Shown one piece after another: positions 1 to 64,000 of a DNA stretch of 64,000 nucleotides. Every line of letters starts with the position of its first letter. Within the stretch, counting starts at the first letter, position 1. Source of the DNA: an uncultured Acetobacteroides sp. (GTDB lineage Bacteria > Bacteroidota > Bacteroidia > Bacteroidales > ZOR0009). The notes beneath the pieces were generated by a model that was not told where the DNA came from, searched no databases, and saw nothing but the letters and a program-made list of their open reading frames with translations. The stretch is from NCBI RefSeq assembly GCF_963678165.1, contig NZ_OY782755.1, positions 806,001 to 870,000 on the forward strand, read 5' to 3'. Position numbers and translations under genes: made by a program.

Positions 1-3000
1 AGTTCTACTCCCTCATCAATTGGGAGCGTTACTGTAATTCCTGTAGGTTACGAGCACCCGGCAACCACAGCTAAAGGAAAGAGTTTAGCCTACTTTTGGA
101 AGGTTAAGTCTTCAGGATTCCCAACTTCGACAACAGGGGTTACCCATCGCTTTACTTATGTAGATGATGATGCTCAAGGTTCTGATTCAAACTACTTGCC
201 CGCATACTACAATCGAACCACTTACTCTTGGATCGCAGGGGCTGCTGCTTCTGTAAATAAAGCCTCAAATGTTATATCGGATTGGACAACGAGCGGTACT
301 CTTCTAGATGGAGACTATACGGCTGGTAATGGTGCGTTTGGAACTGCTAAAAAGTTTTACAGCTGCATAAATGGTTCTAGCTCAGGTTCAGGTTTATGGA
401 GTGAATCTTCTAACTGGTCGTTTACTGGTAATGCAGGGCCTCCAAATACGAAAGGTGCTGTTCCTGGTCTAAATGATATCGTTATTATTGGGGGGGCTGA
501 TTCTTTATATCTTGCAACAGATAATACTGATATAGATATAGACGTTCAGTCTTGTGCAAGTCTTCAAATTGAAAAGGGTTCTGCATTGGATATCGGCTAT
601 AATCCCGGATGTAACTTCGCTATGGTGTTGAGCCATCCAAATGGGAATGGAAACTTTAGATTAACGACCTCTTATAATTCTGGTTCCACATATACTTTTC
701 CTTCTGGTGATTTTTCCGAGTTTAACAAAAACTTGGGCACTACCGAACTTTATACAACGAATAGCAATAGTAACACAACTTACTGGTTGCCCAATGGTGT
801 TGGCAGCTATGGGAATCTTATTATTTCGCCTCTTGGAGGTTCCAATGTTATCTTCCCCAATAATAACCTGTTAATTTATGGTGATTTAGTTATTCGCGGA
901 CAGAATCCGGATTCTTGGTTCTGTCCTACTTGGAAGTCTAGTTATCCTTCATTTCCCTCCTCCACAATCTCTAAAACCATTACTATTAATGGGAATATGA
1001 CTATAGTTGGAGGCTCTTTTGGTTGGTATGGCAATGGTTCTGGTGGTGCTCAAGATGTAGTAGTTAATGGAAATGTTACGGTGTCTGCTAATGGAGGAAT
1101 TGATGTATGGTCTGGTAACTCTAGCCAGAGTTTCTCCATCGGAGGTAGCCTTGTAAATAACACAACTGGTCGTGTTTACTCGGATCAATCTACCAACTAC
1201 GTAAATCTTAGCCAGGTAAATGTATCTTTCTTTGGTAATAGTAATTCCGAGATTAGGAATACATCAGGTACGCCAATTACTAAATTTGGTAAAGTTACAG
1301 TAAGTAAAGGGGCATCACAATCAACAACATTAACATGCAATATAGGAGGCACCCTAACCACCCCTATCGATAATTGGCTAACGTTGCAAAATGGTACGTT
1401 TATATATAAGAGTCCAAACGATCTTAATATAAGTACGGTTACTCCATTTAATATTCCAAATACAGCGTCATTAGATATAAATACTCTCAATTCAATTTAC
1501 ATAGCCCAAGGGAATGTAAGCATGAACACGGTATCACTTGGTGGAAAACTTCTGGTCGAAAATGGTACTGTAAATGTTGGAAATGCGTCAAATACAAGTG
1601 TAAGCAACAGCATAGAATATGCAAGTGGAGGTTACTCCGAGATATCAATATCAGGAGGCACCTTGAATGTTAACGGACAGATAAGACGGAATCCGCTTAA
1701 TGCAGCGGGTGTACTGGGCTACACCCAAACGGGTGGTACGGTAAACCTTTACGGCAATAAGGCATCGGGGGGAGCAAATGCAACGTTGGAGGTGGTGAAT
1801 GATGGTAGCTGGTTCAACATGTCAGGAACTAGTGCCATTAATATTATTAATGGGGGAGGTGGCACCAACACTTTTGGAGACCTTTACCTTCGTCCTGCTA
1901 GCAGCTCAGTAACTGGAGGTACTATTACTTTTGGTAATACCACTGCGGAGACATTTGCAATGGATGCCAGCATTCCTCTCAACAATCTTGTGATAAATGG
2001 AACAGGTGGAACCAATATGCTTAATCTGATGGTGAATCCATTGTTACTTAATGGCTCTCTAACCTTGAGTAATGCTACGAGTGTTCTAAAGTCAAACAAC
2101 GTCAATGTTTCACTTAAGGGTGATTTTATAAATAATGGAGCGGTTGGTTCCTACTTATATGGAACAAATACCACCACCTTTAATGGAAATATCCAAAATA
2201 TAAAGGGTACTTCTTCTACTAACTTTTATAATCTAAACATCAACCCAATTACCTCGGTTACTCTTAATCGCAGCTTTACTGCCAATGGCGACCTAACTAT
2301 TTCTTCGGGAACTCTTGCTTGTGGTGCCAATAAAATAACTCTGTTTGGCGATATTCTGAATAACGGAACCTATACCGATAATAGCGGAGGTGTTGTTCTA
2401 AATGGATCAACAGCCCAACAGCAAATCGGTGGGACGGGAACCTTTGGAACTTTAGAGTTGAATAATGTATATGGGGCAAAACTGTTGAACTCTGTGTCTT
2501 TCATAAGTAGCCTTTATATGACTGCAGGAATCCTAGACATCAACAGGTACTTGCTTTCTTTAGGACAAAATAGTGGCATTATTGCCAATGGGGCAGGTTT
2601 TAGTGCCTCTAAGATGATTGCCTCTGATGGTGTTTATAGCGATGTTGGCATAAAGAAGGTTGTTGGAACAGGAGCCTCCTCGTTTACTTTCCCTATAGGT
2701 TCTGGGGGTAAATACACTCCTGCTGTTCTTACGGTAACCTCCAATGGTTATGTAGGTGCTGTCCGAGTTAACAATATCAATGCCCGTCATCCTTCGGTTT
2801 TAGATCCTAACAATGCCTTGAGATACTACTGGGAGATAGAAAGTGCCGGCTTATCTGGATTTAGTGGAGGGCTTGCGTTTAGCTACAACCAAAGCGATGT
2901 GGTAGGCGATGAGGGCAAATATGAGGCATCTCGGTTGAGTATCCCCGACTACAATTGGTCTAAGAGCCTTCCTCCAACCGATAATGTAGATGAAGGTAGT

Positions 3001-5706
3001 AATGTCATTTCGTTTACTTTTCCTTCCAATTCTACTACAATAAGTGGTGAGTATACTGCAGGTGGCGATGCTGCTTTGCCTGCTGTAATTGCTACCTATA
3101 CCTCTATTCGTGATGGAAATTGGTCTGATAAGACCATTTGGTCGCCAATTGCACCCGATGGTGGCCCTAATGGGTACATAGTTGTCATTGATAAAAATAC
3201 AACTGTAACGGCTAGCTCTAACAATACGTTTGCCTATCGAACACAGATAAATAGTGGTGGAACATTAAAGGTTGATCCTTCAACCTCTGGACATAACCTT
3301 GGAACGGTAGTTGGGAATGGTACGCTGCATCTCGAGAGTGGACAGATGCCTGCAGGACGCTATGATTCTTTCTTCGATTGTTCGAGCAGTTCAACGTTGG
3401 AGTATGGAGGAAGTGGTGACTATACAATTGTTTCTGATTTATATACGAGTGTTCCTAATTTAGTTGTTTCGGGTACCGGAACTCGTTACTATCCGAATAA
3501 AGATTTAACTGTATGCAAAAAGCTGAATATTGATGGTCCAATACTGGACAATTCGCTTTACGATAGAAAATTGACGATACTTGGAAGTATGCTGCTTACG
3601 TCAGGTGGTTTCAGATCTGGCACTGGTGATGACGCTAGGGTCGTTTTTTCTGGTACAGCAAAGCAAGCGATAAGTACCGATGCTAATGCGTTCACAGGAC
3701 TTAATAAATTCAACAGCATTGAGATTAATAATCCAAGTGGTCTTGATCTGACAGGTAAAATGGAATTGGGAGGTAATCTATATTTAACCAATGGCGTTAT
3801 CAATACAAGTTCAACGAATACATTTACAATTACGAACCTAAGCGAAAGCTGCATATATCCTTCTGCAGGAACAGAGTTGTCATACATCAATGGTCCGTTA
3901 ACTAAGTATATGAAGACGGGCAGTTATGACTTTGTTTTTCCTATTGGGCAGAATAGATATGGGTATCAGATAGCGTTGAAGGCAACCTTTAGTAATAGCG
4001 TACCTTGGACGGTACAGTATTTTAATAACAACCCGACAAGCACTTCGTTCAACACTCCAATTAGTGTGGTTAATTCCGATGAGTATTGGAGCGTTTCTTC
4101 TACTGATGCAAGTTCGAAGGGGTACGTGAGGCTTTACTGGAATTCTAGTAGCGGTCTAACTCCTGCTATGACAACTAATGGCTTGCCCGATATGCGTATT
4201 GCCGACTTAGAATCTGGTAAATGGACCGCATTGGCGACTAGTGCTTCGGGAGATAATACTAATGGTTCTGTAACCAATGCCAGTAGCTATGCGTTTAGTA
4301 GCGCTAATACTGCTTACAGTTTTACCACTGCTTCTGTTACGGGAATTATGCCTAAGGCAAAGTTTTCGCCAACAGGTGCAATTTGTGGCTCATCTTCCAT
4401 TCCGGTGACCATCTTTACCAACGGAATGGCTATTGCCCCACCCTACATATTAACCTACTCCTTGAATGGCAAAATCCAATCTGTAACATTTAGTAATCTC
4501 ACAGGTTACAGTTTGCCCGTGTCTGTAGCGGGAAACTATCAGCTGGTTAACTTTTCCTACAACAATGGTTCTGGTGTTGTAGATGCTAAAACTGTTGTTA
4601 CCTCATACGATAGTCCAACGGCTGCAGCAGCAGGCCCTGATTTGTCGCTTTGCGGTGCAACTTTAGCGACGCTTGCAGGTAATGTCCCTACCGTCGGTAA
4701 AGGACTCTGGAGTATTGTATCGGGAACTGGAGGTACGGTTACCTCGCCAGATCTTTATAATAGCACATTAACAGGTACTAACGGTTCGTCGTACACTGCC
4801 CGATGGACTATCAGCAATGGTGGGTGTATCAGTTCCGATGATGTTAATATAAACTTTACCCTTAAGCCTAATGCTCCTGCTGCAGCTTCGCCTCAGGCAT
4901 TCTGCTCTGGTGCTAATTTGAGTAATATAGCTACAACAGTTGGCACAGGTACCTCTATAAATTGGTATACTGTTGCTGCTGGAGGGACTGTGCTTAGTAG
5001 TGCAACTCCGTTGTCCAATACAACGTACTATGCAGAAGCAAGCAATGGATGTTTGAGCGATAGTAGAACTCCTGTTCAGGTTGCTATAACGCCGAATGTT
5101 TCAGTAACTCCAATTGTAAGCGTTGGAGCAGAACCTTCGTGTATGCTTTCGAGCGAATCTAGTACAACGTATACTTCTACAGTGAGCAACGCTACATCTT
5201 ACCTGTGGAGTATTAACAATGGCAGCTTAGGCTCGATAAATAGCCTTACTGGTGAGGTTACGTGGAATCCAACCGTTACAGGTGCTGCAAACATTACAAT
5301 TCAAGCAAGCGGTTGTGGTCCTGTAGCAACTGCAAGTAGAACGGTTACGGTGAATAGCTTACCTGCTCCTGAATTTAAAACGATTGCTCCAGCTTGTGCA
5401 GGACAGGGGGTGTCTTTATCATTAACTGCAGCTTACTCAACATATCTTTGGTCGGTTACTACTACAGGGTACTCGTTATCGAGCACCACAAGCGCAAATC
5501 CAACGCTCTATGCCCCCAGTAATGATACCCTATTTCCTCCAAGTAGTTCTTCTATGGTTTCGTACCCCGATGTTAAGGTGTTTGTAACTGATTCTAATGG
5601 ATGTTCTAACTCTGTGCAAAATAGTTCGTCTGATAAGTCGCTAGTCATAAATAGAATACCACGTACGGGGCCTCCATACCATGTAGGCAATAGCGTGGCA
5701 AAGTAA
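1..5706 (+). CDS. Giant secreted repeat protein, 5'-truncated by window edge, with TGPxYH tail
   Basis: The reading frame is open from base 1, so the true start lies outside the window; about 1901 residues are visible. It looks like an extracellular, Ser/Thr/Asn/Gly-rich beta-repeat surface protein. Visible modules are 'GNW...TWS'-type openings (near bases 380 and 3115), long beta-helix-like stretches rich in GGTLNVNG-type repeats, and 'FPIG..YTP' followed by 'YYW' units (near 2690-2830, and FPIG again near 3940). Cys-containing PKD/Ig-like domains follow from about 4380. The protein ends in TGPPYHVGNSVAK, a tail shared with three other proteins here. It is a tandem paralogue of the next gene: both contain a module with IEY.SGG, NGQ.RR, DMSGTS-like and SSTVTGGTI motifs. 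There is no classical type A or CHU_C type B T9SS domain. An adhesin or matrix role is inferred; the specific function is unknown. Confidence 0.85.
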   Translation, partial: SSTPSSIGSVTVIPVGYEHPATTAKGKSLAYFWKVKSSGFPTSTTGVTHRFTYVDDDAQGSDSNYLPAYYNRTTYSWIAGAAASVNKASNVISDWTTSGTLLDGDYTAGNGAFGTAKKFYSCINGSSSGSGLWSESSNWSFTGNAGPPNTKGAVPGLNDIVIIGGADSLYLATDNTDIDIDVQSCASLQIEKGSALDIGYNPGCNFAMVLSHPNGNGNFRLTTSYNSGSTYTFPSGDFSEFNKNLGTTELYTTNSNSNTTYWLPNGVGSYGNLIISPLGGSNVIFPNNNLLIYGDLVIRGQNPDSWFCPTWKSSYPSFPSSTISKTITINGNMTIVGGSFGWYGNGSGGAQDVVVNGNVTVSANGGIDVWSGNSSQSFSIGGSLVNNTTGRVYSDQSTNYVNLSQVNVSFFGNSNSEIRNTSGTPITKFGKVTVSKGASQSTTLTCNIGGTLTTPIDNWLTLQNGTFIYKSPNDLNISTVTPFNIPNTASLDINTLNSIYIAQGNVSMNTVSLGGKLLVENGTVNVGNASNTSVSNSIEYASGGYSEISISGGTLNVNGQIRRNPLNAAGVLGYTQTGGTVNLYGNKASGGANATLEVVNDGSWFNMSGTSAINIINGGGGTNTFGDLYLRPASSSVTGGTITFGNTTAETFAMDASIPLNNLVINGTGGTNMLNLMVNPLLLNGSLTLSNATSVLKSNNVNVSLKGDFINNGAVGSYLYGTNTTTFNGNIQNIKGTSSTNFYNLNINPITSVTLNRSFTANGDLTISSGTLACGANKITLFGDILNNGTYTDNSGGVVLNGSTAQQQIGGTGTFGTLELNNVYGAKLLNSVSFISSLYMTAGILDINRYLLSLGQNSGIIANGAGFSASKMIASDGVYSDVGIKKVVGTGASSFTFPIGSGGKYTPAVLTVTSNGYVGAVRVNNINARHPSVLDPNNALRYYWEIESAGLSGFSGGLAFSYNQSDVVGDEGKYEASRLSIPDYNWSKSLPPTDNVDEGSNVISFTFPSNSTTISGEYTAGGDAALPAVIATYTSIRDGNWSDKTIWSPIAPDGGPNGYIVVIDKNTTVTASSNNTFAYRTQINSGGTLKVDPSTSGHNLGTVVGNGTLHLESGQMPAGRYDSFFDCSSSSTLEYGGSGDYTIVSDLYTSVPNLVVSGTGTRYYPNKDLTVCKKLNIDGPILDNSLYDRKLTILGSMLLTSGGFRSGTGDDARVVFSGTAKQAISTDANAFTGLNKFNSIEINNPSGLDLTGKMELGGNLYLTNGVINTSSTNTFTITNLSESCIYPSAGTELSYINGPLTKYMKTGSYDFVFPIGQNRYGYQIALKATFSNSVPWTVQYFNNNPTSTSFNTPISVVNSDEYWSVSSTDASSKGYVRLYWNSSSGLTPAMTTNGLPDMRIADLESGKWTALATSASGDNTNGSVTNASSYAFSSANTAYSFTTASVTGIMPKAKFSPTGAICGSSSIPVTIFTNGMAIAPPYILTYSLNGKIQSVTFSNLTGYSLPVSVAGNYQLVNFSYNNGSGVVDAKTVVTSYDSPTAAAAGPDLSLCGATLATLAGNVPTVGKGLWSIVSGTGGTVTSPDLYNSTLTGTNGSSYTARWTISNGGCISSDDVNINFTLKPNAPAAASPQAFCSGANLSNIATTVGTGTSINWYTVAAGGTVLSSATPLSNTTYYAEASNGCLSDSRTPVQVAITPNVSVTPIVSVGAEPSCMLSSESSTTYTSTVSNATSYLWSINNGSLGSINSLTGEVTWNPTVTGAANITIQASGCGPVATASRTVTVNSLPAPEFKTIAPACAGQGVSLSLTAAYSTYLWSVTTTGYSLSSTTSANPTLYAPSNDTLFPPSSSSMVSYPDVKVFVTDSNGCSNSVQNSSSDKSLVINRIPRTGPPYHVGNSVAK

Positions 5707-5716
5707 TAGTAGGGAA

Positions 5717-5748
5717 AATATGCCTCAAAGGTGGCTTTGGGGCATATT
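5717..5748 (+). terminator. Hairpin after first giant gene
   Basis: A 14-bp stem (5717-5730 with 5735-5748, one G-T pair) with loop GTGG starts 11 bases after the stop codon. There is no strong T run, so it may act as a terminator or as an mRNA-stabilising 3' end. Confidence 0.6.
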
Positions 5749-6248
5749 AGCGTAAGTATCGTGATAAAGCAGTCTTTTATATGATGCTATATATAGTGTG
5801 TACCTATGTGATCTTTAAGCTCGCATGTGTTACTTTATGTGTAAAAATGGGAAATGGGCAGTAATGCCTAATGGCTGTCGAAGTAAAATGTTAATATTTG
5901 TAGGTAAAATGGGGAATGTACTATGGCTGTGATAGAGATGGGCATTCAGGCTGAAATTACTTTTGAATATTTTAATTGGGTTTATAGGTGGGGAAGTAGC
6001 AACTGGCTGATTTAGAATTAATGATTGCAACAGTAGATAGCTTTGCATCGGTTTTAATCAAACCTTACCTATACCGTTTAAATTAAAGTGGTTTTTGTTA
6101 GCAACATCTAACAGATGTTGGCTGATTGGCGTATGTGTATACTTCGCTGAGTCGCTATTGCAGGTTTACGAGTATCTCCCCGTTTGAGCAACCATCCGGT
6201 TGTCTGCTGATTGTACTTATTTGCTTTCTACTTTATACCACTACTGCC
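5749..6248. other. Intergenic leader region upstream of second giant gene
   Basis: About 500 bases without a convincing gene. It holds a candidate -7 promoter box (6038-6045). An AT-rich stretch near 5886-5920 (ATGTTAAT...TGGGGAAT) resembles one upstream of the surface-protein gene at 28144. The frame of the next gene is open back to a TTG at 6126, but that extension carries no signal sequence and is probably leader. Confidence 0.4.
6038..6045 (+). promoter_or_regulatory. Candidate Bacteroidota -7 box
   Basis: TAGCTTTG matches the phylum consensus TAnnTTTG exactly. No good -33 TTTG lies at the expected 19-21 base spacing, so support is partial. It would give a leader of about 200 bases before the ATG at 6249. 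Confidence 0.35.
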
Positions 6249-9200
6249 ATGGGTAAGGGATATGTTTTTAATACCACTCAACGACGTTTCGCTTTCGTAT
6301 CTTTTCTGCTACTCGCTCTTTTACTTGCTCCGAGTGAGGGGTGGGGGCAACCACAGTCGCAAATATTTACTACTAGTGGAACCTTTGTGGTACCCGCTGG
6401 TGCGACCTCTATAACCGTAGAATGCTGGGGTGCTGGAGGTGCAGGTGGTGGGTCTACTGGTAGTGGCTCAGGAGGTTCTGGAGGTGGCGGAGGCGGTTAT
6501 GCAAAGAAAATTCTTGCAGTTACTCCAAATCAGTCTATAGACTTTATTGTTGGGACTGGGGGGATAGGTGTCAATGGAGGAAATGGTAATCCAGGTTCTT
6601 CCTCTTCTTTCTTATCTTTGATTGCTAATGGAGGAGGTGGTGGTAAGACAAATAAACAGGCTGCAGGTTCTGGCGGTAATGCAACAGGAGGAACAACAAA
6701 TACGACAGGAGGCAACGGTATTGTAGGTACTGCTACCGGAGGAGCAGGAGGTGCTGGTGCTAATGGAGGAGCAGGAGGTGCTGGTGCTACCAATAATGAT
6801 GGGGGCAATGGTAACTCTCCTGGCGGTGGTGGCGGTGGTGGAGAAAAAGGTGGTGGTAATAAAGCCGGTGGTAATGGTGGTGATGGTCAGATTATCGTTA
6901 CTTGGACAGTGCCAACATTTGCAGTCTCTACTGCAACCCTTGATTTTGGTTTTGCTGCAAATGGAAGTACTTCTACATCTCAAAGTGTTACCCTGTCGGG
7001 CATAAACCTAACGGGGGATCCAGGCAACGTGGTTATAAATGCTCCTGACAACTTCGAGGTTTCGTTGAGTGCTGGATCGGGATATGCATCATCGATAAAC
7101 GTACCCTATGCCAGTGCAACATTAGCATCAACTACTATTTATGTTAGGTTTAAGCCTACTGAAGCCAATGTAGATTATATAGATTTTATTACAGTTAATG
7201 GAGGCGGCGCACCTGAGCAAAGTGTAACGGTGGTAGGAAATTCGAATCCTTCTTATTGTTCGTCAACAGGTAATACTAGTTACGCAACTAGTGTTACTAA
7301 GGTTCAGTTTAATACTATTAATAATACATCGGCAAAGCCATCTGCCTATAGCGATTATACTGCATTATCTACGTCGCTTGCAAAAAACAGTAGCTATAAC
7401 CTTTCTGTAAATTTGAATACGGATGGGCCTTATTCTATCAATGCACGTGTTTGGATTGATTGGAATCAGAATGGTAGTTTTAATGATGCTGGTGAGGAAT
7501 ATGATTTGGGAACTACAAGCAATAGTGCAAATGGTCCAACAACGTTATCGCCATTAGCTATTAATGTGCCATCTACGGCGGCTCTTGGTAATACAAGAAT
7601 GCGTGTATCTGCAAGATATAATTCCTATGCAGCATCTTGTGATAATGGTTATGATGGAGAAGTTGAAGATTACACGGTTAACGTCATGCAACCACCAACT
7701 GTATACTACTCAAGAGGTGGCGATCCAACTGTTTATGCTAATTGGAATACGGCACGAACGGGAGGAGGCTCTTCTCCAACCAGTTTTACTGCAAACAACC
7801 AGATATTTGTGGTGCAGCCTTCCTTTCCAATGACGGCTGTTTCGGTATGGGGTATTTTGGGTACAACAACTAAGTTGCAAATAGAAGATGGGTCCATGCT
7901 AACAGCCAATGCGCCCATCACGCTATCGGCAGCAACCACCCTCCAACTTGATGCCAACGCCACCTACAACCACAACGTGGACAGCGATGCGGTTTGGGGA
8001 GGTGTGGAGGTTATCGATCCAGCATCAACCATTTCGTATGGCTTTGCAGGTGCGCAGAATGTCATGGCGCTTAATTATGGTAACCTTACCATTGCTGGCG
8101 GTGGTACCAAAACCATGCAAGGTAACGTTACCGTTAATGGTACCCTGACCCTTGCTAATGGTAAGCTTAGCTTAGGATCGGGAACCAATAACCTTACGCT
8201 AGCCAGCGGCGCCACCATTGCAGGGGCTTTTGATGCTAACCACATGGTTGTATGCGATGGTACGGGTAGCCTTATTAGGCAAGGTACCTCCGCTGCCGAT
8301 TTTGTAATGGCTTATCCTGTAGGTACGGGTACCAGCTATACGCCCTACGAAATTACCTCGTTTACCGCTACGGTAGCGGGAACGGCGAGCGTTGGCGTAC
8401 GTGCGGTGCCCTCGTTAGCGCCTGGTCCTGTGGCTGCCAATGGGACCGACCTTAAGAAGTACTGGGCTGTAACTACCTCCAACCTTACCATAACGGATGC
8501 AAGCTTAAAGTTAACCTACGATATTGGAGAGGCTGGCTCAAGCAGCGCACAAGCAAATTATATCCCATACTACCATAATGGTTCGGCATGGTCGATACCT
8601 ACGGTTGCCAGTGGTCCTGGTGCCAACCCCATGACGGTGTCGGGGGCAACTAGCATCGCCGGACAGTGGACCGCTCGCGAGCAACCGCTCTATAAAACCT
8701 ACTACTCCTACCAGTCGGGCAATTGGAACATTGCCACCACATGGACAACCGACCCATCGGGTACCCTCTCGGTAGCACCGGCGGTGCCTACGGCAAACGA
8801 TAGGGTGGTGATACTTAATGGTAGAACGGTAAAAACACCCGCTAATGGGTATGCCGTACTTTCCGTTCAGATTAACGAGGGTGGTACGCTCGACCTTGGT
8901 ACTTTTACCACGCAGTCGTTTACCACCGTTCGTGGACAGGGTGTTGTACGCCTTAGCAACTCAGTATTCCCTACGGCCGACTGGAGCAACTTCGTTTCGG
9001 CGGGTGGCGGTACGGTTGAGTACTATAATGCTGCCAGCTTCAGCTTTGGGCAATTGGTGTACAACAACCTTATCATTAATCTTAGTACAACCGCACTAAC
9101 CAGCACCCTTCTGGGAGATATGACGGTTAACGGTAACCTTACGGTAACTAGGGGTAAGTTTGCCATTAACAATGGTACTGCGGCGAGTCGAAATCTATCC

Positions 9201-12200
9201 ATACAGGGTAACGTGTACGTATCGGCAAATGGTAGTATGGGTATTGGTACGGGTAATGCCAACCACCGCATCACCATCAATGGCGACTTTACCAACGATG
9301 GTAGCGTACGTTTTACCAATCAGGCTACCCCTGCATATACAAGCACACCTACAACAGGAACATCGGATGTTGTTTTTAATAATGGAACAGCCGATCAGAG
9401 TCTGCGATGTAACGGGCAGAGTGACTTCTACCGTATAGAGATAGATAAGGGGTTTGACCAAACTTATGTGCTGAATATTGATGCTACCGCTACCGCAAAC
9501 TTTAGGCTGTTTGGCAGGAACGATCAGCAGCATTACCTGCCAACCCAAAGCCCACCAAATCTTCCAAATCCTAATGCGTTAGGGCTACTTGCAGGAACGG
9601 TAAGGTTAGGAAGCAATATATCAATTCCATGCTTGGGTACCGATAATGGCAATTATGGGGTCTATAATATAGATGAGGATGCGCGATTGTGGTTGGATGG
9701 AGCAACCGTAGTTTGGAATCCTGCGTACCAAAATTTTGACCCTGTAGTATATGGTACAATTCGTATAACCGGAAACTCCTATTTTGATATACGAAATGGA
9801 GCCAATGGATTGGTGATGCGTACAACAGGGCTATTAAGCATTGAAGGAGGTCAGTTAGACATTTCCTCACTTCGTGTATCCTCACAAGATGGTCTTGGAA
9901 CTCACCGTGGGGCTTACTATCAATCAGGAGGAACCTTAAATGTAACAGGTGGTAGTACTGATTTCGCCGCTAGCTTTATGCTACCCTATAGTGCTATGGC
10001 GTTTAAGATGAGCGGAGGAATAATCAATATTCTCGCTCCTGCAATAACAGGTGGTAGTGGTAATAATTTTAGCTTAATAATTGGAGCGAATCCTAGTAAT
10101 ATAAGCGTCACAGGAGGTACTGTCAATATTACAACACCAGGTGGAGGTCAGGCAAACATTAACTCTTCGGCACCATTCTGGGATTTGAATATCCTCGGAA
10201 CGGGAACATCCTACCTTGCCGACTATGCAGGTAATGCAAGCCTTCCTGCAGTTCCTGCGCTTACAGCACCCGCATTAGTTGTTCTTCATAATCTAGCGGT
10301 TAATGGATCGAGTAGACTTAATACAAATAATAAAAATGTTTCCGTTGCGGGCGATTTTATGCTTAGTGCGGGAACAACTTATTTGCCAGGGACTAATATG
10401 ACCATATTTAATGGGTCGGGAGGTCAACGTTTTTCTAATATTGGTACAATAGGTGTTGGGGGCAACGGATTATACGATTTGATGATTACCAATAAGTCAA
10501 ACGCCGACATCTTTACCAACAATCTTATAGTTCAAAATAACCTAACTATTGACGATGGCTGTTTCCTTAATGATGTGGGGCATAGTATACGCGTAAATGG
10601 TAACGTTACCAATTCGGGTACGCATACCAGCCAGGCGAGTGGTGCCATACTCCTGAACGGTACCTTTAACCAGGTTATTGGCGGTTCGGGGCTTGGGGTA
10701 TTTGGCAATGTTAACCTCAATAATACGGCAGGGGCTACTCTAACGGCCAACCAGTCGCTTACAGGCAACCTACGCTTAGGGGCAGGTGTGCTAAACGTAG
10801 GCAACTTGAACCTAAAGTTGGGAAGTGCTAGTGCAGTGTACGATGCCCTTGCGGGTACCACCACTGCTGGTTTTTCGGGTACCAAGATGCTGAAGCTGGC
10901 AGGTTTCCAAAGCGATGCAGGTATAACCAAAACCTACAGTAGTACGGCCAACTTTCTATTCCCAATAGGTACTGGTGCTGACTATACGCCAGCTAATATA
11001 CAGGTAGGCACAGCACCTTCTAATTGGGGGTCGGTAACTGTTCGTCCTGTAGCGCAACTACAGCCCTTTGCTACCTCTACCAATGCGCTTACTTACTACT
11101 GGAAGGTAACCAGTTCCGACTTTGCAGGTCTACAACCCAACTCGGTAACGCATAGCTACCAGTACGTAACATCTGATATTGTGGGAACCGAGGGTAGTTA
11201 CATCCCTGCAGCCTACCGTCCCTACAGTTGGGTGCCCATTAACGACGTATCTAAGGTTGTTGATGGTACAAATACGGTGCTGTTTAACGGCATAAGCTTC
11301 ATTGATGGCGACTATACCGCTGGCGAGTTGAGCGCATTTGCACCCGTAAAGGTGTTCTATAGCCGAACAGATGGCAATTGGAACGACTATAATACGTGGT
11401 CGACAGCATCAGTAGGCGGAGTTGCTGTTTCCGCCGGTGCTGTTGCTGGAATAAATATTCCTGGGCCAAGTAACCCGGTTGTTATTGGCGATGCATCCCA
11501 TAACCATACCGTAACCATTCCTGCGGGCTTTAATAATATTACGACAGGTGGACTCCAGATTAACTCTGGTTCTACGCTCGATATTACAACAACTACGGGG
11601 CATAACTTCGGTTCTATTCCCGATACAAAGGTGTTGGGTACTGGGCTGCTGAAGATATCTTCGTCTGTTGGAATCGCGGTGTTTCCTGGTGGCGACTTTG
11701 GTAACTTCCTATCGAGCGGTGGAGGTACCGTAGAGTACTATAGTAATGGAGCAACATCGTTTACGCTGCCTACCACCTATGTATCGGCGGGTAGCACGGT
11801 AAATATTACCACCTACAATAACCTGGTAACGACACCTGCGGCAGGTCGAACGGTAACGTTACCGAATACCAACTTGATGGTATATGATACCTACAGGGTG
11901 GGAGGAACAGGAGTTTCGCAACTTAATAATGCTGCAACTCTTCAAACTCTTACAGTTGGAAAACTGCTTGACGTGCAGTCGAGTGGAACGCTTAGGTATA
12001 CAAATACAGGAGCACAGAGCGTTGTGGCTAATGGCGATGTTTTAGTTAATGGTACCTTTGATGTAAACGCAGGAGGTACTGCAACCAACTTGTTAGCGGT
12101 TCAGGGCAACCTTACCAATAACGGAACCTTCGACATGTATAAGAGTGCTACAAGGGTTTGTAACGTTACCTTTACTGGCGATACTGATAAGGAAATAAAT

Positions 12201-15200
12201 GGTACAGGAACAACCACCAACTTTAATACGATAACAGTCGATAAAGGATCGTCGCGTAATACGCTGCTTGAGGTAACGTCTAGCACTCTTTCGTTGAATA
12301 CAACTCTTGCTACGGCGCTTACTCTAACCAACGGCACCTTTAGGCTAACAAGTCCATTAACCCTTGCCCTCACCAATTCGGGTAGCTTCTCTATTCCTAT
12401 TTCAGGTTGTTTGTCTGCCAATGGAGGTACCATAAATATTGGAGGAGCAGGAGCCACCGATGCCACCGACCTTAAACTCGACGGTCGTTTGGAGGTACTA
12501 GATGGCGCTATTAATATAGGTACGCTTGGCACAAATCTTAATAACGACATTGAGTACTCCTCGGGTGGAACTCCCGAAATAGTTGTGGGTGGTGCCGGAA
12601 AACTTTTTGTAAATGGTCAAGTACGAAGGGTTACCACCATTAATACAGGCTCGCTGAACTATTCGCAAAGCGGAAGTAGTGAGGTTACCATTGCTGGACG
12701 TAATGCTAACAGTTCTCGCTCGATGCTCGAAATCCTTAATGCAGGTAGTAAGTTTGATATGAGCGGCACTAGCAAACTAACCATTACGGGTAACTTTAAT
12801 AATGCCAGCTATACTGACCTGTATCTAAGTCCAGAGAGTAGTACTGTGACTGGAGGTACTATTGTATTTGGTGCTGGCACAACTGCTGCCAACTCAACCT
12901 TTAATATGGTGACATCCGTTCCTCTTTGGAATCTGGAGGTAGATGGAACAACAAATAGTAAGAATGTAGATTTGAATATCTACCCTTTGATATTGCAGGG
13001 TAATCTGACTATTAAAGGTAACTCGGCTTTTATGGCAAACGGGCTTGATGTAACCATTAATGGGAATCTAACAAATAGTAATACCAATGCGAGTTCTGGT
13101 GTAAACAGTGGAGGCTATCAGGCAGGGGCGTTAACGCAAACAACCTATTTTAAAGGGGCTTCAAGTCAGACTATTGCTGGTGCAGGTGCTAATCTTACCA
13201 ACTTTGGTAATCTGGTTGTAGGAACATCGGGTACATTATCGCTTAGCTCGAATACAAACATACGGGTAAACAGGAATCTCTCTATTAACGCAGGGATATT
13301 CAGTGATGGTGGAAATACCATATCACAGATTGGGGATGTTTATAATCAGGCGACCCATATAAGTTCGGGTGCTACAGGAGGTATTAGTTTCGATGGAACA
13401 CAACCTCAGCTGATATCTGGTAATGGGGCTGGCTTGTTTGGTAATATTACCATGAACAACTCGATGGGGGCTGTTGCAAAGGATAATTTCCAGATAAACG
13501 GTATTCTTACCTTTAATTCAGGTAGCATTTATATTGACGATTATCTCCTAACATTTGGTTCAAATGCCACTGTCGCAGGATCAACTGATAAGAATAGGAT
13601 GCTTATCCTAAATGGGGTAATCTCTGATGCTGGGGTAAAGAAGATATTCAATGCTGGCGCATCTTCGTTTACTTATCCAATGGGTGTTGCTGGAAAGTAC
13701 ACTCCTGCTACCTATACCTTTACATCGAATACCAATAGCAATGGGGCCATAACCATTAAGCCAGTAAACTATATTCATCCATCGGCGGCAGCACCTGCAA
13801 CGGATCAGCTAAAGTACTATTGGAATGTTGTATCGTCTGGTTTTTCAGGAGCATGTATCGTAGATCATTATTATAAGTATGAGGCGGCAGATGTTGTTGG
13901 AACCGAGACTGACTACGTTGCTGGTAGATTTGTTGGAGGTATTTGGAACCCATCGGGGGGGATTGCAGGAGGCGTAGATGCAGGAAACCATCAGGTTAAA
14001 CTGATAGGACAGACCTTTATAGATGGGGAGTATACGGCAGGTGACGATCCTAACTTTGTGTCTTTGCCTGTACTATATAGCATAAAATCGGGTGACTGGT
14101 TTACATCGGGAACATGGTCTCTTACGGCTGGTGGACCCTCTTGCGGCTGTACTCCAAATGGGAATCCAGTGGTTGTCTCTGCAGGGCATACGGTTACACT
14201 TGGTTCTAATGGAGCAACGGCATATTCAGTGGATATTAAAGGAACTCTTGATGTTGGGTTGACGGTTTATCATAGTATTGGTCATGTGACTGGAGGTGGT
14301 AAGCTAATGCTTACTTCTACTGCCGATGGTATTTTCGTATTCCCTGGTGGTAACTTCGATGTCTTTGCGGGCACTACAGGCAGTACCATTGAATTTACTG
14401 GTAACAATGAGGCCACATTGCCCCTTAAACCAGGTAATAACTACAAACCCTATCAGAATGTAATATTCTCGGGTACAGGTAAGAAAATGATTACAGCAGA
14501 GGACCTGAAAGTGCTGGGAAATCTTACCATTAATGCAGGTGCAACCCTAAGTAACGAACTCTTCAATAGAACTATTACCGCTTTAGGTAATTGGACCGAT
14601 AACAATACGTCTGCGACGGGTGGTTTTATTCCAGGTAAGGGAATGGTTAACTTTAACGGTGCAGTAGGGCAAACGCTTACCGTTGCTAATGGTGCAACTA
14701 CTGAGCAGTTCTATAATCTTAAGATAGACAATGCTGCTGGGATGACCATTGCAGGTCTTGGGAACGCTGCTGTATCTAATCTTTTGTACCTAACCAATGG
14801 GAATGTAACAACAACATCAACGAACCTGTTGAGCATAACCAATACCAGCACTAGTGCTGTTGTTGGTGGTAGTCCTACCTCATTCGTAAATGGACCGCTT
14901 AGAAAGAGTATGAACGCTGGTGGTAATTTTGCTTTCCCTGTTGGTGATGCTAGTGGCTCTCGTTTTGGGAGGGTTGTTGTATCTGAAGTGTCTAGTGCAG
15001 GCAATTATACATCTCAATACTTTAGCCACAACCCCAACAACGAAGGGTATAACCCTTCTACAAAAACTGCCCCTGTTGATGTGGTGAGTAATACCGAATA
15101 CTGGAAGGTTAATGGACCTGTTGGTGTTACCGGGAATGTTACCTTACGTTGGGATAGTTCTAGTGGTATAATTCCAGTTGCAGCGGCTTCTCGACAGAAA

Positions 15201-16739
15201 CTTAGGGTGGTTGAATGGAATTCATCCTGGATTAATAGAGGTAATATGGTTACCGATGGAGGTGTTGCTAGTGGTACTATTAAGACGGCACCTACACCTA
15301 TTGCATTGAATGGCGATCACATCCTTACAATAGGTGTCGAAAGTCTTCCAACCGCTACCATAACCGGCGGCACTGCCAGTATTTGTAATGATGGGACTAG
15401 TACAAGCATTCCGATCACCCTTACAGGTACTGGGCCTTGGAATATAAAGTATAAGATTAATGGGGCCAACGAAACCTCTATCTCTAACATCGCGACTTCG
15501 CCATATAGCTTGGTCGTATCTAATGCGTTACCCGCATTAGCAAGTGGTGGTCCTGGTGACTACGTGTTTACCATGTCGTATGTTCAGGATAATACAGGAA
15601 GCACGGGTATTAGCGATTTTACTACTTCGGCAACTATAACGTTGAAACCATCTCCAACGCCAGTGATCACAGGGTTAACCACGACGCCTGCGGGTTCTGT
15701 TGTAGCGTATAGTACGGCGAGTAGCGGTAATACTTACTCATGGACTATTACAGGTGGTACGCCCGTTTCGTCAAATATAAACCCAGTTTCAGTTACCTGG
15801 GGGGCAGGTGCTGCTGGTACGCTAAGGTTGACAGAAACTATAAATGGTTGTAGTGTTACTACTCCTGTTTACAATGTAACACTTACTGATATTCCTAATC
15901 CTTTAGTTAGCGGTAATAGTACGGTATGTCATAATTCTGTTAATACCTACTCGACCCCAAAGGTTGGAACGCACGCTTATGCTTGGACCGTTGTTGGAGG
16001 AACCTATACGGTTGGTGCTACTCCTAATATTATTAATGTTACTTGGACTGCGGCAGGGACAGGCTCTGTTGCTGTAAAGGAAACAGGATCTTCGTCTGTA
16101 ACGAACTCATTAAGCGTTACTGTAAATCCACTACCTTCAGCAGCTAATACGGTTTCTGATCCTACCATTTGTAATGGTAGTTCTGCAAGTATCGTAATAA
16201 CAGGTGCGGCTGGTGGTATAGAATACCAGCTTCGTCTTAATAGCGATAATACCAACGTAGGTTCATCGGTAAGTAGTATGGCAGGGGGAGATGTTACCTT
16301 AACGGCATCACCTGTGGCAAATACTGTTTACAATGTTTGGGCAACTAATGAATATAGCTGTAGCGTACAGCTTACCGATTTAAGTTCAACTACCGTAAAC
16401 GCAAATCCAGTAATTGCTTGGGATGCCGCAAATGTTTATAAAGGCTGTGCTGATGGGAATACAGTGTTAAAGCTTAGCGACTCTTCTTTCCCTAATTATT
16501 TGTGGAGCGTAGAGGATGCTATTGGAGGTTTCACGCCCTCGAATAGCTATCAGCCAACAATTACTTGGCTGTCGAATGGTTCTATTTTCCCTAGTGGAGG
16601 AACTCAGGTTGATAAGATTGTTTCGGTTATTGTTACAGGAGCAAATGGATGTAAGACAACACTGACAAAAACAGTGACAATTTATCGAAAGCCCGTTACT
16701 GGTCCACCCTACCACGTTGGTAATAACATTGCAAAGTAA
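6249..16739 (+). CDS. Giant secreted modular protein (3496 aa) with Gly-rich, GEVED and PKD-like domains and TGPxYH tail
   Basis: The start at 6249 is chosen because it places a basic N-terminus and hydrophobic core (MGKGYVFNTTQRRFAFVSFL...) as a Sec signal peptide; the in-frame TTG at 6126 would bury it. Residues about 40-215 form a glycine-rich domain opening with a VPAGATSITVECWGAGG motif. An Ig-like beta domain follows, then a GEVED domain at about 335-480 (ends DGEVEDYTVNV). Four 'YS..GNW...TW' modules begin near residues 485, 819, 1703 and 2608, each followed by beta-helix-like repeats and several by FPIGTG.-YTP and YYW units. Cys-containing PKD-like domains occupy roughly the last 450 residues. 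The protein ends TGPPYHVGNNIAK. It is a paralogue of the upstream gene. Role as surface adhesin or matrix protein, and export by T9SS, are inferred; no standard T9SS C-terminal domain is visible. Confidence 0.85.
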   Translation: MGKGYVFNTTQRRFAFVSFLLLALLLAPSEGWGQPQSQIFTTSGTFVVPAGATSITVECWGAGGAGGGSTGSGSGGSGGGGGGYAKKILAVTPNQSIDFIVGTGGIGVNGGNGNPGSSSSFLSLIANGGGGGKTNKQAAGSGGNATGGTTNTTGGNGIVGTATGGAGGAGANGGAGGAGATNNDGGNGNSPGGGGGGGEKGGGNKAGGNGGDGQIIVTWTVPTFAVSTATLDFGFAANGSTSTSQSVTLSGINLTGDPGNVVINAPDNFEVSLSAGSGYASSINVPYASATLASTTIYVRFKPTEANVDYIDFITVNGGGAPEQSVTVVGNSNPSYCSSTGNTSYATSVTKVQFNTINNTSAKPSAYSDYTALSTSLAKNSSYNLSVNLNTDGPYSINARVWIDWNQNGSFNDAGEEYDLGTTSNSANGPTTLSPLAINVPSTAALGNTRMRVSARYNSYAASCDNGYDGEVEDYTVNVMQPPTVYYSRGGDPTVYANWNTARTGGGSSPTSFTANNQIFVVQPSFPMTAVSVWGILGTTTKLQIEDGSMLTANAPITLSAATTLQLDANATYNHNVDSDAVWGGVEVIDPASTISYGFAGAQNVMALNYGNLTIAGGGTKTMQGNVTVNGTLTLANGKLSLGSGTNNLTLASGATIAGAFDANHMVVCDGTGSLIRQGTSAADFVMAYPVGTGTSYTPYEITSFTATVAGTASVGVRAVPSLAPGPVAANGTDLKKYWAVTTSNLTITDASLKLTYDIGEAGSSSAQANYIPYYHNGSAWSIPTVASGPGANPMTVSGATSIAGQWTAREQPLYKTYYSYQSGNWNIATTWTTDPSGTLSVAPAVPTANDRVVILNGRTVKTPANGYAVLSVQINEGGTLDLGTFTTQSFTTVRGQGVVRLSNSVFPTADWSNFVSAGGGTVEYYNAASFSFGQLVYNNLIINLSTTALTSTLLGDMTVNGNLTVTRGKFAINNGTAASRNLSIQGNVYVSANGSMGIGTGNANHRITINGDFTNDGSVRFTNQATPAYTSTPTTGTSDVVFNNGTADQSLRCNGQSDFYRIEIDKGFDQTYVLNIDATATANFRLFGRNDQQHYLPTQSPPNLPNPNALGLLAGTVRLGSNISIPCLGTDNGNYGVYNIDEDARLWLDGATVVWNPAYQNFDPVVYGTIRITGNSYFDIRNGANGLVMRTTGLLSIEGGQLDISSLRVSSQDGLGTHRGAYYQSGGTLNVTGGSTDFAASFMLPYSAMAFKMSGGIINILAPAITGGSGNNFSLIIGANPSNISVTGGTVNITTPGGGQANINSSAPFWDLNILGTGTSYLADYAGNASLPAVPALTAPALVVLHNLAVNGSSRLNTNNKNVSVAGDFMLSAGTTYLPGTNMTIFNGSGGQRFSNIGTIGVGGNGLYDLMITNKSNADIFTNNLIVQNNLTIDDGCFLNDVGHSIRVNGNVTNSGTHTSQASGAILLNGTFNQVIGGSGLGVFGNVNLNNTAGATLTANQSLTGNLRLGAGVLNVGNLNLKLGSASAVYDALAGTTTAGFSGTKMLKLAGFQSDAGITKTYSSTANFLFPIGTGADYTPANIQVGTAPSNWGSVTVRPVAQLQPFATSTNALTYYWKVTSSDFAGLQPNSVTHSYQYVTSDIVGTEGSYIPAAYRPYSWVPINDVSKVVDGTNTVLFNGISFIDGDYTAGELSAFAPVKVFYSRTDGNWNDYNTWSTASVGGVAVSAGAVAGINIPGPSNPVVIGDASHNHTVTIPAGFNNITTGGLQINSGSTLDITTTTGHNFGSIPDTKVLGTGLLKISSSVGIAVFPGGDFGNFLSSGGGTVEYYSNGATSFTLPTTYVSAGSTVNITTYNNLVTTPAAGRTVTLPNTNLMVYDTYRVGGTGVSQLNNAATLQTLTVGKLLDVQSSGTLRYTNTGAQSVVANGDVLVNGTFDVNAGGTATNLLAVQGNLTNNGTFDMYKSATRVCNVTFTGDTDKEINGTGTTTNFNTITVDKGSSRNTLLEVTSSTLSLNTTLATALTLTNGTFRLTSPLTLALTNSGSFSIPISGCLSANGGTINIGGAGATDATDLKLDGRLEVLDGAINIGTLGTNLNNDIEYSSGGTPEIVVGGAGKLFVNGQVRRVTTINTGSLNYSQSGSSEVTIAGRNANSSRSMLEILNAGSKFDMSGTSKLTITGNFNNASYTDLYLSPESSTVTGGTIVFGAGTTAANSTFNMVTSVPLWNLEVDGTTNSKNVDLNIYPLILQGNLTIKGNSAFMANGLDVTINGNLTNSNTNASSGVNSGGYQAGALTQTTYFKGASSQTIAGAGANLTNFGNLVVGTSGTLSLSSNTNIRVNRNLSINAGIFSDGGNTISQIGDVYNQATHISSGATGGISFDGTQPQLISGNGAGLFGNITMNNSMGAVAKDNFQINGILTFNSGSIYIDDYLLTFGSNATVAGSTDKNRMLILNGVISDAGVKKIFNAGASSFTYPMGVAGKYTPATYTFTSNTNSNGAITIKPVNYIHPSAAAPATDQLKYYWNVVSSGFSGACIVDHYYKYEAADVVGTETDYVAGRFVGGIWNPSGGIAGGVDAGNHQVKLIGQTFIDGEYTAGDDPNFVSLPVLYSIKSGDWFTSGTWSLTAGGPSCGCTPNGNPVVVSAGHTVTLGSNGATAYSVDIKGTLDVGLTVYHSIGHVTGGGKLMLTSTADGIFVFPGGNFDVFAGTTGSTIEFTGNNEATLPLKPGNNYKPYQNVIFSGTGKKMITAEDLKVLGNLTINAGATLSNELFNRTITALGNWTDNNTSATGGFIPGKGMVNFNGAVGQTLTVANGATTEQFYNLKIDNAAGMTIAGLGNAAVSNLLYLTNGNVTTTSTNLLSITNTSTSAVVGGSPTSFVNGPLRKSMNAGGNFAFPVGDASGSRFGRVVVSEVSSAGNYTSQYFSHNPNNEGYNPSTKTAPVDVVSNTEYWKVNGPVGVTGNVTLRWDSSSGIIPVAAASRQKLRVVEWNSSWINRGNMVTDGGVASGTIKTAPTPIALNGDHILTIGVESLPTATITGGTASICNDGTSTSIPITLTGTGPWNIKYKINGANETSISNIATSPYSLVVSNALPALASGGPGDYVFTMSYVQDNTGSTGISDFTTSATITLKPSPTPVITGLTTTPAGSVVAYSTASSGNTYSWTITGGTPVSSNINPVSVTWGAGAAGTLRLTETINGCSVTTPVYNVTLTDIPNPLVSGNSTVCHNSVNTYSTPKVGTHAYAWTVVGGTYTVGATPNIINVTWTAAGTGSVAVKETGSSSVTNSLSVTVNPLPSAANTVSDPTICNGSSASIVITGAAGGIEYQLRLNSDNTNVGSSVSSMAGGDVTLTASPVANTVYNVWATNEYSCSVQLTDLSSTTVNANPVIAWDAANVYKGCADGNTVLKLSDSSFPNYLWSVEDAIGGFTPSNSYQPTITWLSNGSIFPSGGTQVDKIVSVIVTGANGCKTTLTKTVTIYRKPVTGPPYHVGNNIAK

Positions 16740-16746
16740 TTATAGC

Positions 16747-16784
16747 AAAGAAGGCTGCCTCGGTTTGGGGCAGCCTTTCTTTTG
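16747..16784 (+). terminator. Rho-independent terminator
   Basis: Stem AAGGCTGCC/GGCAGCCTT, extendable on both sides, followed by a T-rich tract TTTCTTTTG, eight bases after the giant gene stop. It separates the surface-protein locus from the mut genes. Confidence 0.8.
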
Positions 16785-16990
16785 CCAAGATTATCAAGGT
16801 ACACGAGGCTTGGAGTAGGATTATGAGGCTGGGTGTAGCTGTTGTGTGACTTTGAGTTTTGCAGTTTGGTCTTTGTGGTTAATATCGAAATTTGCGGAAA
16901 CCGTATTCCTATGTCTGTGTCAATTATGTTTTTGAACATGTTGTCGGTTCTTTCTACTGTTAGTCAATTCACCCTGTCCCAAATTTTTCA

Positions 16991-16998
16991 TACTTTTG
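16991..16998 (+). promoter_or_regulatory. Candidate -7 box for the mut genes
   Basis: TACTTTTG matches TAnnTTTG 27 bases before the mutA ATG. No clear -33 element is seen at the usual spacing. Confidence 0.45.
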
Positions 16999-17025
16999 GT
17001 CCAACTTTAACAAAATAGTTTAGTT

Positions 17026-18888
17026 ATGGCAGAAGATAAAGATGTTAAGTTATTTGCCGAATTCGCTCCTGTGACAACAGCCGAGTGGGATGCGGTAATT
17101 AACGTTGACCTTAAGGGTGCCGACTACGACAAGAAGCTGGTGTGGAAACCATTGGAAGGCTTCAGCGTACGTCCGTACTACCGTACTGAGGATATGAAGA
17201 ATCTCGATCACCTTCAGTATCTCCCTGGTCAATTCCCATATGTTCGCGGAAACAAAACCAACAGCAACGCTTGGATGGTTCGTCAGGATATCCTTGTAGA
17301 GGATGTTAAGGCAGCCAATGCTAAGGCGCTGGATGTGCTCATGAAGGGCGTTGACTCGCTCGGATTCGTTTTCAACAGCTGCAAGGAGCTTACCGCTGCA
17401 GAGCTTGACACTCTTCTTAAAGGTATCAGCGTTTGCGCTATCGAGGTAAACTTTGTATGCTGCTGCAAGAGCCGTAATCTAGCTAAGCTATTCATCGAAA
17501 AGATGAAGAAGGACGGCGTTAACCTTGCTGCTGTTCGTGGATCAATCAACTACAGCCCACTTCGCAAGCTATCGCTCGAAGGTGCTTGGTGCTCCGACGA
17601 AGCTGCTGCTTTCACCAACACTAAGGAGATGATCGAAGGCGCTGCTGCCCTTCCTTGCTTCAAGACTGTTTCGGTTGATGGCTCTATCTTCCACAACTCG
17701 GGCTCAACCTCTGTTCAGGAGTTGGCTTTTGCCCTTTCGATGGGTAACGAGTACCTTGCTAAGCTTACCGATCTTGGCGCTTGCGCTACCATGGTGGCTA
17801 AGGCTATTCGCTTCAACTTCTCGGTTAGCTCCAACTACTTCATGGAGATTGCCAAGTTCCGCGCTGCTCGTATGCTTTGGGCAGAAATCGCAAAGAACTA
17901 CGGCGTTGCCGAGAACGATGCTAAGATGAGCATCCACGCTGAAACATCGAAGTGGAACCAAACCGTTTACGACCCATACGTTAACCTACTTCGTGGTACT
18001 ACCGAGGCTATGTCGGCTACCATTGCAGGTGTTGACTCGCTAACCGTAGTTCCTTTCGATGCTGCTTACCGCAAGTCAACTGAGTTCAGCGACCGTATCG
18101 CTCGCAACGCTCAGCTGCTGCTTAAGGAGGAGGCTCACTTCGACCTAGTGGTTGACCCAGCTGCTGGCTCATACTACATCGAGGAGCTAACTGCTTCTAT
18201 CGCAAAGGCTGCTTGGACGCTATTCGTAGAGGTAGAGGGCAAGGGCGGATATGTTGCTGCAATTAAGGAAGGATTTATCCAAGCTGCAGTTAAGGCTACC
18301 GCTCAAAAGCGTGATATGAACATCGCTACTCGTCGCGATATTGTACTTGGTACCAACCAGTATCCTAACTTTACCGAGGTTGCTGAGGCTGATGTAACCC
18401 TTGAGGCTATCACCCGCGCTGAGGCTAAGAAGGGTGATGCTGCCGAGGCTCTTGCTCCATACCGTGGCGCAATGGCATTCGAGGCGCTTCGCTACAAGAC
18501 TGATAAGAGCGGCAAGGAGCCTAAGGCTTTCATGCTAACCATCGGTGCTTTGGCAATGCGTCGTGCACGCGCTCAGTTTGCTTGCAACTTCTTTGCTTGC
18601 GCTGGCTTCCGTACCATCGACCATAATGGATACGCTTCTGTTGAGGAAGGTGTTAAGACTGCACTAGAGGCTAAGGCTGATATAGTTGTTATCTGTTCTT
18701 CGGATGATGATTACGCAACCTACGCTCCTGAGGCTTACGAAATGCTTAAGGGTAAGGCTATCTTCGTTGTTGCTGGAGCACCAGCTTGCGAAGCCGAGCT
18801 TAAAGCTAAGGGCATCACCAACTTCATCAGCGTAAAGAGCAACGTGCTTGAGACATTGAAAGGTTACCAAGCAGAGTTAGGGATTTAA
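17026..18888 (+). CDS. mutA: Methylmalonyl-CoA mutase small subunit
   Basis: A 620-aa protein. MutA is the non-catalytic partner of MutB in adenosylcobalamin-dependent interconversion of succinyl-CoA and (R)-methylmalonyl-CoA, the entry to propionate formation in Bacteroidales. Residues about 1-480 show the mutase barrel fold, including the FAEFAPVTTAEWDAVI opening and the VDPAAGSYYIEELT block shared with MutB ([14 protein letters not shown]). The C-terminal ~130 residues align with a B12-binding domain but lack the cobalt-ligand DxHxxG motif (AMRRARAQF lies near that place), as expected for the small subunit. The codon bias (Lys AAG, Phe TTC) suggests high expression. mutB follows, with an unrelated gene inserted between them. 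Confidence 0.96.
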   Translation: MAEDKDVKLFAEFAPVTTAEWDAVINVDLKGADYDKKLVWKPLEGFSVRPYYRTEDMKNLDHLQYLPGQFPYVRGNKTNSNAWMVRQDILVEDVKAANAKALDVLMKGVDSLGFVFNSCKELTAAELDTLLKGISVCAIEVNFVCCCKSRNLAKLFIEKMKKDGVNLAAVRGSINYSPLRKLSLEGAWCSDEAAAFTNTKEMIEGAAALPCFKTVSVDGSIFHNSGSTSVQELAFALSMGNEYLAKLTDLGACATMVAKAIRFNFSVSSNYFMEIAKFRAARMLWAEIAKNYGVAENDAKMSIHAETSKWNQTVYDPYVNLLRGTTEAMSATIAGVDSLTVVPFDAAYRKSTEFSDRIARNAQLLLKEEAHFDLVVDPAAGSYYIEELTASIAKAAWTLFVEVEGKGGYVAAIKEGFIQAAVKATAQKRDMNIATRRDIVLGTNQYPNFTEVAEADVTLEAITRAEAKKGDAAEALAPYRGAMAFEALRYKTDKSGKEPKAFMLTIGALAMRRARAQFACNFFACAGFRTIDHNGYASVEEGVKTALEAKADIVVICSSDDDYATYAPEAYEMLKGKAIFVVAGAPACEAELKAKGITNFISVKSNVLETLKGYQAELGI

Positions 18889-18890
18889 TT

Positions 18891-19315
18891 ATTGAGATAT
18901 TAGACGTTAGACATTAGACGTTAGAATATGCACAATTTTAAGGAGTTGAATGTATGGCAAAAGGCTAGGGCTTTCTCGAAAAGCATCTATTCTTTGACTT
19001 CGGACTTTCCGAAAGTGGAACAGTTCGGTGTTGTAAGCCAACTCCGCCGTGCTTCTGTCTCGATCTCATCAAACATTGCTGAGGGTTCGGGTAGAGGTTC
19101 CGATAAGGATATGTGTAGATTCTTGGATATCGCATTAGGATCAGCTTTTGAAGTTGAATCACTGCTATACATTGCTTTAGATTTGGGCTATATCAATCAA
19201 GATGACTTTGATAATTTGAATAGTCAAGTTCTTGAGATTGGCAAAATGCTTTCGAGTTTAAATCAATGTTTAGTTAAGCGACAACAGTCTAATATCTAAA
19301 ATCTAACATCTAAAA
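18891..19315. repeat. Inverted 7-bp repeat element enclosing a four-helix-bundle gene
   Basis: The left arm (18898-18925) is four exact-phase heptamers NNTTAGA, preceded by a degenerate copy at 18891. The right arm (19288-19315) is four heptamers TCTAANN, the reverse complement of the left type. GATATTAGAC at 18896-18905 is perfectly inverted at 19287-19296. The arms bracket the gene at 18928-19299, whose stop codon lies inside the right arm. The element splits mutA from mutB, so it looks like an inserted unit. Similar arms without a gene occur at 39754-39869 and 50715-50865. Confidence 0.75.
18928..19299 (+). CDS. Four-helix-bundle protein, 23S rRNA intervening-sequence (IVP) family
   Basis: A 123-aa protein with the family hallmarks: FKELNVWQKA at the N-terminus, the block FGVVSQLRRASVSISSNIAEG followed by GRGS, then an EVESLLYIALDLGYI helix. 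Proteins of this family are encoded in intervening sequences of 23S rRNA genes and, in many Bacteroidota, as free-standing genes; the fold is shared with the accessory protein bAvd of diversity-generating retroelements. Here it is neither in an rRNA nor near a reverse transcriptase. It lies co-directionally between mutA and mutB inside an inverted heptamer array, so it is probably an insertion read through by the mut transcript. Molecular function unknown. Confidence 0.9.
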   Translation: MHNFKELNVWQKARAFSKSIYSLTSDFPKVEQFGVVSQLRRASVSISSNIAEGSGRGSDKDMCRFLDIALGSAFEVESLLYIALDLGYINQDDFDNLNSQVLEIGKMLSSLNQCLVKRQQSNI

Positions 19316-19330
19316 TCAAAAACAATTATC

Positions 19331-21430
19331 ATGCGTCCTAAATTTGACGAACTTAAGATAGATAATACCTGGATGACTGCTGAGCAGATCCCGGTGAAGG
19401 AGGCATACTCTGCCGCCGACCTCGAAGGAATGGAGCACCTTAACTATGCTGCCGGTATTCCACCTTTCCTCCGCGGACCATACTCAACCATGTACGTAAA
19501 CAAGCCTTGGACTGTTCGTCAGTATGCAGGTTTCTCTACTGCTGCCGAGTCTAACGCTTTCTACCGTCGTAACCTTGCTGCTGGACAGAAGGGTCTTTCG
19601 GTAGCATTTGACCTTGCTACTCACCGCGGATACGATGCTGACCACCCACGTGTAGTTGGCGACGTAGGTAAGGCTGGTGTGTCTATCTGCTCGGTTGAGG
19701 ATATGAAGGTTCTTTTCGATGGTATCCCATTGGATCAGATGTCGGTTTCGATGACCATGAACGGTGCCGTACTTCCAGTATTGGCGTTCTACATCGTTGC
19801 TGGTATGGAGCAAGGTTGCTCGTTAGATCAGCTTGCTGGTACCATCCAGAACGACATCCTTAAGGAATTCATGGTGCGTAACACCTACATCTACCCACCA
19901 GAATTCTCGATGCAAATCATTGCTGATATCTTCGAGTACACCTCTAAGAACATGCCTAAGTTTAACTCGATCTCTATTTCGGGTTACCACATGCAGGAGG
20001 CTGGTGCTACCGCTGATATCGAGCTAGCATATACCCTTGCTGATGGTCTTGAGTACCTACGCACCGGAACTAAGGCTGGACTTTCTGTTGACAAGTTTGC
20101 TCCACGTCTTTCGTTCTTCTGGGCAATTGGTATGAACCACTTCATGGAGATTGCTAAGATGCGTGCCGGACGTTTAATCTGGGCTAAGCTGGTTAACCAG
20201 TTCGGACCTAAGAGCAACAAGTCGTTGGCATTGCGTACTCACTCGCAAACTTCAGGTTGGTCGCTTACCGAGCAAGATCCATTCAACAATGTTGGACGTA
20301 CCGCTATCGAAGCTATGGCTGCTGCACTTGGTCACACCCAATCGCTGCATACCAATGCGCTTGACGAGGCTATCGCACTTCCAACCGATTTCTCTGCTCG
20401 TATCGCACGTAATACCCAGATCTACCTACAGGAAGAAACCAACATCTGCAAGGCTGTTGACCCATGGGCTGGTTCGTACTACGTAGAAACTCTTACCCAA
20501 GAGCTGGCTCAGAAGGCTTGGAAGCTTATCGAAGAGGTTGAAGAGCTTGGCGGTATGGCTAAGGCTATCGAGACTGGTATTCCAAAGATGCGTATCGAGG
20601 AAGCTGCGGCTCGTAAGCAGGCTCGTATCGACTCGGGCAACGATGCCATCATCGGTATCAACAAGTATCGTCTAGACAAGGAAGATCCATTGGATATCCT
20701 TGACGTAGACAATACCGCTGTTCGTCTTGAGCAGATCGAGCGTCTGAATACCCTTCGCGCAAACCGCGACGAGGCTAAGGTTAAGGCTGCTCTTGCTGCC
20801 ATTACCAAGTGCGTGGAAACTAAGCAAGGTAACCTACTTGAGCTAGCCGTTGAGGCTGCTAAGCTTCGCGCTACCCTTGGCGAAATTTCTGATGCTTGCG
20901 AGGTAATCGTAGGACGTTACAAGGCTAAAATTCTTACCATCTCTGGCGTATACTCTAAGGAAGTGAAAAACGACGAAAGTTTTGCTCATGCAAAAGAGCT
21001 TTGCGAAAAGTTTGCTAAGCTCGATGGTCGTCAACCTCGTATCATGATCGCTAAGCTCGGTCAGGACGGACACGACCGCGGTGCTAAGGTTGTTGCAACC
21101 GGATATGCTGATATAGGTTTCGACGTGGATATGGGACCATTGTTCCAAACTCCAGAGGAAGCTGCTAAGCAAGCCGTAGAGAACGACGTTCACGTAGTAG
21201 GTGTTTCTTCGCTTGCTGCTGGTCACAAGACCCTCGTTCCTCAAATCGTTGCTGAGCTTAAGAAACTAGGTCGCGAAGACATTATGGTAATCGTGGGTGG
21301 TGTGATTCCTCACCAAGACTACCAGGTGCTTTACGATTCGGGTGCTTCGGCTATCTTCGGTCCTGGAACTCCAGTGTCTACCGCAGCTATCAAGATTCTT
21401 GAGCTGCTTCTTGCCGCTACTGAAGAGTAA
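19331..21430 (+). CDS. mutB: Methylmalonyl-CoA mutase large (catalytic) subunit
   Basis: A 699-aa protein, of usual length for the adenosylcobalamin-dependent alpha subunit. It starts at the ATG after an A-rich leader. The N-terminal ~540 residues form the mutase barrel, with the conserved opening [23 protein letters not shown] and the substrate-channel region [20 protein letters not shown] split over adjacent segments. The C-terminal B12-binding domain carries DGHDRG at residues 579-584, in which His581 is the expected cobalt ligand. It pairs with MutA to interconvert succinyl-CoA and methylmalonyl-CoA in the cytoplasm. The two subunit genes are 442 bases apart because of the inserted IVP-type gene; both stay in the same orientation, and the first clear terminator comes only after mutB. 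Confidence 0.97.
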
Positions 21431-21450
21431 TCCTTTACCTTCACATAAAC

Positions 21451-21484
21451 AAAAAGGTCTCCTGTTTCAGGAGACCTTTTTTTG
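21451..21484 (+). terminator. Rho-independent terminator after mutB
   Basis: A perfect 14-bp stem (21451-21464 with 21468-21481), TTT loop and terminal T run, 20 bases after the mutB stop. Confidence 0.9.
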
Positions 21485-21519
21485 TTTAGATGGTAGACCT
21501 TAGATGTTAGATTTTAGAC
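21485..21519. repeat. Half of a heptamer (TTAGA-type) element
   Basis: Five consecutive heptamers of the NNTAGAN type (21485-21519) in the same orientation as the left arm at 18898. No right arm follows; the 42-bp tandem array begins four bases later. Confidence 0.55.
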
Positions 21520-21523
21520 TTTA

Positions 21524-21775
21524 TCCGATGGAGTATTTCCCTAAGGATAAACTCTGTCCGCGCATTCCGATAGAGCTTTTACCTAAGGAGAAGCTTCGTC
21601 CGCAGGCTCCGATAGAACATTTACCTAAGGAGAAACTTCATCTGCGCATTCCGATAGAGCATTTACCTAAGGAAAAGTTCTGTCCGCAGCCTCCGATAGA
21701 GTTTTTCCTTAAGGAGAAGCTTTGTCCGCACATTCCGATAGAACTTTTATCTACGGAAATGCTTCATCTAAAAAG
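21524..21775. repeat. Minisatellite A: six copies of a 42-bp unit
   Basis: Six head-to-tail 42-base units, each opening TCCGATAGAG or a close variant with CTAAGGAGAA in the middle; the last copy is degenerate at its end. Plus-strand frame from 21504 stays open as a 14-residue repeat, but there is no start context, no signal sequence and no homologue I recognise, so coding is unlikely. It lies between the convergent ends of mutB and the DUF5686 gene. The stretch 21776-21899 holds nothing I recognise. Confidence 0.85.
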
Positions 21776-21899
21776 CTAGCGAAGCTACCCGTAAGGGATT
21801 CTGCAATAGTTACCCCATCTTGGTGCTATCCTTTGTGCCCTTTGTGGTAAATGGATCAGCGCAAATCTGCTGCATCAGTAAAAATCAGCGTTCCGAAGG

Positions 21900-24269
21900 C
21901 TAGAAATCAACATTAATGCTCGCCTTGTAGGTGATGGTCTTGTCCAGCGGCTGCTTTACCGCATCGCCGTAGGCTACGAATGCGCCGGCGCCGAATCCGA
22001 GGTACAGGAATCCGAATATCTTGTAGCGGAGGATGCTTCCGAGGATAAGTCCCGACTCGAAGTAGCCCTTGCGCATATCCCTGATGTCGAGCCCCTCGTA
22101 GCGGGCGCTGTTGGCAAGGCGCGACCATCCTGCCGCCTGGAATATCGATACGGTAGGCTTGAAGTTCTTCCGCGAGAAGAGCAGCGAGCCCAGGTCGTAG
22201 TAGGCAAACAGGCTGCCGTAGCGCGAGGAGGCGTACTCGAAGGGCTTGGCGCAGTTAAACGAGCTGTTTACCAGAAAGGGGAAGTAGCTGCTGTTGGTGC
22301 CGTTGGCGCCGTACAGGAGCGAGTAGGGGACATCGCCCTCCTGGTTGCCGGCTAGCGCCGTGATGCGCAGCACTCCCGCCTTGCGGAGGGTGAAGCGCTT
22401 GAAGATGCCCGCCTCGACGCTGGTGTAGCGGTAGTCGCCCCCAAATGCCGATAGCCCCTGACGAATGTTGAGCCCGATAACGGGGTATCCCTGCGTCTCG
22501 TAGAAGTAGGTGTTAAAGAACTTGGTCTCGCGCTCCTTGTAGCCCAGCCTTGCCGTTAGGTTTACCTCCGAGTTGTTGGTCCAAAGGCGCTGCTGCTCCA
22601 CGCCCTTGTAGCGGTAGCTGTAGGTGGGGGCTAGCTGCGCCACCTTTCCGCCAAGGGCGAGGTCGATATCCCAGATGTGGGTGCTTGCGCTGGCGGCGTA
22701 TTCGATGGTTCTATCGGCCCTGTCGAGCAGGAAGTGGTCGACGAGCGAGCTGCGCCTTTCGCCCACCAAGTAGAAGTGCGTGGCCATATCCACATCGTTG
22801 CGGTAGCTCAGCCGGATTGAGGTTTTCGGGTCGCCCTTGGGGAATAGCGTTACCGATCCGCCGTACTTCCACTGGGCATCGCGCGTTCCGTAGGCAAAGT
22901 AGCCCCCCAGCGAGGCGTACTTGGTGAGGCGGCGGTTGGTTTCGGCTGCCAGCCCAAAGCGGTTCTCCTCGTAGCGGTTGTTGCCGTACAGGGCGGTAAG
23001 CGGAAAGGAGAGCTTGCCGATGGGGATCCTCAGCTGCATAAGGTCTTCGATGAGGAACTGGAGCTTATCGAGGTCGTGCTTCTTGGTTAGCCTCTCGTAG
23101 GTCTTATAGGTGGTCGAATCTTTCCGGGTAAGGGGCGAGGGGCGGTAGCGTTCGATAGCCGCGTAGGCGCTGTTGGCGGTGTCGGCAATGGCAACCGTGC
23201 TCCGCTTTATGCTTTTAGGGGCAGCGCTGGATATGCTCACGTCGTACACCGTGCCCGTCCCCTCCATGAACGAGCAAACCCCGTAGCCGGGCGGGTAGTT
23301 GTTGAGCGTAACCTTGTGGCGGTACTGGCTGGGGAACCATTTTCCCCGCTGGAGGGTGTACTGCTGCTCTATCTTTATGTCGATGCCCGCCTTCTCGGCC
23401 CTTTCGGCCACCACATTCTGTATGGCCCACCCGTTGCTGTTGATGTGCACGAACCCCTTAAGCCCGTCGAAGTTGGTATTGCGGCGGGGGGTAAACTGTA
23501 TCACAAAGGTGGTGTCCTTCTCCACGATTAGCGTGTCCTGAATCAGGAAGAAGTAGCTCCGGGTGCTGTTGGGGCTGATGGGGTTCAGGAAGTTCTTGTC
23601 GAGCAGCGTGATGTTGGTGCTGTAGAAGTGTATGGGCTGAAATGAGGTGGTGTTGAAGCTGAACAGCGGATTCTTGAAGCCGCTCACCCTGTTGGCAATC
23701 ACCCTTTCCTCCGTAATATCCTTGTAGGCGTACACCCTGTCGGCAACCGATTCGGTAACCAGCATGTTCATCGTGTCGGAAAAGCTGCGGAACTTCGATT
23801 CGTACTTCGATTTGGGCAGCGGCTCTATCCGTAGGATGGTTTTGCTGTAGAGGCGGCAGCGGTACGACGGGTTTTCGTCGGGGTTGTTATCCCTGATGTG
23901 CGCAATGGCGTTGTTGATGATGCGGTGCGCGGGGTTCTCGGTGGGGTACACCGTTACCTCGTCGATGTTGTAGACCGATGGCGTTAGCAGCACCTCGTTT
24001 CCCGAAGGCTTCAGCGTGGATGTTGCCATCGAGCGGGGCTCGTAGCCCATGTAGCTCACAACGAGCTGCTGCTCCGTGGCGGTTGCGGCAATGGTAAACT
24101 CGCCGTGCAGGTTGGTGGTTACCCCGCGAGTCCTATTCTGAGAGGTAACAACGGTGGCAAAGGGGAGGGGCTTTAGCGTTACCGCATCGCGGACGGTGCC
24201 GCTGTACCGTTTTTGCGCGTAGCCCGCGTAGCATGCGAGCATTAGCAGAAGTAGTAGAATTCGTTTCAT
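21900..24269 (-). CDS. DUF5686 / carboxypeptidase-regulatory-like outer membrane protein
   Basis: A 789-aa protein. Residues 1-18 form a signal peptide (MKRILLLLLMLACYAGYA). Residues about 20-105 are a carboxypeptidase D regulatory-like beta-sandwich (YSGTVRDAVTLKPLPFATV, then LVVSYMGYEP), as in many Bacteroidota outer-membrane proteins. The remaining ~680 residues match the DUF5686 family, with NPAHRIINNAIAHIRDNNP and alternating amphipathic strands typical of an outer-membrane barrel ending in Phe. Function is unknown; an outer-membrane role is inferred from the architecture. It is a single gene, convergent with mutB, and its coding DNA is visibly more GC-rich than the flanking intergenic DNA, which creates long spurious open frames on the other strand. 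Confidence 0.85.
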   Translation of the reverse strand: MKRILLLLLMLACYAGYAQKRYSGTVRDAVTLKPLPFATVVTSQNRTRGVTTNLHGEFTIAATATEQQLVVSYMGYEPRSMATSTLKPSGNEVLLTPSVYNIDEVTVYPTENPAHRIINNAIAHIRDNNPDENPSYRCRLYSKTILRIEPLPKSKYESKFRSFSDTMNMLVTESVADRVYAYKDITEERVIANRVSGFKNPLFSFNTTSFQPIHFYSTNITLLDKNFLNPISPNSTRSYFFLIQDTLIVEKDTTFVIQFTPRRNTNFDGLKGFVHINSNGWAIQNVVAERAEKAGIDIKIEQQYTLQRGKWFPSQYRHKVTLNNYPPGYGVCSFMEGTGTVYDVSISSAAPKSIKRSTVAIADTANSAYAAIERYRPSPLTRKDSTTYKTYERLTKKHDLDKLQFLIEDLMQLRIPIGKLSFPLTALYGNNRYEENRFGLAAETNRRLTKYASLGGYFAYGTRDAQWKYGGSVTLFPKGDPKTSIRLSYRNDVDMATHFYLVGERRSSLVDHFLLDRADRTIEYAASASTHIWDIDLALGGKVAQLAPTYSYRYKGVEQQRLWTNNSEVNLTARLGYKERETKFFNTYFYETQGYPVIGLNIRQGLSAFGGDYRYTSVEAGIFKRFTLRKAGVLRITALAGNQEGDVPYSLLYGANGTNSSYFPFLVNSSFNCAKPFEYASSRYGSLFAYYDLGSLLFSRKNFKPTVSIFQAAGWSRLANSARYEGLDIRDMRKGYFESGLILGSILRYKIFGFLYLGFGAGAFVAYGDAVKQPLDKTITYKASINVDF

Positions 24270-24359
24270 TCCCTTTAGTAGATATATTTTGAGATATTGA
24301 TGCGCAATATAGCTTTTTTAGGATTAATACCTAGCGCAACTCGGGTGATGCCTCCTGCA

Positions 24360-24905
24360 ATGGCATTCCCCTGCTCTGTAATGGCTTTCCCCTGCTCTGT
24401 AATGGCTTCCCCCTGCTCTGCAATGGCTTCCCTCTGCTCTGCAATGGCTTTCCCTCATTCTGTAATGGGTTCCCCCTCTTCTGTAACGGCTTTCCCTCGT
24501 TCTGTAACGGCTTTCCTCTCTTCTGCAATGGGTTTCCCCTGCTCTGTAATGGGTTTCCCCCGTTCTGTAATGGCTTTCCCTCGTTCTGTAACGGCTTTCC
24601 CCCGTTCTGTAATGGGTTTCCCCTGTTCTGTAATGGCTTTCCCCTGCTCTGTAATGGCTTTCCCCCGTTCTGTAATGGGTTTCCCCTGTTCTGTAATGGC
24701 TTTCCCCCGCTCTGTAACGGCTTTCCCCTGTTCTGTAATGGCTTCCCCCAGCTCTGTAATGGCTTTCCCCCGTTCTGTAATGGCTTTCCCCTCTTCTGCA
24801 AAGGCTTTTCCCCGTTTTGCAATGGCTTTCACCCGCTCTGTAATGGCTTCCCCCCATTCTGTAATGGCTTCCCCTCGTTCTGTAATGGCTTTCCCCCATT
24901 CTGCT
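24360..24905. repeat. Minisatellite B: twenty-six copies of a 21-bp unit
   Basis: Twenty-six head-to-tail 21-base units beginning ATGGCTTTCCCC and ending TTCTGTA or CTCTGTA, with substitutions but no length change. Because 21 is a multiple of three and the unit lacks stops, several frames are open on both strands. Plus reads as AFPRSVM-like 7-mers; minus reads as GKAITER-, GKPLQNR- or ESHYRTG-like 7-mers. None has a credible start context or signal, so I do not call a gene. It lies upstream of the DUF5686 gene, in the gap before the DUF4296 lipoprotein gene. Confidence 0.9.
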
Positions 24906-25495
24906 ACGCCTGTTCCCCCAACCATCACGCCAAGGCTCTTTCCCGTAGCCCAATGCCGTCAGCTTTTGCATGGTACACCATGCGAGGCGAGGACAACAAG
25001 GAGGTTGTACATCCCCTACGGGGAACAACGCGTGAATAAGATCGGTCGTCTACAATTCTATAACCGCTATGCGGTATTTTTACCTTACGAATATTGTTCG
25101 GAGGACATTCCGATTTGTAGCACTACCGCCGATAAGCCGCCAATTTCCTCGTAGAGGATAGCCTTGCTGTTGGCTCAGGGGCGTATATTCCTCGTTCTGC
25201 AGCGCCTATTCGCCTAGCCATCACGCCAAGGTTCTTTCCCGTAGCCCAATGCAGCCAGCCTTTGCATGGTACACCATTCGAGGCGAGGACAACTCGATGG
25301 TTGTACATCCCCTACGGGGAAAAACACGGGGACAAGATTGGTAGTCTACAGTCCTATAATCACTATGCGGTATTTTTACCTTACGAATATTGTCCGTAGG
25401 ACATTACGATTTGTAGCACTACCGCCGTTAAGCCTCCAATTTCCTCGTAGAGGATAACCTCGATGTTGGCTCAAGGTCGCATTTCCCCGTTCAGC
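24903..25495. repeat. Tandem direct duplication, ~296-bp unit, two copies
   Basis: Copy 1 starts near 24903 and copy 2 near 25199 (anchors CCATCACGCCAAGG at 24922 and 25218, offset 296). Both copies carry the same order of blocks: CCCGTAGCCCAATGC, CATGGTACACCAT, CATCCCCTACGGGGAA, CTATGCGGTATTTTTACC, TTACGAATATTG, GATTTGTAGCACTACCGCC and TTTCCTCGTAGAGGAT. CCCCTACGGGG is nearly palindromic. No coding potential is evident. Confidence 0.85.
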
Positions 25496-25601
25496 TTCGC
25501 CTGTTCTTACAGACATGTCTAGTTGTATTAAAGAATTTGGAGTATAAGAGAATTCCCTCTCCCTCCTTCCGTCCTTGCTAGCTCGTCTCGAATTATTTTT
25601 C

Positions 25602-25609
25602 TATTTTTG
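25602..25609 (+). promoter_or_regulatory. Candidate -7 box for the DUF4296 gene
   Basis: TATTTTTG matches TAnnTTTG, 39 bases before the ATG. A TTG at 25575 is 24 bases upstream, slightly more than the usual 19-21. Confidence 0.45.
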
Positions 25610-25647
25610 TTCGTCATTAGCGCTACGCTAAACCAACTTGTATACCA

Positions 25648-26031
25648 ATGAAAAAGTTACTCCTCATTATAGCCGCAGCTATAGCATTTGCCTCCTGCAG
25701 CGACAACGATCAGGTTCTCTCAAAGCAGAAGATGGCTAACATCCTGCGCGATATCCACATCTCGGATGCGGTGCTCAACACCCAGCGGTATTCGCAGAAC
25801 ACCTTCGAGAACCTCGACTCGCTTTATCTCTACAAAGATGTTTTTAAGAAGAATGACGTATCGCGCGAAGAGTTTATCCATAGCCTTCAGTACTACAGCA
25901 AGTATCCCCGCAAGCTCGACGAGATCTACACCATGGTGGTAAACGAACTCTCGGCCCAGCAGACAAAGATGCGCGAGGATATGGAAAAGAAGGAAAAGGG
26001 AAAGGCGAAAACCCCGAAGCCGCTAAAGTAG
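25648..26031 (+). CDS. DUF4296 family lipoprotein
   Basis: A 127-aa protein with a lipoprotein signal (MKKLLLIIAAAIAFAS then Cys17), so it is probably lipid-anchored in the cell envelope. The mature part matches DUF4296: MANILRDIHISDAVLNTQ, then a helix ending in LDSLYLYKDVFKKNDVSREEF and YYSKYPRKLDEIYTMVVNEL. The last ~20 residues are a Lys-rich tail. Biochemical function is unknown. It stands alone, with long repeat-rich spacers on both sides. Confidence 0.85.
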   Translation: MKKLLLIIAAAIAFASCSDNDQVLSKQKMANILRDIHISDAVLNTQRYSQNTFENLDSLYLYKDVFKKNDVSREEFIHSLQYYSKYPRKLDEIYTMVVNELSAQQTKMREDMEKKEKGKAKTPKPLK

Positions 26032-26660
26032 CTGGGCGCCATTAATCGAGGCGAGCATGGATGCAGAAATTCACCGAAGTAGATGAAAGTCTGCATGCGC
26101 GCTGCACGTGGCCATCAACGAACAATTACTCTCACCTGAAATCTCCGTTCGGCAAGGCCTCCTGCCTTCGTTAAGCAAATGCTGAATTCAAAAGCTTAAT
26201 ACCTGCCACGTTATCCCCTCCGCTTAGGCGGGAGGTAGGGGTGGGGTAAATCAGCAACTCCTGCATTCTTTTCGATAGATCTGGTTACGTCGCAGCCTAC
26301 GCGCCGTATGCGGCATTTGCGCAACGCGGCCTTCTGCCATGACGCAACCAAAGCAGAACGTAAACTTGCATGACGGCACCTCCAGCCGCTCGGAATTTCT
26401 CTTTTAGGATATGCTAAGCGTTGCATTTACCCATAAATCTCTGCTCCAACAGCCGAAAATGGCGCTGAATGGTCATCGCTTATTTACACTTTCTCGTCGA
26501 GTGCTTGAAAAAAATGACGTTTTTATTTAAAAAGGAATCGTAAATCTGAGGTAATGTTGCCTTTTCTATAGCCATTTTAGGGCCTATTGACGTTTATTTT
26601 CGTGTTGTACGAGGCTGAAAATTAAAACTATATCAAAAAAATCTTATTATGGTTAATAAA
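26032..26660. other. Gene-poor spacer with a dispersed intergenic repeat
   Basis: No convincing gene. It contains one copy (about 26165-26255) of a dispersed repeat ending in GGTAGGGGTGGGG, described separately. The remaining AT-rich DNA (26430-26660) shows no recognisable feature. Confidence 0.5.
26165..26255. repeat. Dispersed intergenic repeat, copy 1
   Basis: Contains TTAAGC, TTCAAAAGCTTAATACC, TTATCCCCTCCGCTTAGGCG and GGAGGTAGGGGTGGGGTAAA. The block is shared with copies near 27095-27185 and 31508-31645. Short CCCCTCC...GGAGGGG hairpins followed by TAGGGGTGGG are a common intergenic repeat type in Bacteroidota. Confidence 0.6.
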
Positions 26661-26673
26661 TAATTAAATACGC

Positions 26674-26703
26674 TTTGGAAAGTTAACTACAATTCCTATT
26701 TTG
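26674..26703 (+). promoter_or_regulatory. Candidate promoter of a non-coding transcript
   Basis: TTTG at 26674-26677 is followed, after 19 bases, by TATTTTG at 26697-26703, close to the Bacteroidota -33/-7 arrangement (TTTG, 19-21 bases, TAnnTTTG, here one base short in the -7 box). A good terminator lies about 310 bases downstream and no convincing gene lies between. Confidence 0.4.
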
Positions 26704-26709
26704 CAGTGC

Positions 26710-27048
26710 TCGAAATCGGAGCAGTTAAGGTAGGCATAAAGTAATTGTACGGTAAATTGTGAATAGGCTATTGAATAATGATTAATGTGTATACCGCGAA
26801 TACTTGCAATTCTTTGTTGTCTTTTGCTGTTCTGCGACGTGTTTAGCCCCTTGGTCGGTGGCTTTATGTGATTTAACTATAAACGATGCATGCCTTTGGC
26901 GTGTAGGCAAATGATAAAATGCTAGCGTGATGCTCCCATAGTAATTCCCTTTGACTGTATAGTATCATTCCCTTAATCCAACCTATACAGTCTACACCTT
27001 TTTGAATCGTATTGCACCCTGTAGCTTCAGCCCTACAGGGTGTTTTTT
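26710..27048 (+). ncRNA. Candidate non-coding RNA, unassigned
   Basis: An apparent transcription unit of about 340 bases. A promoter-like sequence lies upstream, a 10-bp hairpin GACTGTATAG/CTATACAGTC (26953-26962 with 26983-26992) lies near the end, and then a terminator (27015-27048). Only very short frames exist inside, for example a 22-codon one from 26778. I see none of the signature motifs of tmRNA or RNase P RNA and cannot assign a family. The call rests only on the promoter-terminator pairing. Confidence 0.3.
27015..27048 (+). terminator. Rho-independent terminator with no upstream gene
   Basis: Perfect 10-bp stem CACCCTGTAG/CTACAGGGTG (27015-27024 with 27033-27042) followed by TTTTTTG. 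The nearest upstream plus-strand gene ends about 980 bases earlier, so it probably ends an unannotated transcript. Confidence 0.75.
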
Positions 27049-27094
27049 GTTTCTACGCTCGGTCTCGTCCATCTTTTTCGCCTTGCAGGCGCCA

Positions 27095-27185
27095 GCCCGT
27101 AGCCGTTAAGCTAAGGCTAGATTCAAAAAGATAGCAGCACGCGATTCTCCCGCTTAGGTCGAAGTAGGGGTGGCGTAAGACGTTA
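27095..27185. repeat. Dispersed intergenic repeat, copy 2
   Basis: Shares with the other copies the order AGCCCGTAGCCGTTAAG, AAAAAGATAGCAGCACGCG, CTCCCGCTTAGG and GTAGGGGTGGCGTAAGACG. Immediately 3' (about 27300-27395) is a further inverted pair, CCACCCCCTCTTTGCG with GAGAGAGGGGGCAGGGGG, of similar character. Confidence 0.55.
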
Positions 27186-28143
27186 TTACCTCTTCCCCCA
27201 ACTCTTCATCTCTTCTCATCCCTATTATTAACCTCAATACCCAGCAATAATAGATTCGATACAACCGTCGCTTACCATTCTGCAACAGCTTATATCCGTG
27301 CCACCACCCCCTCTTTGCGAAGGCAATCTCGTTCTCCCCGTGTCGGCAGTCTTTCAATGCCATTCGGAGAGAGGGGGCAGGGGGTGAGTTGATATTATAC
27401 ATGAAAAAACTCCACAACCTTCCTTAATCTTGCGGCAATCCCCAACAACCTATGAACAACCCGAGGTTCGCAAGTTCCTTGCCAAAATCCGCGTTTTCGA
27501 AGCTGGGTAATTGTACCTACCACTCTTAAGTGACAATGCCCAGCTGCTCGCGTAACGAGCAAAATCGCAGCGTTTTAAGCGTTGTGTGCATAACAGCTAA
27601 TGGTAAAGCCGATAGATGTACGTTTCCCGACCATGTGCAGCCATCTTTATGGGACATAAATCTTGCCAATTATACCCCTAAATCCGCAATTCAGGCATTG
27701 TAGTTGGTTTCTGCTACTTTAGCACCGTGTTTTTTATCTACATGCACGCCGAAATTATGATAATTGCGATTACCTGTAGTTAACTCGAAATAATATCAGA
27801 CATGTTGCGTAAGCAGCAGATAAACAGTGCTAATATTGATTCAATGCACGTTAAAGTATATATTTAACGAAACATACCCTAAAAATGTGGTTTGGCATAC
27901 GCTAAAAGTGTAAAATAATATGTTAATTTGCGGGTGACAATATGGGGAATAGTGTAGAAATGGGAATGAGCTGTGGAATTTGGGCACCAGTACCCGGTAC
28001 TAAGGGATGCCTATCTCTATTTTTCCCACCCCTACGTTCGCTGTTTTTTGATGAATGCCCCGCTGCGCTTGCGCCGAGGAGCCTTACAGCATTGTATGAT
28101 TTATAAACAACAATAGTAACAACGTTTTTAACACGCTTTTGGT
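27186..28143. other. Long spacer before the surface-protein operon
   Basis: About 950 bases without a supportable gene. A short minus-strand frame at 27154-27417 runs over dispersed-repeat DNA and has no recognisable protein features. AT-rich DNA at about 27915-27960 (ATGTTAAT...ATGGGGAAT) resembles the leader upstream of the giant gene at 6249. No other structure is evident. Confidence 0.4.
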
Positions 28144-29208
28144 ATGAAAAAAACTAGAATTGTAGGGTTCGCTCTAACCCTTGCTGCAACGATGGTCGTT
28201 GGTGGCGCAATGGGGCAAACTTATGTCGCAGATACGTATTCGGCGAATTATGTGGAAGTTAAGTCGGGAACTGCGGCTGATGAAAATGTAGTTAGTTTGG
28301 TTCAGATTTCTAAGGCTCATGGATTTTTCGCTATTCCTGATGGTGCATTTCACCCTACTTATGCATCAGATGGTAAACTTACAAAGGATTTCCAATGGAA
28401 GTGGACAGTAAGTACAGGAGGTGCAGATGCTACAGGTGCTGGAACAAAAACAGCAACAGGAGCTGCTGGTAAAGAAAACTACGTTGAACTAACATTTAAT
28501 AAAGCACAGAAATATATTGTTGATGTATCTGAAATTGCACCATCTGCATGGGGTGGGTGTTTTGATGTTCGTCAATTTACAGTTCATGCCTTTGATGCAC
28601 CTTCTTTTGAAGCTACTACTGCTAGTGATGCTAAACCTACTTGCATGAGTACTGCAGATCTTCTTAAGAATGCTCACTTTAAATTATTTTCTTCAGGTAC
28701 TCCTTATGTGAAATACAAAATAGTAAGAACAGTAATGACCATTGCAGCAGATGGTACTCTTGCAGAATCTACTGTTCCTGCTGATAAAACTAATTTTGTA
28801 GCGGAAGGTGCTGCTGAGCAGTTTACTGGAAATAATTGGACTTGGAATAATGCAATTGCAGAAAGTGCTGCGGGTCCTTTAGCTTTAGATGGTATTCGTG
28901 TAAAACTAACAACTCCATTGGATACTACGGGGCACAAGTTAGCTGAATATGATCTCGAAATTGCTAAAAAGATTACAAAGCCAACCGGTGCTGAAAGAAT
29001 CGTTAAATATTCATTTGTGGTGACAGGTATTAATGGTCTTTTGTCTCGTAAAGCCGATTATGTACCTGCAACAGGTGCTCTTAAGGCTAGTGGCTTTGAT
29101 TATTATAATACTGTTACTGCTACAAAGAGTGGTTCTGTAGATTTCTTAGTATCAGTAGCTCCAAAGACTGGTCCAGTTTACCACATTGGCAACAACGTTG
29201 CGAAGTAG
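28144..29208 (+). CDS. Secreted protein (354 aa) with TGPxYH tail, first gene of the CHU_C/PorP unit
   Basis: Signal peptide at residues 1-25 (MKKTRIVGFALTLAATMVVG...GQ). The mature protein is Thr/Ala/Lys-rich with predicted beta structure (WKWTVSTGGADATGAG, YVELTFNKAQKYIVDVSEI) and two Cys residues in the middle. It ends in TGPVYHIGNNVAK, the tail shared with the giant proteins and the 1068-aa repeat protein. It is followed after 63 bases by a CHU_C protein and then a PorP/SprF protein in the same direction. Its simple, AT-rich codon usage differs from those two neighbours. I do not recognise a named family; its place in the unit suggests a major secreted subunit of a surface structure, which is inference. 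Confidence 0.85.
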   Translation: MKKTRIVGFALTLAATMVVGGAMGQTYVADTYSANYVEVKSGTAADENVVSLVQISKAHGFFAIPDGAFHPTYASDGKLTKDFQWKWTVSTGGADATGAGTKTATGAAGKENYVELTFNKAQKYIVDVSEIAPSAWGGCFDVRQFTVHAFDAPSFEATTASDAKPTCMSTADLLKNAHFKLFSSGTPYVKYKIVRTVMTIAADGTLAESTVPADKTNFVAEGAAEQFTGNNWTWNNAIAESAAGPLALDGIRVKLTTPLDTTGHKLAEYDLEIAKKITKPTGAERIVKYSFVVTGINGLLSRKADYVPATGALKASGFDYYNTVTATKSGSVDFLVSVAPKTGPVYHIGNNVAK

Positions 29209-29271
29209 TTTTTGCTAGCAACCAAAGATTAGAATCACCGACCACTCTTAGTAAACCGATAATACGAATTA

Positions 29272-30402
29272 ATGCATAAAAGACTCCACATACTACTTTT
29301 TGTTGTGGTAGCCACACTACTTACCACGGCGGCGTATGGGCAAAACTTGCCCTACGCCTGCCAGGGTAGTGTAGAGCGCTATGGGGTAAAGGGGTTCAAC
29401 GGGCTGTCGAACTTTTCCTGGCGCATTACCGATCCAAAGGGTACCGAGGTTCCTGCAAGTGCCATTAAAAGCGTCAACGCCGGTTCCGATTCGGTAGATG
29501 TTACCTGGAATTACGCCAACATGCCCGGCGGTATTTATACGTTTCATATTATAGAAAAAACACCCTGGGGCTGTACCGGCGAGGAGTACACCCAGGATAT
29601 TGTGGTAAACACCCCCGAGGTGTACGTGCCCATATCCTCGTTTCTCAACACAAAAGATAACCTTATAAACCTCTGTAAGGGCAAGGACTACGAGCTAGAG
29701 GTGCAGCTAAAGGATGGCAAGCGAACCATTGCTACCAGCCTAAGCAAGTGGATGGATCTTAATGATGCCTTCAACGTAAAGCGAATAGTATCAACGGCAG
29801 GAACCTTCTCCGTAAAGGTGGTCGACGATCTGTCGTCGTGCTCGTACGACACCGTAAAAGTTGTTTCACACGAATTACCCAAGGTCGATCTTGGCCCAGA
29901 TGTTACCATCTGCAAGTTTCAGCCTGCCACCATAGTGCCCAAAGTCGATAAGGGCAACATTTATTCATGGACCATCAACAACGAAGTGGTATCTACCGCC
30001 TCTAGCTACTATGCCGATCAGGCAAATATCGATCTGGCGCTGGCCGTTACCGACGAGTATGGCTGCGTGGGCTCCGATACCATAAAGGTTAATCAGTGCA
30101 GCGTCGAGAGCATCCGCGTTCCAGCGGCCTTTACGCCCAACGGCGACAGCTACAACGATAAGTGGACCATTCCCGACTTCGAAACCAAGTACGATGTAGA
30201 AAATCTACAGATAGAGGTGTTCTCCCGCTGGGGTAAGCTGGTTTGGAAGTATACTAAGGGTAAGTACGATCCTACCCAGATGTGGGATGGAAAGGACATG
30301 AGCGGCAAACCGCTGCCAGTTGATTCGTACCACTACATCATGAGTTTTAAGTATAACGGCAGCACGCAAAACCTTAAGGGGGCTGTAACCATCATCTTGT
30401 AG
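29272..30402 (+). CDS. Gliding-motility-associated C-terminal (CHU_C, T9SS type B) domain protein
   Basis: A 376-aa protein. Signal peptide at 1-24 (MHKRLHILLFVVVATLLTTAAYGQ). Residues about 25-280 contain PKD/Ig-like domains with the features CQGSVERYGVKGFNGLSNFSW, DSVDVTWNYANMPGGIYTF, ELPKVDLGPDVTIC and VTDEYGC. The C-terminal ~95 residues are a CHU_C domain: FTPNGDSYNDKW, then IEVFSRWGKLVW, MWDGKDMSGKPLPVDSYHY and KGAVTIIL at the end. Type B domains direct export through T9SS, and their genes often adjoin a porP/sprF-type gene, as here (22 bases downstream). At 376 aa it is small for a type B substrate, so it might serve as an anchor or connector rather than a long adhesin; that part is inference. 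Confidence 0.93.
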   Translation: MHKRLHILLFVVVATLLTTAAYGQNLPYACQGSVERYGVKGFNGLSNFSWRITDPKGTEVPASAIKSVNAGSDSVDVTWNYANMPGGIYTFHIIEKTPWGCTGEEYTQDIVVNTPEVYVPISSFLNTKDNLINLCKGKDYELEVQLKDGKRTIATSLSKWMDLNDAFNVKRIVSTAGTFSVKVVDDLSSCSYDTVKVVSHELPKVDLGPDVTICKFQPATIVPKVDKGNIYSWTINNEVVSTASSYYADQANIDLALAVTDEYGCVGSDTIKVNQCSVESIRVPAAFTPNGDSYNDKWTIPDFETKYDVENLQIEVFSRWGKLVWKYTKGKYDPTQMWDGKDMSGKPLPVDSYHYIMSFKYNGSTQNLKGAVTIIL

Positions 30403-30424
30403 TATAAACAGGTAAAGGTTAATA

Positions 30425-31435
30425 ATGATAAAACAAAGGAGATATACGCTAGCTGCTCTTGCTGGATTGCTTCTGGCTCTTGCGCCAATGGGCGTACGGG
30501 CGCAGCAAGAACCTCTTATTGGGCAGTACATGTTTAATCCGTACCTGATAAATCCGGCCTTTGCCGGCTCGGAGGGGTATACCTTCTTTACCTTTACGGC
30601 AAGCAACCAGTGGGCAGGCTACTCCAAGTCGCCCAAAACCTATATAGCTTCGTTTCAAACCAGCCAATCGGGCAGCCTCCTCAATATTTTCAAGAGTGGA
30701 CGAGGTTGGAGCCGTCGTATGCGCAGCCGTAACTCGGCTAGCACCGGTATTGGCGCAATGATCTATAGCGATTGGAACGGCGATGTCTCGCGCAATGGCT
30801 TTCAGGGCACCTACGCCTACCATACGCCGCTTCGGGGCGACGATAAGCTATCGTTTGGCCTCTCGTTTAGCCTTTTCCAGTTCAGGGCCGATGTTACCAA
30901 CGAGGATCTGCCCAATCCCGATAACGATCCGTTGCTGATGGCGGGAAAGCGGGTTTCGCAGATGTCACCTGAGGCCAACTTCGGCGCCTACTATACCAAC
31001 AAGGGCTTCTTTGCCGGCTTTACAGCGAACAACCTTCTGCAATCGGCCGTCCGCTTTGCGGTAGACGATAAGGGCTCGAGGCCCGAGGTGCTCCGCCACT
31101 ACTACCTCATGGGCGGTTACAAGATGAAGGCCAATTACCGTATTGATGTCGAGCCATCGATGATGTTAACTACCACCGAGCGCGGTCAGTTTAATACCGA
31201 TATCAACATAAAGGGGTACTACAAAAACGACTACTGGGCTGGGCTATCGTATCGTACCTCAGGAGCAGTACTTGTTCTTGTGGGAGCACACTACCAGGAT
31301 TTCCGCTTTGGCTACGCCTTTAACTTTGGCTTTGGCGATGTATCCACCTTCTCGAAGTTTGGCTCGCACGAGTTTATGGTGGGCTACTCCATTGGCGAAA
31401 GTCGTGGCCGCTACCGCTGGACGCGTCGTAGGTAG
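30425..31435 (+). CDS. PorP/SprF family type IX secretion outer membrane protein
   Basis: A 336-aa protein. Signal peptide to about residue 27 (ending MGVRAQ), then the family hallmark QEPLIGQYMFNPYLINPAFAGSEGY. The rest shows the expected barrel strands, e.g. GFQGTYAYHTPL, LSFGLSFSLFQFR, FGAYYTNKGFFAGFTANNLLQ and FGYAFNFGFGDVSTFSKFGSHEFMVGY. PorP/SprF proteins are outer-membrane barrels needed for export or surface attachment of T9SS substrates, and SprF-like members act with type B substrates. Its adjacency to the CHU_C gene supports a substrate-specific pair. No core T9SS genes are in the window. Confidence 0.94.
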   Translation: MIKQRRYTLAALAGLLLALAPMGVRAQQEPLIGQYMFNPYLINPAFAGSEGYTFFTFTASNQWAGYSKSPKTYIASFQTSQSGSLLNIFKSGRGWSRRMRSRNSASTGIGAMIYSDWNGDVSRNGFQGTYAYHTPLRGDDKLSFGLSFSLFQFRADVTNEDLPNPDNDPLLMAGKRVSQMSPEANFGAYYTNKGFFAGFTANNLLQSAVRFAVDDKGSRPEVLRHYYLMGGYKMKANYRIDVEPSMMLTTTERGQFNTDINIKGYYKNDYWAGLSYRTSGAVLVLVGAHYQDFRFGYAFNFGFGDVSTFSKFGSHEFMVGYSIGESRGRYRWTRRR

Positions 31436-32066
31436 GGAAGTATGAAATATCGATTACTTCTAAATGAGGTAATCCATCGTTCCTAAGAGTTTTGAACACT
31501 GTTCGGCTAAGGCACGAGCCCATAGCCGTTAAGATATGAACTGTATAGTTCTATATTTAGAAAGAAAAGGATAGATATTAAGCACCAGCGCGTGATTGAC
31601 CCTGTTTATCCCCTCCTTGGAGGGGTAGGGGTGGGTTAAGAACGCGAAGCAATGTTTAAACGTTGACATAAAACGCGAAACCTTCTGTTCGGCTGAAACA
31701 GAAGTCCATCGCTTTCACAAGCGGTGATGTTGGAATTGCTAGGCTACAAGGCTGAAGTTTGTGTCCTATTCTCATCTTCGGATTGAGGTGAAGAACCGTT
31801 CCGAAGAGTTGAAGTATTAGAATTATGAAGGGAATAAGTATGAATAATTTATTTGGAATCCGATCTTGGGCTGAATCACATTATTCCATGTTGCCATTAG
31901 GTATTTCTATGTCGAATGGCGAGAATATTTCCCTACAAAATATATTGTACGGCTTTTTGCAGATAGTTTCTGTGGCTTGCGCCGGTATGGCGCTGCCTAG
32001 CACAAGGTCTGCTATAGTCCTATATGGGCTGAATTGAGTATTAGAATTGTAAAAACCGCTTAATAT
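31436..32066. other. Spacer with dispersed intergenic repeat
   Basis: No gene I can support; a 70-codon frame at 31825-32037 has no signal or family features. The stretch 31508-31645 is a dispersed repeat copy (listed separately). Related phrases TATTAGAATTATGAAG (31816) and TATTAGAATTGTAAA (32039) occur near the two ends of the last 250 bases. Confidence 0.45.
31508..31645. repeat. Dispersed intergenic repeat, copy 3
   Basis: Contains AGCCCATAGCCGTTAAG, AAAGGATAGATATTAAGC, GCGCGTGATTGA, then a hairpin CCCCTCCTTGGAGGGG (31610-31625) and TAGGGGTGGGTTAAGAACG. It is the most complete of the three copies in the window. Confidence 0.65.
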
Positions 32067-33584
32067 ATGAAAAGAACGCTCTTAGTATTGGCTATTTGTG
32101 CGTTGGCTGTTATTTCGAAGGCCAACAACCTGCAAATAGGTGCTGTAAAAATCTCAGCCGACAAGCAGCATGTCGAGTTTACCGTAAAATGGGATAATAG
32201 TTGGAAGGTTAACGGAGGCCCCGCAAACTACGATGCCGTTTGGGTCTTTATTAAGTATCAAGATTGTGCTACCAACAACCTACCTTGGCAGCATGTTGGG
32301 CTAAGCACCAACTCTGCCGATCATACGGTTGATGGAGGTGTGCTTACCATCGATGCAACAGCCGATGGTAAGGGTGTTTTTATCCGTCGTTCGGCGGCTG
32401 GTAGTGGAAATCTCTCTTCTGCCAATGTTTCCCTTAAAATGACTGTCACCGATAATAGTTTTAACTACCAGGTTAACGGCATCGAGATGGTGTACGTGCC
32501 ACAGGGACCATTCTTTGCTGGCGATGGTAATCGCGGTAGTGGCAACAAGTGGGGCTTTGGTGCCACTGGTGGCGATAACTACCTTCAGATTGATGCTACC
32601 GTAAATACTAACGGGCTAAACTCTGCCGATTACGTGTCGAATCCTTCGTGGGGTTCTACGGCAAAGCTGCCCGGCAACGCCTACCCTTTTGGCTACAACG
32701 CCTATTACATGATGAAGTACGAGATTAGCCAGGAGGCCTACGCGAACTTCTTAAATACGCTAACATACGATCAGCAGCTTGGACGCTTTACCAATGCGCC
32801 AAACTCTGCACCCGGAACATTTGCTATTGCAGGTCTCTCCAATCCTCAAAACGGGCGTAACGGCATTAGAATAAAGTCGTCGGGTCAGGTGAGCAACGTT
32901 CCTGCCACCGTAGGTTGCGACCTTAACCTAAATGGTGTATTCGACGAGGCCGACGACGGGCAGAATATTGCCTGCAACTGGCTTAGCTGGGGCGATATGA
33001 TTGCTTTCCTCGATTGGGCCGCACTTCGTCCAATGACCGAGTTTGAGTACGAGAAGGCTTGTCGTGGAGCCAGCATACCCGCAGTAGGCGAATACGCTTG
33101 GGGAAGTAATACTATTTTGGCCGCCAATTCGGGTGCTATCGTTTATCCGGGTGCTGCCAACGAGGTTTCCATTTCGGTGGGTGCTGGGTTGTGCGCGTAT
33201 GGGGTCAACAACAATAACAACCGAGGCCCACTACGCTGTGGGTTTGCGGCAACGTCAACATCCAACCGCACGGTTGCTGGTGCATCTTTCTATGGCATCA
33301 TGGAACTTACTGGTAATGTAGACGAGCAGTGCGTTGGCGGGTACAACTATAACTACAGCACCTTTACCTCGATAAGTGGCGATGGCGATCTTACTGTAAA
33401 CGGTAATGCCAATACCGCCAACTGGCCCGCTAATGGTGGTGGTCAGGCAGGTGGCATTGCGCGTGGCGGAAACTGGTACGATGGTGGGAATATCCTAATG
33501 GTTAGCAATCGAGATTGGATGACTACCAACTTTAATCAAACCCGCGATGTTCGCAATGGAGGACGTGGCGTGAGAATGCCGTAG
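32067..33584 (+). CDS. Secreted SUMF1/FGE-sulfatase-fold protein, copy 1
   Basis: A 505-aa protein. Signal peptide at 1-19 (MKRTLLVLAICALAVISKA). Residues about 20-130 form a beta domain (VEFTVKWDNSWKVNGGPANYDAVWVFIKY...). From about residue 137 an FGE-sulfatase (SUMF1-like, C-type-lectin-related) fold starts at GIEMVYVPQGPFFAGDGN and shows YYMMKYEISQEAYANFLN, RPMTEFEYEKACRG, ELTGNVDEQCVGG and RGGNWYDGG, ending in GGRGVR. The catalytic cysteine pair of true formylglycine-generating enzyme is not visible in the C-terminal core, and GNVWEW is replaced by GNVDEQ. A binding or structural role therefore looks more likely than enzymatic activity. The next gene is a close paralogue beginning 45 bases later. 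Confidence 0.88.
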   Translation: MKRTLLVLAICALAVISKANNLQIGAVKISADKQHVEFTVKWDNSWKVNGGPANYDAVWVFIKYQDCATNNLPWQHVGLSTNSADHTVDGGVLTIDATADGKGVFIRRSAAGSGNLSSANVSLKMTVTDNSFNYQVNGIEMVYVPQGPFFAGDGNRGSGNKWGFGATGGDNYLQIDATVNTNGLNSADYVSNPSWGSTAKLPGNAYPFGYNAYYMMKYEISQEAYANFLNTLTYDQQLGRFTNAPNSAPGTFAIAGLSNPQNGRNGIRIKSSGQVSNVPATVGCDLNLNGVFDEADDGQNIACNWLSWGDMIAFLDWAALRPMTEFEYEKACRGASIPAVGEYAWGSNTILAANSGAIVYPGAANEVSISVGAGLCAYGVNNNNNRGPLRCGFAATSTSNRTVAGASFYGIMELTGNVDEQCVGGYNYNYSTFTSISGDGDLTVNGNANTANWPANGGGQAGGIARGGNWYDGGNILMVSNRDWMTTNFNQTRDVRNGGRGVRMP

Positions 33585-33629
33585 TTCTTTGCCGTGTTGT
33601 TACAGTATTCATCTCTTAAGCTTACATTC

Positions 33630-35144
33630 ATGAAACGAATTATAGGATTACTGGCCGTTATGGTCTCGGCGTTGGTTGCAGGCGCCAATAACTTGCAGCT
33701 TACCAACTTTAAGGTAAACGACCCTACCCATATCCAGTTTGATATTAAGTGGGACAACAGCTGGAAGGTTTCTACCGGCCCCGCAAACTGGGATGCTGTT
33801 TGGATCTTTCTTAAGGTTCAGAATTGTTCTACGCCATACCAGCTGTGGCAGCATGTATCGTTGAGTACCACCTCTAGCGATCACACAGTGTCTGGTGGAA
33901 TCTTAACCGTTGATGCCGCTGCCGATGGCAATGGTGTCTTTATCCGCCGTGCGGCAAACGGAAACGGAAATGTAGCCACAACCACAGTTGTACTAAAGAT
34001 TACCAATCCCGATGCTGGCTATAACTACCAGCTTAACGGTGTCGAAATGGTTTACGTACCACAGGGCGACTTTAGCGTTGGCGATGGCAACCGAGGCGGA
34101 AGTGCTCAGTATGGTTTTACGGGCGATGGTGCTTTGGCTCCGAAGCTTATTAATGCAGCGGTACAATCGGGTGGGCTAACCAAAGCACAGTACTTGTCGA
34201 ATACGGCATGGGGCGCTTCTGTTGATCTTCCTGCCACCTTCCCTTTTGGCTATAATGGTTTTTACACCATGAAGTATGAGGTTAGCCAGGAGGAGTACTG
34301 CTCGTTCCTGAACACGCTAACCTACGACCAGCAGGTTACCCGAATGGCTGCGGCTCCTAACTCGACTATCGGGACGCTTGCCGTATCTACGGCATCTATT
34401 CCGGCCAACTGCCGTAACTGGATCAAAATAAAAAAGCAGGGTGTGGTAAATAACATTCCTGCCGAAGTTGGCTGCGACATGAATAACAACGGAACTTTCG
34501 ACGAGGCCGATGACGGCAAGGATGTAGCCTGCAACTGGCTTAGCTGGGCCGATCTGATTGCCTATCTCGACTGGGCTGCCCTTCGTCCGATGACCGAGTT
34601 CGAGTTCGAAAAGATTTGTCGTGGACCAAACACTCCTGTTGCCAACGAGTATCCTTGCGGTACAACCAACATACTTTCTGCTACTGCAGCTTCAATTGCC
34701 TACCCTGGCGCGGCTAATGAGTCGTCGCTGACCAATGGCGCGGGGCTTTGCGTTTATGCTGCAGGTTCTACAACCAGCCGTGGACCGCTGAGGGTTGGTA
34801 TCACAGCTACCAACACCACAACCCGTACGCTTGCCGGTGCCGCATTCTATGGTGCCATGGATATGGCGGGTAATGTAAACGAGCAGTGCCTTGGCGGAAT
34901 GACCTACAACTACAGCACCTTTACTACCGCTAATGGCGATGGAACCCTGTCGGGAACCGGAAGCGCTGATACGGCCAATTGGCCTGCTGTTGGTGGTGGT
35001 GGTCAAGGTGGCGTAATGCGTGGCGGAAACTGGTACGACAACGGTTGGCAGTACTGCATTGTTAGTAATCGCGACTGGATTGGCAATAACACAAACGCCA
35101 CTCGCGACTATCGTGTTGGAGGTCGTGGCGTGCGATCGTTCTAG
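33630..35144 (+). CDS. Secreted SUMF1/FGE-sulfatase-fold protein, copy 2
   Basis: A 504-aa tandem paralogue of the preceding gene. The start at 33630 is chosen because it gives a clean signal peptide (MKRIIGLLAVMVSALVAGA); an upstream in-frame start would add 12 poorly supported residues. The architecture is identical: an N-terminal beta domain (IQFDIKWDNSWKVSTGPANWDAVWIF, described in parts), then an FGE-like fold with MVYVPQGDFSVGDGNRGG, YTMKYEVSQEEYCSFLN, RPMTEFEFEKICRG, DMAGNVNEQCLGG and MRGGNWYDNG, ending GGRGVRSF. As in copy 1, the FGE catalytic Cys pair is not seen. Probably surface exposed and co-transcribed with copy 1. Homologues are often found near PorP/SprF genes, which fits this island; the exact role is unknown. 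Confidence 0.87.
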   Translation: MKRIIGLLAVMVSALVAGANNLQLTNFKVNDPTHIQFDIKWDNSWKVSTGPANWDAVWIFLKVQNCSTPYQLWQHVSLSTTSSDHTVSGGILTVDAAADGNGVFIRRAANGNGNVATTTVVLKITNPDAGYNYQLNGVEMVYVPQGDFSVGDGNRGGSAQYGFTGDGALAPKLINAAVQSGGLTKAQYLSNTAWGASVDLPATFPFGYNGFYTMKYEVSQEEYCSFLNTLTYDQQVTRMAAAPNSTIGTLAVSTASIPANCRNWIKIKKQGVVNNIPAEVGCDMNNNGTFDEADDGKDVACNWLSWADLIAYLDWAALRPMTEFEFEKICRGPNTPVANEYPCGTTNILSATAASIAYPGAANESSLTNGAGLCVYAAGSTTSRGPLRVGITATNTTTRTLAGAAFYGAMDMAGNVNEQCLGGMTYNYSTFTTANGDGTLSGTGSADTANWPAVGGGGQGGVMRGGNWYDNGWQYCIVSNRDWIGNNTNATRDYRVGGRGVRSF

Positions 35145-35173
35145 GCAGCTACAAATATCTTTTTACTGCATGG

Positions 35174-35199
35174 CTAGGCATCACGCTGATGGTGCCTAG
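35174..35199 (+). terminator. Hairpin between FGE-like copy 2 and the repeat protein
   Basis: Stem CTAGGCATCA/TGGTGCCTAG with one wobble pair and no T tract. It could be a weak terminator or a processing site; read-through into the gene at 35233 is possible. Confidence 0.4.
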
Positions 35200-35232
35200 G
35201 TAAGTTATACACACAGCTAAAAATATTTGTGG

Positions 35233-38200
35233 ATGCAATTTCGGTTACTCATTTTGCTGGCAGTACTTGCACTTGTAAGCATAAGGTCCGATTTGTATGC
35301 TCAGTATTATAGGGGAGGTAGCGGTAATGGGGCTGCGCGGGTAGAGATTATCCCGGGTACCTGTACCCCCTCCGAGAATACGAGCATATACTTTGGTGGC
35401 GATGCCAACGGTGCAGGTGTGCTTAGGCTCAAGTCCGGTTCGTGCTCTGCGCCCGAAAACGTGAGCATCTACTTTGGGGGCGATGCCAACGGTGGCGGCA
35501 TGCTTAGGCATGTGCAGACCCCGTGCACGACTCCCGAAAATCTGAACATATTTTCTGGTGGAGCTTCGGGAATGTTTGCGGTTCGTATAATGAGCTGTAC
35601 GCCGTCCGAGTCTTCGGATATCTACTTTGGCGGTATTGCCAACGGCGCCGATGCTCCCCGTATCGTAATTTGTCCGTTGGCCGATGCTACTCCGGTAAAC
35701 ATCTTTTTAGGTGGCTCGGCCGAGGGGTTCTCGACCTCCAACCTGGCTCAGGCACCCTGCACAAACCCCGAAAACCTCAACATCTTTATGGGGGGCGATG
35801 CTGATGGATGCGATGGCGAGGTGCTGGTGCAGGCTCCCTGTACCCCTATGGTTAACCAGAGCATCTTCTTCGGGGGCGACGCCAATGGCGATGCGCTAGG
35901 GGCGCTTACGCAAAAGACGTGCGACCCCGTGGAAAATCTAAACATCTTTACGGGCGGCCGTACGGCTGGCTACGTGGGCATCTTGCTCGCACAGAAAACG
36001 TGTACGCCGATAGAGAACCTCTCCATCTTCTTTGGTGGTGCCTCCGATGGCTACGTGGGGAAGGACCTGATGCAGGCCATCTGCTCGCAGCCCGAAAACA
36101 TCGACATCTTTACCGGTGGCGATGCCGATGGCTACGCCGCAGGGCTGCTTGCGCCTACGCCCTGCATGACTCCCGAGAATGTGAACATCTTCGTAGGCGG
36201 CAACGCCGATGGCTACACGGGCTACGTGCTCAGCCAAAAGAGCTGCCCAACGCCCGAAAATGTGAATATCTATATGGGTGGCGATGCCGACGGCTATACG
36301 GAGTCTACCCTGAGCCAGAAGGTGTGCGACGTGCCCGAGAATGTCAACATCTTTGCGGGAGGGGCTGCCGATGGCTTTGCCCCTGGGTATATTATCAGCT
36401 GCACGCACCCCGAGGTGGTAAACATCTACTTTGGCGGTACGGCCAACGGTGGCGCTGCCGACTACATCACGATGTGCCCGGTGGCTACCCCTATCAACTT
36501 CTATACTGGTGGCGATGCCAACGGCGGGGCTGTGCTGCGGCATATCCCGTTCCCTTGTGCGCCTGCGCAAAACCTCAGCATCTACTTTGGTGGGGTTGAT
36601 AATGGCGGCGAGGCGTTGCGCTACATCAAGAACGCGTGTCCAACGCCCGAAAATCAGAATATCTACCTCGGTGGCGATGCCAATGGGGCCGACCTGCAGC
36701 TCTTTATTAAGGGTGCGTGTCTGCCGCCCGAGAACCTGAACATCTACCTTGGAACGGTGGGCAATGGTGCGGCCTACGTAATCGATAGGCCTACGGTATG
36801 CCCGCCAACCGAGAATCAAAACGTATTCTTCGGTGGCCGAGCCGACGGCTACGACGGTAAGCTGCTCGTGCAGCCCTACTACTGGACCGGAGCCGAGGAT
36901 CACAACTGGCATAACCCCAACAACTGGTCGACCTACATGGTGCCCGACCTGAGCGCGCTGGCCATTATCCCCAACGTTGCTAACGATCCGATTATCTCCG
37001 ATGGGCCGGCATCCGCCAAGGGCATCGTGCTTAAGGCTGGCGCTACGCTCGACGTGTCGGATAAGGACGTTACGGTGGCCAACGCCATCGACAGCGAGGG
37101 GGATATCAGCATCAGCGGCTCGCCAACGGTTACCATTGGGGGGAGCCTCACCTGCAACGCGGGCTCGTTTACCTCGGGCTCGTCGACGGTGGTGCTGAAC
37201 GGCGATAGCGGTGTGCAGGAGGTTAAGCTGAACGTGGGCGACTTCTACGACCTGGAGGTGAGCACCACCTCGGGGGCTAGCGCCAAGCTGTACGGCTCGA
37301 TGGGCATCCGCGGCAACCTCTCCATCAGCTCCGGCGAACTCGATGGCGGCTCGTCCACCATATCGCTGAAGGGCAGCTGGAGCAACTTTGGGGTGTTTAC
37401 CCCATCAACCAGCACCGTTAGCTTTGGCGGAATGTACCAGACGGTTGATGCGGCATCGGCCGAAACCTTCTACAACGTGCAGGTGGGCGCGGCCACGCAG
37501 CTGGTCATTAACAACGACGCCAGCGTGGCCAACGAGCTGACGATGCTTGGCGGCGACATCATCACCGGAACCAACACCCTTACCGTGGGCCGAAGCGCTG
37601 CCCTTCCGGGCAACATCGGCTATACGGCCGGACGGGTGGTGGGCAGGCTCGAGAGGTGGGTGGCCGCAACGGGCACGTACCTGTTCCCCATCGGGTCGCC
37701 ATCGCGCATGTACACCGTCAGCTTGGATGCTACGGCGGGCGTTACCCCCGGATCGGTGGTGGCCTACTTCGTGAACAGCAACCCTGGTGTGGGCGGTCTT
37801 CCGCTTACCGATGGCAGCGTTCCGGTGGAGAAAACCTTCACCGAGGGATTCTGGAACCTGACGGCGCAGCATGGCTTTGCCGTGGGCACCTACAACGTCT
37901 CTGTGAGGGCCGAAGGCTTTAGCAACTACACGCTGTCGGGCAGCACGCGTCTGCTTCGCCGAACCAACTCGGGTGGCTGGAAGATTGACGGCACGCATCT
38001 CGATGCGGTTGCGCCGGTGGTTAACCGTACGGGGCTAACCGGCGGGATATCGCCTCTTGGTACGCAGCTGGCGGTAGCGCCGGCGAGCTGTAGCGGAGGT
38101 CAAATCCTCGACAACTTCTCCATCTGTACCACCTCGGTTGTTCCTCCGTTTGCCAACCAAACGCAGGCCGTGGGCGGGGCCAGCAGCTTTAGCTACAAGT

Positions 38201-38439
38201 GGCAGTACTCCGACAACCTCAGCGCCACCCCTGGTGATGGCAGCTGGGTGGATGTGGCCAGCTCCAACACCCTCGGGTACGACGTGGGGGCAACCATCCC
38301 CAACTCGCGCCTGTACGTCCGCCAGGCGGTTGGCGTAGGATGCCCCACCCCGGTTTACTCCAATCCGGTGACGGTTACCGTTTACCCGCTCCCCAAAACT
38401 GGAGCCGTGTACCATATTGCCAACAACATTGCCAAGTAG
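35233..38439 (+). CDS. Secreted protein with nineteen Cys-bearing GGdANG repeats and TGxxYH tail (1068 aa)
   Basis: The start at 35233 gives a signal peptide (MQFRLLILLAVLALVSIRSD...AQ); a TTG two codons upstream is less likely. Residues about 42-546 are nineteen tandem repeats of ~27 residues. The consensus is C-x-x-P-E-N-x-N-I-[FY]-x-G-G-x-A-[DN]-G, then ~8 variable residues often ending LxQ, with one Cys per repeat. Next come a YYWTGAEDHNWHNPNNWS module and beta-helix-like segments as in the giant proteins, including a TYLFPIGSPSRMYTV unit. A C-terminal Ig-like domain precedes the tail TGAVYHIANNIAK. The repeat resembles GG-x-[AG]-DG motifs scattered in Bacteroidota surface proteins, but I know no characterised function. 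GC content is higher than in the other tailed genes, so the coding bias differs within this protein set. Confidence 0.88.
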   Translation: MQFRLLILLAVLALVSIRSDLYAQYYRGGSGNGAARVEIIPGTCTPSENTSIYFGGDANGAGVLRLKSGSCSAPENVSIYFGGDANGGGMLRHVQTPCTTPENLNIFSGGASGMFAVRIMSCTPSESSDIYFGGIANGADAPRIVICPLADATPVNIFLGGSAEGFSTSNLAQAPCTNPENLNIFMGGDADGCDGEVLVQAPCTPMVNQSIFFGGDANGDALGALTQKTCDPVENLNIFTGGRTAGYVGILLAQKTCTPIENLSIFFGGASDGYVGKDLMQAICSQPENIDIFTGGDADGYAAGLLAPTPCMTPENVNIFVGGNADGYTGYVLSQKSCPTPENVNIYMGGDADGYTESTLSQKVCDVPENVNIFAGGAADGFAPGYIISCTHPEVVNIYFGGTANGGAADYITMCPVATPINFYTGGDANGGAVLRHIPFPCAPAQNLSIYFGGVDNGGEALRYIKNACPTPENQNIYLGGDANGADLQLFIKGACLPPENLNIYLGTVGNGAAYVIDRPTVCPPTENQNVFFGGRADGYDGKLLVQPYYWTGAEDHNWHNPNNWSTYMVPDLSALAIIPNVANDPIISDGPASAKGIVLKAGATLDVSDKDVTVANAIDSEGDISISGSPTVTIGGSLTCNAGSFTSGSSTVVLNGDSGVQEVKLNVGDFYDLEVSTTSGASAKLYGSMGIRGNLSISSGELDGGSSTISLKGSWSNFGVFTPSTSTVSFGGMYQTVDAASAETFYNVQVGAATQLVINNDASVANELTMLGGDIITGTNTLTVGRSAALPGNIGYTAGRVVGRLERWVAATGTYLFPIGSPSRMYTVSLDATAGVTPGSVVAYFVNSNPGVGGLPLTDGSVPVEKTFTEGFWNLTAQHGFAVGTYNVSVRAEGFSNYTLSGSTRLLRRTNSGGWKIDGTHLDAVAPVVNRTGLTGGISPLGTQLAVAPASCSGGQILDNFSICTTSVVPPFANQTQAVGGASSFSYKWQYSDNLSATPGDGSWVDVASSNTLGYDVGATIPNSRLYVRQAVGVGCPTPVYSNPVTVTVYPLPKTGAVYHIANNIAK

Positions 38440-38469
38440 CTCACGCTACCGGTAGATGCAGCATACAGT

Positions 38470-38506
38470 AAGGAAGGACAGGCGTTGCCTGTCCTTCCTT
38501 CTTTTT
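38470..38506 (+). terminator. Rho-independent terminator
   Basis: Perfect 14-bp stem (38470-38483 with 38487-38500), loop GTT, then CTTTTT. It ends the repeat-protein transcript. Confidence 0.9.
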
Positions 38507-38525
38507 ACATGGTGCGCCCGCATGT

Positions 38526-39100
38526 GAGTTAGTGGTGGTTTTTGCTGATGAGCATTCACTCTCAAGCGGAGGATTGCTTCTTTTGGCGAAGAACTTCCTC
38601 TCTGGCTGAGGATCGGTGTTTTTGACGATGAACGGTCTCTCTCCGGCTGAGAGTCGGTATTTTTTGCGGAGAATGCCCTCTCTCAGGTTGAGGATTGGTG
38701 TTTTTGGCGATGAACGGTCTCTCTTCGGCTGAGGATTGGTGTTTTTAGCGAAGAATGTACTCTCTCAAGCTGAGGATATACGTCTTTGGCGGCGAACACC
38801 CTCGCGTAAATTATTTGAGATCGTTTTGGGCGACGAATGCCCTCGTGTAAATTATTTGAGGTAGTTCTTTGACGAAGAACGTGCTCTCGTAAATTATTTG
38901 AGGCTGTTTTTGATGGAGAATGTCCTCGTGTAAGTTATTTGTGGCTGTTTGGGGTGACGAATGTCCTTGCGTAAATTATTTGAGGTAGTTTTTGACGGCG
39001 AATGTCCTCGTGTAAGTTATTTGCGGTAGCTTTTGGCGAAGCATCCCCTTGCGTAAATTATTTGCGACGATTCCTGACGGGGGACGCCCTCCCCGTCGCT
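38526..39100. repeat. Minisatellite C: about thirteen copies of a ~41-bp unit in two subfamilies
   Basis: Full units begin at 38569 and run to 39100, preceded by one degenerate unit from about 38526. Unit lengths are 39, 41 (x4), 45, 41, 42, 41 (x4), then a truncated last one. The first five units carry GAGGATTGGTGTTTTTGGCG and a CTCTC tail; from the sixth on the tail switches to CGTAAATTATTT, so the array is two fused subfamilies. The period is not a multiple of three, which excludes coding. It sits between convergent genes, each with its own terminator. Confidence 0.85.
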
Positions 39101-39123
39101 AAGCCTGGTAGGTATGCAAGAAA

Positions 39124-39146
39124 AAAGGGCCCCGCAGGAGCCCTTT
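39124..39146 (-). terminator. Terminator of the 163-aa hypothetical gene
   Basis: Read on the minus strand: a 10-bp stem (one wobble pair) AAAGGGCTCC/GGGGCCCTTT with a TGC loop, followed by TTT. It lies 8 bases beyond the stop codon. Confidence 0.85.
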
Positions 39147-39153
39147 CTAGTAT

Positions 39154-39645
39154 CTAGTCGATAAATGTTCTAATGCGTTCGGTCTTCACCTCGTAGGGGT
39201 CGTTGCTGTCGTGCAGGTAGATGAGCCCTTCCCAGGCGCGCTTGCTCTTAGGCCCCAGCCAGGTGTCGAACCCGTGGCGGAAGTCGAGCTGCTCCATGTC
39301 GCAGCTGTTCTGCAAGCCCTCGAAGATGCCGGTAACGATCAGCTCCTTGGCGTCGGTGCTGGGGTCTTGGAAGGCCTCCTCGATGTTGGCAAAAAGGGCG
39401 CTCAAATCGGAGGTGTCGTCGCTGCGGAATTTCTCTATGATGTAGTCGACAACGGTGATGATGTCGATCAGGTCTTGGCGGTTCTCCTGGTAGGCGCCTT
39501 CGTACTCTTCGTCGATGGTGTTATCCCAGTATGCCTTAAGTTCGGGGTTCGAGTTTACAATAAGCGCAATAGCCTCATCAACGGTTGTTTTACCCTCTTC
39601 GTTAATGGCCTCTTGGCTGGTGGAATCAACGTTTTCTTCTTGCAT
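39154..39645 (-). CDS. Acidic hypothetical protein, possibly DUF7674-like
   Basis: A 163-aa, strongly acidic, probably cytoplasmic and helical protein with no signal peptide or membrane segment. Features are NPELKAYWDNTIDEEYEGAY near the N-terminus, LSALFANIEEAF, then IVTGIFEGLQN and WEGLIYLH near the C-terminus. The pattern (N-terminal Leu/Tyr helix, FxxIEE, VtGifEgLqN) resembles DUF7674-type proteins, but that assignment is tentative. The gene has its own terminator. It is separated from the MarC gene by an inverted heptamer element and transcribed in the same direction. Function unknown. Confidence 0.75.
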   Translation of the reverse strand: MQEENVDSTSQEAINEEGKTTVDEAIALIVNSNPELKAYWDNTIDEEYEGAYQENRQDLIDIITVVDYIIEKFRSDDTSDLSALFANIEEAFQDPSTDAKELIVTGIFEGLQNSCDMEQLDFRHGFDTWLGPKSKRAWEGLIYLHDSNDPYEVKTERIRTFID

Positions 39646-39753
39646 GGCGTCGTTTTTTGTAACTTTTTTGAATTGGCCAAAATTACGAAAACATTGGTGA
39701 GAATGTTAAATGCGGTCTCTAAATTATTTGATAAAATATGATATGGGGAGAAG

Positions 39754-39869
39754 GCACAAGATGAAAGGCGCAAGATAAAAGATTCAAGACACAAGCAGCA
39801 TGGGGGAGGCTTTATAGAAGCCAAAATCCTGAGTCTTGATACTAGAGTCTTAATACTTGATACTTGTGC
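39754..39869. repeat. Inverted 7-bp repeat element without a gene (AAG type)
   Basis: The left arm 39754-39795 is six exact heptamers NNNNAAG (GCACAAG, ATGAAAG, GCGCAAG, ATAAAAG, ATTCAAG, ACACAAG). The right arm 39835-39869 is five exact heptamers of the inverse type CTNNNNN/CTTNNNN (CTTGATA, CTAGAGT, CTTAATA, CTTGATA, CTTGTGC), preceded by a degenerate one at 39828. The outer ends GGCACAAG and CTTGTGCC are perfect inverts. Only about 30 bases lie between the arms. It sits 7 bases beyond the MarC stop codon. Confidence 0.75.
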
Positions 39870-39876
39870 CTATTCC

Positions 39877-40512
39877 CTACTTAATCATCCCGGCCACAAT
39901 CGGCCTCAGTCCGCTGAAGAAGAACTCCACGGCAATCACCATAACGATGAGGCCCATCAGGCGCATCATCACGTTGTTGCCGGTTTCGCCCATCACCTTA
40001 AGGATGCGCGACGAGCTGAAGAGGATGATGTAGGTGAGCAGCATCACCACCGTCAGGGCTGCGATGAGGATCAGCTTATGGGCGATGGAGGTGGCGTCCT
40101 CCATCAGCACGATGGCGTTGGTGATGGCGCCCGGACCGCAAATCATCGGTATGGCCAGCGGGGTGATGGAGATGTCGTTGACGTAGGCCTTTACCTCCGA
40201 CTTCTTCACCTTGATGTGCACCAGCCTTGCCTGCAGCATGTCCAGCCCCATGATGAAGAAGATAACCCCACCTACAACGCGGAAACTGTTTACCGAGATC
40301 CCGAAGAACTTGAAGAGCAGCTGCCCCGAAAAGGCAAACGCCAGAATGGTGATGAATGCCGCAATGGTGGCCTTCTTGGCGGTGCGGGTGCGCTCGGCAT
40401 CGTCGAGGGTCGAGGTCATCGTCATAAAGATGGTCATCGTGCCCAGCGGGTTAATCAGGGTAAAGAAGGAGGTGAAGGCCAAGAGGCCAAAGGAGAGGAG
40501 CTCGTTACTCAT
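39877..40512 (-). CDS. MarC family integral membrane protein
   Basis: 211 aa from the internal Met at 40512 (MSNELLSFGLLAFTSFFTLINPLG), which matches the family N-terminus; a start at 40551 would add 13 hydrophilic residues. The sequence has about six hydrophobic membrane helices. The hallmark NPLG is in helix 1, KKATIAAFITILAFAFSGQ and IFFIMGLDMLQAR follow, then TPLAIPMICGPGAITNAIVLM in the second half. MarC proteins are inner-membrane proteins of unknown transport activity; the old multiple-antibiotic-resistance link is not established. It is divergent from the TetR/efflux genes and separated from them by a promoter-operator region. Confidence 0.92.
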   Translation of the reverse strand: MSNELLSFGLLAFTSFFTLINPLGTMTIFMTMTSTLDDAERTRTAKKATIAAFITILAFAFSGQLLFKFFGISVNSFRVVGGVIFFIMGLDMLQARLVHIKVKKSEVKAYVNDISITPLAIPMICGPGAITNAIVLMEDATSIAHKLILIAALTVVMLLTYIILFSSSRILKVMGETGNNVMMRLMGLIVMVIAVEFFFSGLRPIVAGMIK

Positions 40513-40611
40513 GGGTGGAATTTTGGTGATTTTGCCGTGCAAGTTAGCCATTATTACCAGGAGTGGGTGCGGCTTGGGCAGCTCTTGTATGCGTTAATTA
40601 AGATGAAAGGC

Positions 40612-40643
40612 TTGTGCGCATGGCGGGAAACGCCCTATCTTTG
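40612..40643 (+). promoter_or_regulatory. Bacteroidota-type promoter of the TetR gene
   Basis: TTG at 40612-40614, a 21-base spacer and TATCTTTG at 40636-40643 match the -33/-7 consensus well. The start point would fall about 40650, inside the palindrome at 40649-40665. Confidence 0.65.
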
Positions 40644-40648
40644 ACCCA

Positions 40649-40665
40649 TTGACCAAAATGGTCAA
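40649..40665. promoter_or_regulatory. Palindromic operator, probably for the TetR repressor
   Basis: TTGACCAAAATGGTCAA is a perfect palindrome of 7-bp arms around 3 bases. It lies just after the -7 box and 15 bases before the TetR start codon. This is the usual layout for an autoregulated TetR-family repressor; binding is inferred. Confidence 0.65.
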
Positions 40666-40680
40666 ACAATATAACACGAA

Positions 40681-41298
40681 ATGGTACTAATCACGCATTG
40701 TGGCGAAAATTGCGATAAGCTTAACGCCATCCTCGATGCAGCGCAGCGGCGTTTTGGCATGTACGGCTACGAGAAGACATCGGTAAGCGAGATCGCCGCC
40801 GACTTAAGCATGTCTAAGGCATCTATCTACTACTACTTCTCCGATAAGGGGGGGCTTTTTATGGCCGTAATCGACCGCGAGCACTCGGAATTTGTTCGTA
40901 TGGTAGAGCAGGAGTGCGAACCGCTAACCGACCCTGCCGATATGCTTCGGGCCTACGTCAGGGTTAACATTGGCTTCTTCCGCAAGCTCCTCAACCTAAC
41001 TAGGGTGAAGCATGCCGAGGTGATGCACAACAAGGAGATCCATCAGATGATCTGCCAGCTGCGCCAAAACGAGCAGGCCATTCTCGAAAAGGTGCTTGCC
41101 AGCGGCACTGACCTTGGCTTGTTCCGCATTGCCGATGCCAAGGAGATGTCCGAGCTCTTTCTCGACCTGCTGCGGGGGCTTCGGCGAATGGTTTTAGGGA
41201 AGAAGGACGTGTTCTACCTCAACGACGATGAGTTCAACAGCCTGGTGAAAAAGGTGGAGATCTTCACGGAGATCTTCATTAAGGGGATAAGCGCATAG
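40681..41298 (+). CDS. TetR family transcriptional regulator
   Basis: A 205-aa protein, of normal TetR-family length. The N-terminal helix-turn-helix spans about residues 13-60: ILDAAQRRFGMYGYEKTSVS, then EIAADLSMSKASIYYYFSDK. The C-terminal ligand-binding helices are variable, as usual. A promoter and perfect palindrome lie directly upstream, suggesting autorepression. An EmrA/EmrB/TolC-type efflux set follows downstream in the same orientation, making it the likely regulator of that pump, though a 290-base repeat-containing gap separates them and no second copy of the palindrome is seen in front of the pump genes. Confidence 0.93.
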   Translation: MVLITHCGENCDKLNAILDAAQRRFGMYGYEKTSVSEIAADLSMSKASIYYYFSDKGGLFMAVIDREHSEFVRMVEQECEPLTDPADMLRAYVRVNIGFFRKLLNLTRVKHAEVMHNKEIHQMICQLRQNEQAILEKVLASGTDLGLFRIADAKEMSELFLDLLRGLRRMVLGKKDVFYLNDDEFNSLVKKVEIFTEIFIKGISA

Positions 41299-41588
41299 GT
41301 TACGACACAAGTATCACGTCGATGTTTTGGAAGGTACTAGATGAAGCCCCGAAGGGGTGAAATCTTAGTAGCCCCGGGATTTATCCCGGGGAATCAAGGA
41401 ATGACCCTACAATATGTCGCATCTGCAGTCTTATAAAAAAGGAATAACGATATATGCGGCATAATGCAGAGGTTTCATAAAGGAGAAAAAAGAGGCTCCG
41501 AATTGTTTTAATGCAGCTTTCCGAAAAGATCACCCCGAAGAGGGGTATAGCCTAAAAAGCGACAGTAAATGAAATTATAATATCAACC
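41299..41588. repeat. Spacer with GC-rich palindromic intergenic repeats
   Basis: Contains AGCCCCGAAGGGGTGAAATC, then TAGCCCCGGGATTTATCCCGGGG (41371-41393, with CCCCGGG/CCCGGGG arms), and later CACCCCGAAGAGGGGT. These phrases are a dispersed intergenic repeat style in Bacteroidota. Whether they terminate or regulate transcription into the pump genes is unknown. Confidence 0.5.
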
Positions 41589-42593
41589 ATGGGAAACCCA
41601 AAGAAGAAAAGTAAAAAGGTATTCATTCCGCTAGCGGCAGTAGCTGCGCTAATAATTGGTGGTGCGTACTACTACTACACCGAGTATTCGCGCTACATTA
41701 AGACGGACGATGCGCATGTCGATTCCGACAACGTTGCCGTTAGCGCAAAGATGCTCGGTCGAATTGCCAAGCTATACGTCGACGAGCAGGATTCGGTGAA
41801 GCAGGGACAGTTAGTGGCCGAACTCGACAGCACCGACCTGCTGGCGCAGAAGCGTCAGGCCGAGGCGCAGATAAGCCAGGCGCAGGCCAATCAGACCCAA
41901 GCCGAAGCAAAGTTGGCCTACGATCAGGACAATATTAAGGTGCTAGAGGTAAGCCTTGCGCGTGCCAGCGAGGACTACGAGCGAGCAAAGGAGCAGCTTG
42001 CTGGCGATGTGATAACCAAGGAGCAGTTTGCCCATACCAAGAAAACGTATGAGGCTGCAAAGGCTCAGCTTGCGGCGGCAAAAACGCAGCTTAACGTATC
42101 GCGCTCGCAGATATCCAGCGCCAGCGCCGCCATTGGTAGCGCTAATGCACAGGTTGGGGTAGTTGCCTCGCAGCTCCGCAACGCTAAGCTCTACGCCCCC
42201 ATGGATGGCGTCATTGCCAAGCGCTGGCTGCTTGCGGGCGATGTTGCGCAGCCCAGCCAATCGATATACACCATAACGAATACCAAGAAGCTGTGGGTGG
42301 TGCTCTTCATCGAAGAATCTAATTTAGCGGGTATACATATGGGGCAGGCAACCGAGTTTACCCTCGACAGCTACCCAGGCGTAACGTTTACGGGCAAGGT
42401 GTACGCTATAGGATCGAACACCGCCGGACAGTTCTCACTAATCCCCGCTAACAATGCATCGGGAAACTTTACCAAGGTTACGCAGCGTGTCTCGGTAAAG
42501 GTTTCGATAGATGGAACAAAGAGTGGCGAGCCTGCTTCGAAGTATCGAATACTCTCAGGTATGTCGGCCGTCGTAAAAATCATTAAAGACTAG
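41589..42593 (+). CDS. HlyD/EmrA family periplasmic adaptor
   Basis: A 334-aa membrane fusion protein. One N-terminal membrane anchor (about residues 10-28) is followed by YIKTDDAHVDSDNVAVSAKM, the usual EmrA beta-barrel start. A biotinyl-lipoyl half (VDEQDSVKQGQLVAELD) comes next, then a long Ala/Gln-rich coiled-coil hairpin at about 80-185. The second lipoyl half contains LYAPMDGVIAKRWLLAGDVAQPSQ, followed by the IEESNLAGIHMGQATEFTLD barrel. It links an inner-membrane transporter to an outer-membrane channel; both are encoded immediately downstream (2-base gap, then an overlap). Confidence 0.94.
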   Translation: MGNPKKKSKKVFIPLAAVAALIIGGAYYYYTEYSRYIKTDDAHVDSDNVAVSAKMLGRIAKLYVDEQDSVKQGQLVAELDSTDLLAQKRQAEAQISQAQANQTQAEAKLAYDQDNIKVLEVSLARASEDYERAKEQLAGDVITKEQFAHTKKTYEAAKAQLAAAKTQLNVSRSQISSASAAIGSANAQVGVVASQLRNAKLYAPMDGVIAKRWLLAGDVAQPSQSIYTITNTKKLWVVLFIEESNLAGIHMGQATEFTLDSYPGVTFTGKVYAIGSNTAGQFSLIPANNASGNFTKVTQRVSVKVSIDGTKSGEPASKYRILSGMSAVVKIIKD

Positions 42594-42595
42594 CC

Positions 42596-44224
42596 ATGCG
42601 AAGGAGAACAACCCCTTCTCATAAAATACGCAAGCTCCTCCGAAAGCGAAATTCGTCGTTTCACCCCATGCATAAATCGTACAAGTGGTGGCTGCTGGGT
42701 AACGTGATGATAGGAACCTTTATGGCCGTGCTCGATGCAACCATCGTAAACGTAGGGTTGCCAAAGATAATGGCCTCTTTTGGGGTGGGGCTCGATAAGA
42801 TAGAGTGGGTGATTACCGCCTACATGCTGGCCATGGCTGTTATGCTGCCTACTGCAGGGTGGCTGGCCGATCGTTTTGGATACAAGCGTATCTACTTTGT
42901 CGGCTTGATGCTCTTTACAGTAGGGTCGCTCCTGTGTGGAATGTCGGGCAATGAGAATATGCTCATCATCTCGCGAATTATCCAGGGATTTGGAGCTGGA
43001 GCCATTCAGCCGGTGGGTATGGCCATTGTAACGCGCGAGTTTCCTCCGCAGCAGCGTGGGGTTGCTCTTGGATTCTGGGCCATATCGGCTGCCGCATCGG
43101 TGTCGTTTGGTCCCCTAATTGGCGGCTATTTGGTAGATACCTTTAGCTGGCCGCTAATTTTTGATGTAAACGTACCTATTGGTATCATCGGATTGCTTGC
43201 TACTATTGTTATTCAGCGCGAGTACAAAAATCCTCGAATCAAGAGTTTCGACTTCTGGGGATTCATAACAGTGAGCACTTTCCTTCCGTTGGTGCTTTAC
43301 GCCCTTACCGAAGGAAACGCGGCAACCAACTCGGCGGGATGGCATGCGCCGTATATCCTTGTTTGCTTTGCCATATCGGCATTAGCCTTTGTGGGGTTTA
43401 TTACGGCCGAGTTAACCGTAAAGAATCCGCTTATAGACCTGCGGCTGCTAACCAACCACAACTTCGGATTGGCAAACCTTGTAACTTTCATCTTTAGCGT
43501 GGGGATGTTTGGGAGTACCTTTTTGCTCCCGTTGTATCTCCAAAACTCGTTAGGGTATACGGCAATTCAGTCGGGGGCAGTTTTTCTTCCGGTTGGTATA
43601 ATTCAAGGGATGATGTCGCCGCTGTCGGGCTTAATGGGCGATAAGATTAACCCAAAGATTCCTATTGCAACGGGTATTGTGCTGTTGGCAACTTCGTTTT
43701 TCCTTAACTCGAAGCTGTCGTACCTAACCGAGCATCACTACGTAATGCTCAGCCTCTACATTCGAGGCTTTGCTCTAGGGATACTTTTTACTCCGCTAAG
43801 CGCGATCTCCTTGTCCGAGATTCCTCGCGAGAAGATGGGGCAGGCCTCCAGTATCTCGAACGTGATTCGCCAGCTGGCGGGAAGTTTTGGTGTTGCCATA
43901 CTGGCCACCATGCTTACCACCCGTGTTACCTACCATACGCAGATGTATGCGCAGAGCGTCGATCCGCAGTCGCCTGCATATAAAACAGCAGTGGTAAAGG
44001 CTACAACTTACATACAAACACATGCAGGGAGTTCGCCGGCAAATGCTCAGGTGCAGGCAAAAACGCTGGTGGTGCAGCAGCTAAGCAAGGAGGCGTACAT
44101 CCAGGGAATTGACGACGACTTCCTGATTGCCGGAGTGATAACGCTCCTAGGAGGTATTCCGCTATTTTGGCTGCATACCAAGAAACGATCATCAAAAAAT
44201 GAAAAACCAGCTATCCATGAATAA
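42596..44224 (+). CDS. DHA2 family (EmrB-like) MFS drug efflux transporter
   Basis: 542 aa from 42596. A second Met at 42668 (MHKSYKWWLLGNVMIG) is closer to the usual EmrB start, so the basic 24-residue extension may not be translated. About fourteen membrane helices are expected. Signature motifs seen are GTFMAVLDATIVNVGLPKIM (motif D1 of 14-helix MFS exporters), WVITAYMLAMAVMLPTAGWL, ADRFGYKR (motif A) and RIIQGFGAGAIQPVGMAI. Residues at about 455-500 form a hydrophilic loop (TYIQTHAGSSPANAQVQ). It uses the proton gradient and works with the adaptor before it and the channel after it. Confidence 0.93.
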   Translation: MRRRTTPSHKIRKLLRKRNSSFHPMHKSYKWWLLGNVMIGTFMAVLDATIVNVGLPKIMASFGVGLDKIEWVITAYMLAMAVMLPTAGWLADRFGYKRIYFVGLMLFTVGSLLCGMSGNENMLIISRIIQGFGAGAIQPVGMAIVTREFPPQQRGVALGFWAISAAASVSFGPLIGGYLVDTFSWPLIFDVNVPIGIIGLLATIVIQREYKNPRIKSFDFWGFITVSTFLPLVLYALTEGNAATNSAGWHAPYILVCFAISALAFVGFITAELTVKNPLIDLRLLTNHNFGLANLVTFIFSVGMFGSTFLLPLYLQNSLGYTAIQSGAVFLPVGIIQGMMSPLSGLMGDKINPKIPIATGIVLLATSFFLNSKLSYLTEHHYVMLSLYIRGFALGILFTPLSAISLSEIPREKMGQASSISNVIRQLAGSFGVAILATMLTTRVTYHTQMYAQSVDPQSPAYKTAVVKATTYIQTHAGSSPANAQVQAKTLVVQQLSKEAYIQGIDDDFLIAGVITLLGGIPLFWLHTKKRSSKNEKPAIHE

Positions 44225-45548
44225 TATCATAGTAGCCAAAGGGCTTAGAACCATTGCTTGTAGCGCAATGACTGTAGCGTTACTTGCTATTACGGGCTAC
44301 AGCGCAACGGCGCAGAAGGCAGATACGCTCTTTATAGATCAGGCCATTAAGGAGGCGGTAGATACGCATCCAACAGTATTGCAGGCGGCTGAGGCTCTTA
44401 AAGTAGCCGATGCTCGCATTGCACTTGCCAAGTCGAATTACCTGCCAACCGTAGATGGGGTGGCAACGGTGTCGCATATTGGACCAGTTCCGAGCATCGA
44501 CTTTGGAGGAAAATCATTTAAAATGGCACCTGACAACAGCTACAATGCAGGTGTGAATGTCAACCAGCTCATATATGATTTTGGAAAGACCAAGAATGAT
44601 GTTTCTGCCGAAACGCAAAGTAAAAATCTGGCAACGGTTACCATCGAACAGGCAAAGCAGCGTATTGCATCATCGGTGGTGGGTACCTACCTTTCGCTAC
44701 TCTACCTTCAAAAGGCAAAAGACATAAAGAATGAGCAGCTAAGAACGCTGAATAGCCATCTCGATATTGTAACAAAGAAGAAGGCTACGGGATCGGCTAC
44801 GGAGTACGAGATTCTTACTACTAAGGTGCGAATCTCGAATATCGAAAGCCAACGTTCTGATATCATAACCTCTTTAGGTGTTCAACAGGCTGTGTTAAAT
44901 ACATTGTTGGGGCGCGAGGTCGGCAGCCCTGTTGCTGTTGCAAAAAGCATCCCGGCAAATCAACCCAATGTGGCCGCCGATTCGCTTTACCGTTATGCAT
45001 TTGCTAATAGAAGCGAGCTTAAGGCTGCATCCGAAAAAGCAACGTTAGCCGAGATGAAGTATAAGCTTGCCAAAATGCAGAATAGCCCAACGCTATCGGC
45101 ATTTGCTAATGGAGGTGTTAAGAATGGCTATGTCCCTTACCTAAACGATCCTAAGATGAATTATGCCGTTGGCTTATCATTTCGTATCCCCATCTTTGAT
45201 GGTAATCGTACCGCTACTAATGCGATAATTGCACATTCGGCAATAGTAAGCAGTGGCTACGATGCTGAGGCAATTCGTCGGAATGTGTCAATCGAGGTTG
45301 CTGAGGCAAAACTTAGCATGGAGGCTGCACAATCGAAGATTAGGCAGTTCGAAATGCAGCAGCAGCAAGCACTAAAGGCTCTTCAGTTGGCAGAAGCGAG
45401 CTACAAAGCAGGTTCCATTACAAACCTCGACTTACTTGATGCTACCACATCGCTTTCCGAGAGCCAGCTATACCTGATTAAATCCAAAATCGATTACAGC
45501 AATAGTCTATACAAGTTGAAGGTGGCATTGGGAGAGCATCTTTACTAG
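44199..45548 (+). CDS. TolC family outer membrane efflux protein
   Basis: 449 aa from 44199, overlapping the transporter gene by 26 bases. The alternative ATG at 44217 (MNNIIVAKGLRTIACSAMTV) gives an 8-base overlap, and both starts keep the signal peptide that ends near SATAQ. Two OEP repeats are visible: AIKEAVDTHPTVLQAAEALKVADARIALAKSNYLP described in parts, VNQLIYDFGKT in the first half, and FRIPIFDGNRTATN with AEASYKAGSITNLDLLDATTS in the second. It forms the outer-membrane/periplasmic channel of the tripartite pump. Translational coupling with the transporter is likely. Confidence 0.94.
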   Translation: MKNQLSMNNIIVAKGLRTIACSAMTVALLAITGYSATAQKADTLFIDQAIKEAVDTHPTVLQAAEALKVADARIALAKSNYLPTVDGVATVSHIGPVPSIDFGGKSFKMAPDNSYNAGVNVNQLIYDFGKTKNDVSAETQSKNLATVTIEQAKQRIASSVVGTYLSLLYLQKAKDIKNEQLRTLNSHLDIVTKKKATGSATEYEILTTKVRISNIESQRSDIITSLGVQQAVLNTLLGREVGSPVAVAKSIPANQPNVAADSLYRYAFANRSELKAASEKATLAEMKYKLAKMQNSPTLSAFANGGVKNGYVPYLNDPKMNYAVGLSFRIPIFDGNRTATNAIIAHSAIVSSGYDAEAIRRNVSIEVAEAKLSMEAAQSKIRQFEMQQQQALKALQLAEASYKAGSITNLDLLDATTSLSESQLYLIKSKIDYSNSLYKLKVALGEHLY

Positions 45549-45584
45549 TGGAGGTGTGTAGAAGTGCTTGTCTTTTTCAAGTAT

Positions 45585-45626
45585 AAAGTTAGAGGGCATC
45601 TCATTTTTGAGATGCCCTCTAACTTT
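45585..45626. terminator. Bidirectional terminator between convergent genes
   Basis: A perfect 19-bp stem (45585-45603 with 45608-45626) with loop TTTT. AT-rich outer stem ends can supply a U-rich 3' end for both the TolC gene (plus) and the OmpA gene (minus). Confidence 0.88.
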
Positions 45627-45648
45627 AATACAGGACGCTTTCAATATG

Positions 45649-47100
45649 TTAGAATGTGACTTTGAATTCTACGCGTCGATTTAGGGCTCTTCCCTTATCA
45701 GAGTAGTTGTCGCTGACGGGTTGGGTGTCGCCAAAACCTGAGGTTTTAATGCGCTTTGTCGCTATTCCTTTCTCGATAAAATATGCTTTTACGGCATCGG
45801 CTCTTTCTTGGGATAGCTTTAGGTTGTGCTCTGGTGTTCCAATGTTGTCGGTATGCCCATCAATTTCGATGTTGTAGGAGGGGTTGTTGTTTAGTACACC
45901 AACGACCTCATCGATGATTGGATAGGAAACGCTAAGGATGATAGATTTACCAGACTGGAATTGGATGCCGCGAAGGGCTTTGTCGAATACCAACTTCTCT
46001 GCTGCAGTTATCTCTGGGCAACCCTTGTTTGCAGCGACTCCTGCTTGGTCGGGGCATTTGTCGTCGATATCAGGTATGCCATCGCCATCTCTGTCGGGGC
46101 AACCCTTAAGTGCCACAGGTCCTGCCATGCTTGGACATCTATCTAGAGGGTCTGGAATACCATCTCCATCACTATCGGGGCATCCTTGGAATTGTGCTAG
46201 ACCTTTTGTTGTTGGACACTTGTCCTCGTAATCGGGTATTCCATCTTCGTCGCTGTCTGGACATCCTTGGAACTGTGCTAAGCCTTTTGTTGTTGGGCAT
46301 CTATCTTCGGAATCTCTAATACCATCTCCATCTGTATCTGGACAACCTTCGAATTGAGCGAGCCCTTTTATGTTTGGGCATTGATCTTCGGAATCCTTAA
46401 TTCCATCTCCATCAGAGTCGGGGCAGCCGGAGAGGGTTATTAAGCCTGGTATGTCAGGACAAAGATCGTACTTGTTTACTACTCCATCATTATCGTTGTC
46501 CTTGTTGCGTTTCCCTCCAATGCTGAATACAAAACCGATGGTGTGCGAGGCAAACTGGTCGTTATGCCCGTTTGCACGACCATCGCGCTTATCGCGGTTG
46601 GTGAAGTTGTAAAGCAGCTGGTACTGCATGGCAAAACTGTTGCAGAAGTTGTACTTAATGCCTCCTCCAACTGGGATGATGTAGTCGCGTCCATTCCAGA
46701 TGCGGCCGCCGCTTACGTGGGCAAGCCCAAGACCTGCCGAGATGTATGGGGCTAGCTTAACCGTTTCGTTAAGGATGTAGCCGTTAGTTAACTTATAGGT
46801 CAGCAGTAGGCTGGCATCGGTTTTACTTCCAAAAAAACTGCGGGCTTCATCCTTCTTATAGCCATACTCGCCGTAGGAGGCAAAAAGGCCTACGTCGAAA
46901 GAACTGTTGATGTATCGGGTAAGCGAAATTGCTCCGATTGGATAGAATGCTTTGTTAAAGTCAAGAAAAGCATTTCCCCAATCTCCATTGTACTCCGTTT
47001 TACCACCGAATACTCCTATCGCCCACCTGTTTTCTGTGTTTTGTGCGACTGACACAGATAGCAAGCCGATTAGCAGTGATGATAAAAATAACTTTTTCAT
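45649..47100 (-). CDS. OmpA family protein with thrombospondin type 3 repeats
   Basis: A 483-aa protein. Signal peptide at about 1-19 (MKKLFLSSLLIGLLSVSVA). Residues 20-200 form an outer-membrane beta-barrel ending HTIGFVFSIGG. About 200-365 hold six calcium-binding TSP3-type repeats (DSDGDGI.D..D.CP, G....GCP). The C-terminal ~115 residues are an OmpA peptidoglycan-binding domain with the motif YNIEIDGHTDNIGTPEHNLKLSQERA split across the core and RALNRRVEFKV at the end. It probably tethers the outer membrane to peptidoglycan, with the TSP3 region as a rigid Ca-dependent spacer. Single gene, converging on the efflux genes. Confidence 0.95.
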   Translation of the reverse strand: MKKLFLSSLLIGLLSVSVAQNTENRWAIGVFGGKTEYNGDWGNAFLDFNKAFYPIGAISLTRYINSSFDVGLFASYGEYGYKKDEARSFFGSKTDASLLLTYKLTNGYILNETVKLAPYISAGLGLAHVSGGRIWNGRDYIIPVGGGIKYNFCNSFAMQYQLLYNFTNRDKRDGRANGHNDQFASHTIGFVFSIGGKRNKDNDNDGVVNKYDLCPDIPGLITLSGCPDSDGDGIKDSEDQCPNIKGLAQFEGCPDTDGDGIRDSEDRCPTTKGLAQFQGCPDSDEDGIPDYEDKCPTTKGLAQFQGCPDSDGDGIPDPLDRCPSMAGPVALKGCPDRDGDGIPDIDDKCPDQAGVAANKGCPEITAAEKLVFDKALRGIQFQSGKSIILSVSYPIIDEVVGVLNNNPSYNIEIDGHTDNIGTPEHNLKLSQERADAVKAYFIEKGIATKRIKTSGFGDTQPVSDNYSDKGRALNRRVEFKVTF

Positions 47101-47491
47101 GATTGCTTCTTGGTTAATTGGTTCTCGCCCTACTCGTATGGCTTTTCGGTTCCGCCCAGTTTCTTGAGTGTTTTTTGGTTCGGCGAGTGGCTTGCTTGTA
47201 GATGTCTTCCCTGTTAGGGTTTCGTTTGTACCGTTATCTTGAACTTAAAAACGATGAAAGTTCTTTAATGTTTATTTCAGGTCGGGTTTTATTCTTTGGG
47301 ATAGATTTAGCTGTAAACCAAACTTTGTAGAGTTGAGTTGGACTAGCTGCTTTGACAACCTTTGTCCTGATTGATGGAGGTTTAAGCCAAATAATAACAT
47401 TAAAGGAAACTTAGAAATTGAAAAAGTTACCGGATTCGAATGGATTTTACCGCATTTTTTTGAAATATTTGCGGGACTATTTGAATTTGAC
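47101..47491. other. Divergent intergenic region
   Basis: About 390 bases between the OmpA gene (minus) and the PAP2 gene (plus). It must hold both promoters, but I find no clean TAnnTTTG box or palindrome and no gene. Confidence 0.4.
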
Positions 47492-48946
47492 ATGAGGGTT
47501 AAGAGGGGATTGACTGTATTGTTTTGGGTTGTTCTGAGTGGGGTTGTATGCGAGGTTCATGCTCAGTATGTGAATATGCCGCTGGTGCATTATCTTACGG
47601 ATACGACACTTAGTCGAAATCATAGCCCATTTCCGGATCCTTTTTATAAGGAGAAGTTGGATAATAATTTTCAGCGGGTTACCACCAGCAAGGTATTCCA
47701 GATTAGCTATATCCCAGCAGGGCTGTTTGTGCTTGCCGATATTGCCTGTCAGGATGACAACTCTGTTCGAACCTCTCGGAACTTTAACATCCCTCAGTTT
47801 AGCTACCACTACGACGACTATCTGCAGTATGCCCCAGGGATACTGACCTATGCGCTAAAAGCGTTTGGTGTAGAGGGGCGTAGCTCTTGGGGACGGCTTG
47901 CCACGTCTACCGGAATATCGTTGGCCATTATGGGGGCTACCGTAAATACGCTTAAGACAACCATTCACAAGGAGCGCCCCGACAACTCTGCCAATAACTC
48001 CTTTCCTTCGGGGCATACCTCCATGGCCTTTATGGCTGCCACCTGGCTCCATAAGGAGTATGGGGTGACGCGAAGCCCTGTATACAGCGTCTTGGGGTAT
48101 GCTACGGCTACCTCCATTGCCGTTGGCAGGGTTCTGAACAACAAGCATTGGCTGTCGGATGTGCTGACAGGTGCAGGGGTGGGGATTCTTTCGTCGGAGC
48201 TGGGCTACTACTTTGGCGATATGATTTACGGCGAAAAGGGGATATCGGGTAGGGCCGTAAACCAGACGCTTCCTCCGATGGATGCTCGGCCCAGCTTTTG
48301 GAGCATATCCTCGGGGCACTCGACGCGCAACAACTCGGTAGAACTTGAAGATAATACGGTAATCAGCGTAAAAACGGGCTTCTATGTTGCCACCGAAGGG
48401 GCTTGGTTTATTACCCCTTACTTTGGAATAGGGGCTAAAATTGCGGAGCGTACCCATATCCTTGAGCCCGAAAATCCGGAGCTAATCATGAGCCGGCCTT
48501 TCCTTAATGGTTCTATCGATCATGTGGAGTCTGGCATTATGTCGGTTTACACCTTTCAGGTTGGCCCCTACTTTTCGTTACCGATAACGCGCCGATTTGC
48601 CCTTGGCTGCGATATCATCGGTGGATATTCGGGAGCAACCACCTCCTCTATCATCCTTTCAAAAAAGCCCACTTCGCCGACGGCTCCTGCTCAGACCATT
48701 GTGGCCTACCGCTCGAAGTGCAACAATAGCTTTGGGATGGAAGCGGGCATTTCGTGTAGAACTATGGTTGCCCGTAACATGGGCATTAAGTTTTTTACCA
48801 ACTACTCCGTGGGGATAGCCCGCCCCCGCTATTCGGCAATTGTTGGAATGAACGATGGTACTCCAGTATACTCCAGTTACAAAAATGCTCGGGATGCCTC
48901 CCAGAACCTTATCATCGGTATTGGAATAAACGGGTACTTCTGGTAG
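47492..48946 (+). CDS. PAP2 superfamily phosphatase with long C-terminal domain
   Basis: A 484-aa protein. A signal peptide or N-terminal anchor (MRVKRGLTVLFWVVLSGVVCEVHAQ) leads into a PAP2 domain with all three catalytic blocks: KTTIHKERPD (about 156-165), SFPSGHTS (about 170-177) and GRVLNNKHWLSDVLTG (about 212-227), whose His residues are expected at the active site. Such enzymes dephosphorylate lipid phosphates such as undecaprenyl-PP, PA or lipid A in the periplasm or envelope. The C-terminal ~230 residues are unusual: Gly/aromatic-rich beta strands (FWSISSGHSTRNNSV, TGFYVATEGAWFITPYFGIGAKI, GINGYFW at the end) suggest an outer-membrane barrel or beta domain. Substrate unknown. Confidence 0.88.
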   Translation: MRVKRGLTVLFWVVLSGVVCEVHAQYVNMPLVHYLTDTTLSRNHSPFPDPFYKEKLDNNFQRVTTSKVFQISYIPAGLFVLADIACQDDNSVRTSRNFNIPQFSYHYDDYLQYAPGILTYALKAFGVEGRSSWGRLATSTGISLAIMGATVNTLKTTIHKERPDNSANNSFPSGHTSMAFMAATWLHKEYGVTRSPVYSVLGYATATSIAVGRVLNNKHWLSDVLTGAGVGILSSELGYYFGDMIYGEKGISGRAVNQTLPPMDARPSFWSISSGHSTRNNSVELEDNTVISVKTGFYVATEGAWFITPYFGIGAKIAERTHILEPENPELIMSRPFLNGSIDHVESGIMSVYTFQVGPYFSLPITRRFALGCDIIGGYSGATTSSIILSKKPTSPTAPAQTIVAYRSKCNNSFGMEAGISCRTMVARNMGIKFFTNYSVGIARPRYSAIVGMNDGTPVYSSYKNARDASQNLIIGIGINGYFW

Positions 48947-48974
48947 CCGGAAAAGCTTCGTAGGGCGTAAGGCC

Positions 48975-49268
48975 CACTCCCTGATGGTGCATCCTCATCC
49001 CCAAGTGGTATACCCTTTTCCCCAGGCGGTATACCCCCATCCCCGAGTGGTATACCCTCGTTCCCGAGCCGTATAGCCCCATTCCCGAATGGTATACCCT
49101 CATCCCCAAGTGGTATACCCTCTTCCCCAGGCGGTATACCCCCATCCCCGAGTGGTGTACCCTCGTTCCCGACCCGTATAGCCCCATTCCCGAATGGTAT
49201 ACCCTCATCCCCAAGTGGTATAACCTTGCTCCCGGATCGTATGCTCTTCTTCCCGCACGGTGTTGCCT
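48975..49268. repeat. Minisatellite D: fourteen 21-bp units with a 105-bp higher-order period
   Basis: Fourteen 21-base units of the type CATCCCCGAGTGGTATACCC plus one base. Variants follow a fixed order of five (CATCCCCAAG, TTTCCCCAGG, CATCCCCGAG, CGTTCCCGAG, CATTCCCGAA), and this 105-base block is repeated almost exactly before the array decays. It lies between the co-directional PAP2 and glycosyltransferase genes. No stops interrupt the minus strand reading, but there is no sign of a real gene. Confidence 0.88.
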
Positions 49269-49409
49269 TTTTCTCCGTTGTTGCCTCGCCTACCCTGTTG
49301 GGTTGATGCCTGCTGCTGCTGGGGACGGTTTGTCTCCCATATTTGAGGATGCTGTGGCATCCCGAAGCTCTATTTTTCCTACCTTCGCAGCCTAAAGCAA
49401 CAGACGCTA

Positions 49410-50726
49410 ATGGGTTTAAAACGAGCGCTAATTCTTACCTACTACTGGCCGCCAAGCGGTGGGGCAGGGGTGCAACGCTGGCTGAAGTTCGTGAAGTACC
49501 TTCGCGAATACGGCTACGAGCCTGTGGTTTACACCGCAGCGAACGGCGAAATGCCGGTGTATGATCCGACGCTGGCCGACGACATCCCCGCAGGGGTAGA
49601 GGTCGTTCGTACGGAGATTTGGGAGCCCTACCACCTCTACAAGAAGCTGGTTGGGGGCAAGTCGAAGGAGAAGATCAATACCGGATTCCTATCCGAAACG
49701 GGTAAGCCGAAGCTCACCCAGAAGCTAGGCGTATGGATTCGCGGCAACTTCTTCATCCCCGATGCCCGATGCTTTTGGATAAAGCCTTCGGTGAAGTACC
49801 TCGCTGGCTACCTAAAGGATCATCCGGTTGATATCGTCATCTCCACCGGACCTCCGCACACCATGCACATGATTGCCCTCGGGCTCAAGCACCGGCTCAA
49901 CATCCCGTGGGTGGCCGATTTCCGCGATCCGTGGACCAACATCGACTTCTACAAGGATTTGATGCTAACCCGGCTGGCCGACTGGCGCCACCACAGCATG
50001 GAGCGGCGCGTGATCCGCCATGCCGACTACGTGGTTACCGTTACCAAGCAGGATCGCGACGACTACCTGCGCATGGGGGCGAAAAAGGCTGTAACCATCA
50101 CCAACGGCTACGACGAGGACGACTTTAAGGTGGATGGCGTAGCGCTCGACGCGCAGTTTACCCTCTCGCATATCGGAACCATCCCGCCATCGCGCAACCC
50201 CGAGGCGCTCTGGAAGGCCATATCATCCCTGGTAAAAAAGGATGATGCCTTTGCCCGCGACTTTCGGCTTAAGCTGGTGGGTAAGGTTGATGTCTCGGTT
50301 CGCCAGATGATTGCCAAGTATGGGCTTGATGCCAGCGTTACCTTTATCGACTACCTGCCGCATGCCGAGGCGGTGCGGCAGCAGCTGCAGTCGCGGGCAT
50401 TGCTGCTGCTCGTAAACAATACGCCCAACGCCAAGGGCATCCTCACCGGGAAGTTCTTCGAGTACCTGGCAACGGGTAGGCCTGTGGTGGCCATCGGTCC
50501 TACAGATGGCGAGGTGGCAGCCGTGCTTCGCAGTACAGGTGCCGGCTTGTGCTCCGACTTCGAGGATGCCGATACGTTGGCTCAAAATATCGAGGCCCTA
50601 TACCGTCAGCTTAAGGAGCATGGCGACTGCAGCAATGCATCGTCGGGTGCCAGCCAGTTCTCGCGCCGGAACCTTACCGCCGAGATGGCAAAGGTGATGG
50701 ATGAGGTGGTTGGATGTAGACTTTAG
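49410..50726 (+). CDS. Glycosyltransferase family 4-type protein
   Basis: A 438-aa cytoplasmic GT-B enzyme. The N-terminal domain starts RALILTYYWPPSGGAGVQRW and contains IVISTGPPHTMH and WVADFRDPWTN. The C-terminal nucleotide-sugar domain contains TNGYDEDDF, LSHIGTIPPSRNPEALW, VTFIDYLPHAEA and GILTGKFFEYLATGRPVVAIGPTDGE, with the GT4-like glutamate in KFFEYLA. It probably transfers a sugar in surface polysaccharide or lipid-linked glycan synthesis; donor and acceptor cannot be read from the sequence. A UDP-GlcNAc 2-epimerase gene follows. The final codons and stop lie inside the first heptamers of a repeat element. Confidence 0.92.
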   Translation: MGLKRALILTYYWPPSGGAGVQRWLKFVKYLREYGYEPVVYTAANGEMPVYDPTLADDIPAGVEVVRTEIWEPYHLYKKLVGGKSKEKINTGFLSETGKPKLTQKLGVWIRGNFFIPDARCFWIKPSVKYLAGYLKDHPVDIVISTGPPHTMHMIALGLKHRLNIPWVADFRDPWTNIDFYKDLMLTRLADWRHHSMERRVIRHADYVVTVTKQDRDDYLRMGAKKAVTITNGYDEDDFKVDGVALDAQFTLSHIGTIPPSRNPEALWKAISSLVKKDDAFARDFRLKLVGKVDVSVRQMIAKYGLDASVTFIDYLPHAEAVRQQLQSRALLLLVNNTPNAKGILTGKFFEYLATGRPVVAIGPTDGEVAAVLRSTGAGLCSDFEDADTLAQNIEALYRQLKEHGDCSNASSGASQFSRRNLTAEMAKVMDEVVGCRL

Positions 50727-50865
50727 ACTTTAGACCTTAGACCTTAGACTTTAGATGCTAGATATTAGATGACAGCTAGAGAAAAGAGTAGATTTTCTCT
50801 AGGTCCTCCGATTCGTTTTTTGAGGGGGGCTCTAACGTCTAAACTCTAATATCTCAATACTAAAT
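50715..50865. repeat. Inverted 7-bp repeat element without a gene (TTAGAC type)
   Basis: The left arm 50715-50770 is eight exact heptamers of the NNTAGAN type (TGTAGAC, TTTAGAC x2, CTTAGAC x2, TTTAGAT, GCTAGAT, ATTAGAT). The right arm 50831-50865 is five heptamers of the inverse type (TCTAACG, TCTAAAC, TCTAATA, TCTCAAT, ACTAAAT). The ~60-base centre contains a small hairpin (AGAGAAAA...TTTTCTCT) and no gene. The left arm overlaps the end of the glycosyltransferase gene; the right arm ends 5 bases before the epimerase ATG. Confidence 0.75.
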
Positions 50866-50870
50866 TTTGT

Positions 50871-51944
50871 ATGAAAAAAATAGTTACCATAGTGGGGGCG
50901 CGCCCACAGTTTGTAAAGGCAGCAGCCGTTTCGCGCGCCATTGCTCAGACCAGCATTCAAGAGGTGATTGTCCATACTGGGCAGCACTTCGATAAGAACA
51001 TGTCGGAGGTGTTTTTTCAGGAAATGGAAATACCCCAGCCCGACTACATGCTCGACATCCACAGCCTCAGCCATGGGGCAATGACCGGGCGTATGATCGA
51101 GAAGATCGAAGAAGTTCTTCTGAAAGAGAAGCCCGACGGGCTGATGGTTTACGGCGATACCAACTCTACCTTAGCAGGCGCCATTGCGGCATCGAAGCTG
51201 CACATCCCAATCATCCATGTGGAGGCCGGCCTACGCTCGTTCAACATGATGATGCCCGAGGAGGTTAACCGTATCCTCACCGACAGGATCTCTAGTCTAC
51301 TCTTTTGTCCCACCGATGCCGCTATCGAAAACCTGAAGAAGGAAGGATTTGGTGGCTACAGCGCAAAAATCGTAAAGAATGGCGATGTGATGCAGGATGC
51401 CGCCATATTCTACGCCGCCCGCTCGGCGGAGAAGTCGAAGGCTATTGCATCGCTTGGCGTAGCGGATGGTTTTGTGCTTGCCACCATTCACCGCCAGGAG
51501 AACACCGACGATCCCGCAAAGCTCCGTGCCATTGTCGATGGCTTGAACATCATCAACCGCGAGCGTAAGGTTATCGTGCCGCTGCATCCTCGTACACGAG
51601 GGATATTGGCCGCACAGGGCATTGCCCCAGAGTTTACCATTATCGATCCGGTTGGATACTTCGATATGGTAGAGCTGCTCAAGCATTGCGCCCTGGTTGT
51701 AACCGATAGCGGTGGCGTGCAGAAGGAGGCTTTCTTCTTCGGAAAGCCCTGCATCACCGCCCGCGAGCAAACCGAATGGGTGGAGCTTGTGGAGAAAAAC
51801 TTCAATATTCTCGTTGGTTCCGATACCGAAAAGATGGTGGAAGCCTACCGTCAATCCATGCAGCGCCGCTACGATTTCGACGTCAACCTTTACGGAAACG
51901 GTAAGGCTTCGGCTGTTGTTGCGCAGGAGATTGAACACTTTTAG
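50871..51944 (+). CDS. wecB: UDP-N-acetylglucosamine 2-epimerase (non-hydrolysing)
   Basis: A 357-aa protein, close to the usual family length. It interconverts UDP-GlcNAc and UDP-ManNAc in the cytoplasm, feeding surface polysaccharide synthesis. Seen in order: VGARPQFVKAAAVSRAI at the N-terminus, VHTGQHFDKNMSEVFF, VYGDTNSTLAGA, HVEAGLRSFN (about 115-124), MPEEVNRILTDRIS, TIHRQENTD, PLHPRTRG, and VTDSGGVQKEAFFFGKPCIT with TEWVE. These are the substrate-binding and catalytic blocks of the family. The gene follows a glycosyltransferase. Confidence 0.95.
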   Translation: MKKIVTIVGARPQFVKAAAVSRAIAQTSIQEVIVHTGQHFDKNMSEVFFQEMEIPQPDYMLDIHSLSHGAMTGRMIEKIEEVLLKEKPDGLMVYGDTNSTLAGAIAASKLHIPIIHVEAGLRSFNMMMPEEVNRILTDRISSLLFCPTDAAIENLKKEGFGGYSAKIVKNGDVMQDAAIFYAARSAEKSKAIASLGVADGFVLATIHRQENTDDPAKLRAIVDGLNIINRERKVIVPLHPRTRGILAAQGIAPEFTIIDPVGYFDMVELLKHCALVVTDSGGVQKEAFFFGKPCITAREQTEWVELVEKNFNILVGSDTEKMVEAYRQSMQRRYDFDVNLYGNGKASAVVAQEIEHF

Positions 51945-51947
51945 CGG

Positions 51948-51976
51948 TTTTACGTCAAATCCATCGGCGTAAAACG
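51948..51976 (+). terminator. Possible terminator after wecB
   Basis: Stem GTTTTACG/CGTAAAAC with a 13-base loop, followed after a few bases by GTTTTTTAC. Modest support. Confidence 0.45.
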
Positions 51977-52064
51977 AAATGTTTTTTACTTTTACCGACT
52001 AGTTGTTAAGATGATGCTCGAAAGAACATTATCATCAAAAATATAATTGAAAAGGAAAGAGCCA

Positions 52065-54509
52065 ATGCATCCAATTTTGAAGAAGTCGTTGCCCCACATT
52101 GCGGCAATTCTATTTTTCTTAGTGTTATCGTACGTTTTGTTTGCGCCACAGCTACAGGGAATGCAGCTACAGCAAAGCGATAATCAGCAGTTTCAGGGAA
52201 TGTCGAAGGAGCTAAACGACTACCGCGCTAGAACAGGCGAGGAGGCGCTTTGGACCAACAGCATGTTTGGTGGAATGCCCTCGTACCTTATATCAACGGT
52301 GTATAAGACCAACTACATCCGCTATGTCGATAATTTTCTTCAGCTAGGGCAGTCGCGCCCTGCCAGCTTCCTTTTCATCATGCTTCTGGGAAGCTACATC
52401 CTGATGCTTGCCTTTGGAATGAATCCATGGCTGGGAGTTGTTGGCTCGTTGGCGCTTTCGCTTTCGTCGTACTACTTCATTATTATAGCCGTTGGGCACA
52501 ACTCCAAGATGATTGCCATTGCCTATCTCGTGCCGCTTATCGGGAGCATTATCTTGGCATATCGAAAGAAGCTTTGGTTGGGAGTGGCGCTGGCTAGCCT
52601 ATTCCTAGGACTGGAACTCTATGCAGGGCATCCCCAGATTACCTACTACGGTGCATTCATTATTTTCTTCTTCATAGTTGCAGAGGCAATTCGCTCGTAT
52701 CACGAAAAAATCCTAAAGCATTTTGCAAAGGTGTCGGCTGCACTTTGTATTGCTCTGGTGTTGGGCATAGGAGCAAATTTCTCGCACTTGTATCTCGTGT
52801 GGGATTATGGAAAGGACTCAATTCGTGGTAAAAGCGAGCTAACCCATAATGCCGAAAATAAAACGTCGGGTCTCGATAAGGATTATGCGCTAAGCTGGAG
52901 TTACGGCATTGCTGAAACCTTCGACCTGTTTATCCCAAACCTAATGGGAGGCTCATCGACGATCGGTCTTAAGTCTGATGGCGAAACAGCCAAGACGCTT
53001 ACCACAATGGGGCAACCTGCCGAGATTGCCGCGCAGATTCCTTCCTACTGGGGGCCGCAGCCTAGCACCTCGGGACCTGTATATGTAGGAGCCGTTGTCG
53101 TATTCTTTTTTGTGCTGGGGCTATTCTTCATTCAGGGGGTAACCCGTTGGTGGCTTGTTTGTGCTACCGTGCTGTCCTTCTTGCTGGCATGGGGAAGCAA
53201 CTTCTTGGGATTCTCCGAGTTCTTCCTCCAGCATGTTCCTATGTACAATAAGTTCCGCACCGTTTCAATGATACTGGTGATAGCCGAAATTACGATTCCA
53301 ATTGTTGCGCTGCTAGGTCTGAGAAACTTGCTAGAAGGAGAAATATCGAAGGAGCGTGCTTTAAAAGGATTAAAGTGGGCGGCTGGTATTGCAGGAGGTA
53401 TCGCCTTGTTCTTTGTGCTAATGGGTGGCTCGCTATTCAGCTTCATATCCGAAAACGATAAGCAGATGTTGCCTCAGGAGGCATTAAATATGCTTGGCTC
53501 CGCAATTGCCGCCGATAGGGCATCGCTGCTAACTGCCGATGCATGGCGAACATTCATCTTTGTAGCCCTATCAGCAGGTTTAGCATGGTTGGTTATTGCT
53601 AAGAAGATAAAGCCAACCTACTTTATGCTTGCACTTGGTGTTCTTATCCTAGTTGATATGGTTCCAGTTAATCATCGTTACCTAAATAAGGACAATTGGG
53701 TTCCTGAGGCTCAGGCGCAGGTGCCATTTACTCCAACGCCAGCCGATCTTCAGATTATGAAAGATCCCGGTAACTACAGGGTGCTAAATCTTTCGGTTAG
53801 CCCATTTAATGATGCATCAACTTCGTACTTCCATAAGTCGGTTGGTGGATATCATGGGGCTAAGATGCGCCGTTACCAGGAACTGATTGACTTCCACTTG
53901 TCGCAAAATAATATGGCGGCATTCAACATGCTTAATACCAAGTATATTATTGTACCGAATCAGAAGACGCAAACGTTGGAAGTACAGCAAAATCCAGGTG
54001 CTCTAGGAAATGCTTGGTTTGTGAATTCCATTAAGGTTGTTCCAAATGCTGATGCCGAAATCGAGGCGCTTAAAGGATTCGATCCTCGTCATTTGGCAGT
54101 TGTTGATAAAAGGTTCGATAAAGAGCTTGCAGGATTCACTTCAAATGCTGATACTACCGCAAAAATTGAGCTAGTAAAGTACGAACCAAACCATCTCACC
54201 TATAAGTCGAACAATAAATCGGCACAGCTAGCCGTTTTCTCCGAGATATACTACAACAAAGGTTGGAATGCGTATGTAAACGGAAAGTTGGCGCCATACC
54301 TTCGTGCCAACTACGTGCTTAGGGCAATGGTTGTTCCTGCTGGTGATAATACCGTAGAGTTTAAGTTCGAACCTAAAATGTTCAAGGTTGGCAAATCGAT
54401 CGATTTGGTTAGCTCATTGTCGATTTTGCTGCTTGCATTCGGTTTGATTGGATACGAGCTTTTCAAACTACTTCGAGATCAAAAACTAGATAGCAAAACC
54501 AATGGTTAA
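52065..54509 (+). CDS. YfhO family multi-spanning membrane protein
   Basis: 814 aa from the ATG at 52065, which follows a purine-rich AAGGAAAGAG; an upstream TTG would add six residues. The first ~550 residues contain about a dozen hydrophobic helices with family features such as PQLQGMQLQQSDNQQFQGM, WTNSMFGGMPSYLIS and LYAGHPQITYYG. The last membrane helix lies near the C-terminus, and a ~270-residue extracytoplasmic beta domain between them holds NMLNTKYIIVP and YYNKGWNAYVNGKLAPYLR. YfhO-type proteins are GT-C-fold relatives linked to glycosylation of lipoteichoic acid in Firmicutes; the Bacteroidota substrate is unknown. The gene overlaps ftsX by 8 bases. Confidence 0.9.
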   Translation: MHPILKKSLPHIAAILFFLVLSYVLFAPQLQGMQLQQSDNQQFQGMSKELNDYRARTGEEALWTNSMFGGMPSYLISTVYKTNYIRYVDNFLQLGQSRPASFLFIMLLGSYILMLAFGMNPWLGVVGSLALSLSSYYFIIIAVGHNSKMIAIAYLVPLIGSIILAYRKKLWLGVALASLFLGLELYAGHPQITYYGAFIIFFFIVAEAIRSYHEKILKHFAKVSAALCIALVLGIGANFSHLYLVWDYGKDSIRGKSELTHNAENKTSGLDKDYALSWSYGIAETFDLFIPNLMGGSSTIGLKSDGETAKTLTTMGQPAEIAAQIPSYWGPQPSTSGPVYVGAVVVFFFVLGLFFIQGVTRWWLVCATVLSFLLAWGSNFLGFSEFFLQHVPMYNKFRTVSMILVIAEITIPIVALLGLRNLLEGEISKERALKGLKWAAGIAGGIALFFVLMGGSLFSFISENDKQMLPQEALNMLGSAIAADRASLLTADAWRTFIFVALSAGLAWLVIAKKIKPTYFMLALGVLILVDMVPVNHRYLNKDNWVPEAQAQVPFTPTPADLQIMKDPGNYRVLNLSVSPFNDASTSYFHKSVGGYHGAKMRRYQELIDFHLSQNNMAAFNMLNTKYIIVPNQKTQTLEVQQNPGALGNAWFVNSIKVVPNADAEIEALKGFDPRHLAVVDKRFDKELAGFTSNADTTAKIELVKYEPNHLTYKSNNKSAQLAVFSEIYYNKGWNAYVNGKLAPYLRANYVLRAMVVPAGDNTVEFKFEPKMFKVGKSIDLVSSLSILLLAFGLIGYELFKLLRDQKLDSKTNG

Positions 54510-55380
54510 AAGCGAAACAAAATCCATTCGAAGGGGCATTCGTAACTCCTATCTATCGTCGATAGTAAGCGTTACGCTGGTACTTTTTCTGCTTGGTACT
54601 ATGGGGCTAATAATGCTTAACGCCAAGCAACTTTCCGATAATATTCGTGAGACCGTTGGTTTCAACATCTTCCTAAACGAAAACTTATCGGATGCAGAAG
54701 TTAACCAATTTAATAGGGCACTTAAAAGTAAACCCTACGTTTTTGATACCAAGCTAACTACCAAAGGTGAGGCTGCTCGTCAGTTCTCACAAGAGTTGGG
54801 AGAGGACTTTGTCTCCTTCTTGGGGAAGAATCCGCTGCCAGCCTCTATAACGGTGCAGCTTAAGGCGCAATACTTGGTTGATGCAAACCTTAAAAAAGTT
54901 CAAACTGAAATAGAACGAATGCCACAGGTGCAGGAGGTTGTTTTTCAGGATAATTTGGTTGAGACAATAAATGCTAACGTGAAAAAGGTGAGCCTGATTC
55001 TTATGGTATTTGCAGGCTTGCTTCTTTTTGTGTCGTTGGTGCTGATAAACAATACCATTCGACTAGCGGTATATGCTCGCAGGCAAATAATAAATACCAT
55101 GAAACTGGTAGGAGCAACTTCGAGGTTTATACGTCGTCCGTTTTTACTTCGAGGAGTAGCCCACGGACTTTATGCAGGGATGTTTGCCGTTATGATGCTT
55201 GTTGGGTTATACTTCTTGGCAAAAGAGGAGGTTGGAGATGTAATTTATCTTAACAACATCCAGTGGATCATTATCCTGTTTGGGGCAATCATCGGCATCG
55301 GTGTTGTAATAAACTTTATTTGCACTTACTTTGCAGTGAATAAATTTCTTCGACTAAGGTCGGACGAGATACATTATTAA
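54502..55380 (+). CDS. ftsX: Cell division protein FtsX (ABC transporter permease)
   Basis: A 292-aa protein of normal length. One membrane helix at about 20-40, an extracytoplasmic domain at about 45-160 (NIFLNENLSDAEVNQF, PLPASITVQLK, VQEVVFQDNLVETI), then three more helices, with NNTIRLAVYARRQIINTMKL followed by VGATSRFIRRPFLLRG in the permease core. FtsEX couples ATP hydrolysis to activation of cell-wall hydrolases at the septum; ftsE is not in the window, as is usual for Bacteroidota. The gene overlaps the YfhO gene and is followed after 10 bases by a DUF3098 gene. Confidence 0.95.
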   Translation: MVKSETKSIRRGIRNSYLSSIVSVTLVLFLLGTMGLIMLNAKQLSDNIRETVGFNIFLNENLSDAEVNQFNRALKSKPYVFDTKLTTKGEAARQFSQELGEDFVSFLGKNPLPASITVQLKAQYLVDANLKKVQTEIERMPQVQEVVFQDNLVETINANVKKVSLILMVFAGLLLFVSLVLINNTIRLAVYARRQIINTMKLVGATSRFIRRPFLLRGVAHGLYAGMFAVMMLVGLYFLAKEEVGDVIYLNNIQWIIILFGAIIGIGVVINFICTYFAVNKFLRLRSDEIHY

Positions 55381-55390
55381 AACTAGGATT

Positions 55391-55642
55391 ATGGCTAACG
55401 AAACAAATAACGAGCGCAAAAATTTTGCAGTTGGTAAAGAGAACCTAAAACTAATTCTAATAGGCTTTATTATAGTTGTTATTGGGTTTGTTTTGATGTC
55501 GGGTGGTGGTTCTTCCGATCCAAATGTCTTTGACGAGAGTATTTTTAGTTTCAGGAGAATTACGCTAGCACCAATCGTTGTGCTTGCAGGTTTTGGCTTT
55601 GTGATTTACGCAATCATGAAAAAGCCCAAAGGAGGAGAGTAG
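55391..55642 (+). CDS. DUF3098 small membrane protein
   Basis: An 83-aa protein with two membrane helices (LILIGFIIVVIGFVLMSGGG, and ITLAPIVVLAGFGFVIYAIM). The middle is the family signature DPNVFDESIFSFRR. DUF3098 genes sit between ftsX and uppP across Bacteroidota, suggesting an envelope or division-related role, but no function is known. Confidence 0.92.
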   Translation: MANETNNERKNFAVGKENLKLILIGFIIVVIGFVLMSGGGSSDPNVFDESIFSFRRITLAPIVVLAGFGFVIYAIMKKPKGGE

Positions 55643-55684
55643 AAGTTTGATGCTAGTGAGGGAGTAGATGATGTCTTTACATAA

Positions 55685-55719
55685 GTCTTTTGTCTAATGT
55701 CTAAAATCTAGTGTCTATT
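55685..55719. repeat. Right-arm-type heptamer repeats
   Basis: Five consecutive heptamers of the NTCTNNN type (GTCTTTT, GTCTAAT, GTCTAAA, ATCTAGT, GTCTATT). A matching left arm is at best degenerate (TAGAAGT...GTAGATGA around 55640-55670). Confidence 0.5.
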
Positions 55720-55746
55720 AAAGGTATTATAGTCTTGTCATATCAA

Positions 55747-55778
55747 CTTTCAGGTATTCCTGTTTGAGAACCTGAAAG
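55747..55778 (+). promoter_or_regulatory. Leader hairpin before uppP
   Basis: Perfect 9-bp stem CTTTCAGGT/ACCTGAAAG with a 14-base loop, about 30 bases before the uppP start; TTTTTTAAAA follows after ~15 bases. It may be a terminator of the ftsX unit or an attenuator. Confidence 0.4.
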
Positions 55779-55809
55779 ATGGTATGGCATATTTTTTAAA
55801 ATAGTATTG

Positions 55810-56655
55810 ATGAATACTTTACAGGCAATTATTATTTCTATTGTTGAGGGAATTACAGAGTTTCTTCCTATTTCGTCTACAGGTCATATGATTATTACCC
55901 AAAAGTTGTTGGGGATAGAGAGCACGGAATTTGTAAAAGCCTTTACGGTGAATATACAATTCGGTGCTATTCTTTCGGTTGTAGTGCTGTATTGGCGTAG
56001 GTTTATACCTACATTAAAAACGCTTGGGGTTGATAGTCCTTCTCAAGAATTATCAAAATCACCAATGGAACAGCTTGTGAAATTTTACTTGAAACTACTG
56101 GTTGCTTTTCTTCCTGCAGCCGTTATTGGCTTTACGCTTAGCGATTATATTGACAGCTTGCTGGAGAATGTTGTGGTTGTTGCTATATCGCTTGTTTTAG
56201 GTGGAATTGTACTGCTGTTTATTGATAATATGTTTGGTAAAGCTGGTGACGATCAAGAGGTAACTTATAAAAAGGCACTCAAGATTGGCTTCTTTCAATG
56301 TATTGCGATGGTTCCTGGCGTATCGCGCTCTGCTGCAACAATAATTGGCGGCATGGCTTCGAAGTTAACCCGTCAAAATGCAGCTGAATTTTCGTTTTTC
56401 CTGGCAGTTCCAACTATGTTTGCTGCATCGGCATACAAGTTGCTTAAGGACTATCAAGTCCTGCTCGAGGGAAATAACTTGTATATTTTGGTTTTAGGTA
56501 ACGTTGCCTCCTTTATTGTTGCAATGATATCCATAAAGTACTTGATGAAATATCTTACCAACCATGGCTTCAGAATGTTCGGTTGGTACCGTATTATTGT
56601 GGGAACGGTTATCCTTATTTTGGTGGCATTGGGGATTGACTTACAGGTAATGTAA
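55810..56655 (+). CDS. uppP: Undecaprenyl-diphosphatase UppP/BacA
   Basis: 281 aa from the ATG at 55810; the preceding TTG adds only one residue. It is a multi-spanning inner-membrane enzyme that recycles undecaprenyl pyrophosphate to the monophosphate carrier for peptidoglycan and other surface glycans. Both catalytic regions are visible: EGITEFLPISSTGHMI near the N-terminus (the Glu-rich motif) and PGVSRSAATIIGGM at about 168-181 (the P-G-x-S-R-S motif). It is part of the conserved ftsX-DUF3098-uppP-truB-queA gene order. Confidence 0.96.
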   Translation: MNTLQAIIISIVEGITEFLPISSTGHMIITQKLLGIESTEFVKAFTVNIQFGAILSVVVLYWRRFIPTLKTLGVDSPSQELSKSPMEQLVKFYLKLLVAFLPAAVIGFTLSDYIDSLLENVVVVAISLVLGGIVLLFIDNMFGKAGDDQEVTYKKALKIGFFQCIAMVPGVSRSAATIIGGMASKLTRQNAAEFSFFLAVPTMFAASAYKLLKDYQVLLEGNNLYILVLGNVASFIVAMISIKYLMKYLTNHGFRMFGWYRIIVGTVILILVALGIDLQVM

Positions 56656-56688
56656 TGGCTGCAGAATTGCCTAAATGCATATTTTTTG

Positions 56689-57414
56689 ATGATTATAAAC
56701 CAGATTGATAGCACTACCAAATTCGAAGAAGGGGTAGTGATTACCATTGATAAACCTTACAAATGGACCTCCTTCGATGTGATTCGAAAAGTTCAATCTA
56801 TGTTGAGGTATAAGTTAGGAATTAAGAAGATTAAGGTTGGTCATGCAGGTACGCTTGATCCGCTTGCAACAGGTTTGCTGATTGTTTGTATTGGAAAGGC
56901 AACAAAAAAAATAGAAAGTTTACAGGCGGAGGAGAAGGAGTACATGGCAAATGTTTGCTTTGGAGCAACAACCCCCTGCTTCGACCTAGAAAAGCCTATT
57001 GATGCTGAATATCCTTTTGAACACATCACTGAGGAGAAATTACAACAGATCATTCCCCAGTTTCTTGGCGAACAGGATCAAGTTGCACCGCTCTTTTCGG
57101 CGAAGTTGGTGGACGGTGTTCGAGCGTATGAGTTGGCTCGTGGAGGTTCGGATATGGAGTTGAAGCCCCACCGAATCACTATCCACGAGTTGAGGTTGCT
57201 TCAGTATAACACTCCTGTTGCCGATTTTATGGTTAGGTGCAGTAAAGGAACGTACATTCGTTCACTTGCACGCGATCTGGGATTAGCCCTTGATAGTGGT
57301 GCACACCTTACCGGTTTACGTCGAACTTCCAGTGGAAACTTTCGGGTGGAGGATGCTTATTCGATGGAAAAAATCGAAGAAATGTTTGAAGAACTGAAAC
57401 AAACAAGAAATTGA
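56689..57414 (+). CDS. truB: tRNA pseudouridine(55) synthase TruB
   Basis: 241 aa from the ATG at 56689. It makes the universal pseudouridine 55 in the T-loop of tRNAs. Motif I is at residues 52-60 (HAGTLDPLATG), with catalytic Asp57. Further family blocks are KKIESLQAEEKEYMA, YKWTSFDVIRK near the start, FSAKLVDGVRAYELAR, and CSKGTYIRSLARDLG with LRRTSSGNFRV in the second half. It lacks a long C-terminal PUA extension, as many Bacteroidota TruB do. It is co-directional with uppP and queA (33- and 42-base gaps). Confidence 0.96.
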   Translation: MIINQIDSTTKFEEGVVITIDKPYKWTSFDVIRKVQSMLRYKLGIKKIKVGHAGTLDPLATGLLIVCIGKATKKIESLQAEEKEYMANVCFGATTPCFDLEKPIDAEYPFEHITEEKLQQIIPQFLGEQDQVAPLFSAKLVDGVRAYELARGGSDMELKPHRITIHELRLLQYNTPVADFMVRCSKGTYIRSLARDLGLALDSGAHLTGLRRTSSGNFRVEDAYSMEKIEEMFEELKQTRN

Positions 57415-57456
57415 CACGTACAAAGGACACTTATTGTACCATATAAAGTATCACTA

Positions 57457-58506
57457 ATGAAGCTTTCGCAATACAAATTTGATCTGCCAGCTGAATTAAT
57501 CGCCAAATTTCCAACCCCAAATCGTGATGAATCAAGGTTGATGGTGCTTAATAGAAAGGATAAAACTATTGAGCATAAAGTTTTTAAAGATTTAATCGAC
57601 TATTTTGACGATGGCGACGTCATGGTTTTTAATAACACCAAAGTTTTTCCTGCTCGCTTGTATGGAAACAAGGAGAAAACTGGGGCTCAAATTGAGGTGT
57701 TCCTATTACGCGAGCTAAATCGTGAACAGCGTCTTTGGGATGTGCTTGTTGATCCTGCGCGGAAAATACGTATTGGAAATAAGCTTTACTTTGGCGATGA
57801 TGATCTATTAGTCGCTGAGGTAATCGACAATACCACCTCGCGTGGAAGAACTCTTCGTTTTCTTTTTGATGGAAATTACGAGGAATTTAAGGATGTACTC
57901 TACAAGTTAGGCGAAACCCCTCTTCCAAAATGGGTGCGTAAAGAGGTTGTTCCAGAGGATGCCGAACGATATCAAACTATATTTGCGAAGCATGAGGGGG
58001 CTGTTGCTGCTCCAACTGCAGGTCTTCACTTTAGCCGTGAACTAATGAAGCGTATGGAGATTAAAGGTGTTGATTTTGCAGAAATAACTCTTCACGTTGG
58101 GCTTGGTAACTTCCGTACAGTTGATGTGGAAGATCTTACCAAACATAAAATGGATTCCGAGCAGATCATTATTCCTGAGGAGGCTGTTGGTACGATAAAT
58201 AAGGCAAAGGATGCAAAGAAAAATATTTGTGCTGTTGGAACTACTGTTCTTAGAACGCTCGAAAGTTCTGTTGCCACAAATGGACATCTTAAGCCTTACG
58301 ATGGTTGGACAAACAAGTTTATTTTTCCACCTTACGAATTCTCTGTGCCAACCAGCATGGTTACAAACTTCCACTTGCCATTATCGACGCTGCTAATGAT
58401 GGTGTCGGCATTTGCTGGTTACGATTTTCTTTTTGAAGCCTATGAAGTTGCGCTTAAGGAGAAGTACCGTTTTGGGACATATGGTGATGCAATGCTTATT
58501 CTCTAA
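57457..58506 (+). CDS. queA: S-adenosylmethionine:tRNA ribosyltransferase-isomerase QueA
   Basis: A 349-aa protein of usual length. It transfers the ribosyl group of SAM to preQ1-tRNA to form epoxyqueuosine in GUN-anticodon tRNAs (including tRNA-Asn, encoded just downstream). It shows the complete family pattern: [13 protein letters not shown] at the N-terminus, [22 protein letters not shown] in two blocks, [34 protein letters not shown], and [17 protein letters not shown] followed by HKMDSEQ, then [20 protein letters not shown] near the end. It is the last gene of the ftsX-queA cluster and is followed by a strong terminator. Confidence 0.97.
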
Positions 58507-58527
58507 TCTTTAACGAATCGAATATAT

Positions 58528-58556
58528 AAAAGCCCGCTGTTGCGGGCTTTTTTGTT
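58528..58556 (+). terminator. Rho-independent terminator after queA
   Basis: Stem AAAAGCCCGC/GCGGGCTTTT with a TGTT loop, followed by TT and G. Confidence 0.92.
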
Positions 58557-58589
58557 GTATAGGGGTTGTTCGTGCGATTTGTGATAATA

Positions 58590-58616
58590 AAAAAAGGCGT
58601 CTATTAAGACGCCTTT
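58590..58616 (-). terminator. Terminator of the tRNA-Asn transcript
   Basis: Read on the minus strand: perfect 10-bp stem AAAGGCGTCT/AGACGCCTTT followed by TTTTATTATC, directly 3' of the promoter-distal tRNA-Asn gene. Confidence 0.85.
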
Positions 58617-58617
58617 G

Positions 58618-58691
58618 CTCCTCAACTAGGACTTGAACCTAGGACCCCCTGATTAACAGTCAGGTGCTCTAACCAACTGAGCTATTGAGGA
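58618..58691 (-). tRNA. tRNA-Asn (GTT), copy 1
   Basis: 74 bases on the minus strand. The 7-bp acceptor stem is TCCTCAA/TTGAGGA with discriminator G. The D-loop contains AGCTCAGTTGGTTAGAGC, the anticodon loop is CTGTTAA giving GTT, and the T-arm contains GGTTCAAGTCC. CCA is not encoded. It is identical to the second copy 63 bases upstream in the same transcript direction. Confidence 0.97.
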
Positions 58692-58754
58692 ATGTTGATG
58701 GTTTGAGTAAAACCCAATGTTGTTGCACTTTTTTAATTTGCAAATTTAGGCTTG

Positions 58755-58828
58755 CTCCTCAACTAGGACTTGAACCTAGGACCCCCTGATTAACAGTCAG
58801 GTGCTCTAACCAACTGAGCTATTGAGGA
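58755..58828 (-). tRNA. tRNA-Asn (GTT), copy 2
   Basis: Identical in sequence to copy 1 (acceptor, anticodon GTT, T-loop). The two tandem copies probably share one transcript that ends at the terminator at 58590-58616. Confidence 0.97.
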
Positions 58829-59078
58829 ATAGTGTGCTTGATCTCTCAAATGCGTTGCAAATATAGCTGCTCTATTTTAATCTTGCAAACATTTAGAAAG
58901 TAAATGAGATAAGCACAATTGGTAAAATTTTTCAATGTTGCGATGTCATTCTGTTATTCAGCCCCTTGTGGTGGGGGTGAAATAGAATAAAATATGTGTC
59001 GCTAATTCTGATTTCGGCTAAAGTAAGTATCTTTGGCGCTTCTTTGATCTCGAATAAAACAGAAACAAGATTTACTAG
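58829..59078. other. Intergenic region between tRNA-Asn and the PfkB gene
   Basis: Holds a candidate -7 box for the plus-strand gene (59029-59036). No other structure is recognised. Confidence 0.4.
59029..59036 (+). promoter_or_regulatory. Candidate -7 box of the PfkB-pepP-LOG unit
   Basis: TATCTTTG matches TAnnTTTG exactly, 42 bases before the ATG. A -33 element is not clear. Confidence 0.5.
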
Positions 59079-60062
59079 ATGACATCAGTTTTAGGCTTGG
59101 GCAATGCTCTTGTGGACATTCTTTGTGGCGTACCTAATGACGATTTTCTTAGTCAGTTTGATTTGCCTAAAGGTAGCATGCAGCTAATAGATGAGAATAC
59201 TGCGCTGAAGATATCTCAGCACGTAAAAAAGTACGAGTTGCGCAAAGCGCCAGGAGGCTCGGCTGCAAATACCATTAATGGACTAGCAAAGTTGGGCGTA
59301 AAAACCGGCTTTATAGGTAAGATTGGGAACGACGAGGTTGGTACATTCTTTAAGGAAGATATGATACGAAGTGGTATCATTCCCAACTTAACAATAGGAA
59401 AAGCCCCATCGGGTAGAGCCCTGGTTTTTGTAACTCCCGATTCGGAGCGTACGTTTGCTACTTACCTAGGAGCGGCTGTTGAGCTGGTTCCTGATGAACT
59501 CGACGAGAAGGAGTTTAAGGGGCATGGATATTTCCATATTGAAGGATACTTGGTGCAAAACCACGACTTGGTGCGTCAGGCTGTTAAGATTGCCAAGAAG
59601 CATGGGCTTAAGGTTACCCTAGATTTGGCTAGCTACAATGTGGTGGAGCAAAATATGGAATTCCTTGATGAGATTATTCGCGACTATGTTGATATCGTAT
59701 TTGCCAACCAGGATGAGGCAAAAGCGTTCACCGGTCTTGATCCAGAAGGTGCCTTGTCGGAACTTGCAGGTTTGTGCGATATTGCCATTGTAAAGGTTGG
59801 AAGGAAGGGATCGTTTATCCAACGTGGCAGGGAGGTTCATAAAATTGGTATCATAGAAGCAACGCCACTTGATAAAACTGGTGCGGGGGATTTGTATGCC
59901 TCTGGGTTTATCTACGGGTTAATCAATAAGTATCCGCTTAGCGTTTGTGGGGAAATTGGGTCGATTCTTTCGGGTAAGGTAATTGAGGTTGTTGGTCCTA
60001 AAATGGACGATCATATTTGGGAAAACATCAAGGAGATGATCTCTGAGGTTACGCCAAAATAA
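59079..60062 (+). CDS. PfkB family carbohydrate/nucleoside kinase, adenosine-kinase-like
   Basis: A 327-aa ribokinase-fold protein. The N-terminus reads VLGLGNALVDILCGVP, the substrate-side glycine motif is APGGSAANTINGLAKLG, and GKIGNDEVGTFF follows. The C-terminal PfkB signature DKTGAGDLYASGF starts at residue 265; Asp271 of GAGD is the expected catalytic base and the glycines form the anion hole. The overall pattern is that of the Bacteroidota proteins annotated as adenosine kinase, but sugar versus nucleoside specificity cannot be settled by eye. It heads a co-directional set with aminopeptidase P and a LOG-family gene. Confidence 0.92.
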   Translation: MTSVLGLGNALVDILCGVPNDDFLSQFDLPKGSMQLIDENTALKISQHVKKYELRKAPGGSAANTINGLAKLGVKTGFIGKIGNDEVGTFFKEDMIRSGIIPNLTIGKAPSGRALVFVTPDSERTFATYLGAAVELVPDELDEKEFKGHGYFHIEGYLVQNHDLVRQAVKIAKKHGLKVTLDLASYNVVEQNMEFLDEIIRDYVDIVFANQDEAKAFTGLDPEGALSELAGLCDIAIVKVGRKGSFIQRGREVHKIGIIEATPLDKTGAGDLYASGFIYGLINKYPLSVCGEIGSILSGKVIEVVGPKMDDHIWENIKEMISEVTPK

Positions 60063-60144
60063 GGGTTGATCTTTGCGAACGTTTCTATATATTTGAGATG
60101 AAATGTTACTCTCAAATATTTACAAAACGTAATCTTTTCAAGCT

Positions 60145-61536
60145 ATGTTTCCAAAAGAAGTCTATATAGAGCGTCGAAGCCGTCTCCGTAGCAAAATGCG
60201 TTCGGGAATTGCACTGTTTGTTGGTAATTTTGAAATGCCAATGAACTATCCATCCAACACCTACCGATTCCGTCAGGATAGTAACTTCCTTTACTTCTTC
60301 GGGCTCGATAATCCCGAATTGGTGGGGGTAATGGATTTTGATGCCGGTGTTGATAGCATCTACGGTAACGATATCGATATTGAGGACATCATCTGGATGG
60401 GACCTCAGCCAACTCTTAAAGAGCAAGCCGCTCAGGTAGGCGTTGCTGCGACTAGCCCTTTGGCAGAGCTTCAGGGAAAAATCAGCGCCGCCATCAAGGC
60501 TGGTCGTAAGATTCACTTCTTGCCACCCTATCGCCATCAGAATATGATGGTGCTTAGCGATCTTTTGGGCATTAGTTACAGCGTGCTGCGTGCGTATGCC
60601 TCTGTGGAATTGGTGAAGGCTGTTGTAAGCCTCCGTTCGATTAAGGATAGCTACGAGATTGCCGAAATCGATTTTGCCTGTAACGTTGGCTATCAGATGC
60701 ACGTTGCCGCAATGAGGATGTGCAAGCCTGGCGTTTACGAGCGTGAGATTGCCGGATTTATAGAGGGTGTTGCGCTTCAGGGCGGCGGTGGCGTTTCTTT
60801 CCCCGTAATCCTATCGCAGCATGGCGAGACGCTGCACAACCACTACCATGGCAACTTGCTAGAGAGCGGTAGGCTGATGATTACCGATGCGGGGGCAGAG
60901 CTTGCATCGGGCTACGCATCAGATTTTACCCGTGTAACTCCTATTAGCGGTAAGTTCACCCAAAAGCAGAAGGACATTTACAACATTGTGCTTGCTGCGA
61001 ATAATAATACAGCGATGCTGGCTAAGCCTGGTGTTAAGTATCAGGATGTGCACTTTGCTGCTGCCAAGACGATCACCGAAGGGCTGATGGCGCTTGGGCT
61101 TATGCAGGGCAACGCTGACGAGGCGGTGATGAATGGGGCGCATGCGCTATTCCTCCCTCATGGTTTGGGGCACATGATGGGGCTCGATGTTCACGATATG
61201 GAGGATCTTGGAGAGAACTTCGTTGGCTACGACGAGGAAACCTCGCGCATCGACCAGTTCGGAACGGCCTACCTTCGCCTAGGACGCCGTCTTGAGCCTG
61301 GTTTTGTGATCACCAACGAGCCTGGAATCTACTTCATCCCTGCTCTTATAGCGAAGTGGAAGAGCGAAAAGATCAACTCCTCGTTCATCAACTTCAGCAA
61401 GGTGGAGGAGTACCTCGACTTTGGAGGTATTCGCCTGGAGGATGACCTGCTGATCACCAGCACGGGATGCCGCCTTTTGGGCGAAAAGCGCGTGCCAATT
61501 ACCATCGAAGAGGTGGAAGAGGCTGCTAAAAGCTAA
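60145..61536 (+). CDS. pepP: Xaa-Pro aminopeptidase (aminopeptidase P, M24B)
   Basis: A 463-aa cytoplasmic dinuclear-metal peptidase that removes N-terminal residues before proline. The N-terminal aminopeptidase P domain covers about 1-160 (YIERRSRLRSKMRSG, NTYRFRQDSNFLYFFGLDNPE). The M24 'pita-bread' domain carries the expected metal ligands in order: TDAGAELASGYASDFTR (two Asp), FLPHGLGHMMGLDVHD (His), VITNEPGIYF (Glu) and FGGIRLEDDLL (Glu). Length and motifs are complete. It follows the kinase gene by 82 bases. Confidence 0.95.
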   Translation: MFPKEVYIERRSRLRSKMRSGIALFVGNFEMPMNYPSNTYRFRQDSNFLYFFGLDNPELVGVMDFDAGVDSIYGNDIDIEDIIWMGPQPTLKEQAAQVGVAATSPLAELQGKISAAIKAGRKIHFLPPYRHQNMMVLSDLLGISYSVLRAYASVELVKAVVSLRSIKDSYEIAEIDFACNVGYQMHVAAMRMCKPGVYEREIAGFIEGVALQGGGGVSFPVILSQHGETLHNHYHGNLLESGRLMITDAGAELASGYASDFTRVTPISGKFTQKQKDIYNIVLAANNNTAMLAKPGVKYQDVHFAAAKTITEGLMALGLMQGNADEAVMNGAHALFLPHGLGHMMGLDVHDMEDLGENFVGYDEETSRIDQFGTAYLRLGRRLEPGFVITNEPGIYFIPALIAKWKSEKINSSFINFSKVEEYLDFGGIRLEDDLLITSTGCRLLGEKRVPITIEEVEEAAKS

Positions 61537-61609
61537 CGATATATTGTAGTTAATGGTGGAGAGCTGCTCGCGGTTGCGGGTGGCTCTTTGCTTTCAATCT
61601 GTAGAAATA

Positions 61610-62185
61610 ATGAAGATTTGTGTTTACTGCGCATCGAGCAATAAGGTTGCCGAAAAGTACTTCGGCGTAGCCGAAATATTGGGCAGCCAAATGGCTAAGG
61701 AGGGGCATACCCTCGTGTACGGAGGCGGTTCGATGGGGCTTATGGGGCGCATTGCCGATGTTATGCTGGCGAATGGGGGACATGTTCGCGGGGTAATGCC
61801 CCGGTTTATGGACCAGGTGGAGTGGAGCCATAAGCGCATCAGCGAGATGGTGCTTGTTGAGGATATGCACGAGCGCAAGAAGCTCCTCGTAGAGGGTGTC
61901 GATGCCGTTGTGGCGCTTCCCGGTGGCTGCGGAACCCTGGAGGAGCTGTCGGAGGTGATTACCCTTAAGCGCTTGGGCAAGTTCACCAAGCCCATCATCA
62001 TCCTTAACCTTGACGGGTTTTACGATCCGCTCCAGCTGCTGCTCGATAGGATGGTGGAGGAGCGCTTCATGCGCCCCGAGCATCAGCGCATGTACACCTT
62101 TGTTGAAAGGGCTGAGGATATCATCCCTGCCATAAAGAGCGCTCCCGTTTGGGATGTCGATGCCATAGCCTTCGCAGCGGTGTAG
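61610..62185 (+). CDS. LOG family protein (TIGR00730, nucleoside-5'-monophosphate phosphoribohydrolase-like)
   Basis: 192 aa from the ATG at 61610 ([18 protein letters not shown]), which is the family N-terminus; an upstream in-frame start would add 19 unrelated residues. Motifs are [32 protein letters not shown] and [20 protein letters not shown] (PGGxGTxxE at about 103-111). LOG-family enzymes cleave N6-modified AMP or AMP-like nucleotides to base and ribose 5-phosphate; the physiological role in bacteria is mostly unknown. It is the last gene of the plus-strand unit before a minisatellite. Confidence 0.93.
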
Positions 62186-62207
62186 CTGCTGGCTGATAAG
62201 ATATGGT

Positions 62208-62585
62208 CATCCACCGGCGGTCGAGCATTTTTTAGAGCGTTTGAGTGGTCACCCCTCAGCGGTCGAGCATTTTTTAGAGCATTTAAGTGGTCACCCCTCG
62301 GCGGTTGAGTATTTTTTAGAGCATTTAAGAGGTCACCCCTCGGCGGTCGAGCATTTTTCGGAGCATTTGAGTGGTCACCCCTCAGCGGTCGAGCATTTTT
62401 TAGAGCATTTAGGTGGTCACTCCTCGACGGGTGAGCATTTTTTAGAGCGTTTAAGTGGTCACCCCTCGACGGTTTAGCATTTTTTAGAGCATTTAAGTGG
62501 TCACCCCTCGGTGGTCGAGCATTTTTTAGGGCATTTAGGTGGTCATCCATCGGCAGCCATCAATTTTCTAGAATCTGGAGTAGCC
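62208..62585. repeat. Minisatellite E: eight copies (plus one partial) of a 42-bp unit
   Basis: Eight exact-length 42-base units from 62208 to 62543, then a decayed ninth. Each reads CACCCCTCGGCGGTCGAGCA followed by TTTTTTAGAGCATTTAAGTG and GT. Both strands are open through the array (plus [14 protein letters not shown]-like, minus [14 protein letters not shown]-like 14-mers), but neither has a credible gene start. It lies between the convergent LOG and ribD genes. Confidence 0.9.
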
Positions 62586-62601
62586 ATCAGTCCCATGGTG
62601 C

Positions 62602-62653
62602 CCGCATGCCAGAAGAGCCAGCACGTAAACGGGCTGGCTCTTCTGGCATGCGG
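62602..62653. terminator. Long perfect hairpin between LOG-family gene and ribD
   Basis: A 21-bp perfect stem (62602-62622 with 62633-62653) around a 10-base loop, 8 bases beyond the ribD stop. There is no T tract; it is probably a bidirectional terminator or mRNA 3'-end protector. Confidence 0.7.
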
Positions 62654-62660
62654 TATTGGG

Positions 62661-63755
62661 CTACTGCTTGTCTGCAGCGGTGCTGTTGACTAGGTAGAAG
62701 AGGCGGGTGCCGTCGATCTCCTCGCTGCCAATGGGCTCTCCAACGATGGATGGCGCTTTCACCCCCTTAAAGAACAGCTTAGGGCCGTAGAAGATGCGCG
62801 CCTCGTCCCAGTAGCCAAGCGTAATTAGATTCTGCAGCGTTTTCGCTCCACCTTCGACGATGATGGACTGAATGTTTTTCTGGGTAAGGTAGTCGAGCAT
62901 CTGCACTTCGGCATCCTTGGCGAAGTCGATGGACACCATTGTAAGATTGTCGATGTTTCCGAAGAGGTCTTTTCGGTTACTCGATCCCGAGTTTTTTCCG
63001 GTGAATACCACGGTTGGCTGGGAGCCATCGAAGATAGCCCTATCGTTTGGGGTAGCCAGCGTCCGATCAATAAGGATGCGGGTTGGGTTGCTCCCATGCC
63101 AGTAGCGCACGTTTAGCTGGGGATTGTCGTTAATGACAGTCTTGTTGCCTACGAGTATGCCATTTTCCTCGCTTCTCCAGCGGTGCACCAGCGTTCGGCA
63201 GGCGTTGTTGGTAATCCAGTTGGGCTCTATGGGCGAGTCTGGGGTGCGCTCGATGTCGATGAAGCCATCGAGGGTTTGCGCCCACTTTAGGATGATGTAG
63301 GGGCGCTTTTTGGTGTGGAAGGTGATGAACCTGCGGTTTAGCCACCTTGCCTCATCCTCAAGAACGCCAACGGTAACGTCTACCCCGTTGTCCCGCAGCT
63401 TTTGGATTCCGCTGCCGGCCACCTTCTCGAATGGGTCAACCATGGCAATAACAACCCTAGGAATCTGGTGCTCGATGATCAGGTCGGTGCAGGGCGGGGT
63501 TTTTCCGGTATGGCTGCAGGGCTCAAGCGACACGTAGAGGGTCGAATCGCGCAGCAGCGCCTTGTCCTCAACCGCATTTATCGCGTTCACCTCGGCATGC
63601 GCCTCCCCGTATTTGCGGTGATATCCTTCGCCAATGATTCTGCCGTTGTAAACAACCGCAGCTCCAACCATCGGATTTGGGGCCACGTTGCCCAATCCAC
63701 CTTCAGCCAGCTCGAGGCAGCGCCTCATGTATTGCTCATGAACTTTGTTAGCCAT
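62661..63755 (-). CDS. ribD: Bifunctional riboflavin biosynthesis protein RibD
   Basis: A 364-aa protein. The N-terminal deaminase domain (about 1-145) has the zinc site HAE at 53-55 and Cys80/Cys89 in LEPCSHTGKTPPC, with NPMVGAAVV before it. The C-terminal reductase domain (about 150-364) starts RPYIILKWAQTLDGFID and includes SEENGILVGNKTVINDNPQL and VEGGAKTLQNLI. It deaminates and then reduces the pyrimidine intermediate of riboflavin synthesis, using NADPH. It is divergent from prmC with a 60-base gap. Confidence 0.96.
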   Translation of the reverse strand: MANKVHEQYMRRCLELAEGGLGNVAPNPMVGAAVVYNGRIIGEGYHRKYGEAHAEVNAINAVEDKALLRDSTLYVSLEPCSHTGKTPPCTDLIIEHQIPRVVIAMVDPFEKVAGSGIQKLRDNGVDVTVGVLEDEARWLNRRFITFHTKKRPYIILKWAQTLDGFIDIERTPDSPIEPNWITNNACRTLVHRWRSEENGILVGNKTVINDNPQLNVRYWHGSNPTRILIDRTLATPNDRAIFDGSQPTVVFTGKNSGSSNRKDLFGNIDNLTMVSIDFAKDAEVQMLDYLTQKNIQSIIVEGGAKTLQNLITLGYWDEARIFYGPKLFFKGVKAPSIVGEPIGSEEIDGTRLFYLVNSTAADKQ

Positions 63756-63815
63756 CCCTTTTTATCTTACTTTTAAGAGCCGAAATTAGCAGATTTAGCA
63801 ACGTAATCAAAGCCA

Positions 63816-64000
63816 ATGAGCATAAAGAATCGCACCATATTTTGCCGCTACCAAAAGATGCTGGAAGCCATTTACCCAAGCCAGGAGGCGAAGGAGATTG
63901 TCTACAGGCTTGCCGAACATTTTTGGGGGATAAGTAGACCGAAGCTGCTCTTGATGCTCGACGAGGATGAAGATGCCGCCTTGGCTAAATATATTGATGC
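63816..64000 (+). CDS. prmC: Peptide chain release factor N5-glutamine methyltransferase, 3'-truncated by window edge
   Basis: Only the first 61 codons are present (MSIKNRTIFCRYQKMLEAIY at the start). The fragment has the helical N-terminal pattern of PrmC/HemK (EAIYPSQEAKEIVYRLAEHF, then PKLLLMLDEDE), and a prmC gene divergent from ribD is a common Bacteroidota arrangement. The SAM-binding NPPY motif that would confirm it lies outside the window, so the call rests on the N-terminus and context. PrmC methylates the GGQ glutamine of release factors. Confidence 0.65.
   Translation, partial: MSIKNRTIFCRYQKMLEAIYPSQEAKEIVYRLAEHFWGISRPKLLLMLDEDEDAALAKYID

What the first reader, a model, noticed from the sequence alone, without database searches (positions are those of the whole stretch)
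5650..5706. A shared C-terminal tail, TGPxYHxGNxxAK, on four different secreted proteins
Four secreted genes end with the same ~15-residue pattern P-x-T-G-x-x-Y-H-[VI]-x-N-x-[VI]-A-K-stop: TGPPYHVGNSVAK (stop 5706), TGPPYHVGNNIAK (16739), TGPVYHIGNNVAK (29208) and TGAVYHIANNIAK (38439). The bodies differ (two giant paralogues, a 354-aa protein, a Cys-repeat protein), so conservation at the very end points to a sorting, anchoring or assembly signal rather than shared ancestry of the whole protein. It matches neither the usual type A nor type B (CHU_C) T9SS domains as I know them, and I know no named family for it.
Basis: partly seen in the sequence, partly recalled or inferred. Interest (0 to 1): 0.82.

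Follow-up and report, generated by a model that had tools for sequence, protein, structure and literature searches.

The report
C-terminal docking tail on surface proteins
In many Bacteroidales bacteria, otherwise unrelated secreted proteins, some thousands of residues long, end in the same short tail and come with a small gene set for an outer-membrane anchor, which suggests that the tail is the plug by which such proteins are hooked onto the cell.

Summary
The four tails are where stated and two more lie just upstream in the same genome. The tail is strictly terminal: 91 of 91 HMM matches in the fetched loci end within 10 residues of a stop, and all 20 loci returned for TGPIYHIPN from a collection of 84,980 species' genomes have a stop 1-5 residues later.

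New here: the tail marks a conserved module. Tail-bearing giants, a ~330-aa tail protein (window 28144-29208, no Pfam/NCBIfam family), a short type B (CHU_C) T9SS protein and a PorP/SprF barrel recur together: of 48 small genes with room, 47 are followed by CHU_C and 43 then by PorP. Tails of non-homologous proteins co-vary within lineages. Small and CHU_C proteins begin with homologous PKD-like domains; tail giants do not. Other Bacteroidales show the same arrangement with a shorter tail ending I(F/Y/W)Hx-stop.

Best reading (0.5): a docking peptide that strings proteins without a recognised T9SS signal onto one type B/PorP anchor, much as pilus donor strands do. Main rival: a new T9SS sorting-signal class. 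Binding, secretion and surface location were not tested.

The parts
1..5706 (+). C-terminal part of a giant secreted tail protein; the gene starts upstream of the window (open frame 3149 aa)
   Evidence: Ig_7 domain (PF19081) near the C-terminus
5665..5703 (+). tail TGPPYHVGNSVAK, stop at 5704-5706
6249..16739 (+). giant secreted tail protein (ORF from 6126; likely start ATG 6249 before a signal-peptide-like stretch, by eye)
   Evidence: GEVED and glycine-rich domains
16698..16736 (+). tail TGPPYHVGNNIAK
28144..29208 (+). small tail protein, 354 aa, first gene of the small - CHU_C - PorP module; family without Pfam/NCBIfam name
29167..29205 (+). tail TGPVYHIGNNVAK
29272..30402 (+). short type B (CHU_C) T9SS protein, 376 aa: PKD-like domains plus CTD; proposed anchor
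   Evidence: TIGR04131 E 3.7e-15, PF13585 E 3.9e-17, model
29344..29625 (+). N-terminal PKD-like domain of the CHU_C protein (about residues 25-118), homologous to the N-domain of the small protein; proposed acceptor of the tail
   Evidence: binding inferred
30115..30393 (+). type B CTD (residues 282-374)
30425..31435 (+). PorP/SprF family outer-membrane barrel
   Evidence: TIGR03519 E 1.5e-68, PF11751
35233..38439 (+). Cys-repeat secreted tail protein (ORF from 35227)
38398..38436 (+). tail TGAVYHIANNIAK

Best explanation
The tail is a C-terminal docking peptide that assembles secreted proteins on the cell surface. Tail-bearing proteins have a Sec-type signal but no recognised T9SS signal. 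A separate short protein, PKD-like domains plus a type B CTD, is the T9SS substrate and is held by its PorP/SprF barrel. The tail of one protein docks on the N-terminal PKD-like domain of the next: giant tail on small protein, small-protein tail on CHU_C protein, CTD on PorP. The likeliest chemistry is strand complementation: inside covalent arrays this kind of domain is preceded by a P-x-P linker and a first strand, while N-terminal copies begin close to the conserved Cys, so the tail may supply that strand from another polypeptide. Shown: the tail, its terminal position, the module, the homologous N-domains, the co-variation. Inferred: secretion route, surface location, binding, strand complementation, order of assembly.
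For: Strictly terminal. Module: 47 of 48 small genes with more than 2.5 kb downstream are followed by CHU_C, directly or after more small genes, and 43 then by PorP. All 31 tail genomes that I accept have the small gene. Tails of giants and small proteins co-vary within lineages (20 genomes, P 0.0002; one genome per family, 8 families, median P 0.001). Small and CHU_C N-domains are homologous (hhalign 95.6%, E 1.2e-8), against at most 3.7% with the other CHU_C-protein domains. No tail giant with its 5' end in the locus has this domain near the N-terminus (0 of 18). Short-tail genomes repeat the logic: 14 of 14 small proteins have Ile at -4, 10 of 13 upstream neighbours end [IL]xHx, against 2 of 110 other ORFs, both of them chain members of L228. 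The residues before the CHU_C N-domain differ with tail type.
Against: No binding or localisation data. The N-domain is a common PKD type: weak matches (E<0.05) lie inside 14 of 42 tail giants, 90 of 295 order genomes have it at E<=1e-8, and it is repeated in giants outside the order. The spacing argument for a missing first strand is weak: median 5 residues (61 N-terminal copies) against 8 (the 12 of 33 internal copies with a readable P-x-P and Cys). The small-protein model is poor (pLDDT 64). Most window giants are not adjacent to the module. It is unexplained how a giant without its own CTD would cross the outer membrane. Co-variation could also come from repeated transfer of tails.
Confidence: 0.5

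Rival explanations
1. The tail, with the last Ig-like domain where there is one, is a new class of T9SS C-terminal sorting signal, read directly by the T9SS or by a PorP/SprF-like carrier, beside types A, B and C.
For: T9SS signals sit at the extreme C-terminus, and the residues of the C-terminal motif matter for translocation in type A cargo (PMC11285876, passages). The tail proteins are secreted-looking and have no known CTD. L075 and L085 have two PorP genes in the module.
Against: Known CTDs are folded domains of about 70-100 residues; the tail is 10-15 residues, coil in the model, and occurs after bodies with no common terminal domain (L082). A free-standing signal would not need a small and a CHU_C gene in every tail genome (31 of 31).
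Confidence: 0.27
2. The small protein is a filament subunit: its tail joins copies of itself, the CHU_C protein is the base, and giants join the filament by the same tail.
For: Small proteins have both an N-domain and a tail; up to four small genes in a row in L074; type V pilins use a C-terminal strand (PMC5954841, passages).
Against: Most small genes found are single copies per module; no filament data; PDB fold and sequence searches gave no significant pilin match.
Confidence: 0.12
3. The tail is a recognition sequence for proteolytic cleavage and covalent attachment, like a sortase-type signal.
For: A short, terminal, conserved motif with an invariant TG in most members; covalent anchoring is known for type A T9SS cargo (PMC9143113, discussion).
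Against: Nothing follows the motif that could hold the protein in a membrane (sequence). The last residues co-vary between proteins, although a discarded end should drift. A matching peptidase was not searched for.
Confidence: 0.06

Closest known systems
T9SS type B substrate and PorP/SprF pairs (SprB-SprF of F. johnsoniae, PG1035-PorP of P. gingivalis; PMC9143113 and PMC12618676, discussions read)
   Same: A type B CTD protein encoded next to its PorP/SprF-like barrel, which binds and anchors it.
   Different: Here the CTD protein is short and has no adhesin part; giants and a small protein without CTD carry the shared tail.
sprC-sprD-sprB-sprF operon of F. johnsoniae (title of Rhodes et al. 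2011 seen in reference lists; paper not held)
   Same: Extra motility proteins encoded beside a type B protein and its SprF; SprC moves on the gliding track (PMC12635249, passages).
   Different: In that operon the CTD is on the adhesin SprB itself. The C-termini of SprC and SprD could not be compared here.
Type V pili (FimA/Mfa1 of P. gingivalis; PMC5954841, passages)
   Same: Proposed principle: a C-terminal strand of one subunit fills an N-terminal groove of the next.
   Different: In FimA the groove is opened by protease removal of an N-terminal strand; here the first strand seems to be absent from the gene. No FimA-type domain was matched, and the anchor is type B/PorP.
Grappling hook protein GhpA of Aureispira (PDB 9flp, 9flw, 9fly, 9flx; titles only)
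   Same: Best Foldseek match of the CHU_C-protein model, E 3.2e-12: a stalk of similar domains.
   Different: Fold resemblance only (TM 0.31 by query length).

Membership tests
T9SS type A CTD (PF18962/TIGR04183) | Match of the C-terminus to the type A model | tested here: not met
   No match in P0001-P0004 (Pfam E<=0.1, NCBIfam E<=1) nor in L018 proteins and four giant ends. The own genome has six type A matches elsewhere, four over the cut-off.
T9SS type B CTD (PF13585/TIGR04131) | Match of the C-terminus of tail proteins to the type B model | tested here: not met
   Same scans; the CHU_C protein of the window and that of L217 match and serve as positive controls.
T9SS type B CTD (PF13585/TIGR04131) | The module's 376-aa protein matches the model and has a PorP/SprF gene beside it | tested here: met
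T9SS type C CTD | Match to the type C family named in PMC10202324 (passages) | not tested
   No separate type C model was run; whether the scanned libraries hold one was not checked.
T9SS substrate (any class) | Secretion that depends on the T9SS and on the C-terminus | not testable with these tools
   The genome has SprA and PorP, but no secretion data.
Type V pilin (donor-strand assembly) | Pilin domain family | tested here: not met
   No Pfam family in the small protein; PDB fold and sequence searches without a significant pilin match.
Type V pilin (donor-strand assembly) | C-terminal donor strand filling an N-terminal groove | tested here: inconclusive
   Tail is terminal and N-domains start near the Cys, but spacing differs only modestly and no complex could be modelled.
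Sortase-type C-terminal signal | Motif followed by a hydrophobic segment and basic tail | tested here: not met
   The protein ends 13 residues after the start of TG in the six own-genome tails.

The most novel reading that the evidence does not exclude
Many Bacteroidales build surface stalks as non-covalent daisy chains: each protein's C-terminal tail supplies the missing first strand of the N-terminal PKD-like domain of the next, so that one short type B/PorP anchor exports or displays several giant passengers that have no T9SS signal of their own: a secretion and anchoring signal in trans.
Probability: 0.35. Interest if true: 0.9.

Novelty: new variant of a known kind. Interest (0 to 1): 0.8.

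Why it matters
T9SS substrates are recognised by their C-terminal domains, so proteins without one are not counted as clients. If a short tail hitches giants to a type B carrier, the surface proteome of these Bacteroidales is larger than CTD models predict: in this genome six tail proteins stand beside three type B matches (two over the cut-off) and six type A matches (four over the cut-off). It also gives a simple sequence rule, a defined set of partners for complex prediction, and a testable reason why short CHU_C proteins are kept beside PorP/SprF genes.

Tried and rejected
Chance or recent copying: rejected (E values; 43 of 63 pairwise four-fold comparisons differ). Last strand of a known Ig family: not sufficient (no internal HMM match; L082 has the tail without a Pfam domain). 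Tail in T9SS-free genomes: none seen, but weak evidence, since 369 of 393 sampled genomes have PorP/SprF. Tail across the phylum: 2 of 395 genomes matched, the own genome and G585; the latter is weak (E 0.007) and 309 residues before the stop, so a chance hit. Fold search of the small protein gave generic Ig folds on a poor model; sequence search of the PDB gave only E 0.5 matches; PHROGs none. That the N-domain is unique to the module: rejected. Spacing test for a missing first strand: only a modest difference.

Rows set aside. Of the 37 genomes matched, I set aside six (G128, G177, G221, G291, G383, G392), matched in frames of 21-115 residues, one with a stop inside; loci of G128 and G383 were scanned and held no tail ORF, the other four were not read. 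Tail matches L183 and L101 lack the exact core and were left out. The gap scores were my own choice. One search stopped with a script error after printing its rows and before its Fisher test; of the 12 short-tail rows one (L226, truncated) is unreadable, and 10 of the other 11 show D-(T/N/S) just before the domain by my count (L224 does not); of 40 long-tail rows 30 have Pro three before the Cys. Of 20 short-tail loci fetched, 14 held a small protein by the criteria.

Not in print, as far as the held library shows: searches returned no paper that I recognised, from listings and abstract openings, as describing this tail or module; one search looked for the tail letters and gave one amyloid paper. 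Most subscription journals are not held.
Full report
OBSERVATION. A 19-position model of them, searched over the whole genome (one contig, 4.3 Mb), gives ten matches at E<=10. Six are clear: the four, plus TGSPYHISNSVAK at G000:C1 799564 and TGATYHISNDVAK at 793743. All six lie within 51 kb and all are terminal; the other four matches are weak. Codons have drifted (43 of 63 pairwise four-fold comparisons differ) while residues are kept. In the small protein the tail is the most conserved part: 3.5 bits per column over ten tail columns against 1.9 elsewhere, the best other ten-column window being 2.8 (31 of the 39 aligned sequences, those with the canonical tail).

A TERMINAL ELEMENT. A 15-position core model was run over 3,984 ORFs (569,107 residues) of the window and 81 fetched loci: 91 distinct matches at E<=1, all within 10 residues of a stop. 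These loci were fetched because they hold matches, so the test is about position, not frequency. A scan of the species collection (84,980 genomes) for DNA encoding TGPIYHIPN returned 20 loci (the answer does not say whether that is a cap); in all 20 the stop follows 1-5 residues after the Asn, in one of them (L116) in a frame of only 17 residues. By record title 15 are Bacteroidales, one is Perlabentimonas gracilis (Bacteroidales), three are Bacteroidetes or Bacteroidota, and one is an Acidobacteriota MAG. In a phylum sample of 395 genomes only the own genome has a convincing match. In the order 37 of 393 genomes matched, of which I accept 31, in ten families. All 37 have PorP/SprF, but so do 369 of 393.

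THE MODULE. In the window 28144-29208 (small protein, tail) is followed by 29272-30402 (type B CTD, E 3.7e-15) and 30425-31435 (PorP/SprF, E 1.5e-68). The small protein has no Pfam, NCBIfam or PHROGs match. Its family is widespread: one search lists 50 of 295 order genomes at E<=1e-4, of which 28, in 12 families, are below 1e-20 (my count); many of the weaker ones match part of the model inside long proteins. Among fetched loci 61 distinct small genes were found; of the 48 with more than 2.5 kb downstream, 47 are followed by a CHU_C gene, directly or after further small genes, and 43 then by PorP (the CHU_C and PorP models were built from these families, and NCBIfam confirmed the genes of the window, L076 and L217 that were scanned). 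L177 is the exception for CHU_C; L098 and L171 lack a detected PorP. A tail giant, or the end of one, lies close upstream of the small gene in L074, L076, L084, L087-L090, L094 and L116, giving the order giant - small - CHU_C - PorP; in other loci, the window included, it does not. Thirteen of the 61 small proteins do not match the long-tail model; most of these end in variants such as PTPTTSPIQHLKNL and lie beside another small gene.

CO-VARIATION. Within a lineage the tails of giants and of the small protein share peculiarities: a final Lys in the own genus, F or Y near the end in most of family f25, W in three of four genomes of f97, TGE in f83, a ten-residue tail in f38. In a permutation test over 20 genomes within-genome similarity is 45.0 against 37.5 expected (P 0.0002); with one genome per family (8 families) the median P is 0.001 for all positions and 0.003 for positions 7-13. 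The bodies are unrelated, so a shared partner, or repeated transfer of tails, is implied.

PARTNER DOMAIN. The N-terminal PKD-like domains of the small and of the CHU_C protein are homologous (hhalign 95.6%, E 1.2e-8); the small N-domain against the other domains of the CHU_C protein gives at most 3.7%. No tail giant whose 5' end lies in the locus has this domain near its N-terminus (0 of 18). Against specificity: weak matches lie inside 14 of 42 tail giants (E<0.05), 90 of 295 order genomes have the domain at E<=1e-8, and 14 of 158 phylum genomes at E<=1e-7, mostly as repeats in long proteins. It is a common stalk domain; in one short-tail small protein it matches PF19408 PKD_6.

A SECOND, SHORTER TAIL. 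The N-domain search led to genomes that are not among the 37. There, short proteins with the N-domain again precede a CHU_C gene and end in patterns such as PxTSxIFHx-stop. In 20 fetched loci 14 such small proteins were found: all have Ile at -4, 11 have His at -2, and 9 have a detected CHU_C gene next. Of 13 upstream neighbours with a stop in the locus 10 end [IL]xHx-stop; among 110 other ORFs of at least 150 residues only two do, and both are chain members of L228. These proteins were not chosen by any tail search, which makes this the strongest independent support. The residues just before the CHU_C N-domain also differ with tail type, though common descent confounds this.

MECHANISM. First proteins have the tail only, middle proteins the N-domain and the tail, the last protein the N-domain and the CTD; type B CTD proteins bind PorP/SprF-like barrels (PMC9143113, PMC12618676: discussions read). 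That is the logic of a chain in gene order. Where the same kind of domain sits inside a protein it often follows V-x-P-x-P-x-(I/V)-(S/T)-G; the tail begins with a similar P-x-P stretch and then ends, while N-terminal copies start a median of 5 residues before the Cys. A tail that acts as the missing strand would be a genetic version of donor-strand complementation, as described for FimA (PMC5954841, passages). This step is inference. Models: small protein mean pLDDT 64, last strand 331-337, then coil; CHU_C protein 83.5, best Foldseek match GhpA of Aureispira.

MEMBERSHIP AND NOVELTY. The tail proteins scanned are not type A or type B substrates by model. Type C (PMC10202324, passages) was not tested. 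Surface proteins on a T9SS anchor are known; I found this tail, the small family, or an anchor supplied in trans in none of the listings. The closest operon is sprCDBF, whose extra proteins could not be compared.

VERDICT. A real, conserved, unnamed element with a clear genetic context. Docking and assembly are favoured at about 0.5 over a new sorting-signal class at about 0.27.

Noticed in passing
window 32067-33584 and 33594-35144; L082 8149-9684: Two FGE-sulfatase-fold secreted proteins (PF03781) precede the Cys-repeat tail protein; a related FGE-like gene also adjoins the repeat tail protein of another family in L082. A recurring pair of unknown meaning.
   Followed up: partly
window 24297-25154, 21504-21779, 62083-62559: ORFs made of short repeated words, at 24297-25154 open in several frames on both strands: probably tandem-repeat DNA rather than genes.
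   Followed up: no
window 17026-21430: Two genes that look like methylmalonyl-CoA mutase subunits with a 123-aa protein between them (names recalled from the sequence, no call).
   Followed up: no
L074 7992-12723: Four small-family genes in a row with four different tails, then CHU_C and PorP: a natural test of one-tail-one-partner docking.
   Followed up: partly
L123: A complete small - CHU_C - PorP module on a 4.7-kb contig titled Acidobacteriota MAG, perhaps a misassigned contig.
   Followed up: no
L116 7842-7868: DNA for TGPIYHIPN in a frame of only 17 residues beside a small gene that has its own tail; possibly a broken gene end.
   Followed up: no
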